A stretch of 64,000 nt of DNA from Natrialba hulunbeirensis JCM 10989 (GTDB lineage: Archaea > Halobacteriota > Halobacteria > Halobacteriales > Natrialbaceae), in assembly GCF_000337575.1 (NCBI RefSeq), contig NZ_AOIM01000026.1, positions 6,103-70,102 on the forward strand, read 5' to 3'. Every line of letters starts with the position of its first letter. Position 1 is the first letter of the stretch. Below the pieces are notes generated by a model. The model was not told the DNA's origin and ran no database searches. It was given only the letters and a program-made list of their open reading frames with translations. Position numbers and translations under genes: made by a program. Shown here one piece after another: positions 1 to 64,000 of this stretch.

Positions 1-292
1 GGGTGAACAGCGTCCCGTTCTCGAGTTGGTCGCGCAGTGCGTCGGTGACGGCGGGGTGGTTGTGGCCGACCATACCCGCGCCGTTGTTCAGGTCGTAGTC
101 GATGTAGCGGTTGCCGTCGACGTCGTAGAGGTACGGCCCGTCCGCCCGGTCGATGACCATCGGGTAGGGCTCGAACGCACGGTACGTGCTGGCGACCCCT
201 GCCGGCACGTGCTCGTAGAGTTCCTCGTATGCTCGTTCGCTCGTTGGCGTCCGCTCGCGGTAGGATGCGTCTATCTCGTCCCAGAGCTCCAT
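1..292 (-). CDS. Class III aminotransferase, N-terminal part (cut by window edge)
   Basis: Reverse-strand translation starts MELWDEIDASYRERTP and runs off the left edge after about 97 residues. It contains the PYLYDVDGNRYIDYDLNNGAG and GHNHPAV segments typical of the N-terminal part of PLP-dependent class III aminotransferases in the glutamate-1-semialdehyde aminomutase branch. The PLP lysine lies outside the window. A TATA-like element about 27 bases upstream implies a leaderless transcript starting at this ATG. With the second class III enzyme of the same branch at 14.3 kb and the gamma-glutamyl-amine genes nearby, a role in amine or omega-amino-acid transamination is likely, but the substrate is unknown. 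Confidence 0.85.
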   Translation of the reverse strand, partial: MELWDEIDASYRERTPTSERAYEELYEHVPAGVASTYRAFEPYPMVIDRADGPYLYDVDGNRYIDYDLNNGAGMVGHNHPAVTDALRDQLENGTLFT

Positions 293-314
293 ACCGTGGT
301 AGTTCGAGGCACAG

Positions 315-323
315 CTAATAAAG
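315..323 (-). promoter_or_regulatory. TATA-like box of the partial aminotransferase
   Basis: Reverse strand reads CTTTATTAG, centred 27 bases before the ATG at 292. This is the spacing expected for a leaderless haloarchaeal promoter. Confidence 0.5.
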
Positions 324-542
324 ATTCGTCTCGTGTCTCGCCGACGGCTGTCTCCGGTGATAGCTGGTCGAACCGAGGGCAGTCCACCGAGAGTATGGAT
401 CCGGCTCCCGTACCGGACGACCGTTGCGTCGCTATCGTACCAACTGAAACTGTTTGTACAGCGACCACACTGTCCGCAGTTCTCACCCACCGTGCTCGCT
501 CCGAACCGCGCCCCCCTCGTACAACCGGATGCGCACTGACTT

Positions 543-1034
543 TCAGGGGCTACAATCGTCGTAATAGGTCGCCATGAGTTCGGCGGCCCACGTCGGTTGT
601 GTTACGTCACCGTTCGGCCCAAATTCGTTCATGCACGGTTTGATCGCTACGACGGGCGTTCCATCGATAGCATCCAACCCGACCACATCGATCGTTAACT
701 CGTCCACACCACGGATCTGACAGCGCGAGACGCCGATTCGGTTCGGACGTCCTTTAGCACGTTGTGCGAAGATCCCCACCGCCGGCCAGTCGGGATTGTT
801 TCGGGGGTGTCGTGCCCCGAATTCGATGTTCTCCTCACGAACGCGATGCATGACGAAGACGATTTCCACGTGCGAAAAGTCGTCGAGTCCCCGTAGCGCA
901 GCGGGAGTGAATCGCGTCGAATCGAGTTCGATGCTCGACTCGACGTCACCCCACCCGTCGTCCTGTTTCGTCTTCCGTGGCGAGTGAACAGTGCCGATTG
1001 GGTCGAGTTCGATCGGTGGTGAATTACGTGTCAT
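543..1034 (-). CDS. trmO: TrmO/TsaA-family tRNA methyltransferase
   Basis: This 163-residue protein matches the compact TsaA-like (UPF0066) beta-barrel fold of TrmO. In bacteria TrmO uses S-adenosylmethionine to N6-methylate the t6A37 base of ANN-decoding tRNAs. Supporting segments are the N-terminal IGTVHSPRKTK, the LDDFSHVEIVFVMHR core strand, the ARHPRNNPDWPAVGIFAQRAKGRPNRIGVS stretch with its conserved RP-N-IG pattern, and the acidic LDAIDGTPVVAIKP near the end. Length is right for single-domain archaeal members. It is a stand-alone gene, convergent with nothing and divergent from the flavoprotein at 1165. The family is clear; the methylation target in archaea is inferred. Confidence 0.82.
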   Translation of the reverse strand: MTRNSPPIELDPIGTVHSPRKTKQDDGWGDVESSIELDSTRFTPAALRGLDDFSHVEIVFVMHRVREENIEFGARHPRNNPDWPAVGIFAQRAKGRPNRIGVSRCQIRGVDELTIDVVGLDAIDGTPVVAIKPCMNEFGPNGDVTQPTWAAELMATYYDDCSP

Positions 1035-1164
1035 ACACGGATATTGTCGTTAACGGACACATAGCCGTCGATTAGCGCAATATCCCCGCGTTGGCTCTCT
1101 TCGAACTGTGCTAAGTGTTGACGGTGACGTGCAACGTTATATCCGATCAGACCGACCAATCGGT

Positions 1165-1719
1165 ATGAAGGATTCACCGAGTGTCGCATCCGACGACATC
1201 CGATACCAGGGCAAAGCAGTCGACGACGAAGAGTGGATCCGGGAGTTCCTGGCCGGCCAGGAAACAGGTGTTCTCGGACTCGTCGACGACAAGGAACCAC
1301 ACCTCGTCACCCAACTGTTCGTCTGTGAGGACGATTCGATCTACGTCCACGGTGCCAGCGACGGCCGCGCCTACGACCTCGTCTCGAGTACCGACGAGCC
1401 ACAGGCCAGTTTCACGACGAGCGAGATGGGCCGATTCATCCCCGCGGAGGAACCGGTGAACTTCACCGTCGAATACGCGAGTGTCGTCGCCTACGGTCCG
1501 ATCTCGCTTCTCACGGAGCGAGCGGAGAAACGGGACGTACTCGAGTCCTTCATGGACAAGTTCGCCCCGCAGCTCACGCCCGGCGAGGACTACCAGCTGA
1601 TGAGTGACGAATCGATCGACCGGACAGCAGTGTACCGACTCTCGGTCGATCGTTGGAGCGCCAAGCGCGGCGAGAAGCCGGCCGATGAGCCGGGCGCGTA
1701 CGACTCACCACTCCGATGA
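1165..1719 (+). CDS. Pyridoxamine 5'-phosphate oxidase-like FMN-binding protein
   Basis: A 184-residue protein with the split-barrel flavin-binding fold. The GVLGLVDDKEPHLVTQLFVCEDDSIYVHGA and VSSTDEPQASFTT strands are typical of the PNPOx-like/HugZ-like family that haloarchaea carry in many copies. The longer open frame from 1108 begins in a region without haloarchaeal character, so the ATG at 1165 (MKDSPSVASDD) is preferred. The family binds FMN, F420 or haem; which applies here cannot be read from sequence. The gene stands alone and is divergent from trmO. Confidence 0.72.
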   Translation: MKDSPSVASDDIRYQGKAVDDEEWIREFLAGQETGVLGLVDDKEPHLVTQLFVCEDDSIYVHGASDGRAYDLVSSTDEPQASFTTSEMGRFIPAEEPVNFTVEYASVVAYGPISLLTERAEKRDVLESFMDKFAPQLTPGEDYQLMSDESIDRTAVYRLSVDRWSAKRGEKPADEPGAYDSPLR

Positions 1720-1797
1720 GAGCGACGAGAGACAGTCCCGACGGCAAGCAGTGACCCGTGTCAACGAGTGACTTAATACGGTCGAGTAAGACGAAAG

Positions 1798-1941
1798 ATG
1801 GTACGAACAGACAATGGGAGCATGCACCGCCGAGCACCGACGAAGGTCCGGCACAGCGAACGGACGCCAGCGACCGAACGGACCGACTGTGACCGCCCAC
1901 GACAACCATACTCGAACCACCCATACTGGAGGAATCAATGA
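1798..1941 (+). CDS. Candidate 47-residue upstream ORF coupled to the ligase gene
   Basis: An ATG-initiated frame begins about 23 bases after a TATA-like CTTAATAC (1772-1779). It ends in a TGA that overlaps the next gene's start as ATGA at 1938-1941. The product is basic and rich in Arg, Thr and Pro, unlike the acidic proteome, which argues against a stable protein. It is listed because the geometry would allow translational coupling. It may equally be an open frame by chance in GC-rich DNA. Confidence 0.2.
   Translation: MVRTDNGSMHRRAPTKVRHSERTPATERTDCDRPRQPYSNHPYWRNQ
1928..1932 (+). promoter_or_regulatory. Shine-Dalgarno site GGAGG of the first glutamine-synthetase-like gene
   Basis: GGAGG lies five bases before the ATG at 1938 and fixes that start. 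A real leader is implied, in contrast to the many leaderless genes nearby. Confidence 0.6.
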
Positions 1942-3323
1942 CTGACGCCAACGCGCCAGCCCCGAGTGAGCACGAAGACGACCACGTCGAGCGGATGCTC
2001 GACCTGCTTTCGGATCCCGACATCGACCACGTTTTCGTCGAATTTCCCGACATCAACGGCATCTCGCGCACCAAACAGCTACGCACCGACTACTTCCTCG
2101 ACTCCTGGGAGACCGGGTTTCCGGTGAACCTCCTTATTCTCGCACAGACGCCGCGCAACGCCGTCCCCGAGGGCTCGGGCGTCGGCGAGGAGATCGACTA
2201 CGGCGACGGCACACTCCGGCCGCTCCCGCACACGGCGTGTCGTCTCCCCTGGCGCGACGACGCGGCTCGCGTCCTCTGTGACGTCGTCGACGGCGGCGAC
2301 CTCGTCGGCGCTGCCCCCCGGACCGCGCTCGCGCGGGTACTCGAGTCCGTCCCCGACGAGTTCGACTTCGAGTTCACTGTGGGAAGCGAACTCGAGTTCT
2401 ACCTGCTTTCCGAGGCGGAGTCCGGGTCGGGCTACGAGCCGGTCACATCCGACAAACACGAGTGTGTCTCCTGGGCGACCGAGGAGGTTTCGGCGTTCTA
2501 CAACGATCTGGCGGCCTGGAGCGAGGAGTACGGCGCGACGGTGACGTCGCTCATGCACGAGCACGGGGCGGGCCAGCTCGAGGTGCTGTTCGAGTACGGC
2601 GACCCGATGGAGCAGGCCGACGACACGTTCGATTTCAAGCGCCTGGTCAAGCAGACCGGCCGCTGTCACGATCTCTGGGCGACGTTCATGGCCAAGCCGT
2701 TCGGCGGGCGGGCAGGAAGCGGCTACCACCTTCATATTGGAGCGTTCCAGGACGGCGAAAACGTGTTCGAGGCCGGCGACGGAGAGACGAGCGATAGTAC
2801 CACCACCGACGGCGAGGGCACGCTCTCACGAACCGGCCGCCAGTTCGTCGCCGGCGTCGTCGACCACGCCGATGCCCTCGCCGCACTCGGGACACCCACC
2901 ATCAACGGCTTCAAGCGCTACGAACGCGGCTCGTTCGCACCCTACACCGCCTCCTGGGGATACGACAACCGCATGACCGGTATCCGAATCCCCTCCGGAA
3001 CCACCCGCATCGAGAACCGAATCCCCAGCGCCGACGCGAACCCCTATCTCGTCATCGCTGCGACCATCGCGGCCGGGTTGGACGGTATCGAACGCGAGCT
3101 CGAGCCCGAGCCACCCGTCTCCGGCGATCCCGCCGGCGACCGACCGCCGCTTCCGCAGTCACCCGAACTCGCACTCGCCGCACTCGAGTCCGACGAGACG
3201 CTGACCGCCTCCCTCGGTGAGGACCTGATCCAGGCGTTCGTCGCTGCCAAGCGAGCGGAACTCGAGTCGTTCCGCGACACGGTGACCGACTGGGAGCGAG
3301 AACAGTACGTGGAGACGCTCTGA
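1938..3323 (+). CDS. Glutamine-synthetase-family gamma-glutamyl ligase (PuuA-like), copy 1
   Basis: A 461-residue ATP-dependent ligase of the glutamine synthetase superfamily. The beta-grasp N-domain runs to about residue 120. The catalytic domain shows GSELEFYLL (149-157), the HEHGAGQLE metal/glutamate site (207-215), GSGYHLHIG (260-268), NRMTGIRIP (344-352) and RIENRIPSADANPYL (357-371). Housekeeping GlnA adenylylation-site and ammonium-site signatures are not evident. The neighbourhood (polyamine transporter, amine oxidase, glutamine amidotransferase, aminotransferase) suggests it joins glutamate to an amine, as PuuA does with putrescine. The substrate is inferred. Copy 2 lies at 10.8 kb and shares most motifs, indicating duplication. 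A Shine-Dalgarno site supports the start. Confidence 0.85.
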   Translation: MTDANAPAPSEHEDDHVERMLDLLSDPDIDHVFVEFPDINGISRTKQLRTDYFLDSWETGFPVNLLILAQTPRNAVPEGSGVGEEIDYGDGTLRPLPHTACRLPWRDDAARVLCDVVDGGDLVGAAPRTALARVLESVPDEFDFEFTVGSELEFYLLSEAESGSGYEPVTSDKHECVSWATEEVSAFYNDLAAWSEEYGATVTSLMHEHGAGQLEVLFEYGDPMEQADDTFDFKRLVKQTGRCHDLWATFMAKPFGGRAGSGYHLHIGAFQDGENVFEAGDGETSDSTTTDGEGTLSRTGRQFVAGVVDHADALAALGTPTINGFKRYERGSFAPYTASWGYDNRMTGIRIPSGTTRIENRIPSADANPYLVIAATIAAGLDGIERELEPEPPVSGDPAGDRPPLPQSPELALAALESDETLTASLGEDLIQAFVAAKRAELESFRDTVTDWEREQYVETL

Positions 3324-3332
3324 GTTGGGTTT

Positions 3333-4586
3333 CTATTCTGCACCGACCGTCGAGGATCGGTCGCGATCGCGCGCTGGCTCCGTCTCACCGTCGCGTGTCC
3401 CCGACCGCTTCGGCGCGATCTGTTCGTATGTGTCGTCGACGCGCCAGACGTAGCCCTCGATCGCGACGACCTCGCCGTGTTCATCGTACCGTCCTCGCCC
3501 CTGTTCGCGGACGCGAATGACATCTCCGCTGGTTGTATTCATCCGGTACTCGAGTGCGAACGACTCGCGCCGGTCGAGGTGCTCCTGGACGGTATCCCAG
3601 ATTGCCGCCTGATCGTCGTCGTGGACGATGTCATCACCAACGGAGACCTCACCGCTGACGAGCTGTGCCGACGTGTAGCCGGTGAGTTCGGCGATGCCTT
3701 CGGAGGCGAACTGCACCGGCCACCCCTTTTCGTTTTCGTTGCGATAGGCGTAGCCGGGGAGGTTGTCCACGAAGGACGTGATGTGCCGGATCCGCTGGCG
3801 CTGTGCGTCGGCGTCGGCGTCGACCGCTGCCATCTCCTCCTGGACCGTCTGGGCTTGCTCGGAGACCGTGTTGAGTCGCGTCGCCAGTTCGGAGACGCTG
3901 ACGGCCTGATCGTCGTTCGCGTCCGCGATCTCGCGGACGCCGTCGCTCGAGCGTTCGACGGCACGTTGAATTTCGCCCAGCGCGTCGGCCATCCGGTCGA
4001 CCTGCGCGACCATCCCCTCGACGGACGCTTGCGTTTCGGTGCCGCGTTCGAGGCCGGTCTCGATATCAGTAGTCAGTGTGTCGAGGACCGAGCGGATCTC
4101 GGTTGCGTTCGACTCCGTCTCCTCGGCGAGCGCTTTGACCTCGTCTGCGACGATGGCGAAGCCGGCACCCGACTCACCGGCGTGTGCCGCCTGGATGCTG
4201 GCGTTGAGTGCCAGCACGTGCGTCTGCGTGGCAATATCGACGATGATGTCGACGATTTCGTGGACGCGGTCGGTCTGTTCGCCAACGGATTCGACGGCGT
4301 CCAGCAATCGTTCGACGTCAGCAGACGCCTGATCGGCGTGCTCGCTCACCGCTTCGCTCCGTTCGACGCCGCCCGAAGCGGTATCTGCTGCCTCCTCGGT
4401 CAGCGACTCGACCTCGGTCGCACTCGAGGCGACCTCCTCCATCGTCGCGCTCAGCGTGTCAATTTCGCGGCGCAGTGCCGCGAGCTCTGTCGACTGCGTT
4501 TCGGTTACTGCAACCGTCTCACCGATGCGCTCGTGGACGGTCTCGGTGTGCTCGACCACGTTTTGCAGTTCGCCACGTTCACTCAT
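3333..4586 (-). CDS. Soluble methyl-accepting transducer with C-terminal PAS domain
   Basis: The 417-residue protein has no membrane segment and no HAMP domain. Residues about 20-255 form the coiled-coil methyl-accepting signalling domain; the hairpin tip ALNASIQAAHAGE-GAGFAIVADEVKALAEE lies at 126-156, the CheA/CheW contact site. A PAS domain follows at about 272-395 (FVDNLPGYAYRNE, LTGYTSAQL, IVHDDD, RVREQGRGRYDEHGEVVAIEGYVWRV). Most haloarchaeal Htr proteins put the sensor before the signalling hairpin, so this order is reversed. It probably senses a cytoplasmic cue (redox or small ligand) for taxis; the ligand is unknown. It is convergent with the ligase gene to the left. Confidence 0.85.
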   Translation of the reverse strand: MSERGELQNVVEHTETVHERIGETVAVTETQSTELAALRREIDTLSATMEEVASSATEVESLTEEAADTASGGVERSEAVSEHADQASADVERLLDAVESVGEQTDRVHEIVDIIVDIATQTHVLALNASIQAAHAGESGAGFAIVADEVKALAEETESNATEIRSVLDTLTTDIETGLERGTETQASVEGMVAQVDRMADALGEIQRAVERSSDGVREIADANDDQAVSVSELATRLNTVSEQAQTVQEEMAAVDADADAQRQRIRHITSFVDNLPGYAYRNENEKGWPVQFASEGIAELTGYTSAQLVSGEVSVGDDIVHDDDQAAIWDTVQEHLDRRESFALEYRMNTTSGDVIRVREQGRGRYDEHGEVVAIEGYVWRVDDTYEQIAPKRSGTRDGETEPARDRDRSSTVGAE

Positions 4587-4690
4587 GTCTGTAGGTTATT
4601 TGATATTGGCATAGCAGTTGTGGCCGTGACGCGTCACCGATCGGTCACGGCTGTCGATACATTTGTGATGTATGATACCAAGAGACAAGT

Positions 4691-6685
4691 ATGGGATACG
4701 AGAGCCTCTTTGACCCCCTCGAAATCGGTGACGTTACGCTGCGGAATCGAATCATGTCCTCGGGCCACCAGACGACGCTGGTCTCGGATCACCTCCCGAC
4801 CGAAGACTTCACTGCATATCACCGGGCCCGCGCACAGGGCGGAGCCGGTCTGATCGTCCTCGAAGCTCACGCAGTCGACGAGAGCGGTCTCCTGACCTCG
4901 CACACGATCGACGCGAGTCGGGACGCCATCGTCGACGCATACGAACCGGTCGCAGAACAGCTTCACGACGACGGCGCGGCCGTCTTCGCACAGCTCTTCC
5001 ACGGCGGCCGCGAACGCTACACGGGCGACTACGCGCCGCCAGCCCCCGCGCCGTCGGATACGCCGACCGACCGACTGAAGGTGGTCCCGAGACCGCTGAC
5101 GACCGCGGAAGTCCGCGAGTTGATCGACTCCTTCGCCGCCGCAGCCGAGCGGATGGACCGGGCCGGACTCGACGGCGTCGAAATCGTCGGCTCGCACAGC
5201 TACCTTCCCGCACAGTTCTGGAGTCCGCACCTGAACGACCGCACCGACGAGTACGGCGGCGACCTCGAGAGCCGCTGTCGGTTCACCGTCGACATCGCGA
5301 CCCAGATCAGAGAGCGAACCAGCGACGATTTCGTCGTTGGCGTCCGGCTGAGTACCGAAGAACGCCACCGTCGCGGGCTCGACTTTTCGGAGACGATCCC
5401 CATCATCGAGCACATCGACGCCGCCTGCGACCTCGACTACTGGAGCATCGTCGTCGGGAGCTCGAGTACCCACCGAAGCTGTAGCTACATCGTCCCGCCG
5501 GCGACGAAAGATCATAGCGTGGTCGAACAGCCCGGTGAAACCGTGAAGGAACTCGTCGACGCGCCTGTGATCGTCACCTCGCGGATCAACGAACCCGAAA
5601 TCGGCGACCGGCTGATCCGGGAGGGCGCTGCCGATGTGGTCGGGATGACGCGAGCACTCATCGCCGATCCGGCGATGCCGCAGAAGGTGACGAACGGCAA
5701 CCGCGAGGACATCACTTCCTGTGTTGCCTGTAACCAGGGCTGTATCGGCAGGTACCAGGAAGGGCTGCCGATCCGCTGTACGGTCAACCCCGAGACGGGA
5801 CGCGAGCGCGAGTTTGCGGACGACGACACCGTCGAGACGGCTTCAGCGGTGACCGTCGTTGGCGGCGGCCCCGCGGGACTCGTCTGTGCGACGGCAGCAG
5901 CCGAACGCGACCACGACGTGACCCTCCTCGAGCAGGCGGATCGACTCGGCGGCCAGGTCCGCCACTACGCCGACCTCTCGCATCGCGGCGCGTTCGGCGA
6001 GTGGATCGACACGCTCGCAACTCGGGCGGCGGACGCGGGTGTCGACATCCAACTCGAGACGCGGTTCGAGCCAGCCGACCTCGAAGGTGCGACCGCCGAC
6101 GACTCGACGGACGCGGTCGTGCTGGCGACAGGCGCGGTTGGCCGCGTCCCGGACATTTCGATCACCGAGGATGCGCGGGTGGTGACGCCCGGCGAACTGC
6201 TCGCAGACCCTGATAGTGTCCGCGGCGACGCCGTACTCGTCTCGGACTGGGACGGCAACGAGGCCGCACTGGACGTAGCTATGGCGTGTTCTGAATCTGA
6301 CCGTGCAGCGAGCGTCGAACTCGCGACGGCGACGTACTCGCCCGGCGAAAACGTCCAGCAGTACGTCCAGAATCAGCTCCTCGGCACGCTCTCGGAGCGA
6401 AACGTCACGTTCACGCCGCACACGCGAGTCGCCGAAATCGGTGCTGCGGATGGCAAGGGTGCCGGGTCAGACGTTGTACTCGAGAACATCCACAGCGAGA
6501 CCCGCGAGCGGCGGGACGGTATCGACGTGGTCGTTTTCGCCCACCGCGGGGAGGTAGCCTACGAGCCGTTCCGCGAGGCGGCGGCGCAGACGGACGTGTC
6601 GATCCATCGGGTCGGTGACGCCTGGGCGCCGCGGTCGCTCGACGAAGCGGTTCGAGAAGGGTACGAACTGGGACGGGAGTTGTAG
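4691..6685 (+). CDS. FMN/4Fe-4S/FAD oxidoreductase of the dienoyl-CoA reductase / trimethylamine dehydrogenase family
   Basis: A 664-residue enzyme with an N-terminal old-yellow-enzyme FMN barrel (about 1-335). The 4Fe-4S motif has Cys344, Cys347, Cys351 and Cys363 (CxxCxxxC-x11-C). The C-terminal NAD(P)/FAD module begins at VTVVGGGPAGLVCATAA (about 388). The architecture matches 2,4-dienoyl-CoA reductase, trimethylamine/dimethylamine dehydrogenase and N-methylproline or histamine dehydrogenase. Given the amine-catabolism context, a demethylase or amine dehydrogenase role is more likely than fatty-acid oxidation, but the sequence does not settle it. The gene is convergent with potC. Confidence 0.85.
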   Translation: MGYESLFDPLEIGDVTLRNRIMSSGHQTTLVSDHLPTEDFTAYHRARAQGGAGLIVLEAHAVDESGLLTSHTIDASRDAIVDAYEPVAEQLHDDGAAVFAQLFHGGRERYTGDYAPPAPAPSDTPTDRLKVVPRPLTTAEVRELIDSFAAAAERMDRAGLDGVEIVGSHSYLPAQFWSPHLNDRTDEYGGDLESRCRFTVDIATQIRERTSDDFVVGVRLSTEERHRRGLDFSETIPIIEHIDAACDLDYWSIVVGSSSTHRSCSYIVPPATKDHSVVEQPGETVKELVDAPVIVTSRINEPEIGDRLIREGAADVVGMTRALIADPAMPQKVTNGNREDITSCVACNQGCIGRYQEGLPIRCTVNPETGREREFADDDTVETASAVTVVGGGPAGLVCATAAAERDHDVTLLEQADRLGGQVRHYADLSHRGAFGEWIDTLATRAADAGVDIQLETRFEPADLEGATADDSTDAVVLATGAVGRVPDISITEDARVVTPGELLADPDSVRGDAVLVSDWDGNEAALDVAMACSESDRAASVELATATYSPGENVQQYVQNQLLGTLSERNVTFTPHTRVAEIGAADGKGAGSDVVLENIHSETRERRDGIDVVVFAHRGEVAYEPFREAAAQTDVSIHRVGDAWAPRSLDEAVREGYELGREL

Positions 6686-6699
6686 CGGTCCCGTTTTCG

Positions 6700-7521
6700 C
6701 TAGAACCGCCGCAGCCGCGTCGCCATCGCCGCGATGGCGATGCTGATGAGCAACACGACCACGCTGATCGCGTACACTTCTGGCTCGATGTCAGCTCGAA
6801 CCATGCCCCAGATACGGACCGGTAGCGGCACCGCACCGCCCCCGCTGACGAAGAACGAGATGAGGAACTCGTCGAACGAGAGCGTAAAGGAGAACAGCGC
6901 CGCCGCCAGGATGTTCGGCATCAGCGCCGGGAGCGTCACCTCGCGGAACGTCGTCAGCGGATCCGCCCCGAGATCCATCGCGGCCTCCTCGAGTGTCCGG
7001 TCGAGATCGATGACGCCCGCACCGACCACGAGCGTCGCGAACGGCAACGTGTAGAGTACGTGGCCGACGACGATCGGGAGGAAGCCACGACCGATTCCGA
7101 GCTGGGTGAAGAAGACGAACAGCCCGATCCCGTAGATGATGATCGGCAGCGTGAGCGGGACGAAGATGAGGTAGGTCGCGATCGGTCCCTTTCGCTTTGG
7201 CCAGTCGAATCGTGAGAGGCCGAAGGCTGCGACGACGGCCAGCACCGTCGAGATGATCATCACGACGATGCCGATCTGGATACTCAGCCACAGCGAGTCG
7301 ATCAGGTCGCTTCGAGTTGCGAGGCTCGCGTACCACTCGGTCGTGAAGTCCCAGCGCAGCCCGTACCGGCCGGCATCGAACGACATGAGGACGACGACCA
7401 GGATCGGACCGTAGAGGAACAGGTAGGTGAGCACCGTCGCGAGCTTCAGCCCGCTCCCGGCCCCGTCGTTGGGGTCCGAATCGGAGCGGACCCGATCGCG
7501 GATGGAGTCGGTGACGCTCAT
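6700..7521 (-). CDS. potC: Polyamine-type ABC transporter permease PotC
   Basis: A 273-residue inner-membrane permease with about six hydrophobic segments and the EAA loop (LEEAAMDLGADPLTTFREVTLPALMP), which docks the ATPase. The longer frame from 7569 is rejected: the ATG at 7521 overlaps the potB stop as ATGA, with a GGAGGTGG purine stretch just upstream. It belongs to the PotC half of spermidine/putrescine-type importers. It is last in the potD-potA-potB-potC operon. The substrate may be a polyamine or another cationic amine. Confidence 0.88.
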   Translation of the reverse strand: MSVTDSIRDRVRSDSDPNDGAGSGLKLATVLTYLFLYGPILVVVLMSFDAGRYGLRWDFTTEWYASLATRSDLIDSLWLSIQIGIVVMIISTVLAVVAAFGLSRFDWPKRKGPIATYLIFVPLTLPIIIYGIGLFVFFTQLGIGRGFLPIVVGHVLYTLPFATLVVGAGVIDLDRTLEEAAMDLGADPLTTFREVTLPALMPNILAAALFSFTLSFDEFLISFFVSGGGAVPLPVRIWGMVRADIEPEVYAISVVVLLISIAIAAMATRLRRF

Positions 7522-8498
7522 AGGCCACCTCCGCCGAGGCCGCGAGATCCTTTCACGTCGATTCCCCACCGCATAGCGATCCAGATGGTCCCGAGGACGA
7601 CGACGACCAGGATCACCGCCAGTGCGGCACCGAAATTCCAGTTAAACGCGGTGCCGAACTGCGTTTCGATCACCTGGGCGTACATTCGACCGCTGGTGCC
7701 GCCGAGCAACGACGGCGTCACGTACGCTGCGGCAGTCTTGATGAAGACGAAGACACCACCGGCGAGCGCCCCGGGGAGCGTCAGCGGGAAGACGACTTCC
7801 CGGAACGCTTCCCAGCGGGAGGCTCCGAGGTCGCGTGCTGCTTCGATCAGCGACGAGTCGAGCCCCTCCATGCTCGCGTACAGCGGCAGGATCGTAAACG
7901 GCACGAAGACGTAGACGAGTCCGATGATACTCCCGACGTAATTGTTCAACAGCGGCAACGACGGTAAGCCCATCGTCGTGAGCGCACTGTTGATGAACCC
8001 ATTGTTCGAGAGGATCGGAATCCACGCGTACGTCCGGATCAGATAGGACGTCCAGAACGGGATGATGACGAGCATCACGAGCGCGATCTTCCAGCGCTCG
8101 GGTGCGTGTTGTCCCAGGTAGTAGGTGATCGGGTACGAAATCACGAGCGACAACACCGTCACGATGACGGCGATCCCGATCGACCGACCCAGCAACCGCA
8201 CGTAGGACAGTTCACTGAACTGCAGCGACGTAATCGCCGAGACATCGACGAACCGACCGAAGTGCTCGAACGTCAGCCCCGACGCGAACGGATCCTCGAC
8301 GAAGATGCTGTAGATCAACAGCAACGCGACGGGAACCGCATAAAAGACAGTCAGCAGGATGAGGACCGGGCCAAGGCTGATCGCGCCCTTGAACACCTCG
8401 CTGTCTGCCCACTCGAGTACCCGCTCGCGAAGCGTGCTGGTCTCCGGTGTCCGCTGAGAGCGGACCGGATCCGTGGCGACGTCATCCTGTGAGGACAT
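7518..8498 (-). CDS. potB: Polyamine-type ABC transporter permease PotB
   Basis: A 326-residue permease with a charged N-terminal tail of about 35 residues before the first membrane helix (GAISLGPVLILLTVFYAVPVALLL). It has roughly six helices and an EAA loop (LIEAARDLGASRWEAFREVVFPLTLPG). It overlaps potA upstream by 17 bases and potC downstream by four, so the three are probably translated as one coupled unit. Membership in the PotB/PotH family is clear. The complex would import the amine fed to the ligases on either side. Confidence 0.88.
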   Translation of the reverse strand: MSSQDDVATDPVRSQRTPETSTLRERVLEWADSEVFKGAISLGPVLILLTVFYAVPVALLLIYSIFVEDPFASGLTFEHFGRFVDVSAITSLQFSELSYVRLLGRSIGIAVIVTVLSLVISYPITYYLGQHAPERWKIALVMLVIIPFWTSYLIRTYAWIPILSNNGFINSALTTMGLPSLPLLNNYVGSIIGLVYVFVPFTILPLYASMEGLDSSLIEAARDLGASRWEAFREVVFPLTLPGALAGGVFVFIKTAAAYVTPSLLGGTSGRMYAQVIETQFGTAFNWNFGAALAVILVVVVLGTIWIAMRWGIDVKGSRGLGGGGL

Positions 8499-9570
8499 TG
8501 GTGTTCTCCTGGTCCCAACTGATCGTACACTCGCTACCCGGCGTCGGGAGGTTGACCGTGTCGATCACCTGCTGTTCGAGGACGAGTTCGGTGCCGTCGA
8601 TGGTGACGTGTACCTTCGCGACGTTCCCCTGGTAGATGACGTCCTCGACTTCGCCGCGGAGTGTGACGGCGTTTTCGTTGCCGTTGCCCGCCCCATCGCC
8701 AAGCGCGATCTTCTCCGGACGAATGGAGACGGAGAGCGACTGGCCGTCTGCAGCAGCCGACAGTGAGTCGATCGGTACGTCGACGCTGCCACACTCGACG
8801 GCGGCAGCGTTCCCGTTCCCGCCCCCGTTCTCGACGTAGGTGCCGTCGAGCAGGTTCGTGTCGCCGATGAAGTCGGCGACGAATCGGGTCCGTGGGCTCT
8901 CGTAGATCTCCGTCGGCGTGCCGCGTTGTTCGATTTCGCCCTCGTTGAGGATGATGATCTCGTCGCTCATCGTCAGTGCCTCCTCCTGGTCGTGCGTGAC
9001 GTAGACGAACGTGATCCCGAGTTCCTCCTGCAGGTTCTTCAGTTCGACCTGCATGTTCTTTCGCAGTTTCAGGTCGAGCGCACCGAGTGGCTCGTCGAGC
9101 AACAGCACCTCTGGTTCGGTGATCAGCGCTCGCGCCAGCGCGACGCGCTGTTGTTGCCCGCCGGAGAGTTCGTCGATGCCGCGGTCTTCGATTCCCGGCA
9201 ACTCGATCAGGTCGAGCATCTTTGCAACCCGGTCGGATCGCTCGTCCGGTGGAACGTCGCGCATCTTCAGCCCGAAGCCGACGTTCTCGCCGACCGTCTT
9301 GTGCGGGAACAGCGCGTAGTTCTGAAAGACCATGCTCGTCGGCCGCAGATACGGCTCTTCCGTGGTAATGTCGTGATCACCGAGGCGAACGCGTCCCTCC
9401 GTCGGCGTCTCGAAGCCGGCGATCATCCGCAGCGTCGTCGTCTTCCCGCATCCAGAGGGGCCAAGCAGCGTCACAAACTTTCCCTCGTCGACGGTGAAGC
9501 TAACGTCTTCGACTGCGCGAACGCTGCCGAAATCCTTCGTCACGGAATCGACGTGTAGTGTTGAAGTCAT
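8482..9570 (-). CDS. potA: Polyamine-type ABC transporter ATPase PotA
   Basis: A 362-residue ATPase: Walker A GPSGCGKTT (37-45), signature LSGGQ (134-138), Walker B VLLLDEP (154-160), H-loop in VYVTHDQEEALT, and a C-terminal TOBE-like regulatory domain (about 275-360). The linker before TOBE carries a Gly/Asn-rich stretch (NGGGNGN and later GDGAGNGNEN), probably a disordered insertion. It energises uptake through PotB/PotC. It begins 22 bases after the potD stop, so transporter synthesis starts with the binding protein. Confidence 0.92.
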   Translation of the reverse strand: MTSTLHVDSVTKDFGSVRAVEDVSFTVDEGKFVTLLGPSGCGKTTTLRMIAGFETPTEGRVRLGDHDITTEEPYLRPTSMVFQNYALFPHKTVGENVGFGLKMRDVPPDERSDRVAKMLDLIELPGIEDRGIDELSGGQQQRVALARALITEPEVLLLDEPLGALDLKLRKNMQVELKNLQEELGITFVYVTHDQEEALTMSDEIIILNEGEIEQRGTPTEIYESPRTRFVADFIGDTNLLDGTYVENGGGNGNAAAVECGSVDVPIDSLSAAADGQSLSVSIRPEKIALGDGAGNGNENAVTLRGEVEDVIYQGNVAKVHVTIDGTELVLEQQVIDTVNLPTPGSECTISWDQENTNVLTG

Positions 9571-9592
9571 ACGTAGAATACCCTCTCAGCGA

Positions 9593-10654
9593 TTAGACGG
9601 TGACGTCCGTCCAAATCTCGTCGTACGTCTGGATCTGGTCGTCGGTGTTGTACGCCGGGAACTCGGTGTTCTCGAGTGCCATCTCGAGGTTGTACTCGTC
9701 GAGTTCTTCGTCGGTGTAATCCACGGCGTCGGAGACGACGATGTACTCTGGCCCCTCGAACCACGCACGTGGAACCTCGGAGACCATGTAGTCGATGAAC
9801 TGCTCGGCTTCTTCTTTGTTCTCCGAACCCCGGGCGATGCAGAACGAGTCGATCCAACCGATGGTCCCCTCCTCCCAGAAGGCGAGCGACACTGGTTCGT
9901 CCTCCGCCGCGAGGCGGTGGTAGGCACCGTCCCACGACGTTCCGATCGAAGCTTCTCCCTGCTGGAAGATCTGGATCGATTCCGCAGAGGACGTCCAGTA
10001 GGTGTTCACGAGGTCGACGTGTTCGTTCAACGCGTCCTCGATCGCATCCAGATCCTCGGGCTCGTCCGGATCTTGCCCGAGGTACTTCGCTGCGGTCCAG
10101 ATCTGCGTTGCCGCGTCGTCGCGGCTCGTAATCTCCCCAGCGTACTCGTCGTCCCAGAGCACGTCGTAGCTGATTTCGTCGCCGAGGTCGCCGACTTCCT
10201 CGTGGTTGTAGACTGCGCCGTCGAACCCGAACGTCATCGGGACGGCGTACAGTTCGTCGTCGAACCAAAAGTCGTCGAGTTTCATCTCCTCGAAGATGTG
10301 CTCGTCCCAGCCGGGGACGTTGTCCAGATCGATCGGGTTGAGGAGATCGTTCTGGTATGCGCGCTCGAAGTCCGCACCCGGTGCGGACGGCGTCCAGACG
10401 TCGTACGTTCCCTCCGGGGCGGTCTCGATCTGATTGATCGCGTCGGCGTTCGACTCGTAGGTCTCGGTGTTAACCGTGATTCCCGTATCCTCCTCGAACG
10501 GCTGAATCCAGCTATCGTCGATGTACGCCCCCCAGCTGAAGTAGTTCACGACATCGCCGTCGTCGCCGCCAAGACACCCAGCAACTGTTCCCAGCGCCGC
10601 GGCACCACCTGTTGCTGTAATGAACCGTCTGCGTGATTGCTTACCAATTGGCAT
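9593..10654 (-). CDS. potD: Polyamine-type substrate-binding lipoprotein PotD (Tat-exported)
   Basis: A 353-residue extracellular binding protein. The N-terminus has a Tat signal (SRRRFI, residues 7-12) and a lipobox ending at Cys27 (VAGC), so it should be exported folded and lipid-anchored. The mature part (VNYFSWGAYIDDSWIQPFEEDTG) matches the PotD/PotF periplasmic-binding fold. It is first in the pot operon; a TATA-like element lies about 33 bases upstream. Divergent from the second ligase gene, with which it shares a 175-base control region. Confidence 0.9.
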   Translation of the reverse strand: MPIGKQSRRRFITATGGAAALGTVAGCLGGDDGDVVNYFSWGAYIDDSWIQPFEEDTGITVNTETYESNADAINQIETAPEGTYDVWTPSAPGADFERAYQNDLLNPIDLDNVPGWDEHIFEEMKLDDFWFDDELYAVPMTFGFDGAVYNHEEVGDLGDEISYDVLWDDEYAGEITSRDDAATQIWTAAKYLGQDPDEPEDLDAIEDALNEHVDLVNTYWTSSAESIQIFQQGEASIGTSWDGAYHRLAAEDEPVSLAFWEEGTIGWIDSFCIARGSENKEEAEQFIDYMVSEVPRAWFEGPEYIVVSDAVDYTDEELDEYNLEMALENTEFPAYNTDDQIQTYDEIWTDVTV

Positions 10655-10680
10655 GTCAACACATGGTGGTATGGAACAGG

Positions 10681-10691
10681 AGTATTAATAA
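10681..10691 (-). promoter_or_regulatory. TATA-like box of potDABC
   Basis: The plus strand reads AGTATTAATAA, giving TTATTAATACT on the coding strand. Its centre is about 32-33 bases from the potD start, implying a very short leader. The same 11-mer occurs at 14289-14299 before the class III aminotransferase. Confidence 0.55.
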
Positions 10692-10703
10692 CTATGGACA
10701 GGA

Positions 10704-10749
10704 CTGAATGTGAATTGGGTGTTCTGAATAACGATTGGATATAATTCAG
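10704..10749. repeat. CTGAAT/ATTCAG repeats in the potD-ligase intergenic region
   Basis: CTGAAT occurs at 10704-10709 and 10724-10729, and its complement ATTCAG at 10744-10749. The three copies are spaced 20 bases apart, about two helical turns. They lie between two divergent promoters and could bind a shared regulator. Confidence 0.35.
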
Positions 10750-10797
10750 GCAAAGAGAACGACAATGGAGCCGTCGTTCTTCGGAAGCACCCATACG

Positions 10798-10804
10798 CTT
10801 AAGG
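10798..10804 (+). promoter_or_regulatory. TATA-like box of ligase copy 2
   Basis: CTTAAGG centred 29 bases before the ATG at 10830. This favours that ATG over the in-frame GTG at 10821 and suggests a leaderless or nearly leaderless mRNA. Confidence 0.45.
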
Positions 10805-10829
10805 TATCTACCCCGTTTCAGTGTTGACA

Positions 10830-12185
10830 ATGGCTGACACGGAAGCGCGGCTCGAGTCGATGGTGCAGGATGACGATATCAACCACGTATTCGTCGAGTT
10901 CCCCGACCTGAACGGCCTGTCCCGGTCGAAACAACTCGATGCCGACTACTTCCTCGACTCCTGGGAGGACGGATTTACGATGAATCTCGCCCTTCTCACA
11001 CAGACGCCACGAAGCGACGTCGTGGCGGGATCGAAGTACGGCGACGAAATTGACTACGCCGACGCGCTCGTCCACCCGGATCCACAAACCTGTCGGCGCG
11101 TTCCCTGGCGCGACGACGCAGTCCGCGTCATCTGTGACTTCGAGTTTCAGGACCAACCTGTCCCCGGCGCGCCGCGAACCGTTCTCAAATCCGTCATCGA
11201 ACAGGTTTCCGCGGCCGGACTCGAGGCAGCCGTCGGCAGCGAACTCGAGTGCTTCCTTCTCGAGTCGGTTACCAACGGAGCCGAGGGTGGAGCGGAGACC
11301 GAGTCGGGGTCCCAAAGCGGGACGCAGTACGTCCCAGCAACGAGTGACAAGCACGAGAACCTCACGCGGGCGACGGAGGAAGTATCCCCGTTCTACGACC
11401 GCGTCTACGACTGGGCGTCGGCACTCGGACTGGATCTCACGACCATGCATCACGAGTTCGGTGCCGGACAGATCGAGATCCTCTTCAAGTACGGCGACCC
11501 GCTCGGCCAGGCCGACCGAACCTTTCGATTCAAAGAACTCGTCAAGCACGCGGCGACGGCCTGCGACCAACACGCGACGTTTATGGCGAAGCCGTTCACC
11601 GACCGGGCCGGCAGCGGCTACCACCTCCACGTGAGCCTCTTCGATGACGGCGAGAACGTCCTCGAAGGGGCCGACGGCGACCTCTCGGAGCGGGGCCGGC
11701 ACTTCGTCGGCGGCCTCCTCGAACACGCCGACGCGCTCGCCGCGCTCGGGACGCCAAACCTCAACGGCTTCAAGCGCTACCAGCCGGGCACGTTCGCACC
11801 CTACTCGGCCTCCTGGGGGTACGGAAACCGAATGACTGCGATTCGCGTCCCCGGCCACGGAACGACCCGCGTCGAGAATCGCATCTCGAGTGCCGACGCC
11901 AACCCCTACCTGGTCGTTGCCGCGACGCTGGCCGCGGGACTGCACGGGCTGGAGGCCGAACTCGAGCCACCCGAACCGTCGGAGGGAGACCCGTCCGAGT
12001 CGCGACCGACGCTGCCCCAGTCGCCGCGGGAGGCGATCGACCGTCTGGAGGCCGACGAGGTGCTCACGGAATCGTTGGGCGAAGACGTCGTTTCCGAGTA
12101 CGCCGCACAGAAGCGCCACGAGATCGAGCGCTTCTACAGTCAGACGACGGCGTGGGAGCGAGACGAGTACATGGAGATACTGTAG
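10830..12185 (+). CDS. Glutamine-synthetase-family gamma-glutamyl ligase (PuuA-like), copy 2
   Basis: A 451-residue paralogue of the ligase at 1.9 kb with the same motif series: FVEFPDLNGLSRSKQL near the N-terminus, GSELECFLL, HHEFGAGQIEI, GSGYHLHVS, NRMTAIRVP and ENRISSADANPYL. It lies divergent from potDABC and is followed two bases later by the convergent FAD oxidase. This is the arrangement expected if the imported amine is first gamma-glutamylated and then oxidised, as in the Puu pathway. Copies 1 and 2 differ most in a variable insert near residue 150, so they may take different amines. The start is set by the leaderless promoter spacing. Confidence 0.85.
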   Translation: MADTEARLESMVQDDDINHVFVEFPDLNGLSRSKQLDADYFLDSWEDGFTMNLALLTQTPRSDVVAGSKYGDEIDYADALVHPDPQTCRRVPWRDDAVRVICDFEFQDQPVPGAPRTVLKSVIEQVSAAGLEAAVGSELECFLLESVTNGAEGGAETESGSQSGTQYVPATSDKHENLTRATEEVSPFYDRVYDWASALGLDLTTMHHEFGAGQIEILFKYGDPLGQADRTFRFKELVKHAATACDQHATFMAKPFTDRAGSGYHLHVSLFDDGENVLEGADGDLSERGRHFVGGLLEHADALAALGTPNLNGFKRYQPGTFAPYSASWGYGNRMTAIRVPGHGTTRVENRISSADANPYLVVAATLAAGLHGLEAELEPPEPSEGDPSESRPTLPQSPREAIDRLEADEVLTESLGEDVVSEYAAQKRHEIERFYSQTTAWERDEYMEIL

Positions 12186-12186
12186 T

Positions 12187-13344
12187 CTACGGACCGGTTT
12201 CGGCTGCCGTCGGCGCGATGTACGGAAACTCCCACGACGGATTCGGATCGAATCGATCGGCTCGGTACGGCTCCAGCGGGAACGGTGCGTCTTCGTCGGC
12301 GACGTGTGCACGAATCGCGCGGCCGACGGCCGGCCCGGCCATGATGCCAAAGCCGTGGAGTCCGGTCGCGACGACGAGCCCTGCCGGCCCGTTCGACGGC
12401 GAATCGATAATCGGGAGGTGGTCCGGCGTCGCGGCATCCCCTGAGGGGCACGTGTCGTCGGTCGCGAGTCGTGCATCGGTCAGCGCCGGGAGCCGATCTG
12501 GAATCGTCCCGGCGACGAGTCGTTTGAACCCCTCGACTGTCGCCGACCGGATTGTACCCGGTTCGGAAACGTAGTATGCGCCCCCTCCAACGTGGAGGTC
12601 CCCGTTGTGTTCTGGTCGCCAGTAGAGTCGCGACTCCTGATCCCAGGCGATCGGATAGTCACCGATCTCGGCACCGGTCTCGAGGTTCGCCGTCTGGTAG
12701 CGGAACGGACGAACCGGGAGGTCAACGCCGGCGAGTTCCGGTGTGCGCCAGCCCGCGGCAACGACGACCCGGTCTGCGCGGACCTCACCGTCGTCGGTGC
12801 GAACCCCGCAAACAGTTCCGCCATCGACGATGAGTTCGGTCACCTCGGTGTTCGTCCGGATCTCCGCGCCCTCGCTCATCGCCTCGTCTGCCAACGTGGT
12901 CGCGTACGTGTAGGGATCGACCCAGCCGGCGTCCTCGAAGACGACCGCACCAGTGTGCGCTGACGCGTCGAACACGTCCGGATAGCGGTCCGCGAGCGAC
13001 GCACCGTCGTGTGCCGTCACATCGAAGCCGTCGTCTCGGAAGTCTGCGGCCTCCTCGCGCAGTCCCGAAAGCTCCGGTGTCGTCCGTAGCTGAACGAACG
13101 GTCGCTCGTGAAACGAGAACTGGCCGGTGCCGTCGAACTCCCGGAAGAACTCGATCGAGTACCGGGCGGCTTCCCGCCGTTCGGCGTAGTCCGCGACCAC
13201 GGTGACCAGTCCCGATGCGTGGCCGGTCGCCCCGCCGGCGATTCGATCGCGCTCGAGTACCGTCACGTCGTGATCCGGCGACAGTTCATGGGCTGCGCTG
13301 AGTCCTGCGATGCCACCACCGACGATGAGAATGTCTCCTGTCAT
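12187..13344 (-). CDS. FAD-dependent amine/amino-acid oxidase, DAO family (copy 1)
   Basis: A 385-residue flavoenzyme that opens with the dinucleotide-binding motif MTGDILIVGGGIAGLSAAHEL, which favours the ATG at 13344 over the 13464 start. Downstream it shows VVVAAGWRTPEL, the GGGAYYVSE strand and a C-terminal VVATGLHGFGIMAGPAVG FAD-closing segment. The family includes glycine, sarcosine and D-amino-acid oxidases and the gamma-glutamylputrescine oxidase PuuB. Next to a PuuA-like ligase the last role is the best guess. A related copy lies at 15.9 kb. Divergent from the amidotransferase gene. Confidence 0.85.
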   Translation of the reverse strand: MTGDILIVGGGIAGLSAAHELSPDHDVTVLERDRIAGGATGHASGLVTVVADYAERREAARYSIEFFREFDGTGQFSFHERPFVQLRTTPELSGLREEAADFRDDGFDVTAHDGASLADRYPDVFDASAHTGAVVFEDAGWVDPYTYATTLADEAMSEGAEIRTNTEVTELIVDGGTVCGVRTDDGEVRADRVVVAAGWRTPELAGVDLPVRPFRYQTANLETGAEIGDYPIAWDQESRLYWRPEHNGDLHVGGGAYYVSEPGTIRSATVEGFKRLVAGTIPDRLPALTDARLATDDTCPSGDAATPDHLPIIDSPSNGPAGLVVATGLHGFGIMAGPAVGRAIRAHVADEDAPFPLEPYRADRFDPNPSWEFPYIAPTAAETGP

Positions 13345-13522
13345 TGATTCGGTGCCGACCGTTGCAGTCGGCTCGTGCGATTGTGTGTCATGGATGCACA
13401 TAAGCGCTCCTCCCGGCTCGTCGAGTTTGCTTAGTACGCCCATCACGCTCACGCAGTTCGCCAACGCAGTTCACCATACTCACAGCACTACTTCCCCGTC
13501 AGAGTCATTACGGACCCCCACT

Positions 13523-14176
13523 ATGTGTGGACCAATGATACTCGTCCTCGATCTGGAAGTGCAACCCGACTACCGCTACCTCGCTCCCGAAATCGCTCGC
13601 CTCACACCGGGTGAAACGGAGTATCGCGTCTTCGTTGACGAACCCGTGCAACCGGATCTGGAACCGTACGACGGCGTCATTCTCTCCGGCAGTACCGCGA
13701 GCGTCTACGACGACGAGCACGCCGACTGGATCGAGCCAGCCGAAACGCTCGTCCGCCGCTGTTGTGACGACAACGTTCCACTGCTCGGCGTCTGCTTCGG
13801 CCACCAACTGATCCACCAGGCACTCGGCGGCGTCGTCGAACAGGACGAACGCCGCGCGACGTTCGTCGAACTCGAGTCCACCGCCGGCGACGACCGCGCA
13901 CTTGCCGACCTCAACCCCGTCGTCCCCGTCCTGCACGCCGACCTCGTCGTCGATGCGGCCGATGCACTCGAGTCCACCGCACAGACCGACTACAACGCAC
14001 ACTTCTGTAGCCGACACGCCGAGGCACCGATCTGGACGGTCCAGTTCCATCCCGAGTTCACCGAGCGCGTGCGCGACGAGCCAAGCGACTGGGCCGACGG
14101 CGATCACTCGTTCGAGGACTCGAACGCGACGCGGGTACTCGAGAACTTCGGGCGGTACTGTCGCGGCGACGAGTAG
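13523..14176 (+). CDS. Class I glutamine amidotransferase-like hydrolase (possible PuuD functional equivalent)
   Basis: A 217-residue stand-alone amidotransferase domain. The nucleophile elbow is GVCFGHQ with Cys91, and the second half of the triad is in QFHPEF (His176, Glu178). It resembles the GMP-synthase GATase-like stand-alone enzymes rather than the longer PuuD/C26 type, and no synthetase partner is adjacent. In this cluster it could hydrolyse a gamma-glutamyl intermediate, the PuuD step; that is inference. The upstream open frame to 13310 has no coding character; the ATG at 13523 is preferred, with a second possible ATG at 13535. Confidence 0.8.
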   Translation: MCGPMILVLDLEVQPDYRYLAPEIARLTPGETEYRVFVDEPVQPDLEPYDGVILSGSTASVYDDEHADWIEPAETLVRRCCDDNVPLLGVCFGHQLIHQALGGVVEQDERRATFVELESTAGDDRALADLNPVVPVLHADLVVDAADALESTAQTDYNAHFCSRHAEAPIWTVQFHPEFTERVRDEPSDWADGDHSFEDSNATRVLENFGRYCRGDE

Positions 14177-14288
14177 GGCGATCGGAGCGCGCAGTTTGTC
14201 ATCGGCTCGTCATTGGAACGAGCGTTTCTCTCGGACGCTGTCGGAACGCTGCTGGCTATTCCGAATCGTCTCCGCTCATGTCCCCAAA

Positions 14289-14303
14289 AGTATTAATAAA
14301 ATA
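14289..14303 (+). promoter_or_regulatory. TATA-like box and AT-rich dyad of the class III aminotransferase
   Basis: AGTATTAATAAAATA sits about 26 bases before the ATG at 14322. AGTATT and AATACT flank AATAA as an inverted repeat. The first 11 bases match the potD TATA region exactly, which may reflect shared control or simply two good TATA boxes. Confidence 0.5.
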
Positions 14304-14321
14304 CTACCCCTCCTCTCTACA

Positions 14322-15707
14322 ATGAGCCCTGGTGACAACAGGCATGACCACAGTCGACGACTTCGCGAACAGACGCCACAGAGCGAGCAGTTACACGAGC
14401 GAGCGGCCGAGGTAACGCCGCTCGGCGTCGAATCGAACGTCAGATCGTTCGATCCGTACCCCTTCTATGTCGAGGAGACATCGGGATCGACGGTGACGGA
14501 TATCGACGACAACGAGTACCTCGATTTCCTGCTGGCGCTCGGTCCGATCATCCTCGGGCACAACCATCCGGACGTCACTGCAGCGGTGAAGGCCCAGGCT
14601 GAGCGAGCCGATTTGACGGCCACGCCACAGCGGATCGCGATCGAGTTCATGGAACGAATTGTCGAGATGACGCCGAGCATCGAACAGGTCCGGCTCGCGA
14701 ACAGCGGGACCGAAGCGACGATGCACGCGATCCGAACCGCGCGGTCGTATACGGGTAACGACCTGATCGCGAAGCCGGAGGGCGGCTACGCCGGGGCACA
14801 CGACTACGCGCTGATGAGCGTCTACGCGGACGAGGACGCGCTCGGGCCGAAGGAGCGGCCGAACACCGTTTCGTATGGCACCGGGATTCCTGACGTCGTC
14901 GAGGACACCGTCGTCGCGATTCCGTTCAACGACAAAGAGAACACCGAGGCAGTGTTGCGCGAGCACGCAGACGACCTCGCGGCGGTCATCATCGAACCGG
15001 TGATGTTCTCCGCGGGCTGTCTGAAACCGCAGGACGGCTACCACGAGTTCCTCCGCGAACTCACCGAGGAACTGGACATCGTCCTCATCTGGGACGAGGT
15101 GATGACCGGCTTCCGTCTCGGCCCGGCCAGCGCGCAGGGCCGGTTCGGCGTGACGCCGGATATGACGACGTTCGCGAAGGCAGCCGGCGGCGGCTACCAG
15201 GTCGGCGGCTTCGGCGGCAAGCGCGAGATTATGGCCGAAATCGAACCGCCGGAAGACGAGGATGCTGAATCGTGGCACAGCTCGGCGTTCCACGGCGGGA
15301 CGTACAACGGTCACCCAGTCTCGTGTGCGGCCGGGCTCGCGACGCTCGATGTGCTGCAAAACGAGAACGTCTACGAGCACATCGATCGGATGGGCGAACG
15401 CCTGTTCGAGGGGCTCCAGGAGGTCGCCGACGACGCCGGACTCCCGGTCAACGTCCAGTACGTCGGCTCGATGGGGCAGGTGTACATGACCGACCACGAG
15501 ATCCGCCATTACCGGGATACCTGGCACGCAAACAGTGACCAGTACGCCGACTGGTGGCGCGAGGCCGCGGCCGGCGGCGCACTGTTTGGCAACCCGATGC
15601 AGAGCGAGCGCTTCTTTACGACCTACACGCACACCGAAGAACAAATCGACCGCGCGCTTTCGATCGCCGAAGACGCGTTCAACGCGGTAAATCACGAGTA
15701 CGAATGA
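14322..15707 (+). CDS. Class III aminotransferase (glutamate-1-semialdehyde aminomutase-like)
   Basis: A 461-residue PLP enzyme. Segments include LILGHNHPDV-type substrate loop (about 76-86), ANSGTEATMHAIRTAR (126-141), IIEPVMFSAG, IWDEVMTGFR (256-265) and the PLP lysine Lys286 in TTFAKAAGGG. The fold matches glutamate-1-semialdehyde aminomutases and omega-aminotransferases. A haem-biosynthesis role is unlikely because the neighbours are amine oxidases and ligases. The start is set by the AT-rich promoter 26 bases upstream, so the long frame opening at 13902 is rejected. Its TGA overlaps a small ORF start as ATGA. Confidence 0.86.
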   Translation: MSPGDNRHDHSRRLREQTPQSEQLHERAAEVTPLGVESNVRSFDPYPFYVEETSGSTVTDIDDNEYLDFLLALGPIILGHNHPDVTAAVKAQAERADLTATPQRIAIEFMERIVEMTPSIEQVRLANSGTEATMHAIRTARSYTGNDLIAKPEGGYAGAHDYALMSVYADEDALGPKERPNTVSYGTGIPDVVEDTVVAIPFNDKENTEAVLREHADDLAAVIIEPVMFSAGCLKPQDGYHEFLRELTEELDIVLIWDEVMTGFRLGPASAQGRFGVTPDMTTFAKAAGGGYQVGGFGGKREIMAEIEPPEDEDAESWHSSAFHGGTYNGHPVSCAAGLATLDVLQNENVYEHIDRMGERLFEGLQEVADDAGLPVNVQYVGSMGQVYMTDHEIRHYRDTWHANSDQYADWWREAAAGGALFGNPMQSERFFTTYTHTEEQIDRALSIAEDAFNAVNHEYE

Positions 15708-15937
15708 CAGAACCGAATCGAACGCGACCCTCGAAACGGAGACCGGCATCGAACACGAGACCGAGACCGACACCGATAGTGACCGTGGCAGCAACGATGG
15801 GAACGAGCATGATCACGACCACGACGACCGAACCGATCAGAACCGATCGCACGAGAACCGAGAGCGACGAACCTGACCGTCCTGCAGCCGAAACGAACGC
15901 CAAACCCGACCAATACAGTTCGGAGGTCCCACGATGA
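15704..15937 (+). CDS. Candidate 77-residue low-complexity ORF bridging two genes
   Basis: This ATG frame starts inside the aminotransferase stop (ATGA, 15704-15707) and ends inside the next gene's start (ATGA, 15934-15937). It therefore exactly fills the gap with a four-base overlap at both ends. The product is rich in Thr, Arg and Pro with a run of five Thr, unlike known domains. A different frame of the same DNA (about 15708-15878, no start codon) reads as an acidic, His/Asp-rich chain, more like haloarchaeal protein. Either a real linker peptide, a decayed C-terminal extension, or chance. Confidence 0.35.
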   Translation: MTEPNRTRPSKRRPASNTRPRPTPIVTVAATMGTSMITTTTTEPIRTDRTRTESDEPDRPAAETNAKPDQYSSEVPR

Positions 15938-17079
15938 CCGAGCGCGTCGCCATCGTCGGCGGCGGCGTCATTGGCTGTGCGGTCGCACGCGAACTCGCAC
16001 CCGACTACGACGTCGAGGTCTTCGAGAAGGGACAACTCGCAAGTGAAGCCTCTGCCCTCGCGGCCGGCGAGATCACGATGCTCTCGAGTTACGAGGACGA
16101 GCCAGCGATCGGCTGGCACGCCGTCGACTTTTTCAGAGAGTATGACGGTACCGGCGAGTTTTCTTACACGGAACTGCCGAGTATCGGACTCGTCACGCCG
16201 GACCGCGAGGACGAAAAGCGCCGATACGCCTCGCGAGTCGCGGCTGATGACCTCCCCGTGCGCTATCTCGAACGCGAGGAGGCAAGCGAGGCGTATCCCA
16301 CGTTCGACCTTTCGGATCACGCGGGCGTCATCGAGCACGGCGTGTCAGGCTTCGTCGACCCCTACACGTTCGCGATTACGCTGCACCACGACGCGCGCGA
16401 CGACAGGGCGACCTTCCACACCGACACGGCCGTTCACGACCTGCTCGTCGAGGATGGCGAAGTCGTCGGCCTCGAAACCGAAGACGGCCGCGTCGAGGCC
16501 GATCACGTCGTCTGTGCTGCGGGCTGGCGAACGCGCGAGTTCCTGCTCGAATACACTCCGATTCCGGTCCGCCCCTACCGAACGCAGTGTATCGTCCTCG
16601 AGCCCGAATCGCCCCTTCCCGACGGCTTCCCGATGGGCTGGTATCCTGGCGAGCACGTCTACTTCCGGCCGGAGCACAACGGCGACTTCCTCATCGGCGG
16701 CTGGTCGTTCGCCGAGGCGAATCCGGAGAGCGCGAGCGGCCAGGCGGACGCGGAGTTCCGAACTCACGTTGCCGAGCTCGTCCCGACGTTCCTCGAAGGC
16801 TTCGAGGAAGCTGGGTACGTCGACGGCTGGGCGGGTGTCGACGGTGCGACACCGGATACGCGACCGATCCTCGACGCACCGGCGGACGCACCTGACGGCC
16901 TCGTCGTCGCGACGGGGTTCAACGGCCGTGGCGTGATGACCGCGCCGGTCGCCGCGACCGCCGTCCGCTCGCTACTCACTGGTGAGGATGCACCGTTCTC
17001 GCTGGATACATTCGCGATCGACCGATTCGATACCAGGAGTGACGACTTCGAGTTCATCAGCATCAGCGCAGGCGACTGA
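15934..17079 (+). CDS. FAD-dependent amine/amino-acid oxidase, DAO family (copy 2)
   Basis: A 381-residue flavoenzyme with the N-terminal FAD motif RVAIVGGGVIGCAVAREL. It also has VVCAAGWRTREFLLEY, a PYRTQCIVLEP strand, the active-site region VYFRPEHNGDFLIGGWSF and a C-terminal VVATGFNGRGVMTAPVAA. It is paralogous to the oxidase at 12.2 kb (shared RPEHNGD and AAGWRT) and belongs to the glycine/sarcosine/D-amino-acid oxidase group. It runs downstream of the class III aminotransferase in one probable operon. Oxidation of a secondary amine or a gamma-glutamyl amine is likely; the exact substrate is open. Confidence 0.85.
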   Translation: MTERVAIVGGGVIGCAVARELAPDYDVEVFEKGQLASEASALAAGEITMLSSYEDEPAIGWHAVDFFREYDGTGEFSYTELPSIGLVTPDREDEKRRYASRVAADDLPVRYLEREEASEAYPTFDLSDHAGVIEHGVSGFVDPYTFAITLHHDARDDRATFHTDTAVHDLLVEDGEVVGLETEDGRVEADHVVCAAGWRTREFLLEYTPIPVRPYRTQCIVLEPESPLPDGFPMGWYPGEHVYFRPEHNGDFLIGGWSFAEANPESASGQADAEFRTHVAELVPTFLEGFEEAGYVDGWAGVDGATPDTRPILDAPADAPDGLVVATGFNGRGVMTAPVAATAVRSLLTGEDAPFSLDTFAIDRFDTRSDDFEFISISAGD

Positions 17080-17299
17080 CCCAGCGATCGTATCCGCTCC
17101 CTCCCGCCTACCACCCACTCTCGGCCAATGTAATTCCGGTCAGATTGCGAATGTGCTCTTTTCGTTCGACTGCTGACTGTCGACTTCCCGGTGAGGCGAT
17201 CGTCACGGAACTCGAGTACCAGTCGGTTTCAGATGGTCGACCGGCCGGTGTCGCTCTGCAGTTCGTTCTGTGTTGTACGCCAATCTCTTTTGGGAGACA

Positions 17300-17318
17300 A
17301 TTTCACACATGGTAAAAG
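17300..17318. promoter_or_regulatory. Degenerate IclR-type dyad
   Basis: ATTTCAC-N5-GTAAAAG. It shares the 7-5-7 spacing of the three better sites but has mismatches in the right arm. Confidence 0.35.
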
Positions 17319-17440
17319 TACCGTGATGACATGGCGTAGACGAACAGCTGTGGGATACCCAGACAGGGTGGTCCAAGAGCTAGCTACAGCCTCATTCTGT
17401 GCGGTCACTGTCGGATTGTGTTTAACACTGGTGTGGCTGT

Positions 17441-17459
17441 GTTTCACACAGTGTGAAAT
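17441..17459. promoter_or_regulatory. Candidate IclR operator
   Basis: GTTTCAC-ACAGT-GTGAAAT. The inner 17 bases, TTTCACACAGTGTGAAA, are a perfect dyad. It matches the dyads at 17678 and 18672. Confidence 0.6.
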
Positions 17460-17677
17460 GGGGGCAAACCTGGATGTCACTTGGTGGCGCACTGGTGAGA
17501 TTTTACAGAGGTACTTCTGTAATCCATCAGCAGACTCCACCTGAACGGTCAATTCTCTCGCGGCAAAATTATGTCGAGTAGCAAGGGTCAGTTGTGTTGA
17601 TGTACCAGGAGTGCCCAGAATACTCGGTTAGAAGCGCTGTACCCTCTATCACCATATCATCTCTCGTCGACACGACT

Positions 17678-17696
17678 GTTTCACATATCGTGAAAC
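17678..17696. promoter_or_regulatory. Candidate IclR operator
   Basis: GTTTCAC-ATATC-GTGAAAC, perfect seven-base arms. It lies about 130 bases beyond the 3' end of the iclR-type gene. Confidence 0.6.
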
Positions 17697-17823
17697 GGCT
17701 GAATTGGGCGCCCAGCCGGACCGAGGCGCTACAAATAGGGGAGAGACAACGGCACGTAGAAAGTCGCCTCACAACAATGAGAAGCGTAGTGGCTCTTTGG
17801 GGAGCGAAGCTCTCGAACCAGTT

Positions 17824-18642
17824 CTACGGTTGTGGGCTCGCTCGATAGTTGACCGACTCGAGTTGGGTTGCCAGATCGGCCTCGATGGCGTCGACGGTTT
17901 CGAGCAGGTTCTCGATCATGTCCGGTTCGACGCCGTTTTCGTAAAAATAGGTCGGCCAGCCGATGCTGAGCGCACCGAAGGGTGTTCCGTCGGGGAGCAT
18001 GACGGCGGCGCTGATGTTCGAGAAGCCCTCGAGTACCTCCTGGTGGATTTCGGCGTACCCTTGTTCGCGGATCGTCTCGAGTTGCGCCTCGAGCGTCTCC
18101 CGGTTGGTGACCGAGTAGGGCGTCTGTGCGGGCATTCCCCACTGGTCGAGGATTTCGTCGACGCGCTCGTCCGGGAGTTCGGCCAGGAGTACCTTTCCCG
18201 AGGCGGTGTTGTGCATGTGGTAGTACTGGCCAACGCCGCTCCAGGTGCTCTTGTCGGGGTCACCATACCCGCGAGGCTCGTGAATAACGTCGGCGATAGA
18301 GATGATCCGACCGTACTCTTCGACGAGAAACTCGACTTCCAGATTCGTCCGTTCGGCGAGGTCGTTGACGTGTTGTCTGGCAGTGTTGAAAAGCGGCGTT
18401 CGGTAGTATGCCGAGCGTCCGAAGTGCAGGAATTTGAGCCCGATTTCGTACGTGCCGTCGTGTTCGACGAGCCACCCCTCATCACAGAGGGTTGCGAGAT
18501 GATTGTGTGCTGTGCTACAGGCAATCCCGACACCCTCTGCGACCTCTGATAATGTCGCCCGCTCACGAGCCTGCACGAACTCGATGATCCGGAACGATGT
18601 TTTGGTCGTTCGGACCGGACGTGGCGTGGTTGTCTCACCCAT
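17824..18642 (-). CDS. IclR-family transcriptional regulator
   Basis: A 272-residue regulator with an N-terminal winged helix (about 15-70: SFRIIEFVQARERATLSEVAEGVGI, STAHNHLATLCDEGWL). The IclR effector domain follows (about 80-260), with HNTASGKVLLAELPDE, INHQEVLEGFSNISAAV-like and ALSIGWPTYF segments. IclR proteins bind palindromic operators as dimers and respond to small aromatic or carboxylic metabolites. A perfect dyad sits just upstream of its own TATA box, implying autoregulation, and the divergent glycosyltransferase operon is the likely target. The effector is unknown. Confidence 0.9.
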   Translation of the reverse strand: MGETTTPRPVRTTKTSFRIIEFVQARERATLSEVAEGVGIACSTAHNHLATLCDEGWLVEHDGTYEIGLKFLHFGRSAYYRTPLFNTARQHVNDLAERTNLEVEFLVEEYGRIISIADVIHEPRGYGDPDKSTWSGVGQYYHMHNTASGKVLLAELPDERVDEILDQWGMPAQTPYSVTNRETLEAQLETIREQGYAEIHQEVLEGFSNISAAVMLPDGTPFGALSIGWPTYFYENGVEPDMIENLLETVDAIEADLATQLESVNYRASPQP

Positions 18643-18662
18643 GGTATGTGATTACGGTACAG

Positions 18663-18671
18663 ATATAAAAC
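18663..18671 (-). promoter_or_regulatory. TATA box of the iclR-type gene
   Basis: The coding strand reads GTTTTATAT, about 25 bases before the ATG at 18642, so the transcript should be leaderless. The dyad at 18672-18690 abuts it on the upstream side, where TFB would bind. Confidence 0.6.
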
Positions 18672-18690
18672 GTTTCACCATAGGTGAAAC
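18672..18690. promoter_or_regulatory. Candidate IclR operator at its own promoter
   Basis: GTTTCAC-CATAG-GTGAAAC, perfect seven-base arms. It overlaps the BRE position of the iclR-type promoter. Confidence 0.7.
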
Positions 18691-18767
18691 CGTTGAACGG
18701 CGGATGAGTACCGGTGCTAGTCGAGTATCGACGCCAGTTCCCAGATGAGAGTCTCCCCAACGCATGA

Positions 18768-18774
18768 TTTATAG
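18768..18774 (+). promoter_or_regulatory. TATA box of the glycosyltransferase operon
   Basis: TTTATAG centred 28 bases before the ATG of the 26-codon ORF at 18799. The transcript should start at or next to that ATG. Confidence 0.6.
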
Positions 18775-18789
18775 TCTCTGAGTCAGAGA
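18775..18789. promoter_or_regulatory. Palindrome between TATA box and start site
   Basis: TCTCTGA-G-TCAGAGA, perfect seven-base arms around one base, immediately after the TATA box. Its place and symmetry suit a repressor site; it differs from the GTTTCAC dyads. Confidence 0.5.
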
Positions 18790-18798
18790 TACACAGTC

Positions 18799-18879
18799 AT
18801 GGGTGAAATTACCATACAGAGCCGAGACACCATTGATCGCGCGACGGCCTGCGTTTCCGTCGAGGTGAGACCGTCATGA
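18799..18879 (+). CDS. Candidate leaderless 26-residue leader ORF before the glycosyltransferase
   Basis: The ATG lies at the expected leaderless distance from the TATA box at 18768. The frame runs 26 codons (MGEITIQSRDTIDRATACVS...) and its TGA overlaps the glycosyltransferase ATG as ATGA. Composition is ordinary rather than low-complexity. This geometry suggests a translated small protein or leader peptide that couples translation to the downstream gene. No homologue is recognised, and it is too short for homology to be expected. Confidence 0.5.
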   Translation: MGEITIQSRDTIDRATACVSVEVRPS

Positions 18880-20180
18880 GCACTGGCAAGACGATCGCCT
18901 TCTTCCCGGAGGCAGCGTACGGGCCTGCGCTGAATTCGGTCGGTATCGCACAGGAGTGTCGCAAACTCGGTCACGAACCGGTTTTCCTTACCGACCCACC
19001 CATGGCGGAGGTGTTCGAAGACCATGGCTTCGAAACCTACGAGGTCAACATGGCGGATCCGTCCCTGACGGCCGAGGAAAAATCGAAGTACTGGGACGAC
19101 TTCATCAACAAGCACATCCCGAACTTCGATAAGGAGCCGTACGACCAACTCGACAACTACATCACTGAGTGCTGGGACGCCATCGTCGAAACCGCAACGT
19201 GGGCCCAGCAGGATCTGCCGGACGTACTGGAGGAGGTCGACCCGGATCTGATCTGTGTCGACAACGTGATTCTGTTTCCGGCTATCAAACAGTACGGCGT
19301 CCCCTGGGTCCGAATCGTCTCCTGTTCGGAAAACGAGATTCCGGACCCCAACATTCCGCCGTACCTGTCGGGCTGTCGCGCGGACGATGCCGAGAGCCAC
19401 CACGAGTTCGAGCGCCAGTACGACGAACTGATCGCCCCGGTTCACGACGACTTCAACGACTTCCTCAGGGAACACGGCGAAGAGCCGTATCCGCACGGGC
19501 TGTTCTTCGAGACCTCGCCGTATCTTAACCTCATCAAGTACCCCGAACGGCTGCGCTGGGACCGCTGGAACGAACTCGACCCGGACCGGTTCCAGTACCT
19601 AAACGGCTGTATTCGAGATGAGGACGAAACCTACGAGGTCCCGCCGATCGGCGACGAGGACGATCCACTCGTCTACCTGAGCTACGGCAGCCTCGGCGCT
19701 GGCGATACGGACCTGATGAAGCGCCTCCTCGAGTTCTTCGGCAGTCAGCCCTATCGCTTCCTCGTGAACGTCGGCGAGTACATCGACGAGTACGACGAGT
19801 CCCAGATTCCAGAGAACGTCGAAATCGACAGCTGGTTCCCCCAGCAGTCGGTCATCTCGCAGGCTGACGTCGTCATCCACCACGGCGGGAACAACACGTT
19901 CAACGAGTGTCTCTACTACGGCAAACCGGCGATCGTCATGCCCTACGTCTGGGACGGACAGGACAACGCCACGCGGCTCGACGAGACGAATCACGGCATC
20001 AAACTCCACCGCTCCGACTGGACGCCCGAGGAATTCGCCGACGCACTCGAGTCCTGCCTGACTGACGAGGAGATTCAGGCGAACGTCGCAGAGACATCGG
20101 CCGATATGCAGGCACAGAGCGGAACAGAAAAGGCGGCACGGCTGCTCGATGACGTACTGGAGGATCACGCTAATGTCTGA
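18876..20180 (+). CDS. UGT/MGT-like GT-B glycosyltransferase
   Basis: A 434-residue glycosyltransferase of the GT1 type. The N-terminal half (about 1-225) holds the acceptor side. The C-terminal half has LVYLSYGSLGAG and the donor-binding UGT signature SWFPQQSVISQADVVIHHGGNNTFNEC followed by YGKPAIVMPYVWDGQDNA (about 315-370), with the His-Gly-Gly-Asn and Asp-Gln residues that contact a nucleotide sugar. It presumably glycosylates a small molecule in the cytoplasm. It overlaps the cupin gene by eight bases and heads an operon with it and an aldehyde dehydrogenase. This grouping is unusual and gives no direct clue to the acceptor. Confidence 0.85.
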   Translation: MSTGKTIAFFPEAAYGPALNSVGIAQECRKLGHEPVFLTDPPMAEVFEDHGFETYEVNMADPSLTAEEKSKYWDDFINKHIPNFDKEPYDQLDNYITECWDAIVETATWAQQDLPDVLEEVDPDLICVDNVILFPAIKQYGVPWVRIVSCSENEIPDPNIPPYLSGCRADDAESHHEFERQYDELIAPVHDDFNDFLREHGEEPYPHGLFFETSPYLNLIKYPERLRWDRWNELDPDRFQYLNGCIRDEDETYEVPPIGDEDDPLVYLSYGSLGAGDTDLMKRLLEFFGSQPYRFLVNVGEYIDEYDESQIPENVEIDSWFPQQSVISQADVVIHHGGNNTFNECLYYGKPAIVMPYVWDGQDNATRLDETNHGIKLHRSDWTPEEFADALESCLTDEEIQANVAETSADMQAQSGTEKAARLLDDVLEDHANV

Positions 20181-20556
20181 AACCCCATCCGATGCCGACG
20201 AATCCCCGTCCGTACGCGCGCTTGCGAATCCGACCGAAATCGATATCGACGACCTCGACGATTGGGGACCCGTCCCGGACATGATCGAGGGTGAGTCCCA
20301 TACGGCAGGGACGGTCATCTACAAGGGCCCCGACGGCGAGTCCGAAAGCGGTATCTGGACCTGCACGCCCGGCTACTGGGAGTGTACGGTCGAGCGAGAC
20401 GAGTTCTGCCACTTCCTCGAAGGCAGCGCGACGTACACGCACGAGGATGGTGCCGTGACCGAAATCGAGCCGGGGACGATTGCGACGTTCCCCGCCGGCT
20501 GGACCGGCACCTGTCGCGTCCACGAAACCGTGCGCAAAGTGTACATGTGCCGATGA
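20173..20556 (+). CDS. Small cupin protein (cupin_3 / ureidoglycine-aminohydrolase-like)
   Basis: A 127-residue single-cupin protein. The GIWTCTPGYWECTVERDEFCHFLEGSATYT segment and IEPGTIATFPAGWTGTCRVHETVRKVYM match the cupin_3 (DUF861) family, often encoded beside amine or ureide catabolic enzymes. The ATG at 20173 overlaps the glycosyltransferase stop by eight bases, so translation is coupled and the start at 20149 is unlikely. Probable role: binding or modifying a small amino compound, or a metal-dependent auxiliary step. Function not established. Confidence 0.8.
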   Translation: MSETPSDADESPSVRALANPTEIDIDDLDDWGPVPDMIEGESHTAGTVIYKGPDGESESGIWTCTPGYWECTVERDEFCHFLEGSATYTHEDGAVTEIEPGTIATFPAGWTGTCRVHETVRKVYMCR

Positions 20557-20569
20557 CCGACTGTCAACT

Positions 20570-20704
20570 ATGAAACCGTCCACGCAACCACGGGACAGGC
20601 CCCCACAACCACAGTCCCCACAACCACAGGACAGGCCCCCACAACCACAGGACAACGCCCCAATCCAGGACGATACACCGAGGAATCGGGGTGGACCGCA
20701 GTGA
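20570..20704 (+). CDS. Candidate 44-residue Pro/Gln-repeat ORF
   Basis: The ATG frame begins 13 bases after the cupin stop and ends with a TGA inside the GTGA start of the aldehyde dehydrogenase. It encodes a Pro/Gln repeat (RPPQPQ, SPQPQD, RPPQPQD) from a tandem DNA repeat. The exact fit between two operon genes suggests translational coupling, but the repeat may only be spacer DNA. Confidence 0.3.
   Translation: MKPSTQPRDRPPQPQSPQPQDRPPQPQDNAPIQDDTPRNRGGPQ
20597..20657 (+). repeat. Tandem CCCCACAACCACAGGACAGG-type repeat
   Basis: The unit CCCACAACCACAG recurs three times in about 60 bases, separated by short variable pieces. It lies in the cupin-aldehyde dehydrogenase gap. Confidence 0.6.
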
Positions 20705-22212
20705 CCGAGTTCGACCCGTTCGCCCGCCACATCTTCGCCGACGGCACCTTCCGCGAGAGCGAGTCACTCGAGTCCATGGACGTAATCGACCCCGCGACCG
20801 AGGAGTCGGTCGGCTCCGTCGCGGTCTGTGATCCCGACGAAGTCGAGGACGTCATCGAAGGGGCCGTCGAAGCGCAGTCAGCGTGGGGCGACGAACCCGC
20901 GGGGACACGCGCAGCAGCGCTCCACGAGGTTGCCGACTCGATCGAGGCGGACGACTTCGAACGCATCGCGACGCTGATGACGAGCGAGCACGGCAAACCC
21001 TTCCCCGAATCGGAGGGCGAACTCGCGAATGTCGCGGGTATCTTCCGGTATTACGCCGAACTGGCACGCGACGACCAGGGGAACGTCCCCGGATCGACGC
21101 AGGCGGAATCGTTCCAGTTCGACCGGGCGTTTCCCTACGGCGTCACCGTCCACATCGTCCCCTCGAACTTCCCCGTCCTGCTGACGGCCTGGACGGTCGC
21201 CGCCTCGCTCGCGGCCGGAAACGCCGTGATCGTCAAACCGTCCGAACAGACGCCGCTCTCGACGCTCCAGTTCGTGGAGCACTTCCGAGGACTTCCCGAC
21301 GGCCTCGTCTCGTGTCTCACCGGCCGCGGCGAAACCGCGCAGGCAATGATCCAGTCGGACGGCACGGACGCCGTCGCCTTCACCGGCGGCGTCGAAACCG
21401 GACAGAAGGTGAACACAGCGGCCGGCGAGCAGCTGATGCCCGCCGTCATCGAAGCCGGTGGTAACGACCCGCTCATCGTCACCGAACACGCGCCGATGGA
21501 GGTCGCAATCGCCGGTTCGACCACCGCAGCGTTCCACCTCTCCGGGCAGGTCTGTACCTCCGCCGAGCGGTTCTACGTCCACGACGCCGTCCACGACGAG
21601 TTCGTCGACGGCCTCGTCGAGATGACTGAGGCGCTGCGCGTCGGCAACGGCTTCGAATCCAGTGAGATCGGCCCGCTCGTCAGCGAGGCCGCCCGCGACA
21701 ACGTCGAGCGACTGGTGGAGGATGCACTCGAGAAGGGCGCGACACTCGAGTGCGGCGGGCGCGTGCCGCCGGACCAGGAGACGGGCTGGTTCTACGAGCC
21801 GACAGTGTTGACGGACGTGACGCCGGAGATGGCCGTCGTCCGCGAGGAGGTGTTCGGTCCGATTGCGCCGATCTGTCGGGTCGAGAGCTTCGACGACGCG
21901 CTCACCGAGGCGAACGACTCCGAGTTCGGCCTGGGCGCGTCGGTCTTCACGACGAATCTCGAGGAGGCGATGCGAGCCTACGAGACGCTGGAAGCGGGCA
22001 TGGTCTGGATCAATAATCCGATGATCGACAACGACGCGATTCCGTTCGGCGGCTGGAAGCACTCCGGTATCGGCCGCGAACTCGGTCGGCAGGGGCTGGA
22101 TGCGTTCCGCCAGACGAAGATGGGAGTCATCGACTGGAACCCGCAGGTTCACGACTGGTGGTATCCCTACCCCGAGGAGTGGTTCTACGACACCGACGCA
22201 AAGCGGTTCTGA
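20701..22212 (+). CDS. Aldehyde dehydrogenase (operon with glycosyltransferase and cupin)
   Basis: A 503-residue NAD(P)-dependent aldehyde dehydrogenase. Landmarks are the cofactor loop NAVIVKPSEQTPLST, AFTGGVETGQ, the general-base glutamate in VIEAGGNDPL, the catalytic cysteine in SGQVCTSAERF, EEVFGPIAPI and the C-terminal IPFGGWKHSGIGRELG. The start codon is GTG, overlapping the preceding small ORF. It resembles succinate/glutarate semialdehyde and other short-chain dehydrogenases and could fill the PuuC step for the amine genes to the left. Its operon partners suggest a dedicated substrate instead. Confidence 0.87.
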   Translation: MTEFDPFARHIFADGTFRESESLESMDVIDPATEESVGSVAVCDPDEVEDVIEGAVEAQSAWGDEPAGTRAAALHEVADSIEADDFERIATLMTSEHGKPFPESEGELANVAGIFRYYAELARDDQGNVPGSTQAESFQFDRAFPYGVTVHIVPSNFPVLLTAWTVAASLAAGNAVIVKPSEQTPLSTLQFVEHFRGLPDGLVSCLTGRGETAQAMIQSDGTDAVAFTGGVETGQKVNTAAGEQLMPAVIEAGGNDPLIVTEHAPMEVAIAGSTTAAFHLSGQVCTSAERFYVHDAVHDEFVDGLVEMTEALRVGNGFESSEIGPLVSEAARDNVERLVEDALEKGATLECGGRVPPDQETGWFYEPTVLTDVTPEMAVVREEVFGPIAPICRVESFDDALTEANDSEFGLGASVFTTNLEEAMRAYETLEAGMVWINNPMIDNDAIPFGGWKHSGIGRELGRQGLDAFRQTKMGVIDWNPQVHDWWYPYPEEWFYDTDAKRF

Positions 22213-22232
22213 CTGGCGGGCTGAGACGCCGG

Positions 22233-23282
22233 TCAGCCGTCTATTCCGCCACCGTCGCCAATGCCATCCACAGACGCAAACGCACAGCGAAGCGCACCCT
22301 GCAGAACCGCTTCCTCGCCGAGGCCGCTACACGCGATTTCGGGCGTCTGCACGACGAGCTGTGACTCAATTTGCTCGCGGATCGGGTCGAGAACGAGCGA
22401 CGGGTTGTTGAGCGCGACCGCGCCGCCGACGCTGACGACCGCTGGCGCGTACGCGTTTATGACGTTCCCCATTCCAAGCACGTTCAGTTCGGCGACCCGG
22501 TCCACGACGCGCGTCGCGAGCGGATCCGAGCCGGCGTGCTCGAAAATTTCTGCCGCGGTGAGTTTGTCGGACTCGAGTGGCAGCGCTGTCTCCGTGTGTC
22601 TGTTTTCGTTTTCGTCTTCATCTTCGTCCTTGTGCCCGTTCTCGTCCTCACTCCCACCTTCATCCCCCGCCGCCAGCAACCGGGCGAGTGCGGGAATGCT
22701 GTTCCCCGAGCAGTAGGCCTCCCAGTGGCCGGCCGCGCCGCAGCCACAGGGGAGGCATCCGTCGGCGTCGATCGTCATGTGGCCGACTTCGCCAGCGTTG
22801 CCGTCCGCGCCGAGGACGGGTCGCCCACTGCTGATCACGCCGGCACCGATACCGGAGGAGATCGTGAGATAAACGAGCGAATCAACGTCGGGGTGGGTGT
22901 GGTGGTGCTCGCCGATCGCACCCGCCAGTGTGTCGTTGTGCAGGACGACGGCGTCGGTCTCGAGTAGGGCCGCGAGCGGATCGACGAGCGAAATGGGTTT
23001 GAGCAGTTCCTCGCCGTTCCCCAGATTCGACGAGAGGCCGACTGTCCCTGTGTCTCGATCGATCGCACCCATCGAACCGATGCCAGCACCGACAGTCGAC
23101 GACGGCTCGATAGCTGCGTTTCGACACGCATCCCGGACCACGTCGAGTACGGCATGGGTGATCACTTCGGCAGTCGGCCCCTGTGGCGTTCTGGCGCTGG
23201 CACGGCCGACGATCATCCCAGTGTCGTCACCGATGACTGCGCGAACGTTCGTTGCACCGAGATCGACGCCGACGGCGTACAT
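22233..23282 (-). CDS. ROK-family sugar kinase (glucokinase-like)
   Basis: A 349-residue ROK kinase with the N-terminal phosphate-binding motif VGVDLGATNVRAVIGDD. It also has LTISSGIGAGVI, the hexose site DGNAGEVGHMTID and the zinc motif CLPCGCGAAGHWEAYCSG. Residues about 200-232 form an acidic insert rich in Asp, Glu and Asn, a surface loop typical of salt adaptation. It probably phosphorylates glucose or an N-acylated hexosamine. It sits divergent from the phosphohexomutase gene, so the two may work together in sugar-phosphate interconversion. Confidence 0.85.
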   Translation of the reverse strand: MYAVGVDLGATNVRAVIGDDTGMIVGRASARTPQGPTAEVITHAVLDVVRDACRNAAIEPSSTVGAGIGSMGAIDRDTGTVGLSSNLGNGEELLKPISLVDPLAALLETDAVVLHNDTLAGAIGEHHHTHPDVDSLVYLTISSGIGAGVISSGRPVLGADGNAGEVGHMTIDADGCLPCGCGAAGHWEAYCSGNSIPALARLLAAGDEGGSEDENGHKDEDEDENENRHTETALPLESDKLTAAEIFEHAGSDPLATRVVDRVAELNVLGMGNVINAYAPAVVSVGGAVALNNPSLVLDPIREQIESQLVVQTPEIACSGLGEEAVLQGALRCAFASVDGIGDGGGIDG

Positions 23283-23428
23283 TACCGGGAATCAGCCACC
23301 GAGTCAACTTAACTGTGCGTGGTCGGCTGTATGCGCCGCTTCATTGGCCTGGGTGCGTTCCGACGTGCAGGCGAGCCACGAGGCCCGTGAGCCGAGCGTT
23401 TATCACCCTCGCCTCGGTACGGTATCCC

Positions 23429-24835
23429 ATGAGTCGGATCAGCTTCGGGACCGGCGGCTGGCGCACGACACAGGAGCACTTCACGGACGAGAACGTGCGC
23501 CGAGTCGGCCAGGGTATCGCGGCGTACCTCACCAAGAATCAGGACGTTGTCCCATCCGAAAATACCGTCGCCGTCGGCTACGACGCCAGAGCCACGTCGG
23601 CCGACGCCGCAGCGAGTCTCGCAGACGTCTTCTCGAGTGCCGGCTTCGACGTCCTCCTCACCGACCGCGACCTGCCGACGCCCGTCGTCGCCCACTCCGT
23701 CGTCGACCGTGACCTTGCCGGCGCGGCGATGGTCACGGCCTCGCACAACCCGCCGGAGTACAACGGCGTGAAGTTCATTCCCGGCGACGCCAAATCGGCC
23801 ATGCCATCGATCACCGACGCGATCGAGAGTCACATCGCACCACCTGACCCGCTGCCAGAAGCCCAGCACGGCACCGTCTCCCGCTACAATCCCGTCGAAA
23901 CTCACGCGACCCACGCCGTCGGACTCACTGACCGCTACCTCGGCACGGATCTCTCCGACCTCACCGTCGTCTACGACGCCATCCACGGCAGCGGGCGCGG
24001 GATTACCGACGCGCTACTCGAGTCCGCCGGCGCGACGGTCATCCGCCATCGCTGTGATCGCGACCCGACCTTCGGCGGGAACGCACCTGAACCGGGTCCC
24101 GAGACGCTCGCCGAGCTTCCCTCGATTATCGCCGAGCACGACGCCGATCTGGCCATCGCGAACGACGGTGACGCCGACCGAATCACGGTCTGTACGCCCG
24201 ATCGAGGCGTCCTGAGCGGAAACCTTCTCTTCGCCGTGCTCTACGAAGCGCTCCTTGCCGAGGCCGAGGTGACGGGACCCGCCATCCGGACGGTTTCGAC
24301 GACGTTCCTGATCGACCGGATCGCCAGCGAGCACGGCGCCGATGTCCACGAGGTGCCGGTCGGATTCAAGTGGATCGCGGACGGGATGGCGACGTACAAC
24401 GGCCTCTTCGGCGGTGAGGAGTCCGGCGGGTTCACCATCGACGGCCACATCGGGACGAAAGACGGCGTGCTCGTCGCGCTACTGGCCGCCGCAGCGGCCG
24501 CGACCGAACCGATCGACGACAGACTCGACCGGCTCTTCGCGACGTACGGCGAAATCTACGCGGACAAGGTCAGTGTCGACTGTCCCGACGACCGGAAAGA
24601 CGCCGTTATCGCGGGTCTCGAAGCGGCGCTTCCCGACACCGTCGCCGACCAACCCGTGGTCGACACCGTCACACTCGACGGCTACAAGTTACTCCTCGAG
24701 GACGGCTCCTGGATTCTGGTGCGCCCGAGCGGCACCGAGCCGAAGATGCGCGTGTACGCCGAGACGCCGGCCGGCGAGCAACTCGAGTCCCTCCTCGATG
24801 CCGGGAGCGAACTCGTCGGGGCACAACTCGACTAA
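23429..24835 (+). CDS. Phosphoglucomutase/phosphomannomutase
   Basis: A 468-residue alpha-D-phosphohexomutase. The phosphoserine loop is TASHNPPEYNG with Ser105. The Mg2+ loop is NDGDADRIT, the sugar-specificity loop GGEESGGFT, and the phosphate-binding loop RPSGTEPKMRVY near the C-terminus. All four active-site elements are intact. The ATG at 23429 is preferred over the frame start at 23252, which runs into the divergent kinase gene. It interconverts hexose 1- and 6-phosphates for glycosylation or central metabolism; glucose versus mannose cannot be told. Confidence 0.88.
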   Translation: MSRISFGTGGWRTTQEHFTDENVRRVGQGIAAYLTKNQDVVPSENTVAVGYDARATSADAAASLADVFSSAGFDVLLTDRDLPTPVVAHSVVDRDLAGAAMVTASHNPPEYNGVKFIPGDAKSAMPSITDAIESHIAPPDPLPEAQHGTVSRYNPVETHATHAVGLTDRYLGTDLSDLTVVYDAIHGSGRGITDALLESAGATVIRHRCDRDPTFGGNAPEPGPETLAELPSIIAEHDADLAIANDGDADRITVCTPDRGVLSGNLLFAVLYEALLAEAEVTGPAIRTVSTTFLIDRIASEHGADVHEVPVGFKWIADGMATYNGLFGGEESGGFTIDGHIGTKDGVLVALLAAAAAATEPIDDRLDRLFATYGEIYADKVSVDCPDDRKDAVIAGLEAALPDTVADQPVVDTVTLDGYKLLLEDGSWILVRPSGTEPKMRVYAETPAGEQLESLLDAGSELVGAQLD

Positions 24836-24913
24836 TTTGGAATTGTGTTCGATTATAGCTGTGAAGGATGCTGACTGGCCAAAACAGTATGGATAATGGA
24901 AACACAGTCCAGA

Positions 24914-24920
24914 TTTAAGT
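24914..24920 (+). promoter_or_regulatory. TATA-like box of the second aldehyde dehydrogenase
   Basis: TTTAAGT about 80 bases before the ATG at 24996, implying a leader of about 55 bases. The leader contains the direct repeat CTCACACCCACA. Confidence 0.35.
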
Positions 24921-24995
24921 GTTGGTGTTGAGTAGTTAGCGGTGTGAGACGAGTGTCCATTCGCTCACACCCACACTCACACCCACAGATAACTC

Positions 24996-26507
24996 ATGGC
25001 TACCAACAACGCACTCATCGAGCGACACGAAACGGCAATCGACGATGTGACGGCCGAACTCACTCTCGATCACTGGATCAACGGTGCTCACACCGAGCCA
25101 GCATCCGGAGAACGGTTCGAAACGATCGACCCCGCAGCCGCGGTTCCCATTACGACCGTCGCTAGCGGCACCGCAGCCGACATCGACGACGCAGTCGAGG
25201 CGGCCAGCGGCGCTTCCGACGGGGAGTGGGGCGACACGACCGCCCGCGACCGGGCTGCCCTCATTTCCGAGTGGATGGATGTCTGTCGCGAGCACGTGGA
25301 CGAACTCGCCCGTCTCGAGTCCCTCGACGTCGGCAAGCCGCTCGCGTTCGCCCGCGGCGAAGTCGAGGAAGCACTCGAGTTCTTCGAGTACTACGCGTCC
25401 GTGGCACAGGCGAGCCACGGCGAGCAGATTCCGGTCGGGACGGACAACCACGTCTACACGCGAGAGGAGCCCTACGGCGTCGCGGGGCAGATTCTGCCCT
25501 GGAACTACCCGCTCTCGCTGGCCGGCTGGAAGATCGGCGCTGCGCTGGCCGCGGGAAATACGGTCGTCGCCAAACCCTCCGAGCAGGCACCGTGTACGAT
25601 CACCCGCCTGGCACAGCTCTCTGCGGGCATCCTCCCAGATGGCGTGTTCAACGTCGTCAACGGCTTCGGCGAGGAGGCCGGTGCGCCGCTAACCGAACAT
25701 AGCGGCGTCGACAAGCTCTCGTTTACCGGTTCAGTTCCGGTCGGCCAGCAGGTAATGAAGGCGGCAGCGGACGATATCACGCCGGTGACGCTCGAACTCG
25801 GCGGGAAATCTCCGTACGTCGTCTTCCCCGACGCTGACCTCGAGGCGGCCGCCGAGACGGCCGCCGCGGGCATCTACTACAACACCGGCCAGTCGTGTGA
25901 TGCGTGTTCGCGAATCCTCGTCCACGAGGACGTCGCAGACGAGTTTACCGACCTGTACCTGGATGCAGCCGACTACTGGCAGCCCGGCGATCCGCTCGTC
26001 GACGGCACGACGATGGGGCCGCTCACGTTTGCCGACCAGTACGAGAAGGTCGACGACTACGTCGATATCGGGCAGGAAGAGGGGGCAACCCTGCTCGCCG
26101 GTGGCGAACCGCCAGCAGCCGAGGCACTCGAGTCCGGCTGGTTCTACGAGCCGACAGTCTTCGGTGACGTGGACAACGACAGCCGCCTGGCACAGGAGGA
26201 AATTTTCGGCCCGGTGCAGTGTCTGATCACCTTCGAGAGCTACGAGGAAGCGATCGAGCTGGCGAACGACGTGCCCTACGGGCTCGCCTCGGGGGTTGCG
26301 ACGCAGGACGCCAGCCTCGCACATCGTGCGGCCGCCGACATCGAGGCGGGCAGCGTCTGGATCAACGAGTATCACGGCGGCGGCGTTGGCATTCCGTTCG
26401 GCGGCTACAAGCAGTCGGGTATCGGCCGAGAGTGTGCGCGCGAAACACTCGGGGAGTACACGCAGACGAAGGCGATCAACGTGGCACTGGACGAGCCGGA
26501 GCTATAA
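24996..26507 (+). CDS. Betaine-aldehyde-dehydrogenase-like aldehyde dehydrogenase
   Basis: A 503-residue aldehyde dehydrogenase: QILPWNYPLSLAGWKIGAAL, NTVVAKPSEQAP, LSFTGSVPVGQQ, catalytic Glu in TLELGGKSP, catalytic Cys in TGQSCDACSRI, EEIFGPVQC and IPFGGYKQSGIGRE. It resembles betaine-aldehyde and aminoaldehyde dehydrogenases, so it is a good candidate for oxidising aminoaldehydes released by the amine oxidases near 12-17 kb. Monocistronic; convergent with hutH. Confidence 0.88.
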   Translation: MATNNALIERHETAIDDVTAELTLDHWINGAHTEPASGERFETIDPAAAVPITTVASGTAADIDDAVEAASGASDGEWGDTTARDRAALISEWMDVCREHVDELARLESLDVGKPLAFARGEVEEALEFFEYYASVAQASHGEQIPVGTDNHVYTREEPYGVAGQILPWNYPLSLAGWKIGAALAAGNTVVAKPSEQAPCTITRLAQLSAGILPDGVFNVVNGFGEEAGAPLTEHSGVDKLSFTGSVPVGQQVMKAAADDITPVTLELGGKSPYVVFPDADLEAAAETAAAGIYYNTGQSCDACSRILVHEDVADEFTDLYLDAADYWQPGDPLVDGTTMGPLTFADQYEKVDDYVDIGQEEGATLLAGGEPPAAEALESGWFYEPTVFGDVDNDSRLAQEEIFGPVQCLITFESYEEAIELANDVPYGLASGVATQDASLAHRAAADIEAGSVWINEYHGGGVGIPFGGYKQSGIGRECARETLGEYTQTKAINVALDEPEL

Positions 26508-26565
26508 CGACCAGCCGCCTATGCGCTTGTTCTGAATCGATTCGATTCTATCCGTCACCGAATCG

Positions 26566-28176
26566 TTACTGGGTGTCAGCACCGAGTTCGTCGACTGCGT
26601 CGTCGAGTACACCGGTCTCGATCAGCGAGGAGACTGCCTTCATGTCGGCGTCCGGCCGGCGGTCGCCGGTCAGCGGCGGAACGACCTCGCGGACCGTCTC
26701 GTAGGCCTCACTCGTTCCGTTTCCGAGCGATTCGTCGACGTACTCGGCCGCCTCGGCCGCACAGAGGAGTTCCGTGGCGACGACCTGGCGAGCACGGTCG
26801 AGCACCCGCCGTGCGTTGACTGCTGCCGTCGCGCTCATGCTGACGTGGTCCTCTTGGCCGCCCGAAACGGGCGTGTTGTCGGTCGCCGCGCGGCCGACGC
26901 TTCGACACTCGTTGACCAGCGAGGCAGCGGTGTACTGGGCGATCATCAGTCCGGATTCGACGCCGGAGCGCTGGGCGAGGAACGGCGGCAGGTGCGATTC
27001 CTGCAGGTTCGGGTTCACCAGCCGATCGGTCCGCCGTTCAGCGACAGCGGCGAGATCTGTCAACACTGCAACGAGGTAGTCGAGTCGGTGAGCGAGCGGC
27101 GCACCGTGGAAGTTCCCACCGGAGACGACCGCGGCCCGGTCCGTCCCGGAGGCGCGGTCGTCGAGCGCCGCCCGCGGGAAGACGAGCGGGTTGTCGGTGA
27201 CGCTGTTGAGTTCGGTTTCGACGGCTTCACGGAGGTGAGCCGCGGCGTCTCGAACCGCGCCGTGGATCTGCGGCAGACACCGAATCGAGTAGGCGTCCTG
27301 CACGCGGTCGCAGTTGCGGTGTGACTCGACGACGTCCGAGTCAGCGGTTAGCTGCCGCACGGTACGCGCGCTCGCCGCCTGACCCGCGTGCGGTCGCACC
27401 TCGTGGAGCGGCTCGGCGCAGGCGGCTGTCGTCCCCATCGTCACCTCTGTCGTGAGCGCGCCGGCAGTGTCCGCCGCACGACAGAGTCGCTCAGTGTCAG
27501 CGACGAGCAGGGCCGCAAGGCCGAGTGTCAACTGAGTGCCGTTGATGAGCGCGAGTCCCTCCTTGGCTCTGAGCTCGACCGACTCGAGTCCCACTGCTGC
27601 GAGCGCCTCGTCACCGGGGAGACGTTCGGACTCGGATTCGGTGGCACTATCGTCGGACGCGCCGCCAGTCGTCGAATCGACGGGCACGTCGGCCTCGCCC
27701 TCGCCGATCAGCACGAGCGCGAGGTGTGCGAGCGGTGCGAGGTCGCCCGACGCGCCGAGGCTGCCGCGCGAGGGGACCACTGGATGGACCCGTTCGTTGA
27801 GCAGCGACGCGAGCAGTTCGACCACGCGGAGGCGGATGCCGGAGTAGCCCGCAAGGAGCGCGTTGAGCCGCGTGACCATCATCGCCCGGACCTCCTCGCG
27901 GGAGAGTTCGCGGCCGACGCCGGCGGCGTGGCTCCGGACGAGATTGGTCTGCAGTTCCGCAACTTCGGTTCGGGGAACCTGCGTGTCGACGAGTTCGCCG
28001 AAACCGGTGTTCACGCCGTACACTGGGTCACCGGCCTCAACGATATCCTCGACGCGCTCTCGAGAGGTTCGAACGCGCTCGCGGGCCTCGCTCGCGAGTT
28101 CGACAGCCTCCCCGTGGCGAGCGACGGCAACGACCTCCTCGATCGTCAGCGAGTCGCCGTCGAGGATGACTGTCAT
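26566..28176 (-). CDS. hutH: Histidine ammonia-lyase
   Basis: A 536-residue lyase that deaminates histidine to urocanate. The autocatalytic MIO prosthetic group comes from Ala142-Ser143-Gly144 in GSLGASGDLAP. The NTGFGELVD loop (about 56-64) and the C-terminal QEDHVSMSATAAVNAR segment are intact. A Ser/Asp/Glu-rich insert after GEGEADV (about 163-190) is a haloarchaeal surface loop. It is the last gene of hutU-hutG-hutI-hutH and its ATG overlaps the hutI stop by four bases. Confidence 0.95.
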   Translation of the reverse strand: MTVILDGDSLTIEEVVAVARHGEAVELASEARERVRTSRERVEDIVEAGDPVYGVNTGFGELVDTQVPRTEVAELQTNLVRSHAAGVGRELSREEVRAMMVTRLNALLAGYSGIRLRVVELLASLLNERVHPVVPSRGSLGASGDLAPLAHLALVLIGEGEADVPVDSTTGGASDDSATESESERLPGDEALAAVGLESVELRAKEGLALINGTQLTLGLAALLVADTERLCRAADTAGALTTEVTMGTTAACAEPLHEVRPHAGQAASARTVRQLTADSDVVESHRNCDRVQDAYSIRCLPQIHGAVRDAAAHLREAVETELNSVTDNPLVFPRAALDDRASGTDRAAVVSGGNFHGAPLAHRLDYLVAVLTDLAAVAERRTDRLVNPNLQESHLPPFLAQRSGVESGLMIAQYTAASLVNECRSVGRAATDNTPVSGGQEDHVSMSATAAVNARRVLDRARQVVATELLCAAEAAEYVDESLGNGTSEAYETVREVVPPLTGDRRPDADMKAVSSLIETGVLDDAVDELGADTQ

Positions 28177-29492
28177 CGGTCCACCTCCGAATCGGCGCGG
28201 GAGCGATAGGCCGGTTCGCCACCGATTAGCGCCCGTTCGACGACCGATTCGTCGAACCGGTAGGGGACGTGAGCGTGCGATGGCGCATCGAGGACGAGCA
28301 GGTCGCCCGGCGCGCCCTCGCGAAGCGTGCCACAGCCGGCCGGCACGCGCTCGATTTCTGTGCGGGAGGCACCGAGCGCGAGTCCGCCGCCGTAGGTGCC
28401 GGCGCGGACGGCTTCTGCGGGTGAGAGTCCCATGCCGACGCAGGCGAGGGTCAGCGCAAACTCCATTCCCGGCGCGTAGCAGTTCGGGTTAAAATCCGTT
28501 GCCACGGCGACCTCGCTCCCGGCCGCGAGGAACTGACGCGGCTGTGCGTACTCGGTGCCGAGTGCGAACGCGGTTCCCGGCAGCAGCGTCGGGACGACGC
28601 CCGCGTCTGCGATAGCCGCCGCGTCCGACTCGGTCGCCTGCAGAAGGTGGTCCGCGCTGACGGCGTTCAGTTCCGCCGCGAGCCGACTGCCGCCAAGGTG
28701 GGCGAACTCCTCCGCGTGAATCTTCGGTTCAAGTCCATGCTCCCGTCCGGCCGTGAGCACGCGTCGCGAGTCCTCGACGGAGAAGACGTCTTCCTCGCAG
28801 AAGATATCGCAGAAGACCGCGTGCGCCGCCACCGACGGCAACTGGTCTTCGATGACCCGGTCTACGTAGTCAGCAGTCGACTCACCTTCCGGGACCGCAT
28901 GCGCGCCCATGAACGTCGGAATCACGCGCACTGGATGTCTCTCTGCCGCCTGGCCGACGACCTCGAGTAGCCGTCGCTCCGTCTCCGTATCCAGCCCGTA
29001 CCCCGACTTGACCTCGACCGTCGTCGCGCCGAACGAGAGCATCGTATCGAGACGGTCGAGGAGTAACTCGAGTAGCTCCTTGTCAGTCGCATCCCGCGTC
29101 GCCCGGACGGTTCGGAGGATGCCGCCGCCCTCCGCGAGGATTTCCTGGTACGGTTTCCCCCTGAGTTTGGCCGCGAACTCGTCGGAGCGGTCGCCGGCGA
29201 AGACGGCGTGTGTGTGGCTGTCGACGAAGCCGGGGAGGGCGGTCTTTCCGCTCGCATCGATCGCTACAGCAGCGTTTTCCGGCGGGTACTCTGCGACGAT
29301 TTCGTCAGTCGGACCGACGGCGACGACGTCGCCGTCCGCGATCGCGACTGCACCGTCCTCGATCCGTTCGAGTACGGCGTCCGGGTCGGCTGGCGAGCCG
29401 TCAGCGCCGGGGTGGGAGCCATCGGTCGTGCCTGCGGCCGGTCCCACCACGAGCTCCGACGCGCCGTAGATGACGGCGTCAACGGCGGTCAT
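28173..29492 (-). CDS. hutI: Imidazolonepropionase
   Basis: A 439-residue amidohydrolase for the third step of histidine degradation, imidazolone propionate to N-formimidoylglutamate. Metal ligands appear in FVDSHTHAVFAGDR and in KIHAEEFAHLGG. The STEVKSGYGL-like stretch (TTVEVKSGYGLDTETERRLL) and ATDFNPNCYAPG are diagnostic of HutI. Four-base overlaps with hutG upstream and hutH downstream show tight coupling. A short Gly/Ala/Asp insert (about 18-36) is lineage-specific. Confidence 0.95.
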   Translation of the reverse strand: MTAVDAVIYGASELVVGPAAGTTDGSHPGADGSPADPDAVLERIEDGAVAIADGDVVAVGPTDEIVAEYPPENAAVAIDASGKTALPGFVDSHTHAVFAGDRSDEFAAKLRGKPYQEILAEGGGILRTVRATRDATDKELLELLLDRLDTMLSFGATTVEVKSGYGLDTETERRLLEVVGQAAERHPVRVIPTFMGAHAVPEGESTADYVDRVIEDQLPSVAAHAVFCDIFCEEDVFSVEDSRRVLTAGREHGLEPKIHAEEFAHLGGSRLAAELNAVSADHLLQATESDAAAIADAGVVPTLLPGTAFALGTEYAQPRQFLAAGSEVAVATDFNPNCYAPGMEFALTLACVGMGLSPAEAVRAGTYGGGLALGASRTEIERVPAGCGTLREGAPGDLLVLDAPSHAHVPYRFDESVVERALIGGEPAYRSRADSEVDR

Positions 29493-30466
29493 CGGTGCTC
29501 ACCTCCGGATGCCTGCAAGAGTCCCGCAAGCGCGTGTGCGACTGTCCTGGCTGCTGCGCTCACTGTTCGCTGGCCCTCGTCCAGCGGCGGCGCACACTCG
29601 ACGATTTCGATGCCCGCGAGGCAGTCGTGGCTCGCAAATCGCCGGACAAGTTCGAACAGTTCACGAGAGCTCAGCCCGCCAGGTGTTGGCGCACTCACCC
29701 CCGGCGCATGAGCCGCGTCGAGCACGTCGCAGTCGATGCTGAGATAGACCGTCTCGACATCGGCAACGGACTCGAGTACACGGTCCGCCGCGCGGTCGAG
29801 ATCCGAGCCGACCGACGCTGCTGTGACGATCTCGCCGTTCTGCTCCTCGAGGAACGAGGCGTACGCCGTCGACGTCTCGAAGTGGCGCGCGCCGACGCAG
29901 GTGTAGGTCTCCAGTCCGGACTCGAGTAACTCCCTGTACGGTGTCCCACTGGTCGGGTCGTCGTGGACGTGGCGAACGTCGAGGTGGGCGTCGAGGTTGA
30001 TGACGCCGACGGAGTCACCCCGATCCAGCAGCGGGCGAACGTTGGGGACCGTCAGCGAGTTATCGCCGCCGAGGAAGATTGGGGTTGCACTCGAGTCGTG
30101 AACAGCGCGAGCGACGGGTTCGACTGCGGATCGGATGGCTGTGAGCGCTGTGGCGCTGGCTCCGCCCGGTTCCCCTGCCTCGGAATCGAGGGAGACGTTG
30201 CCGTAGTCGCCGATCTGCAACGCCGAACACGGGCCGGCGTCGAAGTGGTACGTTTTCGCGCCGGCGAGCGAGTCCCGTATTGCATCTGGCCCCTCGCTTG
30301 CGCCCGTGCGGCCGATGACTGCCGCGTCGAACGGTTCGCCGACGAGTACCGCATCGAAGACGTCCAGCCCGTCCGTTTCCGCGGGTTCGATGATCTCACC
30401 GAAGGTCTCGTCAGTGGGATCGCTCGAGCGCGGGGTCCACGATACGTCGGATTGGCTCGGTTGCAT
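29489..30466 (-). CDS. hutG: Formimidoylglutamase (arginase family)
   Basis: A 325-residue ureohydrolase-fold enzyme. Mn2+ ligands are in LGGDNSLT, NLDAHLDVRH and SIDCDVLDAAHAPG, the three signature blocks of the arginase/agmatinase/formimidoylglutamase family. In this operon it hydrolyses N-formimidoylglutamate to glutamate and formamide. Its ATG overlaps the hutU TAA by one base (TAATG). Upstream leader residues are acidic. No agmatinase role is needed to explain it. Confidence 0.93.
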   Translation of the reverse strand: MQPSQSDVSWTPRSSDPTDETFGEIIEPAETDGLDVFDAVLVGEPFDAAVIGRTGASEGPDAIRDSLAGAKTYHFDAGPCSALQIGDYGNVSLDSEAGEPGGASATALTAIRSAVEPVARAVHDSSATPIFLGGDNSLTVPNVRPLLDRGDSVGVINLDAHLDVRHVHDDPTSGTPYRELLESGLETYTCVGARHFETSTAYASFLEEQNGEIVTAASVGSDLDRAADRVLESVADVETVYLSIDCDVLDAAHAPGVSAPTPGGLSSRELFELVRRFASHDCLAGIEIVECAPPLDEGQRTVSAAARTVAHALAGLLQASGGEHR

Positions 30467-32268
30467 TATCGCTCCTCCTGTGTTTCTACGTCCGCCATCG
30501 GAACGTGGACGTTCGATTCCGCCGCCTCCTCGAGTGCCTCCTCGTAGCCGGCGTCGGCGTGGCGGACGACGCCCATACCGGGATCCGTCGTGAACACGCG
30601 GCGGGCCTTCTCGGCGGCGAGCGACGAGCCGTCGAGGACGACGTGATTGTTCGCGTGCAGCGAGTTACCGATGCCGACGCCGCCGCCGTCGTGGACGCTG
30701 ACGATGTCAGCGCCCGCAGACGCGTTGAGCAAGGCGTTGAGAATCGGCCAGTCCGCGACGGCGTCGGAGCCGTCTCGCATGGCTTCCGTCTCCCGGTTCG
30801 GACTTGCGACGCTGCCTGCGTCGAGGTGGTCGCGTGTGACGACGACCGGCGCGGAGATTTCACCGTCGGCGACGAGGTCGTTGATCCGCAGTGCAAATCG
30901 TGCTCGCTCTGTCAAGTCGTCCGGATCATCATTTGACTGATAGCCGAGCCAGCAGACGCGACTCGGCAGTCCCTGGAACGACACCCGGTCCTGTGCGAGG
31001 TCGATCCAGCGGTGGAGATGTTCCTTCTCCGGGAACAACTCTTTGACGGCCTCGTCAGTGCGGTGGATATCCGCCTCGTCGCCGGAGAGGGCGACCCAGC
31101 GGAATGGTCCCTTACCGCGACAGAACAGCGGACGGATGTATGCCGGAACGAAGCCGGGGAAGTCAAACGCGTCGTCCATTCCGCGGTGTTCCTGGACCTG
31201 TCCGCGGATGTTGTTCCCGTACTCGAACGCGACCGCACCGCGCTCTTGCATCGCGAGAATCCCCTCGACGTGTCGCTCCATCGTGTCGAGGCTCTCCTCG
31301 ACGTACGTCTCGGGGTCTTCCTCGCGTAACTCCTCAGCTTCAGAAACAGTGTAGCCAGCTGGGTAGTATCCCTCGAGTTCGTCGTGCGCACTCGTCTGAT
31401 CCGTCACGATATCCGGTACGAACTCCCGCTCGCGCAGTTCGTCGAACATCGTTGCCGCGTTCATATGCAGCGCGATCGACAGTGGGTCACCTTCGGCCGC
31501 TGCAGCCTGGGCTAACTCGAGTGCCTCGTCGATATCGTCGGTCTTCTCCATACAGTAGTCCGTCTCGAGGCGGCGGTCGATCCGGTCTTCGTCGACTTCA
31601 GCCGCGATGCAGACGCCGTTGTTCATCGTCACGGCGAGCGGCTGGGCACCGCCCATCCCGCCGAGACCGGCAGTGACGGTGATCGTTCCACGAAGCCCCT
31701 CGCGGTCGGGGAAGTGCTGTCGGGCCGCCTCAGCGAGCGTCTCGAAGGTTCCCTGAATGATTCCCTGGGTACCGATGTAGGCCCACGAGCCGGCGGTCAT
31801 CTGCCCGTACATGATCAGCCCCCTGGACTCGAGTTCGTGGAAGTGGTCCCAGTCGTCCCACTTGCCGACGAGGTTGGAGTTGGCGATGAGAACGCGCGGT
31901 GCGCGCTCGTGCGTGGTGAATCGTCCAACTGGTTTGCCGGACTGGACGAGGAGCGTCTCGTCGTCCTCGAGCGTTCGGAGCGACTCGAGAATGGCGTCGT
32001 AAGCGTCCCAGCTTCGGGCTGCCCGGCCGGTGCCGCCGTAGACGACGAGCTCTTCGGGTTTCTCGCCGACCTCGGGGTCGAGGTTGTTATTGAGCATGCG
32101 AAGCGCGGCTTCCTGTCGCCAGCCTTCGCACTCGATCTCCGTGCCTGTCGGTGCGCCTTGGTACTCCTCCCACTGTGCGGATGGCGTGCCGATGTCGTGT
32201 GTAGCGTCGTCGGGCACGGCGTTGTCGGCCTCGCCGTCGGCCGTCGACTCCTGGGTGGGTGTGGTCAT
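30466..32268 (-). CDS. hutU: Urocanate hydratase
   Basis: A 600-residue urocanase, somewhat longer than bacterial forms because of an acidic N-terminal tail of about 40 residues. It contains [15 protein letters not shown], the NAD+-binding [18 protein letters not shown] (about 197-214) and the catalytic-region [11 protein letters not shown]. It converts urocanate to imidazolone propionate, with NAD+ acting as electrophile. First gene of the hut operon; the divergent Bat-type regulator starts 86 bases away. Confidence 0.95.
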
Positions 32269-32323
32269 ACCTGTCTAGTCACTCGCACCGACCGAGAGGT
32301 TCGTGTTTCCATACGGCCAGGGG

Positions 32324-32331
32324 TTTAAGTA
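32324..32331 (+). promoter_or_regulatory. TATA box of the Bat-type regulator
   Basis: TTTAAGTA centred about 26-27 bases before the ATG at 32354, giving a leaderless transcript and favouring that ATG over the in-frame GTG at 32339. Confidence 0.55.
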
Positions 32332-32353
32332 CTGACGTGTGCCAACTGCCGGT

Positions 32354-33001
32354 ATGTACGTGGGTGTGTTCCGGATCGACGGCGGCAGTCCGTACGCTCA
32401 GTCGACGGCCCGAACGGACACCAGCATCGAACTGTGGTGTAACGATCACTGCGACCTGCTCCACGTGACGGGCGAACAGCAGACGGCCGTCGTCAACCAC
32501 GTCAGCAATGAGGTCGGCGTCCGCGAACGAATCGAACAGGACGAGACGACGCAGACGATCATCACCGACGACTGTCTAAAGCAGCACGGCGACGATTACA
32601 TCGAGTCGTACCTCGCAGCACATGGCTGCCTCCTCGTTCCACCGCTTCGCTACGAGGACGGGATGAAAGTCGTCCGCGTGCTCGCTCTCGACGGCGCAAA
32701 CCTGAGCGCGTTCTACCGCGATATCGCCGCCGATTACGCTGTTACCGTCGATTCGAAACACGAACTCGACTCCGTTCCGGCTGAGACGCCGTTCCTCGCG
32801 ACGGACTCGCCCGTTCCGGACCTTTCCGACCGCCAGAAAGAGATCTTTCTCCTCGCATACGAACGCGGGTACTACGAAATTCCGCGGGAGACGACGACCG
32901 CCGAACTCGCCGATAGTGTGGGGCTTGGCCGGCGAACGGTCGAACACCACCTCCGACGTGCCGAAGCGAAAGTCGCCGCTGGTGTCGTCGACTTCCTCTG
33001 A
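32354..33001 (+). CDS. Bat-type HTH_10 regulator, probable hut operon activator
   Basis: A 215-residue regulator. The C-terminal 60 residues are the bacterio-opsin-activator HTH (LSDRQKEIFLLAYERGYYEIPRETTTAELADSVGLGRRTVEHHLRRAEAK). The N-terminal 150 residues form an uncharacterised ligand domain of the kind seen in many haloarchaeal Bat paralogues. It is divergent from hutU with an 85-base gap, so control of histidine utilisation is the natural inference. Haloarchaeal hut clusters commonly carry such a gene, often called HutR. The signal it senses is unknown. Confidence 0.85.
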   Translation: MYVGVFRIDGGSPYAQSTARTDTSIELWCNDHCDLLHVTGEQQTAVVNHVSNEVGVRERIEQDETTQTIITDDCLKQHGDDYIESYLAAHGCLLVPPLRYEDGMKVVRVLALDGANLSAFYRDIAADYAVTVDSKHELDSVPAETPFLATDSPVPDLSDRQKEIFLLAYERGYYEIPRETTTAELADSVGLGRRTVEHHLRRAEAKVAAGVVDFL

Positions 33002-33237
33002 ATGCGTCCGCAGCGACGATACCGTGATCAGGACCCCGCCAACGGGGGCATAACTCGGAAAATAGTATCGCACTATGGGATTTATCCAATGGTGCCATTC
33101 GATATACTGTCCGAGTCGAACCGCAGTCGCTGAAAACAGGTTCGACAGACACAGACGGAACGGATTGGAGACACTGCTCCCGAGGAGATTCGAGTTCACC
33201 CCACAAAATACGTCTCTGCAAGGCACAACGCTAGCGA

Positions 33238-34500
33238 TTACGCATCCGCAAACACCGCTGCGAGTCGCTCGCGCATGTAATCGCGCCGGTACTCTCGTCG
33301 CTCGGCCTCTGAGAGGTAGCTCTGTAGCACGACAGACGCATCAGCGCTGCCCTGGTCGGCCGCGATCACGTCCAGATTCTCGAGGAGGTCGCTCATCGCC
33401 TCGTTGTACGTCGTATACCAGAATCGACGCCCCATCTTCGACGTTGGTTGGTCACCTCGGACACGAACGTCGGCCCGGTCTGCGAGGCGCTGAAATCGCG
33501 CCTGGACGGTCTCGCCCGTAATATGGTCTCGATTCGCGTTCGGCGACGGGAACAGGTACCCCGTCCAGTCACGGTCGTTCGCGCCGAGGTCGTCGACTCG
33601 ATCGGCCAGTTCCGGCACGCCGTAGATCAACGCGACCGTTCCCGGGCCGTTCTTTCGCTCCTCGAAGGCGATGTGTGGCTCGTCGGACTCGAGTTCGAGT
33701 TGTGAGACGTGCAGGCTCGCGACCTCATTTCGGCGCAGCCCCCATGCACAGAGGGCGAGGACGAGCAGTTCGTCGGCTCGAGAGTCTGCAGCGGCGTAGA
33801 TTTCCCGGGCCTGTTCCGCTGAGAGCGCCGCGTTATCGGGTTCCTCGCGTGACCAGTTGTATTCCTTGTCGATCGACTCGACGGGGTTGAACGACGCTTT
33901 CGCCCGTCGTTCGAGGTGCTCGTAGAACTGGGAGACATCGCTGTGATAGCGCAGTTTCGACGCGTCAGTACTCAGTTTGGCATTCAGTTCGTCGAACACC
34001 GCGAGTGCGCGGCGAATCTCGTCGCTCTCCGCGCCGGGGTCGGCGACGCGCTCGATAAGGTTTGCTTCTCCGTGTAGATCACGGTAAATTCGGGTGTAGG
34101 TCGCCAATCGCGACTGTTTCGTCCGAACCGTTGTCTCGGCGAGTTGTCGACGACGGTCGAGTGTTCGTAGGTAGGACTCGAGTTCGGTGATGGTGGATTC
34201 GTTGTCGATGTCCCACTGGTATGATGCACTTGTGGCCGTGTCTGTGTTTGTGTCCGTGTCCGCGTCCGTACCTGCGTCCTCGTAGCCCACGGTAGCCAAA
34301 AACTCCGAGAGCGTCAGGTCGTGGTGTTCGCGGAGTGCGTAGGCAATCCCCGAGTAGCCGGCGTCAGTCACGTCCTGATACGTTGGCCGTGTCGTAAGAT
34401 CGACGCCATTGCGTCGGAGTGTGGGCTCGATTTCGCGACGCCAGGTCTCTTGCAGGTCGTCGAGGGACTGTCGCGACCAGTTGTAGTGTCCGCTACTCAT
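33238..34500 (-). CDS. Tyrosine recombinase / integrase
   Basis: A 420-residue protein with an N-terminal DNA-binding part (about 1-215) and a C-terminal catalytic domain. It has the first arginine in LCAWGLRRNEVASLH, a lysine in the EERKNGPGTV hairpin, a GRRFWYTTYN block in the place of the second arginine motif, and a late tyrosine in SYLSEAERREY. The catalytic histidine before the second arginine is not obvious, so the site is partly degenerate or diverged. It belongs to the haloarchaeal XerC/D-like integrases found in proviruses and islands. It lies beside the injection-system locus and may mark a transferred segment. No tRNA or att repeat was recognised. Confidence 0.78.
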   Translation of the reverse strand: MSSGHYNWSRQSLDDLQETWRREIEPTLRRNGVDLTTRPTYQDVTDAGYSGIAYALREHHDLTLSEFLATVGYEDAGTDADTDTNTDTATSASYQWDIDNESTITELESYLRTLDRRRQLAETTVRTKQSRLATYTRIYRDLHGEANLIERVADPGAESDEIRRALAVFDELNAKLSTDASKLRYHSDVSQFYEHLERRAKASFNPVESIDKEYNWSREEPDNAALSAEQAREIYAAADSRADELLVLALCAWGLRRNEVASLHVSQLELESDEPHIAFEERKNGPGTVALIYGVPELADRVDDLGANDRDWTGYLFPSPNANRDHITGETVQARFQRLADRADVRVRGDQPTSKMGRRFWYTTYNEAMSDLLENLDVIAADQGSADASVVLQSYLSEAERREYRRDYMRERLAAVFADA

Positions 34501-34878
34501 GTGGGTTCACAATCTCCGGATTTTGGTGAGACAGCCCGGTTCCGGAGTGAATGGGTGATCTGAAGCCAGCCATTTTCGTACGATTCAGTATTTGTGACAA
34601 TCGTATAAAACTACTGCTTAGTCGGTTGTCGCAGAGTGGACAACCAAAATAAGCAATCTGGCTGGCGGTAAGGTCTACTATGGATGAACTACATATCGCT
34701 ATATAGAATCTGGGATCGGTCGGTATCAGTGATTGGGTCGTCAGCGGACGATTGGCGGCTTCTGGAGTACAATCTAGTCACATACAGCGCGGTTGCTTCG
34801 AATCAGCCGACGAACCACCCGTGCTAGAAGTTGACACCGACGGTGGCTTTAACCCACTACTGCTGCAACGAAGCGGCC
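34501..34878. other. Intergenic region with TATA box and hairpin
   Basis: AT-rich compared with its surroundings. GTATAAAAC at about 34602-34610 is a plus-strand TATA-like box with no gene close behind it. GGTTGTC and GACAACC (34624-34645, eight-base loop) form an inverted repeat just after it. GGCTTTAAC at about 34846-34854 is the likely TATA box of the reductase at 34879. No coding frame is convincing. Confidence 0.4.
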
Positions 34879-35850
34879 ATGAAAGCAGTACAGTACCAGG
34901 ACGGAGGGGACCCAGACGTTCTCAGCCTCGTCGACGTTGAGCGTCCCGAACCAGCCGACGGGGAAGTGCTCGTCGAGATGCGGGCGGCGAGCGTCAACCC
35001 AGTCGATGCAAAACTTCGAGAGCGCGGTGCTGGGCAACGACCCAAAACGACCGGGTCGGATCTTGCTGGCGTCGTCACCGCAGTTGGCAACAAGGTCGCT
35101 GGCTACGAGGTCGGCGACCGCGTTTTCGCGACCGGATTACACACTGATCGATTTTCGGGTGGGTCCTTCGCTGAGTTCGCGACAGTCCCGACAGATCTGC
35201 TCGCGCCGCTTCCGGACGGGGTGAGCTTCGAAGAGGGTGCTGCTGTCGCACTCGTCGGCGTCACCGCGTGGCGGGCGCTCGTCCACCACGCTGGACTCGA
35301 ACCCGGCTCGACGGCCGTTATTCACGGCGGGAACGGCGGCGTTGGCCACATCGCAGTCGGACTCGCCGACGTTCTGGGAGCGACACCTGTCGCGACGGCC
35401 CGAACCGAACACCACGACATGGTCCGTACGCTGGGTGCCGAGACGGTCCTCGACTACACCCGCGATGACCTGACCGAGGCAGTCCGTGAGGCCACTGACG
35501 GGGCCGACGTGATTCTCGACCATCTTCCCGAAACGTACGCTGAACTGGATGTCGAGGTTGCAGCGGTCGGCGGTGACGTGGTGATCATCGCGGGAGAGAC
35601 CGCGTCGCTACCGAACGCCGCTGTCGCTCGGTCGAAGGAGCTCAGTATTCACCTGATGAGTATGTCGAACCTGGCAACGAACGCAGAACTGCCGAATATC
35701 GGACCGATCCTCGAACGACTCGGACGGCTACTCGAGACGAACCGGCTCGAAGTCCGCATCGATCGCACCGAGGCACTCGAGGACGCCGCTGAGGCACATC
35801 GTGCCGTGATGGAGGAGAGCATCGCTGGCAAGATTGTCGTCGTTCCGTAG
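34879..35850 (+). CDS. NADPH:quinone reductase-like MDR oxidoreductase
   Basis: A 323-residue zinc-free medium-chain reductase of the quinone oxidoreductase (QOR) type. It has the N-terminal GroES-like fold (MKAVQYQDGGDPDVLSLVDVERP), SDLAGVVTAVG and the NADPH-binding HGGNGGVGHIAVGLADVLGA. The frame opening at 34831 is longer, but a TATA-like element 29 bases before 34879 and the canonical family N-terminus favour the internal ATG. Probably reduces quinones or enones using NADPH. It does not look related to its neighbours. Confidence 0.87.
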   Translation: MKAVQYQDGGDPDVLSLVDVERPEPADGEVLVEMRAASVNPVDAKLRERGAGQRPKTTGSDLAGVVTAVGNKVAGYEVGDRVFATGLHTDRFSGGSFAEFATVPTDLLAPLPDGVSFEEGAAVALVGVTAWRALVHHAGLEPGSTAVIHGGNGGVGHIAVGLADVLGATPVATARTEHHDMVRTLGAETVLDYTRDDLTEAVREATDGADVILDHLPETYAELDVEVAAVGGDVVIIAGETASLPNAAVARSKELSIHLMSMSNLATNAELPNIGPILERLGRLLETNRLEVRIDRTEALEDAAEAHRAVMEESIAGKIVVVP

Positions 35851-35988
35851 ACACGACGGTTGAGTGGCCAGATCACCGATTGTCCATTGACTGCAGTGTG
35901 TCGCTGGATTTGTACCCGTGGGGAGCGGAAGACTCAACCGACACTCCGATCGATCATAGAATTCCATCGGCCGTAATTCGTCCTTGGC

Positions 35989-38322
35989 TTACATCGAATC
36001 TGGACCCGCAAGAACAGTATCCTCGCCAAGAACCGCCTCACCCATCGCGAACGTCCGCGTCTGGAGTGCGCTGTTGAGCCCGAGAAACGTCCGGTCGCCG
36101 AGAACGAACTCATCGTCGAGTGCAAGGACCCGCGCGTCGACGTGTGCCGGTTTCTCCGTCTCGACGATCGTCTCGATGGCAGCCCGTTCGGCCGCTGAGT
36201 CGACGGGGCCACAAAAAAGAGCGAACGACCGCTCACCAGCCAGCATCGAGCCGTACTCCCGCTCGACGACAGCGCCGTCAGCCCGATCGAAATCCGTCGC
36301 GTCGAAGAAAAAGAGCCGATGACCGGTTTCGAGGTCCCCACCAGGGTGACTCGAGTACGTGTTGGAATCGGACACCCCGGTCGTCGTGGCCGACTCGTCC
36401 GCCGTCGCCGATCGGTCGTCGTTGGGTCGCGTGTGGGAGGCGGGTTCGGGGACGCCATCACGTGGATTCGCGTGCCGAAGGTAGAGTTCGAGCGTTTCGC
36501 GAAGTCCGGCTCTGGTACCCCGTTTCTGGTACAGTTCAGGCGCTCGTGCCAGGTACTCGCGACGGGCGCTTTCGGGCCAGTCGCGGTACTCGTCTGCGGC
36601 GAGCCAGTCCTCTAGCCAGGCGAGCGACTCGCTGGGAACCCCGTCCGGATCGAAGTAGCGAGGAAGCTGTTCGATCTCGGACTCGATGTCGACGAACGAC
36701 GTTTCGAACGTCGAGAGATACCGTTCGAGAAACTGTGCCGATCGGTCGTCGTTCTGGTAGAGTTCCGGCAGGTATCGGAGATAGGACTGACGGGGACAGT
36801 AGGCGGTTACGGCGTCGATTCGCGGCGAAGCGGTTGGCGTCCCGACGAGTTCGACGGCGACGTAGAGGTACCGGCCGTTCGCGTCGCGCAGAAGGATGTC
36901 CTCGGGGTCGATTTCGTCGACGAGCGTCCACGTCGTCTCGGCGTGCCTGGCGAGTTCTCGGCGTGCCGTTTCCTGCCAGGACCGAACGGTGGTCGTCTCG
37001 AGTTGCCCGTCTCTGTCCGCGAGTTGGGCGGCGGATCTGCTCGCGAGTTCCCACACCGAGTCGACGCCGATGGATTGCAGGGTCGAACGGGCCGTTTCCG
37101 CGAGTGCATCGAGTTCGGGCTGGGTTGTGTGATCACCGTGGTGGCTGTTTTGGCCGTCTGTACTAGTTTCGCTGTCTTCGCCGCTTGTGCTATCTTCACC
37201 GTTTGCGCTATCTTCACCGGTTTTCCTGTCTTCGCCATCGTCGCAGTCGAACGGGAGGACAGTTGGCTCGTTCGTCGCGAAGTACCGAAGCCGGACCTGC
37301 GTGCTCGCAGACGAGCGTGCGAGATCAAGCGCGAGACGATGCCAGGAGATATCGTCGACGCCGGCATCGTACCGGTGAAACGCCAACCCGACGTGGCGAT
37401 CACGGTGTGGGTGAGCTGCCACAGTCTGGCGTTCCTGGAGGGCACAACAGATGCGCCGATCACCGACCAGCGCATAGAAGACGCGCCGATCGCTGTGGCT
37501 GAGTGGCCGACTAATGAGTCGTCGACAGCGCCCCTCGAGTTCGTGGCGCTGTTCGAACTCGCCTGCGGTCTCGTCCCACTCGAAGAGCCCATGCCAGGAT
37601 CCCCGTTCGCCGTGGACCGTTCCCGCGAGGACGAGCGAGCCACGTGGTGCAGCGATTGCAGTCGGAACGAATCGGGTGCCTTCGATCTCGAACGCGTCCG
37701 TAGAGAGTGGGTAGGAGTCGGTTCGAACCTCGCGTTCGCCCTGGAAGAGTCGAATTGTCGGCTCGTCGTCGACCGTATCGAGGACGTACAGCAAATCGTC
37801 GGCGACTGCGATATCGACCGGTGAGCGGACCCACCAGTCGACCGTAAGCTCCTCGGTCGTACCGAGACAGGCGATGCGTTCGTCGCCGTCGAGGACGTAG
37901 ATCGTGCCGTTATCGAAGGTGAGTTCGACCGGTGCTGCGATCGGTGACTGGAGCGCTCCAGTCTCGTTTCGAAGCCGCGGTGAAACCGTGACGATTCGTT
38001 CGTCGTCCGCTCCCGCGACGAAGACACGACTCTCACTGGCACAGATAGCCCGGGGCTCGTCGAGCGACAGGTCGGCACTATCGAGCAACCGCTGGCGCGA
38101 GTCAGTTCGTGGATTGTACTGTGAGAGACGCCCGGCGGCATCGAGCGTGTAGAGCATCCCGGCTGGATCGACGGCAAGATCGACGACGGACTCACCGAGC
38201 GTCGACTGCTGTATCGACGCCGTTCGTGCAAGGGTGAGTCCCCCGTCTGTAACGTCCGTCTGATCGGTGATCCACTCGGTCCAATCGGCCTCACTGACCG
38301 TCGTTGCGTACGAGAACGTCAT
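35989..38322 (-). CDS. Injection-system baseplate tail protein: beta-propeller fused to P2 gpI-like domain
   Basis: A 777-residue protein, last in the injection-system operon. Residues about 1-340 contain repeated strands of NHL/beta-propeller style (LAVDPAGMLYTLDAAGRLSQYN, ICASESRVFVAGADDERIVTV). A Gly-Glu-Asp-Ser repeat linker follows (about 365-395). Residues about 530-650 match the phage tail protein I / Afp12-like domain (YLRYLPELYQNDDRSAQFLERYLSTFE, LAWLEDWLA, LYQKRGTRAGLRETLELYL). gpI proteins sit at the baseplate periphery and hold fibres; the propeller may bind a target or partner. It overlaps the upstream gene by four bases. Confidence 0.82.
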   Translation of the reverse strand: MTFSYATTVSEADWTEWITDQTDVTDGGLTLARTASIQQSTLGESVVDLAVDPAGMLYTLDAAGRLSQYNPRTDSRQRLLDSADLSLDEPRAICASESRVFVAGADDERIVTVSPRLRNETGALQSPIAAPVELTFDNGTIYVLDGDERIACLGTTEELTVDWWVRSPVDIAVADDLLYVLDTVDDEPTIRLFQGEREVRTDSYPLSTDAFEIEGTRFVPTAIAAPRGSLVLAGTVHGERGSWHGLFEWDETAGEFEQRHELEGRCRRLISRPLSHSDRRVFYALVGDRRICCALQERQTVAAHPHRDRHVGLAFHRYDAGVDDISWHRLALDLARSSASTQVRLRYFATNEPTVLPFDCDDGEDRKTGEDSANGEDSTSGEDSETSTDGQNSHHGDHTTQPELDALAETARSTLQSIGVDSVWELASRSAAQLADRDGQLETTTVRSWQETARRELARHAETTWTLVDEIDPEDILLRDANGRYLYVAVELVGTPTASPRIDAVTAYCPRQSYLRYLPELYQNDDRSAQFLERYLSTFETSFVDIESEIEQLPRYFDPDGVPSESLAWLEDWLAADEYRDWPESARREYLARAPELYQKRGTRAGLRETLELYLRHANPRDGVPEPASHTRPNDDRSATADESATTTGVSDSNTYSSHPGGDLETGHRLFFFDATDFDRADGAVVEREYGSMLAGERSFALFCGPVDSAAERAAIETIVETEKPAHVDARVLALDDEFVLGDRTFLGLNSALQTRTFAMGEAVLGEDTVLAGPDSM
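37165..37236 (-). repeat. Four 18-base in-frame repeats encoding GEDS-type hexapeptides
   Basis: The coding strand gives four tandem hexapeptides beginning GED (GEDRKT, GEDSAN, GEDSTS, GEDSET). They form an acidic linker between the propeller half and the tail-protein half. Confidence 0.7.
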
Positions 38323-40346
38323 GCGTTGTACCCTCCATCGTCAGTTGTCCGAAGATCGACACTGACTGTCTCGACGGTGAACAGCGATGTCTCGTCGATC
38401 GAGATCACCCGTCCATCGAGTGCTGTCCCGCCGTAGGCAGTCATCGAGACATCCGAAATCTGGTCGATTGCATCGACTGATTCGATCACCTCGATAAGGT
38501 CCTCGCTCTCGAGTGTGCGTCCGAACGGCCACCCCGACCCGTCGTACCCGTACAGCGGGTGCAGATACGATTCGACTGCCTCAGTGATCGCCGCCTCGTA
38601 TCCGCCACCGGTGTATCGCGGACGGGTTCGGCCAGTCACGTCCAACTCGAGTCGGACGTACTGTGGACCGGTCACCCGTACGCGGTCGGTTAGCAGCGTC
38701 CGCTCGCGGAGATGCCGATAAATCTCCTCGAGAAAGCCCTCACTCGGTTCCGGACTCGGGACGTCGACCGGTGCGTAGGGGACAACGACAACGGTCGTAC
38801 CCTCGCTCTCGACGACGACGTTCGTCCGTCCGATTCTGAGGCCCGGCGTGCGCGAAACGAGCGCCCGGTAATCGTCCGCCGTCACTGCCCGGTGTGGACG
38901 GCGTCGGTCGCGTCTGGCCCGTCGTAGTGCATCCGCGACGCTCTCGCGGTCGGTTCCGCCCGTCGCCGAGCCAAGGGGTGAGACGTCGATATCGGTTACG
39001 GAGACGTCATCGGCCGGGCCAGGGCCGTCGACCGTACTCGAGTCGGTGAGCCGCCAGACTGCGCTGTCGGAAACGTTGCCTGCGGTGCCACCGCCGGCGA
39101 CGTAGTCGGCGGTGATCGTCGCATCGGGGTCGGGAACGCGCCCGGAGATGCCGTCGCCGAACGTAATGTGGCCGTGCGTACGGTCGAGGACGTAGTGTGG
39201 GTCGTTCGGTCCTGAGGCGACGAAGTCTGGTACTTCGACGAACTGCTCGCCGTCGACGCGAACAGATGCCGACAGAACGGGAGTGTGGTCGACGGCGTAC
39301 GTCTGGCCGTCGAGGATCGGTTCGGTGTCCGTACTCCGTCTCCCCGTCGCGACAGCGCCGCCAGCAGTGCTCGCGCCGGCACCAATCGGCGAAAGCTGTT
39401 CGCCGGTGATCGAGACGCTGTGGCTGGCTGTAACGACGTTCGTCCTGATCGCATCGAGCTGTGGCGGGAACTCGTAGTCTGGCGTATCGACGCGACAGCG
39501 GAGCCAGACTGATCCGTCCTCGAGTTTGATCGGCGGTGTCTCAAGGCGACTATCACTGGCCGATCGGGAATGATCGCGACCGTTGGGAATCGTTTCGCCA
39601 GTGACGAGTTCGAGATGGCCGTCTCGATACAGCGCGTTTGTCTTGTCGACGGTGACCGAGAGGGGCTGCCAGTGGTTTGTTTCCGGATTTCGATACTCCC
39701 AGGTCAGCTCGACAGACGGCGAGAACGTGGGTCGGTCGTCAGCGCTGGGAGTCGGATCAGGAAGGTTGTCGTCGTGATACGCGACTGCGAGCGTGAGGCG
39801 GTCGGCGTTCGCGAACGGATCGCGGTCGAATCCGAGGTAGACACAGGCATCCTGGTCGACGGTGTCGCCGAAGGGACGATAGAACATACCGTCGGTCTGG
39901 TTTGCCTTCCGGTGATCGGTCGTCCCCGTCTGGTCGACTGTCATCACGCGGTCGATGCTGGCAGCTGTCAGCGTCAGTTCGTGATCGGTCTCGAACTGAA
40001 AGACGCTCTCCGTTCCATCCGTAACCGCCATCGAGCTCCCTGCAGGAAGTCGCATACCGGCCACATCGCCTGGCGGATCGAGCCGTATCCGGGCCGTCGC
40101 CGGCGTCGGCAGGCGGCGTTCGTAGCCGAGCAGCCGCAGATACGCTTCCCGATGCTCGTCAGTGATCTGGTCTAGCTGATAGGTGTGTGTCTCGGTGAGC
40201 CAGGCGAGAACCTCGAGAATCGTAATCCCCGGATCGTGCGGGTTGAAATCGGTCCACTCACTCGAGTACGCCGGAATGAGTGTGGTCGCCTGCTCGAGCA
40301 GTTCGTCGTACTGTTGGTCGTCGAGTTCCGGTATGTCCAGTCCCAT
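38319..40346 (-). CDS. Baseplate J-family protein of the injection system
   Basis: A 675-residue baseplate protein. MGLDIPELDDQQYDELLEQATTLIPAYSSEWTDFNPHDPGITILEVLAWLTE at the N-terminus and YRALVSRTPGLRIGRTNVVVE with RLELDVTGRTRPRYTGGGYEAAITEAVESYLHPLYGY near the C-terminus match the gpJ/Afp11-type wedge proteins. The frame stays open to 40505 through a Thr-Arg repeat coded by a hexamer tract. The family-typical MGLD start at 40346 is chosen instead. It would form the baseplate wedge together with the larger paralogue upstream. Overlaps the tail protein gene by four bases. Confidence 0.84.
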   Translation of the reverse strand: MGLDIPELDDQQYDELLEQATTLIPAYSSEWTDFNPHDPGITILEVLAWLTETHTYQLDQITDEHREAYLRLLGYERRLPTPATARIRLDPPGDVAGMRLPAGSSMAVTDGTESVFQFETDHELTLTAASIDRVMTVDQTGTTDHRKANQTDGMFYRPFGDTVDQDACVYLGFDRDPFANADRLTLAVAYHDDNLPDPTPSADDRPTFSPSVELTWEYRNPETNHWQPLSVTVDKTNALYRDGHLELVTGETIPNGRDHSRSASDSRLETPPIKLEDGSVWLRCRVDTPDYEFPPQLDAIRTNVVTASHSVSITGEQLSPIGAGASTAGGAVATGRRSTDTEPILDGQTYAVDHTPVLSASVRVDGEQFVEVPDFVASGPNDPHYVLDRTHGHITFGDGISGRVPDPDATITADYVAGGGTAGNVSDSAVWRLTDSSTVDGPGPADDVSVTDIDVSPLGSATGGTDRESVADALRRARRDRRRPHRAVTADDYRALVSRTPGLRIGRTNVVVESEGTTVVVVPYAPVDVPSPEPSEGFLEEIYRHLRERTLLTDRVRVTGPQYVRLELDVTGRTRPRYTGGGYEAAITEAVESYLHPLYGYDGSGWPFGRTLESEDLIEVIESVDAIDQISDVSMTAYGGTALDGRVISIDETSLFTVETVSVDLRTTDDGGYNA

Positions 40347-40350
40347 GCGT

Positions 40351-40417
40351 CGTATTCGTGTTTGTATTCGTGTTCGCGTTCGTGTTCGCGTTCGTGTCCG
40401 TGTTCGCGTCCGTGTGT
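40351..40417. repeat. Hexanucleotide tract (TTCGTG/TTCGCG type) before the baseplate J gene
   Basis: About eleven imperfect copies of a TTCGYG-like hexamer, directly upstream of the chosen start. Because the unit is six bases, changes in copy number keep the frame. Confidence 0.7.
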
Positions 40418-40571
40418 CTCGCTCACCGTCTATCGGTCGTGTACTGTGTTCGCGATAGTCGCCGTCCTTGCCGTCCTCGTCGTGCTCCCCAGCGCCGCCC
40501 AGCACCTCGATGCCGGCAGGGTCGGCTCATTGCGTCGTCTCCTGCTGTCGACCTCCGACTGCCACCCATCC

Positions 40572-43500
40572 TCAGAACTCCCTCCTCGAATCTCGTCCCG
40601 AGAGCGATGTACTCGAGTCCGACGCCGACTCTGTGGCCACACTACCAGCTGTATCCGACTCTCCCACGGTCACTGACACCTGGTGTGAACCGCTACAGAC
40701 GAGCGTGTCTCGGGGTAATGGCTGGCTGCTGTACGCTGTCAACTCGGACAACAGCCGTCGGTCGGCACCCGTTTCGACGAGCACGCGACACTCGAGTACG
40801 GCTGCCACGTTGTCGATCTCGGCAATGACCGAACTGAGCTGCGCAACAGTCGGAAGCGTGCCAAACGCCCAGCCATCCCCGTCGGCACCCGACAGCGGGT
40901 GAAGGAACGCCTCGAGTCGACGCTGAACCGTTTCCTTGAGCACCGAGACGCTCGTGATTGCTGTTGCCTCCAGTGTTACATCGACCGAGAGGTCGGCATA
41001 GTTCGGGCCGCGAACGACGATCCCCGTGTCGTCTGCGGCGACGAGCGATGCCGGCGCGCGTTCGGTCAGTGTTTCCCGAACACGGTGTTTGAGCGCGAGC
41101 GACGGCACTGGTTTCTCTCGCTCGGTGTGTGGAACGATGAGAACGGGGACCTGTGTGGTGGAACTGCCGGTTGTGGGTGCAAGCGAGGGATCACACGTCA
41201 CTCGTGCGAGTTCTGGGAACTCGGCAGCGGCGACCCGTTCGTAGTCGCTCGCGGTCACTGCCTTGCCGCGGTGTTTGAGACTGTTCGTCGACCGCGAGAC
41301 CAGCGCGTCCGTCGATTCGATGTCGGCACCGCCGTCAGCCGGCAACGGGTTCGATACTGACTCGACTAGTGCGATCGAACTCTTCAGGTCGGTAATCGTC
41401 TCGGCGCCGATGTTACCGTCGCTACCGCCGCCAGTCGTGTACGTCGCTCGGATGTTGTCCTGGCCGGCCGGCGGAATCGCGCCGTGGTCGCCATCACCGA
41501 AGGAAACGAGACCGAGTGTGCGGTTGACGACGTAGTGTCTATCCGCTGGCGTCGAATCGAGAAAGTCCGCAACTGCGTGCCAGCGCACCCAGAAGGCGGT
41601 TGGCTCACCGCGGGCGTCGTACTCCGTCGTGACCGCATCGGGTCGCTCCGCTATGAGGCGACGGCGTTCACTCGCCGACAGCGTCGACAGTTCGTCGACC
41701 CAGACCTCGATATCGATCACGGGTGCGTGTGAACAGCGAACCGACTGCTCATGTGACCCATCGCTCGAGCCGAGCAGTTCCTCCTCGATGGTGACGGTGT
41801 TGTACGCCCACTGCGTGTTCGGATACAGTCCCTCGAGAACCGGCGGCCTACTGGTTCGATCGGTGGGAACACCTGCTGGTGGCCCATCGTCAGCATGTGT
41901 CGCTGTACTCGAGTCACTCGAGTCGTCCCCACTCACGTCAGCAGACCCCGGTACAGACTTCGTAGCAGGGTCAGTCCCGTTGTCAGTGTCGAACGGAACG
42001 GGAGCATTCGAGGCTCTGTCACCTGCTTGCGTCTCGAACTCGTCTTTCGTCACTCGCGCTCGTATCCAGTGGCGTTCGTGTCCGAACAACTCGACCGCAC
42101 TCGTCGAGCCGGGGACGGTCACTGTCACGACACCACGCTCAGTCAGGCCACCTGTCCGGTCGAGGACATCGAGTTTCGACCACGAGCAGCTAGCGGATAC
42201 ATGATCGTCGCCGGCACGCCGAACGCCGTCACAGTACTCCCACTCGATTCCCGGATCGAACGACCGTGGATACGTCGTATCCTCGACCGTGACGAACAAC
42301 GACAGCGGACCGTTCTCGAGTACGTCGTCGAAACCGAGGTACAGCGTCTGCTGGTCGTCGGGCACGTCGACGAACGGCACGATCGAGTCCGGTCGGTTCG
42401 AGAGGTCGGGGCTGAAGGTCGCGTTGTTGTACCGGAAGACCGTTTCAGCGGGCTGGCTCCCGCGGTCGTACTGGACGGATACGTCGCCGAAGGCTGGCGG
42501 GTCGGGTTCGTCCGTGATCGTTCGACTTCCATCGCGTGTCACGTCGAACGACGGCTGGCCGTAGTTCCCGCTTACCAGTCGTGACCGGATCCAGACGTTG
42601 TCGTGGCCGGACACTGTTGTCGACGCGATATCCTCGGGTACCTCAAACCGGACGGTTCCGGGCGAGGTGAGCGCTGCAGTCCCGTCTTCGACGCCGTCGA
42701 GACGCGTCCAGCCGTCGCCGTTCCAGTACTCCCAGGAGAGGCGGGGCGGACCACCGAGCACGCCGATACCCGCACCCGCCGACTGCTCCGAGCCGCCGCG
42801 AGCAGCCGACGGCGTCGACCCGGCCACGACGCCGTCGGTGTCCGTCCCCGTATCCGAAGCGTCCGATCCCCCAGATGCATCATCGCCAACCCTGGTGCCA
42901 TCACCATTGCGATCACCGGTTCGGTCGGGGTTCTCAGAGGGTCCATCCTCACTGTCGTCGCCAGCACTGGTGCCAGTGCCACTGCTATCGCCATCGACAA
43001 CCACACTCCCAACCGGGGCAAACTCGAGATCGACCACGCCGCCCGGCTTCGTAAACGCCTCCTCGCAAGCCACGTAGAACGTCGCCGGTGGCTGTGGAAT
43101 CCGTCCGAACGGCTTGATCGACCCGTCGGCCGGAGATAGCGGCACGTCGTTCGACAACAGCATATCCGGTTCCATCCCGCCATCTTCGCCGCTACTCGCT
43201 GCGTGCAACGACACAGATTCGAGCGCCGCCGACACGACAGTCGTCTCGTCGGCGAGTCGACAGCGAACCCAGCGACTGTCACACTCGTTGACCGCACACT
43301 CGAGTGTCTGTCCGGGAAGCCGGAACGTCCGTTCGGCGACGGTGTCGTCGGTGGTCGTAGCCTCGCGTCGTGAGAGGTCGGACTCGAGTTGTTCCTGGAG
43401 CGCTTCGACGCCGGCGTCTTCGCCGAGGTGAAGTCCGTCACCGACTCGTTCGAGTCGATGCCAGCCCGCAGTTCCGGTCGCGTCTTCGCCGTAGTACTCC

Positions 43501-44135
43501 CAGACTGTGGCATCGAAGAACTCCTCTGCGGTGGGTGCGGTTGCGGTCGCGGCGGCGTCTAACTGTATCGAAATCGACAACGAGGAGCCGGCTGCGAGCG
43601 TGAGGACGGTTTCGTGGCCCAGATAGAGGACGTGTGATTGGCGGTTGTCGCCGACGAACAGCGTATTCGATTCCGTCTCGAGGATGTCGCTGTGGTCGAC
43701 GATCCGGTCGGTCTGTGGGTCGACGCCGACGACGGTAGTGAGCCTGGCTGGCGTCGCCTCGAATCCGGCGTCCTGTGGGAGTTCGAACAGCTGTGAGTCG
43801 TCGGGACCCGCAGCCGCGACGGCCTGCGTTCCGCCCGGAATCGGGACGTTGCGATCGAGATCAGTCGAGACGCTAACCGTAAGCGGCGTGCGGGCTGCCT
43901 GCGGTGGCCGCCGGTCGAAATCGAGCGCGTCGAGGAACACGAGGCGGTGTTTCTCGGGGACCTCGTTCAGCCGGTTCCAGACACCGGATTCGAACGTCGA
44001 GAAGAGACGAAGCAGTGTTCGACCGACGTCATCGGAGTGAGGATCCCACTCGTCAGTGTAGGCGTCTGCACGGGCAAGCAGGGTTTCAAAGCGCTCTGCC
44101 TGCTCTCGGTCGTCGATCGTCGGCCCCTCACGCAT
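40572..44135 (-). CDS. Large putative baseplate assembly protein of the injection system
   Basis: A 1,187-residue protein of the putative baseplate assembly family. The N-terminus has REQAERFETLLARADAYTDEWDPHSDDVGRTLLRLFSTFESGVWNRLNEVPEKHRLVFLDAL, then sugar-binding-like repeats ending in WEYWNGDGWTRLDGV and WIRSRLVSGNYGQP. The C-terminus carries the gpJ-like ALVSRSTNSLKHRGKAVTASDYERVAAAEFPEL with ETVQRRLEAFLHPLSGADGDGWAFG. An acidic Gly/Ser/Asp/Thr-rich insert (about 378-450) splits the middle. It pairs with the smaller J-family protein in one operon. It is longer than usual because of the inserts. Confidence 0.85.
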   Translation of the reverse strand: MREGPTIDDREQAERFETLLARADAYTDEWDPHSDDVGRTLLRLFSTFESGVWNRLNEVPEKHRLVFLDALDFDRRPPQAARTPLTVSVSTDLDRNVPIPGGTQAVAAAGPDDSQLFELPQDAGFEATPARLTTVVGVDPQTDRIVDHSDILETESNTLFVGDNRQSHVLYLGHETVLTLAAGSSLSISIQLDAAATATAPTAEEFFDATVWEYYGEDATGTAGWHRLERVGDGLHLGEDAGVEALQEQLESDLSRREATTTDDTVAERTFRLPGQTLECAVNECDSRWVRCRLADETTVVSAALESVSLHAASSGEDGGMEPDMLLSNDVPLSPADGSIKPFGRIPQPPATFYVACEEAFTKPGGVVDLEFAPVGSVVVDGDSSGTGTSAGDDSEDGPSENPDRTGDRNGDGTRVGDDASGGSDASDTGTDTDGVVAGSTPSAARGGSEQSAGAGIGVLGGPPRLSWEYWNGDGWTRLDGVEDGTAALTSPGTVRFEVPEDIASTTVSGHDNVWIRSRLVSGNYGQPSFDVTRDGSRTITDEPDPPAFGDVSVQYDRGSQPAETVFRYNNATFSPDLSNRPDSIVPFVDVPDDQQTLYLGFDDVLENGPLSLFVTVEDTTYPRSFDPGIEWEYCDGVRRAGDDHVSASCSWSKLDVLDRTGGLTERGVVTVTVPGSTSAVELFGHERHWIRARVTKDEFETQAGDRASNAPVPFDTDNGTDPATKSVPGSADVSGDDSSDSSTATHADDGPPAGVPTDRTSRPPVLEGLYPNTQWAYNTVTIEEELLGSSDGSHEQSVRCSHAPVIDIEVWVDELSTLSASERRRLIAERPDAVTTEYDARGEPTAFWVRWHAVADFLDSTPADRHYVVNRTLGLVSFGDGDHGAIPPAGQDNIRATYTTGGGSDGNIGAETITDLKSSIALVESVSNPLPADGGADIESTDALVSRSTNSLKHRGKAVTASDYERVAAAEFPELARVTCDPSLAPTTGSSTTQVPVLIVPHTEREKPVPSLALKHRVRETLTERAPASLVAADDTGIVVRGPNYADLSVDVTLEATAITSVSVLKETVQRRLEAFLHPLSGADGDGWAFGTLPTVAQLSSVIAEIDNVAAVLECRVLVETGADRRLLSELTAYSSQPLPRDTLVCSGSHQVSVTVGESDTAGSVATESASDSSTSLSGRDSRREF

Positions 44136-44174
44136 AGGTGTCCACCCCTCCGCGACGGGACGGCGGTCGTCCCA

Positions 44175-44573
44175 TCAGCCATCACCCTCCGTGATGTGAA
44201 ACGGGTACACCATGTTCGAGAGGCTGTTCGTCGACCGAACGTGATACTCGATTTCGATCAGGATACGGTTCGGGTCATCCGTGGCAGTTCGTGCGTCGAC
44301 GTCGACGATATCGATTCGGGGCTCCCAGCGAACGAGCGCCTCGCGGACGCTGCTCTCGATCAGGTTCAATGTCGCCGGCGAGGCCGCCGAGTAGACGTGA
44401 TCGTGGATCTCACAGCCAAACTCCGGGCGCATGATCCGCTCGCCCTTTGCCGTCCCGAGGATGATCCTGATCGCCTCCTGAATGTCGTCGTCGGCACTCG
44501 AAAGTTCGATGTCGCCGCGGTGGTCCGATGTGACCGGATGCTGCCAGCCGGTGCCGAGGAATTCGTCCGCCAT
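44175..44573 (-). CDS. gp25/gpW-like baseplate protein
   Basis: A 132-residue protein with the GPW/gp25 lysozyme-like baseplate fold: FLGTGWQHPV, SADDDIQEAIRIILGTAKGERIMRPEFGCEIHDHVY and the C-terminal strand ILIEIEYHVRSTNSLSNMVYPF. The RIM-PEFG motif is diagnostic. In contractile systems gp25 joins sheath to baseplate, so its presence implies a sheath encoded elsewhere. Located between the PAAR gene and the large baseplate protein, as in Afp/PVC-type clusters. Confidence 0.9.
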   Translation of the reverse strand: MADEFLGTGWQHPVTSDHRGDIELSSADDDIQEAIRIILGTAKGERIMRPEFGCEIHDHVYSAASPATLNLIESSVREALVRWEPRIDIVDVDARTATDDPNRILIEIEYHVRSTNSLSNMVYPFHITEGDG

Positions 44574-44576
44574 AGC

Positions 44577-44867
44577 TCACCCGATGTGAACGCTTGGACA
44601 GCCCGCCACGATCGTGTTTGGTGGGCCGTTCTCGATGATTGTATCGCCCATTCTCGCCGCTGGCATCTTGTTGATCAGAACGCTGGTGCTACCGACCGCC
44701 ACGGTCCCGCCGACGTGTGGGACTGGGCCCGAAGAGAGCGGACAGGTATGCACGTCTGCGAGTGCACGCCAGGCCGGACGCTTTCCGATCAGAACGTTCG
44801 GGCTCGCTGTACCGGTCAACGGCGTGCCGTGTGCAGTCGCATCGCCGAGTCGTGCTGCTGGTTTCAT
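44577..44867 (-). CDS. PAAR-domain spike tip protein
   Basis: A 96-residue PAAR protein: PAARLGDATAHG, a central GKRPAWRALADVHTCPLS, and PAARMGDTI. PAAR repeats fold into a sharp zinc-bound cone that caps the spike trimer and can carry effectors. Here no extension is fused, so cargo would have to be non-covalent or encoded elsewhere. It begins 94 bases after the gpV-like gene and ends three bases before the gp25 gene. Confidence 0.93.
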   Translation of the reverse strand: MKPAARLGDATAHGTPLTGTASPNVLIGKRPAWRALADVHTCPLSSGPVPHVGGTVAVGSTSVLINKMPAARMGDTIIENGPPNTIVAGCPSVHIG

Positions 44868-44961
44868 GGATACGTTGTCAGTGGTGTGTCAGTGGTGTCC
44901 TAGTGATGTGCCGATTCCGCGGCCGTGTTGATATGGTATGCTCGTCACTCGGTACAACTGC

Positions 44962-45699
44962 TCAATTGAGCTGGATAATCGCACCTCGAATCGTCAACGG
45001 TCCCGTCGCGTCGATCCCCATCAACCCGCTGCTCGAGATGTCGAGACGCGCCTTACTCGAGAGATCGATCGTATTCTTGCTCGCAATCTCGACGGACGTG
45101 CCGCCGTCGATATCGACCGTCTTCGAGCCGTCGATCCGGACCGTCGGCGCGGCCAACTCGAGTTCATCGTCGGCGGTGATCGAGACGGTACCCGACGAAC
45201 TGTCGAGGGTAAGTTCGTTTTTTCCGCTGTCGTCACGAATCGCGATCGTCTCGGTGTTCTTCGAGTCGTCGACGACGATTTCGTGACCACCGCTAGTCTG
45301 GATGGTGACACTGCCGTCCTCGCCGTCGTCGAACGCGATCGTGTGTTCGGACCGAGAGCGGATTTCACGAACGTCGTTGGTTCCGTCGTTCTGCTGGGGT
45401 GGCTGTTGTTTGCCGTTCCAGAGCGAACCGACGACGTAGGGGTTGTGAATATCGCCGTTCTCGAACGCGACAAGCACCTCGTCGTCTACTTCGGGGAGGA
45501 AGTAGGCGCCGTATTCGTCGCCGGCCATCGGTGTCGCTACGCGCGCCCAGTAGCTTTCGTCGTCGGCGTCGCGCCAGGGGAACTGCAGTCTGACGCGGCC
45601 GAGGTCCTTCGGGTCTTCGTTGTCGGTGACGATACCGACGACGACACCCTGAATGCCGCCATCGGCGGTTTCACCGTCGAAGACGCTCGGTCGGCTCAC
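44962..45699 (-). CDS. gpV/gp5-like spike (OB-fold plus beta-helix)
   Basis: A 245-residue spike half. The OB-fold (about 15-120) has GVVVGIVTDNEDPKDLGRVRLQFPW, ARVATPMAGDEYGAYFLPEVDDEVLVAFENGD and PYVVGSLWNG. It is followed by a repetitive beta-helical rod (VTIQTSGGHEIVVDDS, AIRDDSGKNELTLDSSSGTVSITAD, TVRIDGSKTVDIDGG). This is the VgrG C-terminal half, made as a separate protein here. It starts with ATGA overlap with the gpD-like gene, so both halves are translated together and the PAAR tip sits on the rod. Confidence 0.92.
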   Translation of the reverse strand: MSRPSVFDGETADGGIQGVVVGIVTDNEDPKDLGRVRLQFPWRDADDESYWARVATPMAGDEYGAYFLPEVDDEVLVAFENGDIHNPYVVGSLWNGKQQPPQQNDGTNDVREIRSRSEHTIAFDDGEDGSVTIQTSGGHEIVVDDSKNTETIAIRDDSGKNELTLDSSSGTVSITADDELELAAPTVRIDGSKTVDIDGGTSVEIASKNTIDLSSKARLDISSSGLMGIDATGPLTIRGAIIQLN

Positions 45700-46721
45700 G
45701 ACGGCACCTCCATGGCCTCGAACGTGGTCCGATACCCCGAGGCACCCATTCGGTGGGTTGCCTTCGTGAGATGGTACGTTCCCGAAAAGCGGGTTCCGAG
45801 TTCGGCGAATCGAACCGTCTCTCCCGCACGCAGGTCAGGGATACCATCGGTTTCGCCGTGGGCCTGGACGATCCCGTCCGAAAACTGGTTATACTTCGTC
45901 TCTGCGATCCGTTCGGCTTCGTCGCGTGACATAGCTGGGACTCTGAAAACCTCCTTGTGTTTCGCGTTGGAACTGCCCGCAGTCGTGATGATCTCCTCTT
46001 TCTTTCCGACGTTCCACGACCGAACCTCGACTTCGTGGGTCTGACTCTGCTGTGTGATCTCGCCAAAAAAGTCGTGCAGTGCCTCCCCGTACCAGAGTTC
46101 GTCGATCGGATCATTGGTCACCGCTGACGAGCGCGGGACAAACCTGACGGTATCCCGTTCGGCGTAGAACTCGAACCCGTACGTCGAGGCGAGATCGTGG
46201 ACGAACCGGTAGTCGCTACAGTCGTTCTGGATGAGTTTCTCGCGTTTAATATCTGCACCCTCGACGACGACCGACGAGAACGGATACGACGAGAGGACGT
46301 CCTCAACAGCCGATCCAATCGTCGTCTCCGACCAGGAATCCGACCGGGTTCCCTGCATCAGCTCCCAGAGCAACCCGTAGCCAGCAACCTGCACCGACGG
46401 GCCGCGGTCGACGGTAAATTCGCTGGTGATCGACTGGATCGTCCCGGCTAACAGCGGTGTGAGCTGTCCGTCGTCGCCATACCCCATCGAAATCTCGACG
46501 TCGGTCCCGATCTCGAAGTCGTCCCACGAGAGCCCGGCAAACTCGTCCAGTTCCTCGTCAAACGGATAGTTCAGCGCAAACGAGAAGCGGTCTGCGCCCT
46601 CGAACGTCGTCTCGACCACGAGATCGGCGATTCGACCGCCCGGCTCCTGGAACGTCTGTTCGCCGATCTGAACCGTAAACCGCGGCGAGTACCGCGGATG
46701 GTTATCCAGTTCGGGACTCAT
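45696..46721 (-). CDS. gpD-like hub protein (phage late control / VgrG N-terminal half)
   Basis: A 341-residue protein of the phage late-control gene D family. FTVQIGEQTFQEPGGRIADLVVETTFEGADRFSFALNYPFD, ISMGYGDDGQLTPLLAGTIQSITSEF and VAGYGLLWELMQG mark the barrel. YRFVHDLASTYGFEFYAERDTVRFVP and the ending GTYHLTKATHRMGASGYRTTFEAM are typical. It forms the central hub that threads the tube. It overlaps the spike gene by four bases. It and the spike protein correspond to a split VgrG/Afp8. Confidence 0.9.
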   Translation of the reverse strand: MSPELDNHPRYSPRFTVQIGEQTFQEPGGRIADLVVETTFEGADRFSFALNYPFDEELDEFAGLSWDDFEIGTDVEISMGYGDDGQLTPLLAGTIQSITSEFTVDRGPSVQVAGYGLLWELMQGTRSDSWSETTIGSAVEDVLSSYPFSSVVVEGADIKREKLIQNDCSDYRFVHDLASTYGFEFYAERDTVRFVPRSSAVTNDPIDELWYGEALHDFFGEITQQSQTHEVEVRSWNVGKKEEIITTAGSSNAKHKEVFRVPAMSRDEAERIAETKYNQFSDGIVQAHGETDGIPDLRAGETVRFAELGTRFSGTYHLTKATHRMGASGYRTTFEAMEVPS

Positions 46722-46746
46722 CGGAACACCTCATCGGGGTTTGCGC

Positions 46747-47418
46747 TCATAGCGGCGGTAACTCGAGTGTCTCGCCCGGCGTGATCGCACGCGGGTTGTC
46801 GATATCGTTCTGGTCTGCGATCGTCCGCCAGTGAGCGGAATCGCCGTACTCCTCCGCGGCGATGAGCCAGAGGGTATCGCCCTCGGTCACCGTCCAGGCT
46901 TTGGTCTTGTCCGTCGATTCGGGCGAAACCTCGGACTTGTGGTAATCTGCCGTCTTGAACTCGGTGAAGACGATCGAGACACGGGCGCGAATGGGAACGC
47001 CGCTTGGCAGAAACTTGGTGAACTGCTTATTTGCGCTCTGCACGAGAGCCGTAAAGTCGATGCCGTCACCCCAGACGAATCGACAGACCGGTGGCGCGTG
47101 GAGTTCACCGTCGACTGCCAGCAGCATGTCGATATACTTCGTGTACTGTTCGCGGACATCGACCGCTGTAGCGTCCACGTCGTCCGACTCGAGTGCATCG
47201 GTGGTATCGAAGAACAGTTCGGTCGAAAGCGTCTCGGCGTTGCCGTCGACGAACTGCATGATCGAGGCCCCCGAACCAGTCGCTTTCATCTCACCGTAGT
47301 TGACGCTCTTTTCGAGCGTGTAGGAGTTCGGATTGAACTTGCACTCGATGGTTTCGCCCTGATGCTTGCCGTTGACGATCATGATCTGTGCCTTCTCGAG
47401 CTTGCCGCCGGTTGCCAT
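46747..47418 (-). CDS. LysM-type hub adaptor (Afp7-like)
   Basis: A 223-residue protein. The N-terminal adaptor (about 1-165) has ECKFNPNSYTLEKSVNYGE, TELFFDTTDALES, REQYTKYIDMLL and APPVCRFVWG. A LysM motif follows at about 172-222 (AWTVTEGDTLWLIAAEEYGDSAHWRTIADQN, PRAITPGETLELPPL). Afp7/gp53-type proteins link tube and hub in contractile injection systems; LysM may bind a glycan or serve structurally, since haloarchaea lack peptidoglycan. It abuts the 1,406-residue gene: one stop, next start within a few bases. Confidence 0.9.
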   Translation of the reverse strand: MATGGKLEKAQIMIVNGKHQGETIECKFNPNSYTLEKSVNYGEMKATGSGASIMQFVDGNAETLSTELFFDTTDALESDDVDATAVDVREQYTKYIDMLLAVDGELHAPPVCRFVWGDGIDFTALVQSANKQFTKFLPSGVPIRARVSIVFTEFKTADYHKSEVSPESTDKTKAWTVTEGDTLWLIAAEEYGDSAHWRTIADQNDIDNPRAITPGETLELPPL

Positions 47419-50400
47419 TTACAGTCCCCTCCGTTCGCGTTCGATCCGTTGTTTGCGGTCGAGTCGGCGGTAGAGCCGTTCGACGATTCGGTCCACGTCG
47501 GCATCGAACTGGACGGACTCATCACCCCAGGGGATGTCGGCGAGATCACGCCGGGCGTGGTCGGTGGCGCGGTCGTGACTGTGGGTCTGGTTGTGGGCGT
47601 GACCGTGGCCGTGGTCATGACCGGAACGATGACCATACCCAGACCCAGAATCGTGTCCGCGACTGTCTCTGCCAGCAGCGTGGTTCCGTGTCGAACCAGT
47701 CGCATGGTCTGGCAAGCCAGTCTCTCGACGCTGGCCGCGTCCGCCGACACCGTTCACACCACTGTCCGGTCCGGATGGGAGTGACGCTGCCGGAGACGAC
47801 GGCCGACTTCTCGACCCGTGTGCGTGTCGCGACTGGTCCTCGTGGGACCCGTCCCGTGCAGACGACTGTGAAGGAGACTGCGAATTAAGGCCCCCCGTCC
47901 GTGGAGAACGAGTCGATGTTCTCCCCGTACCACCACGCGTTCGACCACTTGCTCGTGATCGGTCGGTCCCGATGTACTGAGGTGTGCCTGATCGGGTGGG
48001 TGCATGCGAGTGCTCGTTGGCGCTGTGACCGTCATCGATGCTGGCAGCGGTGGCTGTCTCACGCTGTGGTGTCGCTCCCGAACGGCCGTCGTGGCCTGCG
48101 ACACCAGACGTTGCCGCGTCGGCAGCGGTTCCCGGTGTCGCAACACGATAGACGAGTGCCGGCCGACTGCTACTCGAGTTCATTGATTTGTTCTCTGATG
48201 GGCTGGTAGTTCGTTTTTCTCCATTTGTTTTATATTTAATCATTCCATCGTTACCATTCTGAGCGTGGGTCCCCGATGTCGCTGACTCAGTGGTTGGTGG
48301 ATCGAGGTCGACGAGTCTCGTCGGTACAGACAACGTCGGTTGCGTCGTAGACGACTTTCTCCCCATCAGCGGCGGCACACGCTGTGACGAACGAGAAGTG
48401 ATAGTCGAGTCAGTTCTCACCTCGTCAGCGTCGATTGATTTGATTGACTCACCAGACGTACCTGACTCGTCTAACTCGTCTACCTCACGAGAGGAGGCAC
48501 CCATCCGTTCGGGCGAGGAGCGAAGGGACACAGAATCGGTCGATCGACTGGGAGTCGACGGCTGTCGAACGAAGTGTGTATTGAGAGAGGTCTGCCGACC
48601 AGTACCGAATCGGTTCCTGGCAGCCTGTCGGTTGCTGGGGTCGCCACCGCGCTGATGGGGAGCCACCACTGCCTCCTGTGATCGACTACCGAGTGCTGTA
48701 TCAGGAAGACGTGCAGAACTACTGGAGGCTGATCGGGTGTCGCCGGACCAGCCAGGTTCTGAGGCTCGACGCCGACGTGAATCGAACCTGGCACTCTCTG
48801 TTGTCGCGGCTGAGCGGTTGGCGCTGTGGTTCGACCACATCGCGTGCTGGGGGGAACCAATAGTCGACTGTGGCTCACGACCAGTACGACTACCGTGGTC
48901 AGTCCAGCGAGCGGTCGACGGCATCCGTGCCGCTGTCAGTTGGTGTCGGTGGAGTACTGATGGCAGACGGGCCGTCATCGGATCCGTAGTGGCCGTTTCA
49001 GCAGTGGACTGCCGCGCGTCTGTACCCGACTCAGCACGTTGTTCTCGAGTTGGTGGAGATGACGTGCGTCCACTGGGTCGAGTCTGTTCGGATCGGACTC
49101 GAGTGGGGTCGGCTGTGCGAGCAGTGCCAGAGAGTGGGGTGTTCGACGTGTGACTGTGAGTGTGAGTGTGAGTTGAAGAGGTCTCTGACGTTTGGGTTGG
49201 AGGTGAGGTCAGAGTCGGAGCTGGGGTTTGAGTCCGAGTTGGAGCCAACGAACCGTGCGGAGAACCGTTCCGATAGTCGAATTCGTGACCGCCAGTGTGG
49301 ATCAGTTCCGAGACAGGCACGGACGCCGAATCTGCGTGGGTAGTCGGGCTCGTCTCGTCAGCGGTCAGACGGGCTGCTGGTGGTCCACTCGAGTTGACCG
49401 TGACCGAGCGACGACTGTCGGTTGCTGGCGTTGCAGCAGTCACGGCAGTATCTGGTGTCGGTGGTCTCGCATCCGGTGTGTGTAATCGGGCCTGTGTCGG
49501 CGTCTGCCCCTGCGAGTCGTCCGGTCCTCTGGACTGTACCGGCCGCTGTGTGAGGCGTCTGGGTTGTTCCGAATCCAGTGTACGTGACTGCGAGACCGGT
49601 TGCGGTGGACGCGACGAGGGGGACGAGCGAGGTGAGCGGGAGATGTGAAACGAACGAGACACACGAGAAGAAGCAAGTTGGCTGATCGCCCCCGTCGTCG
49701 TACTCCCACGGCGAACGAACGCGAGGACGGTGCTCCCAGCGTCCAAGCTGTGTCGTCCAGCCGGGCCGGCCGAGTTCTGTCTCTCGCCAGTTGTGTCTCG
49801 TGTACCGACGATGTCGCCCGTATCAGCGCCAACTTCGTCATCGCTTGTCGTGATCGAACGATCCCGGCGTGGTACCGACGGAGTCGGCGCTGCAGAGCGC
49901 TGTTGACTGCGGCCCGGTCCGATGGACTGTGTACGTGACGACAGTGACTCGGTCTGGGAAACCGAAGTGATAGCCGGACGTGCGCTCCACCCGCCCTGTC
50001 TTTCCGCACCATCGTGCGGTGGTAGATCACCAGCAGAGGCCAGAGAGCGAGTCGAACCGCCTGCAGTCACCTGTTTCAGATCGGTACCGGTCTGAACAGA
50101 GTAGGTGCTATCATCGACGGATTCTGGCCCCGAAAGGCTGCGTTGATCGCCCCGATACCAACGTTCACCGCGGAAACGGAACTGCTGCTGGGACCGGGTA
50201 CGCGAGACATGCGTACGCAGCGAATCGCCAGTTGGGACTCGGCGAGACGAGGTCGGCACAAGCGAGTCGGACTCGCCAACGGAAGGATAACGTACTGACC
50301 GTGCAGTGTTCGAGTATCGGGACCGGTCGGCTGAACCCGCTCTGTCTGCCCGCACCGTCGTGCGGGGCTGGATTGTGCTGACAGCGGCTGTGGACGCAGT

Positions 50401-51639
50401 TGCGGTCCCACCGCTGCCCGCTGTTGGCTCGACACCGTCACGACCGGGTGACCCAGCAGTTACGAAACGGCGAGGTGTTCGTACGTGATCGTCAGCCGGA
50501 GAGTCATCTATCGGCTGCACCCGCGAGTACGATCGAACAGCGCGTTTCCCTGTCGGCAGATCGATGTGGTGCTGTCCTGTCACCGACCGAACGAGCGAAA
50601 GCTGTGCTATCGAACCTGCACCGCCAGGCGGACGGTCGAAGGGACGACCGGTCCGGTCGCCTGTCGGCATCGAGTGCTCGGTCGGTACAGAGTGGACATC
50701 TACTCGAGTTGACCGTCCGACGGAGGCGCTGATACGGTCGGCCGACGAGCGCGTGTGTGTGAAACGAGCGGAACCGGGTAGTCGGTGTGGCTCCGACTGA
50801 GGCAGATACTGGGTGTCTCCCGACCGGACTCGAACGGCGTCGACCCGTGTGTGTGCCGGAACCGGAGCGACATGAGCGTCAGAGGAGGCTTTATCGTCGT
50901 CATCGTGGACCCGGGAAGTGCTGTGAAGCGGTGTCTGAAGACCGACAAAGTCGCTCCCTGTGGCTGCCACACGCTTTCGCGTTGGCGCAGTCGTATTGTG
51001 TGAAGGGGCGCTTCCGACCGGTGATATCGACTCAGCTAGCCAGGTTGAAGCGCCGGTGGGAGCGACCGTCGGATCGGCTGGAATGCCGTCAACAGAGAAC
51101 GTCCACCGGAAATGAGGTGTGCGCTCGGATGGGCTGGTGGCATCCGGTCTCGTCCCAGCAACCCCCGAAGGCGAGACGACTGTCTCACGAGTTGTGGACA
51201 CGGCTGCAGCGTCGTTCTCGTGGATAAACGACGGAGGGCCTGTCGGCGTAGTCGGCTCTCGGTCGAGTCCAGTAGCGCCAGTGGGGGGCGAGTGTCCGTG
51301 GGCAGAGTGTTTGTGAGGGCCACGATGGTGGTGAAGGGGGACGGAGTGACGAAAGACGAGACCGAGCGCACCGTGACGAGTGAGAATCCGATGTGCAAAC
51401 CGATCGCCGAGCCGTGCTGGATCCAGCGTTCCAATCGGTCGCTGTCGACGGTCGAGACCATCGATCCCCAGTCTGTGCAGTCTGTGAGGTCTGTGTGACT
51501 CTCGATCGGTTCCTCCTCGAGTTGGTGTCGACTCCCGTGCCGTCAGGTTCGTTCGCATCTCGTGGGGAGCCCTGTTGTCGGCTCTCTCGGTGATATCGCG
51601 TACCGTGGGTTCGATCGTCGGTAGTGATGGGTCAGTCAT
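47419..51639 (-). CDS. 1,406-residue low-complexity protein with conserved C-terminal baseplate motif
   Basis: First gene of the injection-system operon. Most of the chain is predicted disordered: Ser, Thr, Arg, Pro, Gln and His-rich, nearly neutral to basic, unusual for a halophile. It has stretches such as THTHTHSHT and a late His/Asp-rich patch (HDHGHGHAHN). Only the last 40 residues look structured, with FDADVDRIVERLYRRLDRKQ and IERERRGL, a helical motif seen in short proteins before the LysM adaptor in related clusters. No other frame is a better gene here, but codon third positions are less GC-biased than in neighbours. A GGAGG at 51650-51654 supports the start. Confidence 0.7.
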   Translation of the reverse strand: MTDPSLPTIEPTVRDITERADNRAPHEMRTNLTARESTPTRGGTDRESHRPHRLHRLGIDGLDRRQRPIGTLDPARLGDRFAHRILTRHGALGLVFRHSVPLHHHRGPHKHSAHGHSPPTGATGLDREPTTPTGPPSFIHENDAAAVSTTRETVVSPSGVAGTRPDATSPSERTPHFRWTFSVDGIPADPTVAPTGASTWLAESISPVGSAPSHNTTAPTRKRVAATGSDFVGLQTPLHSTSRVHDDDDKASSDAHVAPVPAHTRVDAVRVRSGDTQYLPQSEPHRLPGSARFTHTRSSADRISASVGRSTRVDVHSVPTEHSMPTGDRTGRPFDRPPGGAGSIAQLSLVRSVTGQHHIDLPTGKRAVRSYSRVQPIDDSPADDHVRTPRRFVTAGSPGRDGVEPTAGSGGTATASTAAVSTIQPRTTVRADRAGSADRSRYSNTARSVRYPSVGESDSLVPTSSRRVPTGDSLRTHVSRTRSQQQFRFRGERWYRGDQRSLSGPESVDDSTYSVQTGTDLKQVTAGGSTRSLASAGDLPPHDGAERQGGWSARPAITSVSQTESLSSRTQSIGPGRSQQRSAAPTPSVPRRDRSITTSDDEVGADTGDIVGTRDTTGERQNSAGPAGRHSLDAGSTVLAFVRRGSTTTGAISQLASSRVSRSFHISRSPRSSPSSRPPQPVSQSRTLDSEQPRRLTQRPVQSRGPDDSQGQTPTQARLHTPDARPPTPDTAVTAATPATDSRRSVTVNSSGPPAARLTADETSPTTHADSASVPVSELIHTGGHEFDYRNGSPHGSLAPTRTQTPAPTLTSPPTQTSETSSTHTHTHSHTSNTPLSGTARTADPTRVRSEQTRPSGRTSSPPTREQRAESGTDARQSTAETATTDPMTARLPSVLHRHQLTAARMPSTARWTDHGSRTGREPQSTIGSPQHAMWSNHSANRSAATTESARFDSRRRRASEPGWSGDTRSASSSSARLPDTALGSRSQEAVVAPHQRGGDPSNRQAARNRFGTGRQTSLNTHFVRQPSTPSRSTDSVSLRSSPERMGASSREVDELDESGTSGESIKSIDADEVRTDSTITSRSSQRVPPLMGRKSSTTQPTLSVPTRLVDLDPPTTESATSGTHAQNGNDGMIKYKTNGEKRTTSPSENKSMNSSSSRPALVYRVATPGTAADAATSGVAGHDGRSGATPQRETATAASIDDGHSANEHSHAPTRSGTPQYIGTDRSRASGRTRGGTGRTSTRSPRTGGLNSQSPSQSSARDGSHEDQSRHAHGSRSRPSSPAASLPSGPDSGVNGVGGRGQRRETGLPDHATGSTRNHAAGRDSRGHDSGSGYGHRSGHDHGHGHAHNQTHSHDRATDHARRDLADIPWGDESVQFDADVDRIVERLYRRLDRKQRIERERRGL

Positions 51640-51649
51640 CGAGAGCAGG

Positions 51650-51654
51650 CCTCC
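51650..51654 (-). promoter_or_regulatory. Shine-Dalgarno site of the injection-system operon
   Basis: GGAGG on the coding strand, ten bases before the ATG at 51639. Confidence 0.45.
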
Positions 51655-51710
51655 GCAGCTGGGTCCACTGTCCGGATTGGACGCCGAAAGACAACCGTTT
51701 CATCTGGGAT

Positions 51711-51720
51711 GTATTATATA
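51711..51720 (-). promoter_or_regulatory. Probable promoter of the injection-system operon
   Basis: TATATAATAC on the coding strand, inside an AT-rich patch. Transcription would start near 51690 and leave a leader of about 50 bases before the ATG at 51639. Confidence 0.5.
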
Positions 51721-51775
51721 AGTATATGTCTCGAAATATATTAATTATTGCTTCTACTGTCGGGCACAAGAATCA

Positions 51776-52960
51776 TTACTCACGTGGTGCTGTGCCAGCA
51801 ACGGGTGGCTCCCCCTCGGAGTTTCCTGCTGTGGGGTCGGTTGCTGATTCAAACGAGTTCGTCGCTGTGCCGGTCATCGGTTCGGAGCGCCCCGTCGTAG
51901 TCGGTTCGCCCTCGTCTGTTGGAGCAGTGACCGACCACTGGAGCGAATAGATCGTCCCCGTTTTCGTCAGAAGCGTCGGTGTTTCACCCCCTCGTTTGAG
52001 ACTGTAGCCAAGCGGCAACGCAACAGAATCGTCGTTCGGTTCGATCGAGAACGATTCGGGGATTTCGAACGAACAGACGGCACCCGGCTTGAGTGTAACG
52101 TTGACGCCGAGTCGATACAGATCGAACTCGGTGTCACGGATGCGAGACTCCGAGAGATCGATCGCTGAAGCAGAATCGTTCCTGATGGCGAGTTCGCGCG
52201 TCGACCGAGAGTCGGGAGTTCTGAGCGCAACGATAGTGAGTTCAGTTCGTGCACTCGTTGCGGCCGCGTACCGGTTATAGACGATAATCGTCGTTCCGAT
52301 CCAGAGTACGAGTGCAGTCGTCACCGCTGCTGCCAGCGGAACGTGACCGCTGTACCAGGTTCCACCGTACCAGAGACCGACACCGCCTGCAACACCGACC
52401 GAGAAGCCGACGATGACGGAGAGAGTTCGACTCTCCAATCCCTTCGTATGCGCATAGCCCGTCCGGACCGACGAAAACGAGGTGTCAGCGGTTGCACTCC
52501 GTCGATCCTGTAGCAGTAACAGGCCGGCCGCAAGCGGCCAGGTGACGAGAAAGGTGAGAACGACGGCAGTAGCCGTGAGCTCGGTTACGAGCGTCAGCGA
52601 ACTGAGCGCCAGAGCGGCGACAACGGCACAGAGACAGCCTACGATCACCGACTGGGCCCAGGTCGAGTACTGTCGCCAGTGGGCGTCGATCGTCGCTCGA
52701 TTTGCTCGGTAGAGAAGCAGACAAACACATGCGAGCACACTGCAGGCGAACGAGACGAGAAAGAGCACCGTCTCGGAACCAAGCGATTGTGAGACGACCG
52801 GCGGTGACGTCGACGGAACCCGCGTTGTGAGTCCCGTGAGACGCCCAATGGCGATCGTAACCAGTCCGAACGCGATCCCACAGCCGACAACGAGCAAAAC
52901 CGGATACAGCCGCTTTCGGATCCCGCTACCGATGAATGATCGAAGTGATTGCAGCAGCAT
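51776..52960 (-). CDS. Polytopic membrane protein with lamin-tail-like domain, candidate injection-system anchor
   Basis: About 394 residues with six predicted membrane helices in the first 235, a beta-sandwich-like segment, and a disordered Thr/Glu/Gly-rich tail of about 55 residues. Counting from the frame start at 52984, helices lie near 27-47, 72-92, 111-131, 137-158, 188-208 and 215-236. The beta segment (about 248-345) has an IRNDSASAIDLSESRIRD pattern like lamin-tail domains. AGGAGGTG at 52972-52979 lies inside that longer frame and points to the ATG at 52960. No family is recognised with confidence. Its position just upstream of the injection-system operon is the only functional clue. 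Confidence 0.7.
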   Translation of the reverse strand: MLLQSLRSFIGSGIRKRLYPVLLVVGCGIAFGLVTIAIGRLTGLTTRVPSTSPPVVSQSLGSETVLFLVSFACSVLACVCLLLYRANRATIDAHWRQYSTWAQSVIVGCLCAVVAALALSSLTLVTELTATAVVLTFLVTWPLAAGLLLLQDRRSATADTSFSSVRTGYAHTKGLESRTLSVIVGFSVGVAGGVGLWYGGTWYSGHVPLAAAVTTALVLWIGTTIIVYNRYAAATSARTELTIVALRTPDSRSTRELAIRNDSASAIDLSESRIRDTEFDLYRLGVNVTLKPGAVCSFEIPESFSIEPNDDSVALPLGYSLKRGGETPTLLTKTGTIYSLQWSVTAPTDEGEPTTTGRSEPMTGTATNSFESATDPTAGNSEGEPPVAGTAPRE

Positions 52961-53433
52961 CACTGTTATTGCACCTCCTGCCATCGCCGGTACGATGAGC
53001 CGATAGCACAGCGACAGTCAGACGACGTATCGGGATCGACAGCGGGCATCGTGCTTGGAACTGACCACCGGCATCGATGCTGACGGTGGACTCGAGCCCA
53101 CCACCGATGTGACCGACACTCGCTCCCCTCGTAGACGTTCATACGAATTGTTTGTTATCCCAACTTTCTCGATCAATTATAAAGGCTCTGATTGAAATGG
53201 GTTAGGAAGGGGCTGTAGTCATATTTACCCTAGAGGAAATGGATACTACGGTGTGTGCTGGCAGGTCGACTACCGACAGCAAACGGTGCACTTGAGTGCC
53301 ACACTACACTGCGCTACGTTACATCACACGATACCACACAGCAAGCACACGGGAGGCAGGTGACACCGCTGTCACGGGGTAACTCGAGTGTCGCTTGTGA
53401 GTATTTACCCGTCGAACGATAACGACTACTTGT
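52961..53433. other. Intergenic region left of the thioredoxin-reductase-like gene
   Basis: No coding frame is convincing. AATTATAAAGG (about 53176-53186) is a TATA-like element readable on either strand, and TATTTACC (53402-53409) lies about 28-30 bases before the ATG at 53434 and suits a leaderless start there. The middle is rich in CAC/GTG steps. Confidence 0.4.
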
Positions 53434-54033
53434 ATGAGCGAATCAGACGCAACCGTTGCTGTCGTTGGCGGCGGTCCCGCCGGACTCAGTGCAGCCCTCT
53501 TCACACAGAAGAACGGTCTCGACACCGTTCTCTTCGATACGGACGAGACGTGGATGCACAAGGCACACCTGTTCAACTACCTGGGAATCGGCTCACAGGA
53601 CGGCTCGGCGTTCATGGAGACCGCCCGCGAACAGGTCGACAGTTTCGGCGTCGATCGAAATCAGGGTGAGGCAGTCACCAGTGTCACGGAGACGGACGAC
53701 GGCTTTGACGTCGAAACGGAAGCGGACGATGGCACGTACGCGGTCGACTATGTCGTCCTCGCGACGGGTGCCAACCGCGACCTCGCGGAGGACCTTGGCT
53801 GCGAGTTCGAGGACGACGTCGTTGATGTCGGCGTGACGATGGAGACGAGCGTCGAGAACGCGTACGCGACAGGGGCGATGGTTCGCGTCGACGAGTGGCA
53901 AGCCGTCATCTCCGCCGGCGACGGTGCCGCGGCCGCGCTGAACATCCTCTCGAAGACGAAGGGCGAGAACTACCACGATTTCGACGTTCCTGCGGACGCG
54001 ACGAACGTGTTCGAATCCGTCGTCGCCGAGTAA
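53434..54033 (+). CDS. Short thioredoxin-reductase-like FAD/NAD(P) oxidoreductase
   Basis: A 199-residue flavoprotein: FAD motif ATVAVVGGGPAGLSAALFTQKNG (about 6-28), then VDYVVLATGANRDLAEDLG and the C-terminal TSVENAYATGAMVRVDEWQAVISAGDGAAAALNIL. It is much shorter than true thioredoxin reductase (about 310 residues). The NADPH domain and the redox CxxC are missing. Similar short proteins are common in haloarchaea; they may reduce a partner protein. A leaderless promoter at 53402 sets the start. Confidence 0.82.
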   Translation: MSESDATVAVVGGGPAGLSAALFTQKNGLDTVLFDTDETWMHKAHLFNYLGIGSQDGSAFMETAREQVDSFGVDRNQGEAVTSVTETDDGFDVETEADDGTYAVDYVVLATGANRDLAEDLGCEFEDDVVDVGVTMETSVENAYATGAMVRVDEWQAVISAGDGAAAALNILSKTKGENYHDFDVPADATNVFESVVAE

Positions 54034-54165
54034 CGCGACACCTGGGACATAACTCTCGGCTTCGGCCCGGTTTCGGCATCTGTTATTTTTGCACGATACC
54101 CTGACGAGCCACTGCCACGCTCCGAGTCCGGATACGTTAACTCACCCCAACGCGACGACGTACGC

Positions 54166-55248
54166 ATGCGCGCTGCAGTACTCGAGTCCTACGGCGAACC
54201 GCTCTCGATCGAGGAGGTCGACCCACCGACGCCCGACCCGCATGGTGTCGTCGTCGACGTGGAGGCCTGTGGCCTCTGCCGGAGCGACTGGCACGCCTGG
54301 CAGGGCCACGGCGAGTGGGCTGACGACCAGGTACCGATCGGCCAGATTCTCGGTCACGAACCCGCGGGCCGAGTCGCACGGGTCGGCGAGCGCGTCGACG
54401 AACTCGCCGTCGGCGACCGCGTGGCCGTGCCGTTCAATCTGGGAGACGGAACCTGCTACTACTGTCGTAACGGCCACGGAAACGTCTGCGAGGACGGCTA
54501 CGCGCTCGGTTTCGAATCGAGCGTTCCCGGCGCGTTCGCCGAGCAGATACACGTCCCGCACGCGGATTTCAACGCCGTCACGCTCCCGGACGGCGTCTCT
54601 ACAGAAGCGGTCGCCGCACTGGGCTGTCGGTACGTCACGGCCTTTCACGCGCTGGCCCACCGGGCCGACATCGACGCCGGCGACTGGGTCGCCGTCCACG
54701 GCTGCGGCGGCCTCGGACTCGCCGCCATCCAGATCGCGGCCGCACTCGGCGCTCGCGTGCTCGCCGTCGATATTCGGACGGCACCACTCGAGTTGGCGAG
54801 CAAACTCGGCGCGGAGGTGACGATCGACGCGTCGGAACTCGAAAACGGGACAGGAGAAAAGGAAGGCGTCCCCGCCGCAATCAAGGCCCGAACCGACGGC
54901 GGCGCACACGTCTCCGTCGACGCCCTCGGCCGCGCCGAGACCTGCCGGAACAGCGTCGATTGCCTGCGGATTCGAGGGACACATGTTCAGGTCGGGCTGA
55001 CTACCGACGCCGAACGCGGCGAGGTTGCGCTGCCGATCGACGAACTCGCCCGCTGGGACGTGACCGTCGTCGGCTCCCGCGGCATGCCACCCTCACGCTA
55101 CGACGAACTCCTGCGGCTCATCGACGCGGGCACGCTCGAACCCGAGCAGCTCGTCACGAATCGCGTTGCACTCGAGAACGTCTCTGATCGGCTCGCCGCG
55201 ATGAGCGAGTACGAGACGCGAGGTATCGAAGTCGTTACCGAGTTTTGA
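54166..55248 (+). CDS. Zinc-dependent alcohol dehydrogenase
   Basis: A 360-residue medium-chain dehydrogenase. Catalytic zinc ligands are Cys38 (GLCRSDWH) and His64-Glu65 (LGHEPAG). The cofactor fold is VHGCGGLGLAAIQIAAALGARVLAVD. The structural-zinc lobe has Cys97, Cys100 and Cys108, but the first of the usual four cysteines is Asp94. Such three-cysteine lobes occur in some haloarchaeal dehydrogenases. It probably oxidises a secondary alcohol or polyol with NAD(P)+. Monocistronic and convergent with the GAF gene. Confidence 0.88.
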   Translation: MRAAVLESYGEPLSIEEVDPPTPDPHGVVVDVEACGLCRSDWHAWQGHGEWADDQVPIGQILGHEPAGRVARVGERVDELAVGDRVAVPFNLGDGTCYYCRNGHGNVCEDGYALGFESSVPGAFAEQIHVPHADFNAVTLPDGVSTEAVAALGCRYVTAFHALAHRADIDAGDWVAVHGCGGLGLAAIQIAAALGARVLAVDIRTAPLELASKLGAEVTIDASELENGTGEKEGVPAAIKARTDGGAHVSVDALGRAETCRNSVDCLRIRGTHVQVGLTTDAERGEVALPIDELARWDVTVVGSRGMPPSRYDELLRLIDAGTLEPEQLVTNRVALENVSDRLAAMSEYETRGIEVVTEF

Positions 55249-55274
55249 GCGGGCGTTGAATCGGTTGCGCTCGA

Positions 55275-55736
55275 CTACAGCTGCTGTGTGAGTTCCGTCC
55301 CCCGCTCCAGCAATCGGTCGCGTTCCCGGTCGGTGAACTCGTACTGCTCGGGTTTGGCGACGCCGATGGTTCCCTCGAGTGCCCCCTCCGGACTGAGAAG
55401 CGGCGCAGCAAGCGAGCCCTCCATCCCCGTTTTGCGGGCACCGGCCTCAGCGACGCCGGAGTCGTCCGTCTGGAGGTTACAGACGTCGACTGGCTCCATG
55501 CGCTCGGCTGCAAGCCCGGCCATGCCCTTTCCGACCGGAATCGAACCGATACGCTCGAGGACTGGATCGGGGATGCCGACCGCGGCGACGAGTTCGAGGG
55601 TTCCGTCCTCGAGTCGATGCAGCGTTCCGGACGTGCAGTCGAATTCGTCGATGATCTCCTGCAAGCGGTCGTCCACCTCGTCGGTGGCGTGCAGTTCCGC
55701 AGACGGCTGCTGGTGGCTGTCGTCCATCGTACTCAC
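55275..55736 (-). CDS. GAF-domain protein
   Basis: A 153-residue stand-alone GAF domain: LQEIIDEFDCTSGTLHRLEDGTLELVAAVGIPDPVLERIGSIPVGKGMAGLAAERMEPVDVCNL, then AGARKTGMEGSLAAPLLSPEGALEGTIGVAKPEQYEFTDRERD. GAF domains bind small ligands or act as redox sensors; with no output domain it may act by protein contact or as a fRMsr-like reductase. The cysteines needed for a free-methionine-sulfoxide reductase are not clearly in place. Function unassigned. Confidence 0.82.
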   Translation of the reverse strand: MSTMDDSHQQPSAELHATDEVDDRLQEIIDEFDCTSGTLHRLEDGTLELVAAVGIPDPVLERIGSIPVGKGMAGLAAERMEPVDVCNLQTDDSGVAEAGARKTGMEGSLAAPLLSPEGALEGTIGVAKPEQYEFTDRERDRLLERGTELTQQL

Positions 55737-56008
55737 GACTCACTCCCGACGGAGCGCTGCTTAAAGCTGTGGACGGTTTCAGTTGGAGTGGCTGGTAAAC
55801 GAGACCATACAACTGGATGGCCGCTACTCTCGGTTGAATTCGACAGGCAACGAACTGCGGACCGAGTCGCAGTCTGAGTCGACCAGTCGCGATGAGTGCG
55901 TGCAGTGAGCGACGGACGGACATCACCTGCTGCATATTCGATTTCTGTATACAGTAAACATAGATATTGTGGACAAATTATTAGTAGCTGTTTCACCTGG
56001 GATGCGGT

Positions 56009-57391
56009 ATGGCAGCAGGACCACCGATCGACGAGCTACACTTCGACGACGCGCCGGACGTCGGCTCCGTCCCCGGTCCGGCGACGAAATCGCTCCTCGA
56101 GAAGCAACGAGAAATAGACAGCAGTGCGGTCGCGTATCCGAACGACATCCCCATCGCGTTCGAAGAAGGAAAGGGTGCGACCGTCCGCGACGCCGACGGC
56201 AACACCTACATCGACATGTTCGCCGGCATCGGCGTGTTGAACGTCGGCCACTCGAACCCCTACGTCCTCGAGGCCGTCCACGACCAGGCCGACAAGTTCG
56301 TCCACACCGTCGACTTCCCGACCGACGCCCGACTCGAGTTGATCGAGAAACTCGACGAGATCGCCCCGAGCGGATTGCAGGGGAACAACCGGGTCGTCTT
56401 CGGCGGCCCGACGGGCAGCGACGCCATCGAGGCGTCGATCAAGCTCTCGAAGTACAACTCCGACGGCGACGGACTCATCGCCTTCCGCGGCTCCTATCAC
56501 GGCGCGACGACCGGGGCGATGAGCGTCACCTCGAACACGAAGCTAAAGAAACACTACGCGCCGCTGCTCTCGGACGTCGTCCACGCACCGTATCCACATC
56601 CGTTCCGGCAGGAAAAGACGCCCGAGGAAGCGGTCGACCACGCACTCGAGGAGGTCCAGGCGATCGTCGAGGATCCCTACGGTGGCCTCGCGAATCCAGC
56701 CGGGATCATTGTCGAACCGATCCAGGGTGAGGGCGGCATCGTCACGCCGCCGAAGGGCTTCCTGCAGGGGCTCCGTGACATCGCGGACGACAACGACGTG
56801 ACGCTGGTTTTCGACGAGATTCAGAGCGGCCTCGGCCGCACCGGCCAGTGGTGGGCGAGCGACTGGGAGGACGTAACGCCGGACGCGATGACCTCCGCGA
56901 AGGCGCTTGGCGGCGTCGGCTTCCCGCTCTCGGCGACGATGTACAAAGAAGAACTCGACACCTGGGGCTCGGGTGACCACGCCGGCACCTACCGCGGCCA
57001 CGTCGTCGGCATGCGTGCCGGGACGCGAGCCATCGAGTACATCCAGGAACACGACCTACTCGCCCACGCGCGTGACCTCGGCGAGTACATCCAGAAGCGT
57101 CTCCACGAAGCCGCCGACGAGACGGACCAGCTCGCCGATATCCGCGGCAAGGGACTGTTCATCGGCGCGGAATTCGTCGACGAGAACGGCACAGCCGACA
57201 GCGACGTCGTGGACGCGATCCAGCAGTACTGCTTCGAACACGGCGTGCTCGTCTGGACGGCCGGTCGCCACGGCAACGTGCTTCGCCTGCTCCCGCCGCT
57301 CGTCCTCACGCACGACCTCGCCGAGACGGCGCTCGACGTGATCGTCGACGCAATCGAACACGCAACCGCAGACGCGGCCCAGACAGCCTGA
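56009..57391 (+). CDS. gabT: 4-aminobutyrate aminotransferase-type class III aminotransferase
   Basis: A 460-residue PLP enzyme: [85 protein letters not shown] and the PLP lysine Lys298 in [10 protein letters not shown]. It resembles GABA and other omega-amino-acid transaminases (or diaminobutyrate-type). It is followed 22 bases later by ridA, which often deals with reactive enamines from PLP enzymes. It would finish the route from amine to succinate semialdehyde that the left part of the window suggests. An AT-rich promoter lies 30 bases upstream. Confidence 0.86.
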
Positions 57392-57413
57392 ACGCAGAAC
57401 CTAGCGCTTAACG

Positions 57414-57803
57414 ATGAGTAACACAACACCCATCGAAACCGACGATGCACCGAGCAGTGACAACCCCTACTCCCAGGGCGTCCGGGCCGGCGACACCCTC
57501 TACGTCTCCGGCTACGGCCCCGTCGATCCTGAAACCGGAGCCGTCGTCGACGGCGATATTCAGGACCAGACCACGCGGGTACTCGAGAACATTGCAGCAG
57601 TCGTCGACGAAGCCGGCGGTGATGGCCTCGACGATGTCGTGAAGGTGACGGTCTATCTGACCGATCTCGAGGACTACGAGCGGGTCAACGAAGCCTACGG
57701 CGAGCAGTTCGGCGAAGAGCCGCCGGCACGCGTCTGTGTTGAGGTATCACGTCTTCCAGAGGACGTGCGTGTCGAACTGGACGCAACCGCGTATCTCGGC
57801 TAG
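57414..57803 (+). CDS. ridA: RidA/YjgF-family enamine/imine deaminase
   Basis: A 129-residue member of the RidA family: NPYSQGVRAGDTLYVSGYGPVDPETGAVVDGDIQDQTTRVLENIAAVVDEAGG, VVKVTVYLTDLEDYERVNEAYGEQFGEEPPARVCVEVSRLPEDVRVELDATAYL. The conserved Arg (PPARVCVEV) that binds the imine acid carboxylate is present. It hydrolyses reactive enamines such as 2-aminoacrylate. Co-transcribed with gabT by spacing. Confidence 0.92.
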   Translation: MSNTTPIETDDAPSSDNPYSQGVRAGDTLYVSGYGPVDPETGAVVDGDIQDQTTRVLENIAAVVDEAGGDGLDDVVKVTVYLTDLEDYERVNEAYGEQFGEEPPARVCVEVSRLPEDVRVELDATAYLG

Positions 57804-58108
57804 CCGGCCGCGACCGTTTTTGCCGCGTGGCGGTGCTGGCTTTCTCCCCGGAGCGACGAACGAAGAAGACGCACACAGCGCCGCTGAAAACCGAAACAAG
57901 GAACGAATCAACGTTCACGGAATCGATACGGGACGTCCGCTCAGCGGGCTAACACTCGGCCTCTCCGATTGCTGGCAGCGTCGACGAGCGGATTGAGAGT
58001 GCGAGTTCAACATGGGAGCAGTGGCCATATTATATAAAAGAACATGGACGTATGAACACGAATCTGACCACAGTGGCTTTTGAGCGCGGGAGAATAGGTC
58101 GCCAGAAG
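57804..58108. other. Intergenic region between ridA and the FetAB-type genes
   Basis: Holds a T-run terminator just after ridA and, at about 58029-58040, ATTATATAAAAG, a TATA box for the transporter pair. No convincing coding frame. Confidence 0.5.
57817..57821 (+). terminator. T-run terminator after ridA
   Basis: TTTTT starts 14 bases beyond the ridA stop. Archaeal termination at T-runs needs no hairpin. Confidence 0.5.
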
Positions 58109-58780
58109 ATGGCCCAAAAACTCGAAACGGAGTCTCTCACGCGGGTCGTAGCGGGCGAAGCCATCGTCGATTCGATTTCGGTTCGCGTTCGCGAATCGGA
58201 GGTGCTCGCGATCATCGGCTCATCAGGTGCGGGCAAATCCTCGTTTCTTCGGCTGCTCAATCGACTCGACGAACCCACCGAAGGAACGGTGTATCTCGAC
58301 GGCACCGAGTATCGCGAGTTCGAACCGGAGGAGCTTCGCCGTCGAATCGGGCTCATTCCACAGGAATCTGCGCTGCAACCCGGAACCGTTCGTGAAAACG
58401 TTGGGATTAGCGATCGAATACGGGACGAACCGATCGACGATCAACTGACGACGACGCTCCTCAAATGGATGGACCTCTCCGGGTACGGGGATCGGAATGT
58501 GGACGACCTTTCCGGGGGCGAGCGCCAACGTATTGCCATCGCGCGCACGCTCTATGTGGATCCCGAGGTGTTGTTGCTCGATGAGCCGACGGCACATCTC
58601 GATACGGAAACCGAAGCGCAGATCGAAGAACTACTCGGCGAACTAATTCGGGAGGGCGACCTGACCTGTATTCTCGTCACGCACGACACCGCACAGGCCG
58701 AACGACTCGCCGACCGGGTCGTCGAATTCGAAAATGGACGAGTGGTTGACGAGGGCACCCCCGCGGAGGTGATTGGATGA
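58109..58780 (+). CDS. fetA: FetA-like ABC transporter ATPase
   Basis: A 223-residue ATPase: Walker A GSSGAGKSS (37-45), Q-loop LIPQESALQ, signature LSGGE (134-138), Walker B VLLLDEP (154-160), switch histidine in VTHDTAQAERLA. It matches FetA/YbbL, the partner of UPF0014 permeases. Coding starts at 58109 by similarity to short-N-terminus homologues; an upstream in-frame ATG at 58052 exists. It overlaps the permease by four bases (ATGA). The E. coli pair is linked to iron export and oxidative stress; the transported ion here is inferred. Confidence 0.84.
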   Translation: MAQKLETESLTRVVAGEAIVDSISVRVRESEVLAIIGSSGAGKSSFLRLLNRLDEPTEGTVYLDGTEYREFEPEELRRRIGLIPQESALQPGTVRENVGISDRIRDEPIDDQLTTTLLKWMDLSGYGDRNVDDLSGGERQRIAIARTLYVDPEVLLLDEPTAHLDTETEAQIEELLGELIREGDLTCILVTHDTAQAERLADRVVEFENGRVVDEGTPAEVIG

Positions 58781-59601
58781 CGTGGACCGCTCTCGAGACG
58801 TTCTTCGAGCACGCGGCCGATCCGGTTATCGTCACCGGTTTCGTCCAGATCGCTATTGCGGTAGCGCTGACGGCGATCGTTCTGGGGGTCGTCTACCTTC
58901 GTCAACTGGGGTTCGAGCGTGAAATTGTCACGACCACCGTTCGAGGGCTGGTGCAAGTAGTTGCCGCGGGGGCGGTTATCGGAATTCTGCTGGCGGCACA
59001 CCTCGCGTGGGCGGGTATCGTGCTCGTCGTCATGATCTTCGTAGCGGCGTGGATTTCGTACAAACGTGGAGTGGCGCTCCCGGGCGTGTTTCGGACATCA
59101 GTCATCTCGATCGGATTCGGAGCGGGGTTGACGATCGTGGCGATGACGCTCGCGGGAGCGATCGAAATGACGGTGGAAGATCTCATCGTTATCGGGAGCA
59201 TGATCATCGCTAACGCGATGCAGACGAATTCGTTGGCGCTAGATCGGTTCACGGGCGAAGTCGCGTCCAACCGTGCGGAGATCGAGGCACTGTTGAGCGT
59301 CGGTGCATCGCCGGACGAGGCCATCACCCAATACGTCTCGACGAGCGTCTACGCAGCACTGATTCCGACGATAGATGCCATCAAGAGCCTCGGAATCGTC
59401 AAGATTCCCGGCCTGATGGCTGGGATGATCATCGCCGGCGCAAATCCGATCTACGCCGCTCAGTACCAGTTCGCAGTCATGTTAATGATCTTCGCTGCTG
59501 GCGGATTGACCGTCGTTGCGAACACGCTGTTGCTCAGTCGACGCGTGTTCACCGATGCCAAGCAACTCGATGAGACCGTCATCGACGCCATCGAAACGTG
59601 A
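58777..59601 (+). CDS. fetB: FetB-like UPF0014 permease
   Basis: A 274-residue membrane protein with about seven helices. The UPF0014 signature is MIIANAMQTNSLALDRFTGEV (about 146-166), with RAEIEALLSVGASPDEAI and IVKIPGLMAGMIIAGANPIYAAQYQFAVML. Family members pair with the ATPase just upstream. An iron or other metal efflux role is inferred from E. coli FetAB. Cytoplasmic loop charge is as expected for a haloarchaeal permease. Confidence 0.87.
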   Translation: MTWTALETFFEHAADPVIVTGFVQIAIAVALTAIVLGVVYLRQLGFEREIVTTTVRGLVQVVAAGAVIGILLAAHLAWAGIVLVVMIFVAAWISYKRGVALPGVFRTSVISIGFGAGLTIVAMTLAGAIEMTVEDLIVIGSMIIANAMQTNSLALDRFTGEVASNRAEIEALLSVGASPDEAITQYVSTSVYAALIPTIDAIKSLGIVKIPGLMAGMIIAGANPIYAAQYQFAVMLMIFAAGGLTVVANTLLLSRRVFTDAKQLDETVIDAIET

Positions 59602-59668
59602 TGGACGTCGGAACGGGCTGCTGCGAAAGCGGATCCGAAAGAGGCGCAACACAAAAAGGCGACTAGCG

Positions 59669-60985
59669 CTACTGGTACGCGTCGAACTCCTTGCCGTAGA
59701 GCAGGAAGTAAGCGACACCGATCAGCCCAATGATCGAAGCGACGGTAAATGACACTTCTGGCGTGACGAACTCCCAGAGGAAGCCACCGAGCACACCGCT
59801 CGGGATGACGAGCGCGCCACGTACGAGGTAGTACGACCCGGTAACGCGGCCGCCTGCGTCCTGTTCGGCGGGGCCGACGATCAGCGCCTTGTGAGCCGGC
59901 AGGCCGGCGAACCGGAGTCCGGAGAAGGCGAATAATGCAATCAGTACCCAGGCGTTGTCCTGCGGTGCGAAGATGAGCATGACTGGAAAGATTGCGTAGA
60001 CGAAGAACCCGAGTGCGACGACCGGCTTGAGGCCGGTGTACTCGGCGACTTTGGCTACCGGTGCCATCGTGAGCAGCGCGACGAACATCTCGATACTGAG
60101 GAGAACGCCGAAGAACGCGGCCGGAGAGAGATCGATTGCGCCAATCACGGGGAGCGTGAGCGAGAGACCGATCCCCATCTCGAGTGTGATCACGAGAATA
60201 AAGAACGCGTACACCATGCCGTTGGCGAACCGAACTAATGCGTCCGAGACGAGCAGCGGACGCAGTTCGTCCGGCAGCGCCCGCAGGTCGTCGACGACCT
60301 GGCTGACGCCCTGGAACTCCTTGCCGAGCGTGTCCTGATCAGTTTCGTAGAGGAGATGTTGGATAATCGTGCCAAGCAGCGCGAAGATAATCGCGATGAC
60401 GAGCACCCAGAGGAAGCCCGGCATGAGTTCGTCGACCACGAGCACGGCGACGATCAGCGGCGCGATCAGGAACGCCGTCCGCCGAAAGGTCTCCGTGCTG
60501 GCAAAGCCACGCGCCAGCTGGCTGGGTTCCGTCGCCTGCTTGACGATGGCGTAGTGGCCGCCGATGCCGAACGATTTCCAGCACTGGGCCAGCAGGAGGC
60601 CGACGAAGACCCAGACCCACGGCTCGACGGTGATCACACCGAAGTCAGTGGGAACGTACGCGGCAGCGAGCCAGATCACAAACCCAAACGTCGAGAGGAA
60701 ACCGAACACTGTCAGCGCGTATCGCGAACCGACGCGGTCGGAGACGACCCCGCCGTAGTAGGGGTACACTGCGCCGATGACGTTTCCGAGGGTTGCAAAC
60801 AGACCAACGACGAAGCCGCCTGCGCCCAGATAGACGAGATAGTCCGGAATGAACCGATTCGTCATCTGGAACCCCAGACTAAACGCGAACATCGCCAGCG
60901 AGAGCACCAACACGTCCCGACGAAGCGAGAAGAACTGCCGGAAGGCGTCGACCGGGCCGGCAACCTCGGCTTGCTGTTGGGCCAT
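59669..60985 (-). CDS. Major facilitator superfamily transporter
   Basis: A 438-residue permease with 12 predicted helices. The first half has GAVYPYYGGVVSDRVGSRYALT, the MFS motif A equivalent, and the central loop (about 200-235, QHLLYETDQDTLGKEFQGVSQVVDDLRALPDELRPLLV) separates the halves. A drug- or sugar-efflux role is equally possible. Convergent with the fetB gene; no neighbours hint at substrate. Confidence 0.86.
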   Translation of the reverse strand: MAQQQAEVAGPVDAFRQFFSLRRDVLVLSLAMFAFSLGFQMTNRFIPDYLVYLGAGGFVVGLFATLGNVIGAVYPYYGGVVSDRVGSRYALTVFGFLSTFGFVIWLAAAYVPTDFGVITVEPWVWVFVGLLLAQCWKSFGIGGHYAIVKQATEPSQLARGFASTETFRRTAFLIAPLIVAVLVVDELMPGFLWVLVIAIIFALLGTIIQHLLYETDQDTLGKEFQGVSQVVDDLRALPDELRPLLVSDALVRFANGMVYAFFILVITLEMGIGLSLTLPVIGAIDLSPAAFFGVLLSIEMFVALLTMAPVAKVAEYTGLKPVVALGFFVYAIFPVMLIFAPQDNAWVLIALFAFSGLRFAGLPAHKALIVGPAEQDAGGRVTGSYYLVRGALVIPSGVLGGFLWEFVTPEVSFTVASIIGLIGVAYFLLYGKEFDAYQ

Positions 60986-61061
60986 ACGAACAGGTGAACT
61001 GGGGGTTACTAAGAGATTATTGTTACAGTAGTCCTGACAGACCAGCGTTCATACCAGTTCG

Positions 61062-62345
61062 TCAGCACTCCTCGGCAACGAGAAACGTCTCGGGGTCGTT
61101 TTCGTACAGCTCCCACATAGTAACCGTTCCGTCACGAACGTCCGCGGCGCGCGGATGGTTTGCGTCCACGAGATCGTCCCAGATGAGGATTCCCGGGAAG
61201 ACGAGCGGGATCGTATACGTCTCGATCGACGACCACGACGGCGTCTCACCACTGAATTCGCTGGCGACCAGTTCGGCCGTCCCCTCGGTGTACTGCGACC
61301 CCGAATACTCTGGTTCTACGCCAAGACCCAGTTTGTACGGATAGCCGGCCCAATGCCAGCGTTTTCCCGCACTGTGGTGGATCGCCGGCGACCACGTGTA
61401 GACCTCGCCCGACTCGAGTTGGGTCGTATCTGCGGGATGGCCCGTCTGCAGGTCGCGCCACATCTCGACGGTCCACTCGCCGTCGGCCCACGTACCGGTC
61501 GCTCGCCAGTCCGCCGCGCTGCCGTGTGGCTCCTGGAGCGGTCGGCGCGGGATCATCGCGCCCTCCCACTCGGCGACCGACGGATCGTATTCGACTGCGT
61601 CGTCCAACTCGAGTGCGTACGTCCCGTCCTGTTGGTCTGGAATGGAGCCGTCGCGGATCTCGTGGTAGTCGAGCGCGCCGCCGTCGACGACCGCCGGATC
61701 CCACATGAGTTCGGGGCCGTCGTCGGGGGTCCACGACTGGGTCGTGTAGGTGTTTTGTCCCTGGTCGCTGTGACGGTAGTCGAGGATGTGGTGGTCCGTG
61801 CCGTATCCCTTCGGGTTGCTGCGGTGGGCTCGCCACATCGGCAGGTCGAGGAAGACGCCGTCGGATTTGAGCTGCTCGAGTTCGGCCTGCGGGCGAATCG
61901 TCTCCCAGTCATTTTCCCACCACTCGCCTGCACAGGCCTGCGGGATATACTTTCGAATGTCCGTCTTGTCGAGGCCCTCGGACCCAAAGTGGTCGTGGTT
62001 CTGCACGGTCTCTGGCGGGACTTCGCTGGGCAGACTTCGCATGCCGCGGTGTGCGGTCAGCCAGCCGCCGAACTGCTCGAACCCCTCGACGGAGCCGTCA
62101 TCGAGAAGGAAGCTGACCCTGTCCTCGTAGAAACCGGTGTGATCCTCGTCACTGCGGCGTGGGACCCACGGCGACGGCTCGGCAAAGCGCTCCCAGGAAC
62201 CGTCGCGATAGACGAGCATGTCGTGTAGCCAGCCGCCTGGGTCCGGCTGCGCCCAGTTGAAGCGAAAGAAAATCCGCTCGTCGTTGTAGGCAATCTGCGT
62301 CCGCAACCGTTTGAGCGTCGTCTTGGGAGTCCAGTCCGAGGGCAC
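61062..62345 (-). CDS. Ethylbenzene-dehydrogenase-type haem-domain protein
   Basis: A 427-residue protein of the EB_dh (ethylbenzene dehydrogenase gamma-like) beta-sandwich family: IAYNDERIFFRFNWAQPDPGGWLHDML, the FLDLPMWRAHRSNPKGYGTDHHILDYRHSD core, GTWADGEWTVEMWRDL and EVYTWSPAIHHSAGKRWHWAGYPYKLGL. The family binds haem b and serves as an electron-transfer subunit of DMSO-reductase-type complexes. Here there is no signal peptide and no molybdenum subunit nearby, so a cytoplasmic haem protein is suggested. The start codon is GTG; TTCAAGTA about 30 bases upstream supports it. Confidence 0.75.
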   Translation of the reverse strand: MPSDWTPKTTLKRLRTQIAYNDERIFFRFNWAQPDPGGWLHDMLVYRDGSWERFAEPSPWVPRRSDEDHTGFYEDRVSFLLDDGSVEGFEQFGGWLTAHRGMRSLPSEVPPETVQNHDHFGSEGLDKTDIRKYIPQACAGEWWENDWETIRPQAELEQLKSDGVFLDLPMWRAHRSNPKGYGTDHHILDYRHSDQGQNTYTTQSWTPDDGPELMWDPAVVDGGALDYHEIRDGSIPDQQDGTYALELDDAVEYDPSVAEWEGAMIPRRPLQEPHGSAADWRATGTWADGEWTVEMWRDLQTGHPADTTQLESGEVYTWSPAIHHSAGKRWHWAGYPYKLGLGVEPEYSGSQYTEGTAELVASEFSGETPSWSSIETYTIPLVFPGILIWDDLVDANHPRAADVRDGTVTMWELYENDPETFLVAEEC

Positions 62346-62417
62346 ACCAGCATACGCGGACGGTGTGTACTTGAATCAGTGTATTGGCGCTCCGTTCACC
62401 GTGAGCTGGCCCAGTGA

Positions 62418-62639
62418 TCAGTCTTCTTCCCAGTAGTACAGATCTTCCTTCGGTGCACTGCAGTTGGGACACTCGTCCGGCAGGTCCTCCTCGAGTTCCC
62501 CCATCTCGCCACAGTTCTGGCAGCGCCACATGATGTAGCTCGGCTCGGTCGAGTCGTGTGGCTCGCCGATCGGAATTTCGGTCTCTTCCATCTTGTCGAC
62601 GCCGGCTTTGGTTCGCAGCGGATCGTTGTCGGGAAGCAT
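62418..62639 (-). CDS. Small rubredoxin/zinc-ribbon-like protein
   Basis: A 73-residue protein with a CxxC knuckle in MWRCQNCGEMGEL and a second CPNC in DECPNCSAP, the pattern of a rubredoxin-like or zinc-ribbon domain. The ATG at 62639 is preferred over the one at 62690, where the extra residues are hydrophobic and out of character. It probably binds iron or zinc as a small electron carrier or scaffold. Confidence 0.72.
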   Translation of the reverse strand: MLPDNDPLRTKAGVDKMEETEIPIGEPHDSTEPSYIMWRCQNCGEMGELEEDLPDECPNCSAPKEDLYYWEED

Positions 62640-62859
62640 CACACCCACAGCTACAGCAGTGGTATGGTAAAGCATAGCGGATAGAATCACATGTATCCGT
62701 CACTGTATTTTGAAGGAGCCGCTAGCCGACAGGTGCCGACATCGCACAGTCGGAGTCGAGAGTCGAGGAGAGGGCAAGTAAATCGAACGTGGATCATGTT
62801 GAAGGCGTACGCGATTTTCGACCACAATTAAGTGATCACTGTTCGTAGACGCCACCACG

Positions 62860-64000
62860 ATGGCTACCGATGTGCACACCCGCGTCGTCGATTTGCGACG
62901 AGCGTTCCATCGCCACCCCGAACCCGGCTGGCGCGAGTTCAGAACGACCGCCCGCGTCGTCTCCGAACTCGAGTCCCTCGGCGTCGACGAAATCGCAGTC
63001 GGCCGGGACGCGCTCGCCACCGAGGAACGAATGGCGGTTCCGCCCGAGGCGGAACTCGAGCCGTGGCTCGAGCGAGCGCGCGATGCGGGTGTGCGCGAGG
63101 ACGTACTCGAGAAGACTGCCGGCGGCTACACCGGTGCGATCGCGGTCCTCGAGCAAGGAGAGGGGCCGACGGTCGGGCTGCGCGTCGACCTCGACGCGAT
63201 TTCGATGACGGAGTCGTCGGCCAACGACCACCATCCGGCAGCGAAGGAATTTCGCTCGGAACACGAGGGATACATGCACGCCTGCGGGCACGACGCACAT
63301 ATTGCAATTGCGCTGGGCACGATTCAGGCGGTGAAAGCCAGCGACTTCAGCGGGACGCTCAAAGTGTTCTTCCAGCCCGCAGAGGAAATTTCGGGCGGCG
63401 GGAAGGCGATGGCCGAGAGCGGCTATCTCGACGACGTTGACTACCTGTTTGCGCCACACATCGGGCTGGATCACCCGACCGGTGAAATCGTCGCCGGCAT
63501 CGAGAAGCCGCTGGCGATGGCCCACCTGACGGCCACCTTCGAGGGAGCGAGCGCCCACGCCGGAAAGGCACCGAACGAGGGTGGGAACACGATGCAGGCC
63601 GCCGCAACGGCGATCCAGAACGCCTACGCGATCCCCCGCCACAGTGAGGGGATGACCAGAGTGAACGTCGGCTACATCGAGGGCGGAACGGCGAGCAACG
63701 TCATCGCGGAGGAGCTCACGATTGAAGCCGAAGTGCGCGGTGAGACCACCGGACTGATGGAGTACATGCGAACCGAACTCGAGCGCGTCCTCTACGCAGC
63801 GGCGGAGATGCACGACTGCGACGTGACCCCGCGCGTCATCAGCGAGTCGCCGCGGGCAGACAGCGATCCGGCGCTGCGAGACCTCGTCAGCGCCGTCGCA
63901 CGGCGAACACAGGGCGTCAACCAGGTGATCGGAACGACCGAGTTCGGCGTCAGCGAGGACGTCACCTACCTGATGGAACGCGTACAGGACGACGGCGGAC
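62860..64000 (+). CDS. M20-family amidohydrolase (AbgA-like), cut by window edge
   Basis: About 380 residues are visible before the window ends. HACGHDAH (140-147) supplies the metal-binding histidine and aspartate, FQPAEEISGGG the catalytic glutamates, and PHIGLDHPTGEIVAG with ASAHAGKAPNEG the dimerisation lid. It matches the M20D amidohydrolases (AbgA, p-aminobenzoyl-glutamate hydrolase-like, hippurate hydrolase). A long insert (about 58-88) before GGYTGAIAVLEQG is typical of the AbgA branch. It may cleave an N-acyl amino acid. The C-terminal catalytic end is not in the window. Confidence 0.88.
   Translation, partial: MATDVHTRVVDLRRAFHRHPEPGWREFRTTARVVSELESLGVDEIAVGRDALATEERMAVPPEAELEPWLERARDAGVREDVLEKTAGGYTGAIAVLEQGEGPTVGLRVDLDAISMTESSANDHHPAAKEFRSEHEGYMHACGHDAHIAIALGTIQAVKASDFSGTLKVFFQPAEEISGGGKAMAESGYLDDVDYLFAPHIGLDHPTGEIVAGIEKPLAMAHLTATFEGASAHAGKAPNEGGNTMQAAATAIQNAYAIPRHSEGMTRVNVGYIEGGTASNVIAEELTIEAEVRGETTGLMEYMRTELERVLYAAAEMHDCDVTPRVISESPRADSDPALRDLVSAVARRTQGVNQVIGTTEFGVSEDVTYLMERVQDDGG

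Follow-up and report, generated by a model that had tools for sequence, protein, structure and literature searches.

Background

Among the closest described systems are the archaeal T6SSs of Halogeometricum borinquense and Haloferax elongans. No homologue of the plug (cis6) or of the tape measure (cis14) was reported for the H. borinquense cluster, and Hbor_38620 was described as the putative membrane anchor (PMC11566945). H. borinquense has long sheaths of fairly even length, measuring 220 ± 16 nm in the contracted state. Mass spectrometry of the sheaths gave Cis2 only, and tomography showed no extra density in the lumen (PMC11566945).

Plugs and tape measures have been characterized in other contractile systems. 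Alg6 and the Cis6 protein of Anabaena occupy the spike cavity as trimers; both have a C-terminal helix and a flexible loop (PMC8894136, PMC8894135). The loop of the Anabaena plug reaches the tube lumen (PMC8894136), and Alg6 is essential, its loss abolishing the particles (PMC8894135). The C-terminal helices of tape measures are anchored on the spike, and their N-termini lie at the collar (PMC10996793). In Streptomyces davawensis, a large effector related to tape measures, Tme, is about 70% disordered and occupies a comparable slot (PMC11126660); it interacts with the spike and the tube initiator.

We analysed a stretch of 64,000 nucleotides from Natrialba hulunbeirensis JCM 10989 (contig NZ_AOIM01000026.1), hereafter the window, in which a very long open reading frame (ORF) precedes cis7. 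The giant protein that it encodes is a candidate for the two parts, plug and tape measure, that were reported missing from the archaeal T6SS.

Gene order around the giant ORF

The giant ORF encodes 1,406 amino acid residues and lies at 47419..51639. A preliminary description of the region had placed it correctly without giving a strand, and we established that it is on the minus strand, as are the neighbouring genes described below. It is followed with zero gap by the gene for Cis7 (46747..47418), a tube initiator with CIS_tube and LysM domains. The genes downstream make up the baseplate half of a contractile injection system (CIS). Domain matches identified Cis8 in two parts, namely a Phage_GPD hub (45696..46721) and a Phage_base_V spike OB domain (44962..45699), as well as a gp25-like Cis9 (44175..44573), a Cis11-like Baseplate_J protein (40572..44135), a second Baseplate_J protein (38319..40505), and a Tail_P2_I baseplate protein (35989..38322). 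The PAAR-like spike tip (Cis10; 44577..44867) was recognized by its sequence PAARLGD...PAARMGD.

Upstream of the giant ORF, at a distance of 136 nt, the gene at 51776..52984 encodes a 402-residue protein with six hydrophobic segments and a soluble tail of about 165 residues. From its topology and the description in PMC11566945, it is a putative T6SS membrane anchor of the Hbor_38620 type. The giant ORF had been said to head the injection-system operon; it is indeed the first gene of the baseplate sub-operon, but this membrane-protein gene precedes it. The baseplate genes and the six-transmembrane protein together assign the locus to the membrane-anchored haloarchaeal CISs, the anchor having been matched by description and topology and not by the Hbor sequence. 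The window thus has the same baseplate genes and the same putative anchor as the archaeal T6SSs of H. borinquense and H. elongans. The published cluster lacks a reported plug or tape measure, whereas in the present genome the genes for the sheath, the gp19-type tube, and the Pvc16-type cap are on another contig. The distance between the baseplate half and the sheath/tube half varies widely among relatives.

The numbering of the H. borinquense cluster begins at Hbor_38640 and the anchor is Hbor_38620, which leaves one gene number between them; this number presumably belongs to the gene of the giant protein. Its omission from the H. borinquense analysis is understandable in view of the RefSeq record of an H. 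larsenii plasmid, in which only the last 178 residues of a 2,319-residue ORF are annotated and antisense hypothetical genes are placed inside it. The plug and the tape measure may have been overlooked since the protein has no domain, is of low complexity, and is truncated in the annotation of at least one genome.

Composition and predicted disorder

Serine is the commonest residue of the giant protein (14.2%), followed by arginine (about 12%) and threonine (11.7%), with 8.7% glycine, 8.3% proline, and 4.8% histidine; cysteine is absent. The label His/Thr/Arg-rich used in the preliminary description holds for arginine and threonine, but Ser/Arg/Thr-rich fits better, even though histidine, with 68 residues, is about twice as frequent as in the neighbours. 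The net charge is +36 (R169 K12 D95 E50), whereas the seven CIS neighbours are all acidic (-0.07 to -0.11 charge per residue). GC3 is 0.57 in the giant ORF versus 0.70-0.80 in the CIS neighbour genes, and GC2 is unusually high (0.64). These values bear out the earlier view of a low-complexity, neutral-to-basic chain with less GC at third positions. By the Uversky charge/hydropathy measure, as had been recommended, the protein is classed as disordered (0.390 < 0.422); a coiled-coil test was negative, and the chain is not mainly alpha-helical by the criterion used. This measure and AlphaFold2 models of the two termini concur in leaving the C-terminal helix described below as the only confidently folded element of the giant protein. 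Tandem repeats were considered as the origin of length change, and only tiny arrays were found in the giant ORF.

Conserved ends and whole-length translation

The protein of the window ends in ...DVDRIVERLYRRLDRKQRIERERRGL, and a related motif ends all 35 haloarchaeal relatives described in the next section. AlphaFold2 predicted a single confident helix in the last 110 residues (1374-1404, with 24 residues at pLDDT >=90; 47428..47520) and nothing else, in keeping with the folded C-terminus proposed earlier. Together with HMM comparison, this defines a C-terminal helix that is kept from haloarchaea to Paenibacillaceae and Nostoc. For the first 130 residues, only a weak helix was predicted.

The expectation that the C-terminus alone would be conserved was not borne out. 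Comparison of relatives revealed an N-terminal motif at residues 12-18, TVRDITE (family VR[ED]I[SG]V; 51586..51606), and comparison and HMM analysis revealed another at residues 67-99, RPIGTLDPARLGDRFAHRILTRHGALGLVFRHS (51343..51441). The remaining expectations from the alignment held, as the C-terminus is conserved and the length varies in the middle. Relatives that begin only near 48183, which would have spoken for a much shorter protein, did not occur. Because the N-terminal motifs are conserved, the start of translation lies at or close to 51639 rather than around 48183. A segment resembling the second motif is present in Paenibacillaceae and Nostoc without statistical support; the haloarchaeal HMM of this motif gave a best E-value of 0.036 against the bacterial giants, which we did not accept.

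The pattern of sequence change was examined in seven close pairs with a nucleotide identity of about 0.85 or more; distant pairs (about 0.5-0.77) were left out of the indel test, as gap placement is unreliable there. Sixty-nine of the 73 internal indels were multiples of three, and substitutions were spread nearly evenly across the three codon positions. In five close pairs, dN/dS was 0.64-0.83 in the middle, 0.06-0.26 in the last 60 residues, 0.13-0.69 in the first 130 residues, and 0-0.07 in Cis7. The frame-preserving indels, the even distribution over codon positions, and the contrast in dN/dS indicate that the giant ORF is translated throughout; its ends and frame are fixed, and the sequence and length of the middle are free. 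On dN/dS, indels, and composition, we delimit this unconstrained, length-variable, low-complexity middle at 47521..51342.

A spurious or decayed ORF inside non-coding DNA could have been suspected from the low GC3 and the weak annotation support. The indels preserve the frame, however, and the frame is open in all 35 loci; the indel pattern already refutes this explanation in practice, and we consider it hardly conceivable.

Cis7 shows 99% identity between the window and both Natrialba sp. SSL1 and N. chahannaoensis. The baseplate operon of the window matches that of N. chahannaoensis at 85-89% identity, yet most of the giant ORF gives no alignment. In two genomes with identical Cis7, the giant protein differs in length by 302 residues; thus, a ruler function requires that the length constraint be loose.

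Relatives and length classes

A Cis7 search of 293 genomes of the order gave a match in 35 of them. A low-complexity ORF of 430-2,291 residues ends beside cis7 in all 35 of these haloarchaeal loci, with a gap of 0-20 nt in nearly all of them, and the C-terminal motif is recognizable in every one (weakest in L066). The same slot before cis7 is also filled in Paenibacillaceae, Nostoc, Methanothrix, and one delta-proteobacterium. An HMM made from haloarchaeal C-termini only detected the proteins of Paenibacillaceae (E-values to 1e-11), Nostoc (5e-8), and Methanothrix (1e-6), and no shuffled control sequence scored below 0.1. Judged by sequence comparison, the homology of the C-terminal helix among the giants of haloarchaea, Paenibacillaceae, Nostoc, Methanothrix, and the delta-proteobacterium is solid, and the C-terminal motif can be used to trace such proteins in further phyla.

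In a second collection, the N. chahannaoensis version has 1,512 residues, H. elongans has a 2,365-residue version between the anchor gene and cis7, and the complete copies of Paenibacillaceae mostly have 1,000-2,500 residues. The counterparts in Methanothrix (474 residues) and the Olavius-associated delta-proteobacterium (608 residues), from the same collection, are shorter, as is that of Nostoc sp. UHCC 0926 (524 residues). Pseudanabaena sp. ABRG5-3 has a 2,531-residue protein with a similar end.

The order-level set was divided into a long class (>1,000 residues, 28 loci) and a short class (<600 residues, 7 loci). The anchor gene is found upstream in 25 of the 28 long loci and in none of the short ones. 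In the Cis7 tree, the long haloarchaeal forms fall into one group, separate from the long forms of Paenibacillaceae, so that the long-form label requires two changes; by this tree, giants would have arisen separately in haloarchaea and Paenibacillaceae or been lost in between. By its association with the anchor and its grouping in the Cis7 tree, the long class corresponds to the published anchor-bearing clade including H. borinquense and H. elongans. Mutual exclusion of Tme-like effectors and giant forms was also considered and dropped, as eCIS_core is found near both classes.

Comparison with known plugs and tape measures

Searches with the giant protein against DUF5908, PHROGs, NCBIfam, Pfam, and PDB gave no match, and the known tape measure families in Pfam and PHROGs did not match it. 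A genome-wide search for DUF5908 also gave no match; as the positive controls gave none either, this absence is weak evidence. The Nostoc protein and two short proteins of the plug slot, used as queries against PDB, gave no meaningful match. In the same genome, one sub-threshold match to PhageMin_Tail was seen on another contig.

Like the genes of the Cis6/Alg6/Afp6 plugs (DUF5908), the giant ORF lies directly upstream of cis7, and its product has a predicted C-terminal helix and a strand-like N-terminal motif. Unlike the bacterial proteins examined in this slot, which have about 53-85 residues, it has 1,406 residues, and it has no DUF5908 match. It shares with the phage and tailocin tape measures, such as diffocin CD1366, the position of a largest-class ORF right before the tube-initiator and hub genes, a short conserved C-terminal helix, and a middle of free length. 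CD1366 is a coiled coil, whereas the giant protein is proline-rich and disordered. Given the negative results for DUF5908, the tape measure families of Pfam, and coiled coils, the giant protein is, as far as sequence comparison tells, a variant outside the DUF5908 and tape measure families and not a member of them.

Proposed role and alternative explanations

A structural role in the injection system, as had been suggested, agrees with the fixed slot by cis7 and the conserved termini, and the giant protein probably belongs to the structure of the CIS and acts at the spike and the tube. We lean, with modest confidence, toward its serving in the lumen as plug and ruler of the archaeal T6SS, a membrane-anchored CIS of haloarchaea, on account of the slot by the tube-initiator and hub genes, the two conserved ends, the C-terminal helix, and the published absence of a plug and a tape measure. 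The same observations run against the earlier dismissal of a tape measure; the high proline content argues against a helical ruler only, not an extended one. Since known plugs and tape measures both anchor C-terminal helices at the spike, one protein doing both would be the simplest reading, and the uniform sheaths of 220 ± 16 nm are what length control would give. The chances that the protein controls tail length appear evenly balanced. Only tentatively do we suggest a disordered, nearly sequence-free ruler, plug and tape measure in one, with a middle evolving close to neutrality, whose contour length when extended would set the length of the archaeal T6SS.

We infer a trimer, a location in the lumen, a ruler function, and ejection, the ruler function from the position, the architecture, and the lack of another candidate. 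About three copies would sit in the spike/hub cavity below Cis7, anchored there by the C-terminal helix, and would nucleate the baseplate in the manner of the Alg6/Cis6 plug and of tape measure C-termini. The disordered, proline-rich, slightly basic chain would run up the tube as an extended strand, and Cis1 rings would polymerize round it. The conserved N-terminal segment would mark the distal end and help the cap to stop growth, so that tail length would follow chain length. On firing, the chain would depart together with the tube. Such a disordered chain might have been averaged out of the tomograms.

Both ends could instead be plug elements, an N-terminal strand and a C-terminal helix, and the middle an enlarged flexible loop that sets no length and would fill the lumen, dock cargo, or keep other proteins out of the tube. 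We regard this as rather unlikely, although several observations point to it: the short plug-slot proteins begin with a strand-like segment and end in a helix, the IRELSV of the Iodobacter protein of this kind is comparable to VREISV in the giant, the loop of Anabaena Cis6 enters the lumen, and the length of the giant protein is very labile. The profile comparison (hhalign) of the giant C-terminus with short bacterial plug-slot proteins was not significant, however, and this reading leaves the uniform sheath length and the missing tape measure unexplained.

The fast-evolving middle would also suit a loaded effector, either a disordered cationic chain or a pro-protein, that is injected into the target cell, for which Tme gives a precedent as a mostly disordered protein encoded by the largest ORF upstream of the baseplate genes. 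We consider this improbable, as the termini are conserved and the slot is fixed, in keeping with a structural part, the DUF4157 (eCIS_core), transmembrane, and nuclease domains of the Tme type were absent from the giant protein, in which no other domain was found, and no immunity gene was recognized adjoining the ORF. The external tether, phase-separating scaffold, metal matrix, or display arm envisaged in the preliminary description drew on the disorder and the histidine content. We found no evidence of phase separation, metal binding, or surface display. Histidine is not enriched in the haloarchaeal relatives (1-3%), cysteine is lacking, searches of the giant protein revealed no secretion or surface-anchor domain, and in several phyla the C-terminal module lies beside the genes of the tube initiator and the hub; a role of this kind is very improbable.

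Length scale of the proposed ruler

If the lumenal ruler is real, length control would be separated from helical structure, and the natural length variants (1,100-2,400 residues) would make the hypothesis directly testable. In extended tails, the rise is generally about 3.9 nm per ring. The ring rise in the contracted H. borinquense sheath is 17.09 Å; a contracted length of 220 nm therefore corresponds to about 129 rings, or about 500 nm when extended at the general value. Over this length, the long-class proteins (1,097-2,388 residues) would need to span 2.1-4.6 Å per residue. The helical tape measure of diffocin spans 1,388 Å with 817 residues, or 1.7 Å per residue. As the span needed exceeds this value, the chains, if they are rulers, would be extended rather than helical, and an extended chain would fit the proline-rich disorder of the protein.

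Counterparts of the giant gene

Over window positions 49243-51639, the giant gene directly before cis7 could hardly be aligned with the Natrialba chahannaoensis locus (L073), and the flanking operon genes of the two species are 82-89% identical; either rapid divergence or block replacement would account for this mismatch. The Haloferax larsenii plasmid NZ_CP078064.1 contains (locus L068, 1860-8819) a 2,319-residue open reading frame (ORF) that is unannotated except for its last 178 residues, and two antisense hypothetical genes are annotated within it. On a plasmid of Pseudanabaena sp. ABRG5-3 (L164, 1-4001), a low-complexity protein of 2,531 residues is encoded 5' of a Cis7-like gene, and its C-terminus has a similar helix, LTALAQEIYVLLRQRLEIEKERQG.

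Upstream of the giant gene start, a TATA-like stretch, acttatataatac, is located at window 51701-51723 (minus strand), and the stop codon of a 23-codon ORF overlaps the start (ATGACTGA); these are possibly a promoter and a leader peptide, respectively.

Other proposed components of the injection system, and neighbouring genes

Also upstream, window 51776-52984 (minus strand) encodes a 402-residue protein with six hydrophobic segments and a soluble tail of about 165 residues, which may be homologous to Hbor_38620, the putative membrane anchor in the archaeal T6SS. The genes for the sheath (574 residues), gp19-type tube (155) and Pvc16-type cap (221) of this contractile injection system (CIS) are located in the same genome on another contig than the baseplate genes (locus L032, 9884-14624, minus strand); in other haloarchaea, the two parts are separated by a few kb up to megabases.

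In haloarchaeal CIS clusters lacking the anchor, large eCIS_core (DUF4157) proteins (L059, 7261-12300; L103, 4740-8132; L156, 6878-11314; L158, 7221-11609) are encoded immediately 5' of the short cis6-like gene, the counterpart (<600 residues) of the giant gene. Several have nuclease-type C-terminal domains (Endonuclea_NS_2, Tox-SHH). These proteins are candidate archaeal effectors resembling Tme of the Streptomyces davawensis CIS.

Genes for histidine degradation occupy window 26566-34500 (minus strand); they encode an aromatic amino acid lyase, an imidazolonepropionase-like protein, an arginase-family protein and urocanase. A phage-type integrase gene adjoins them, between them and the CIS genes.
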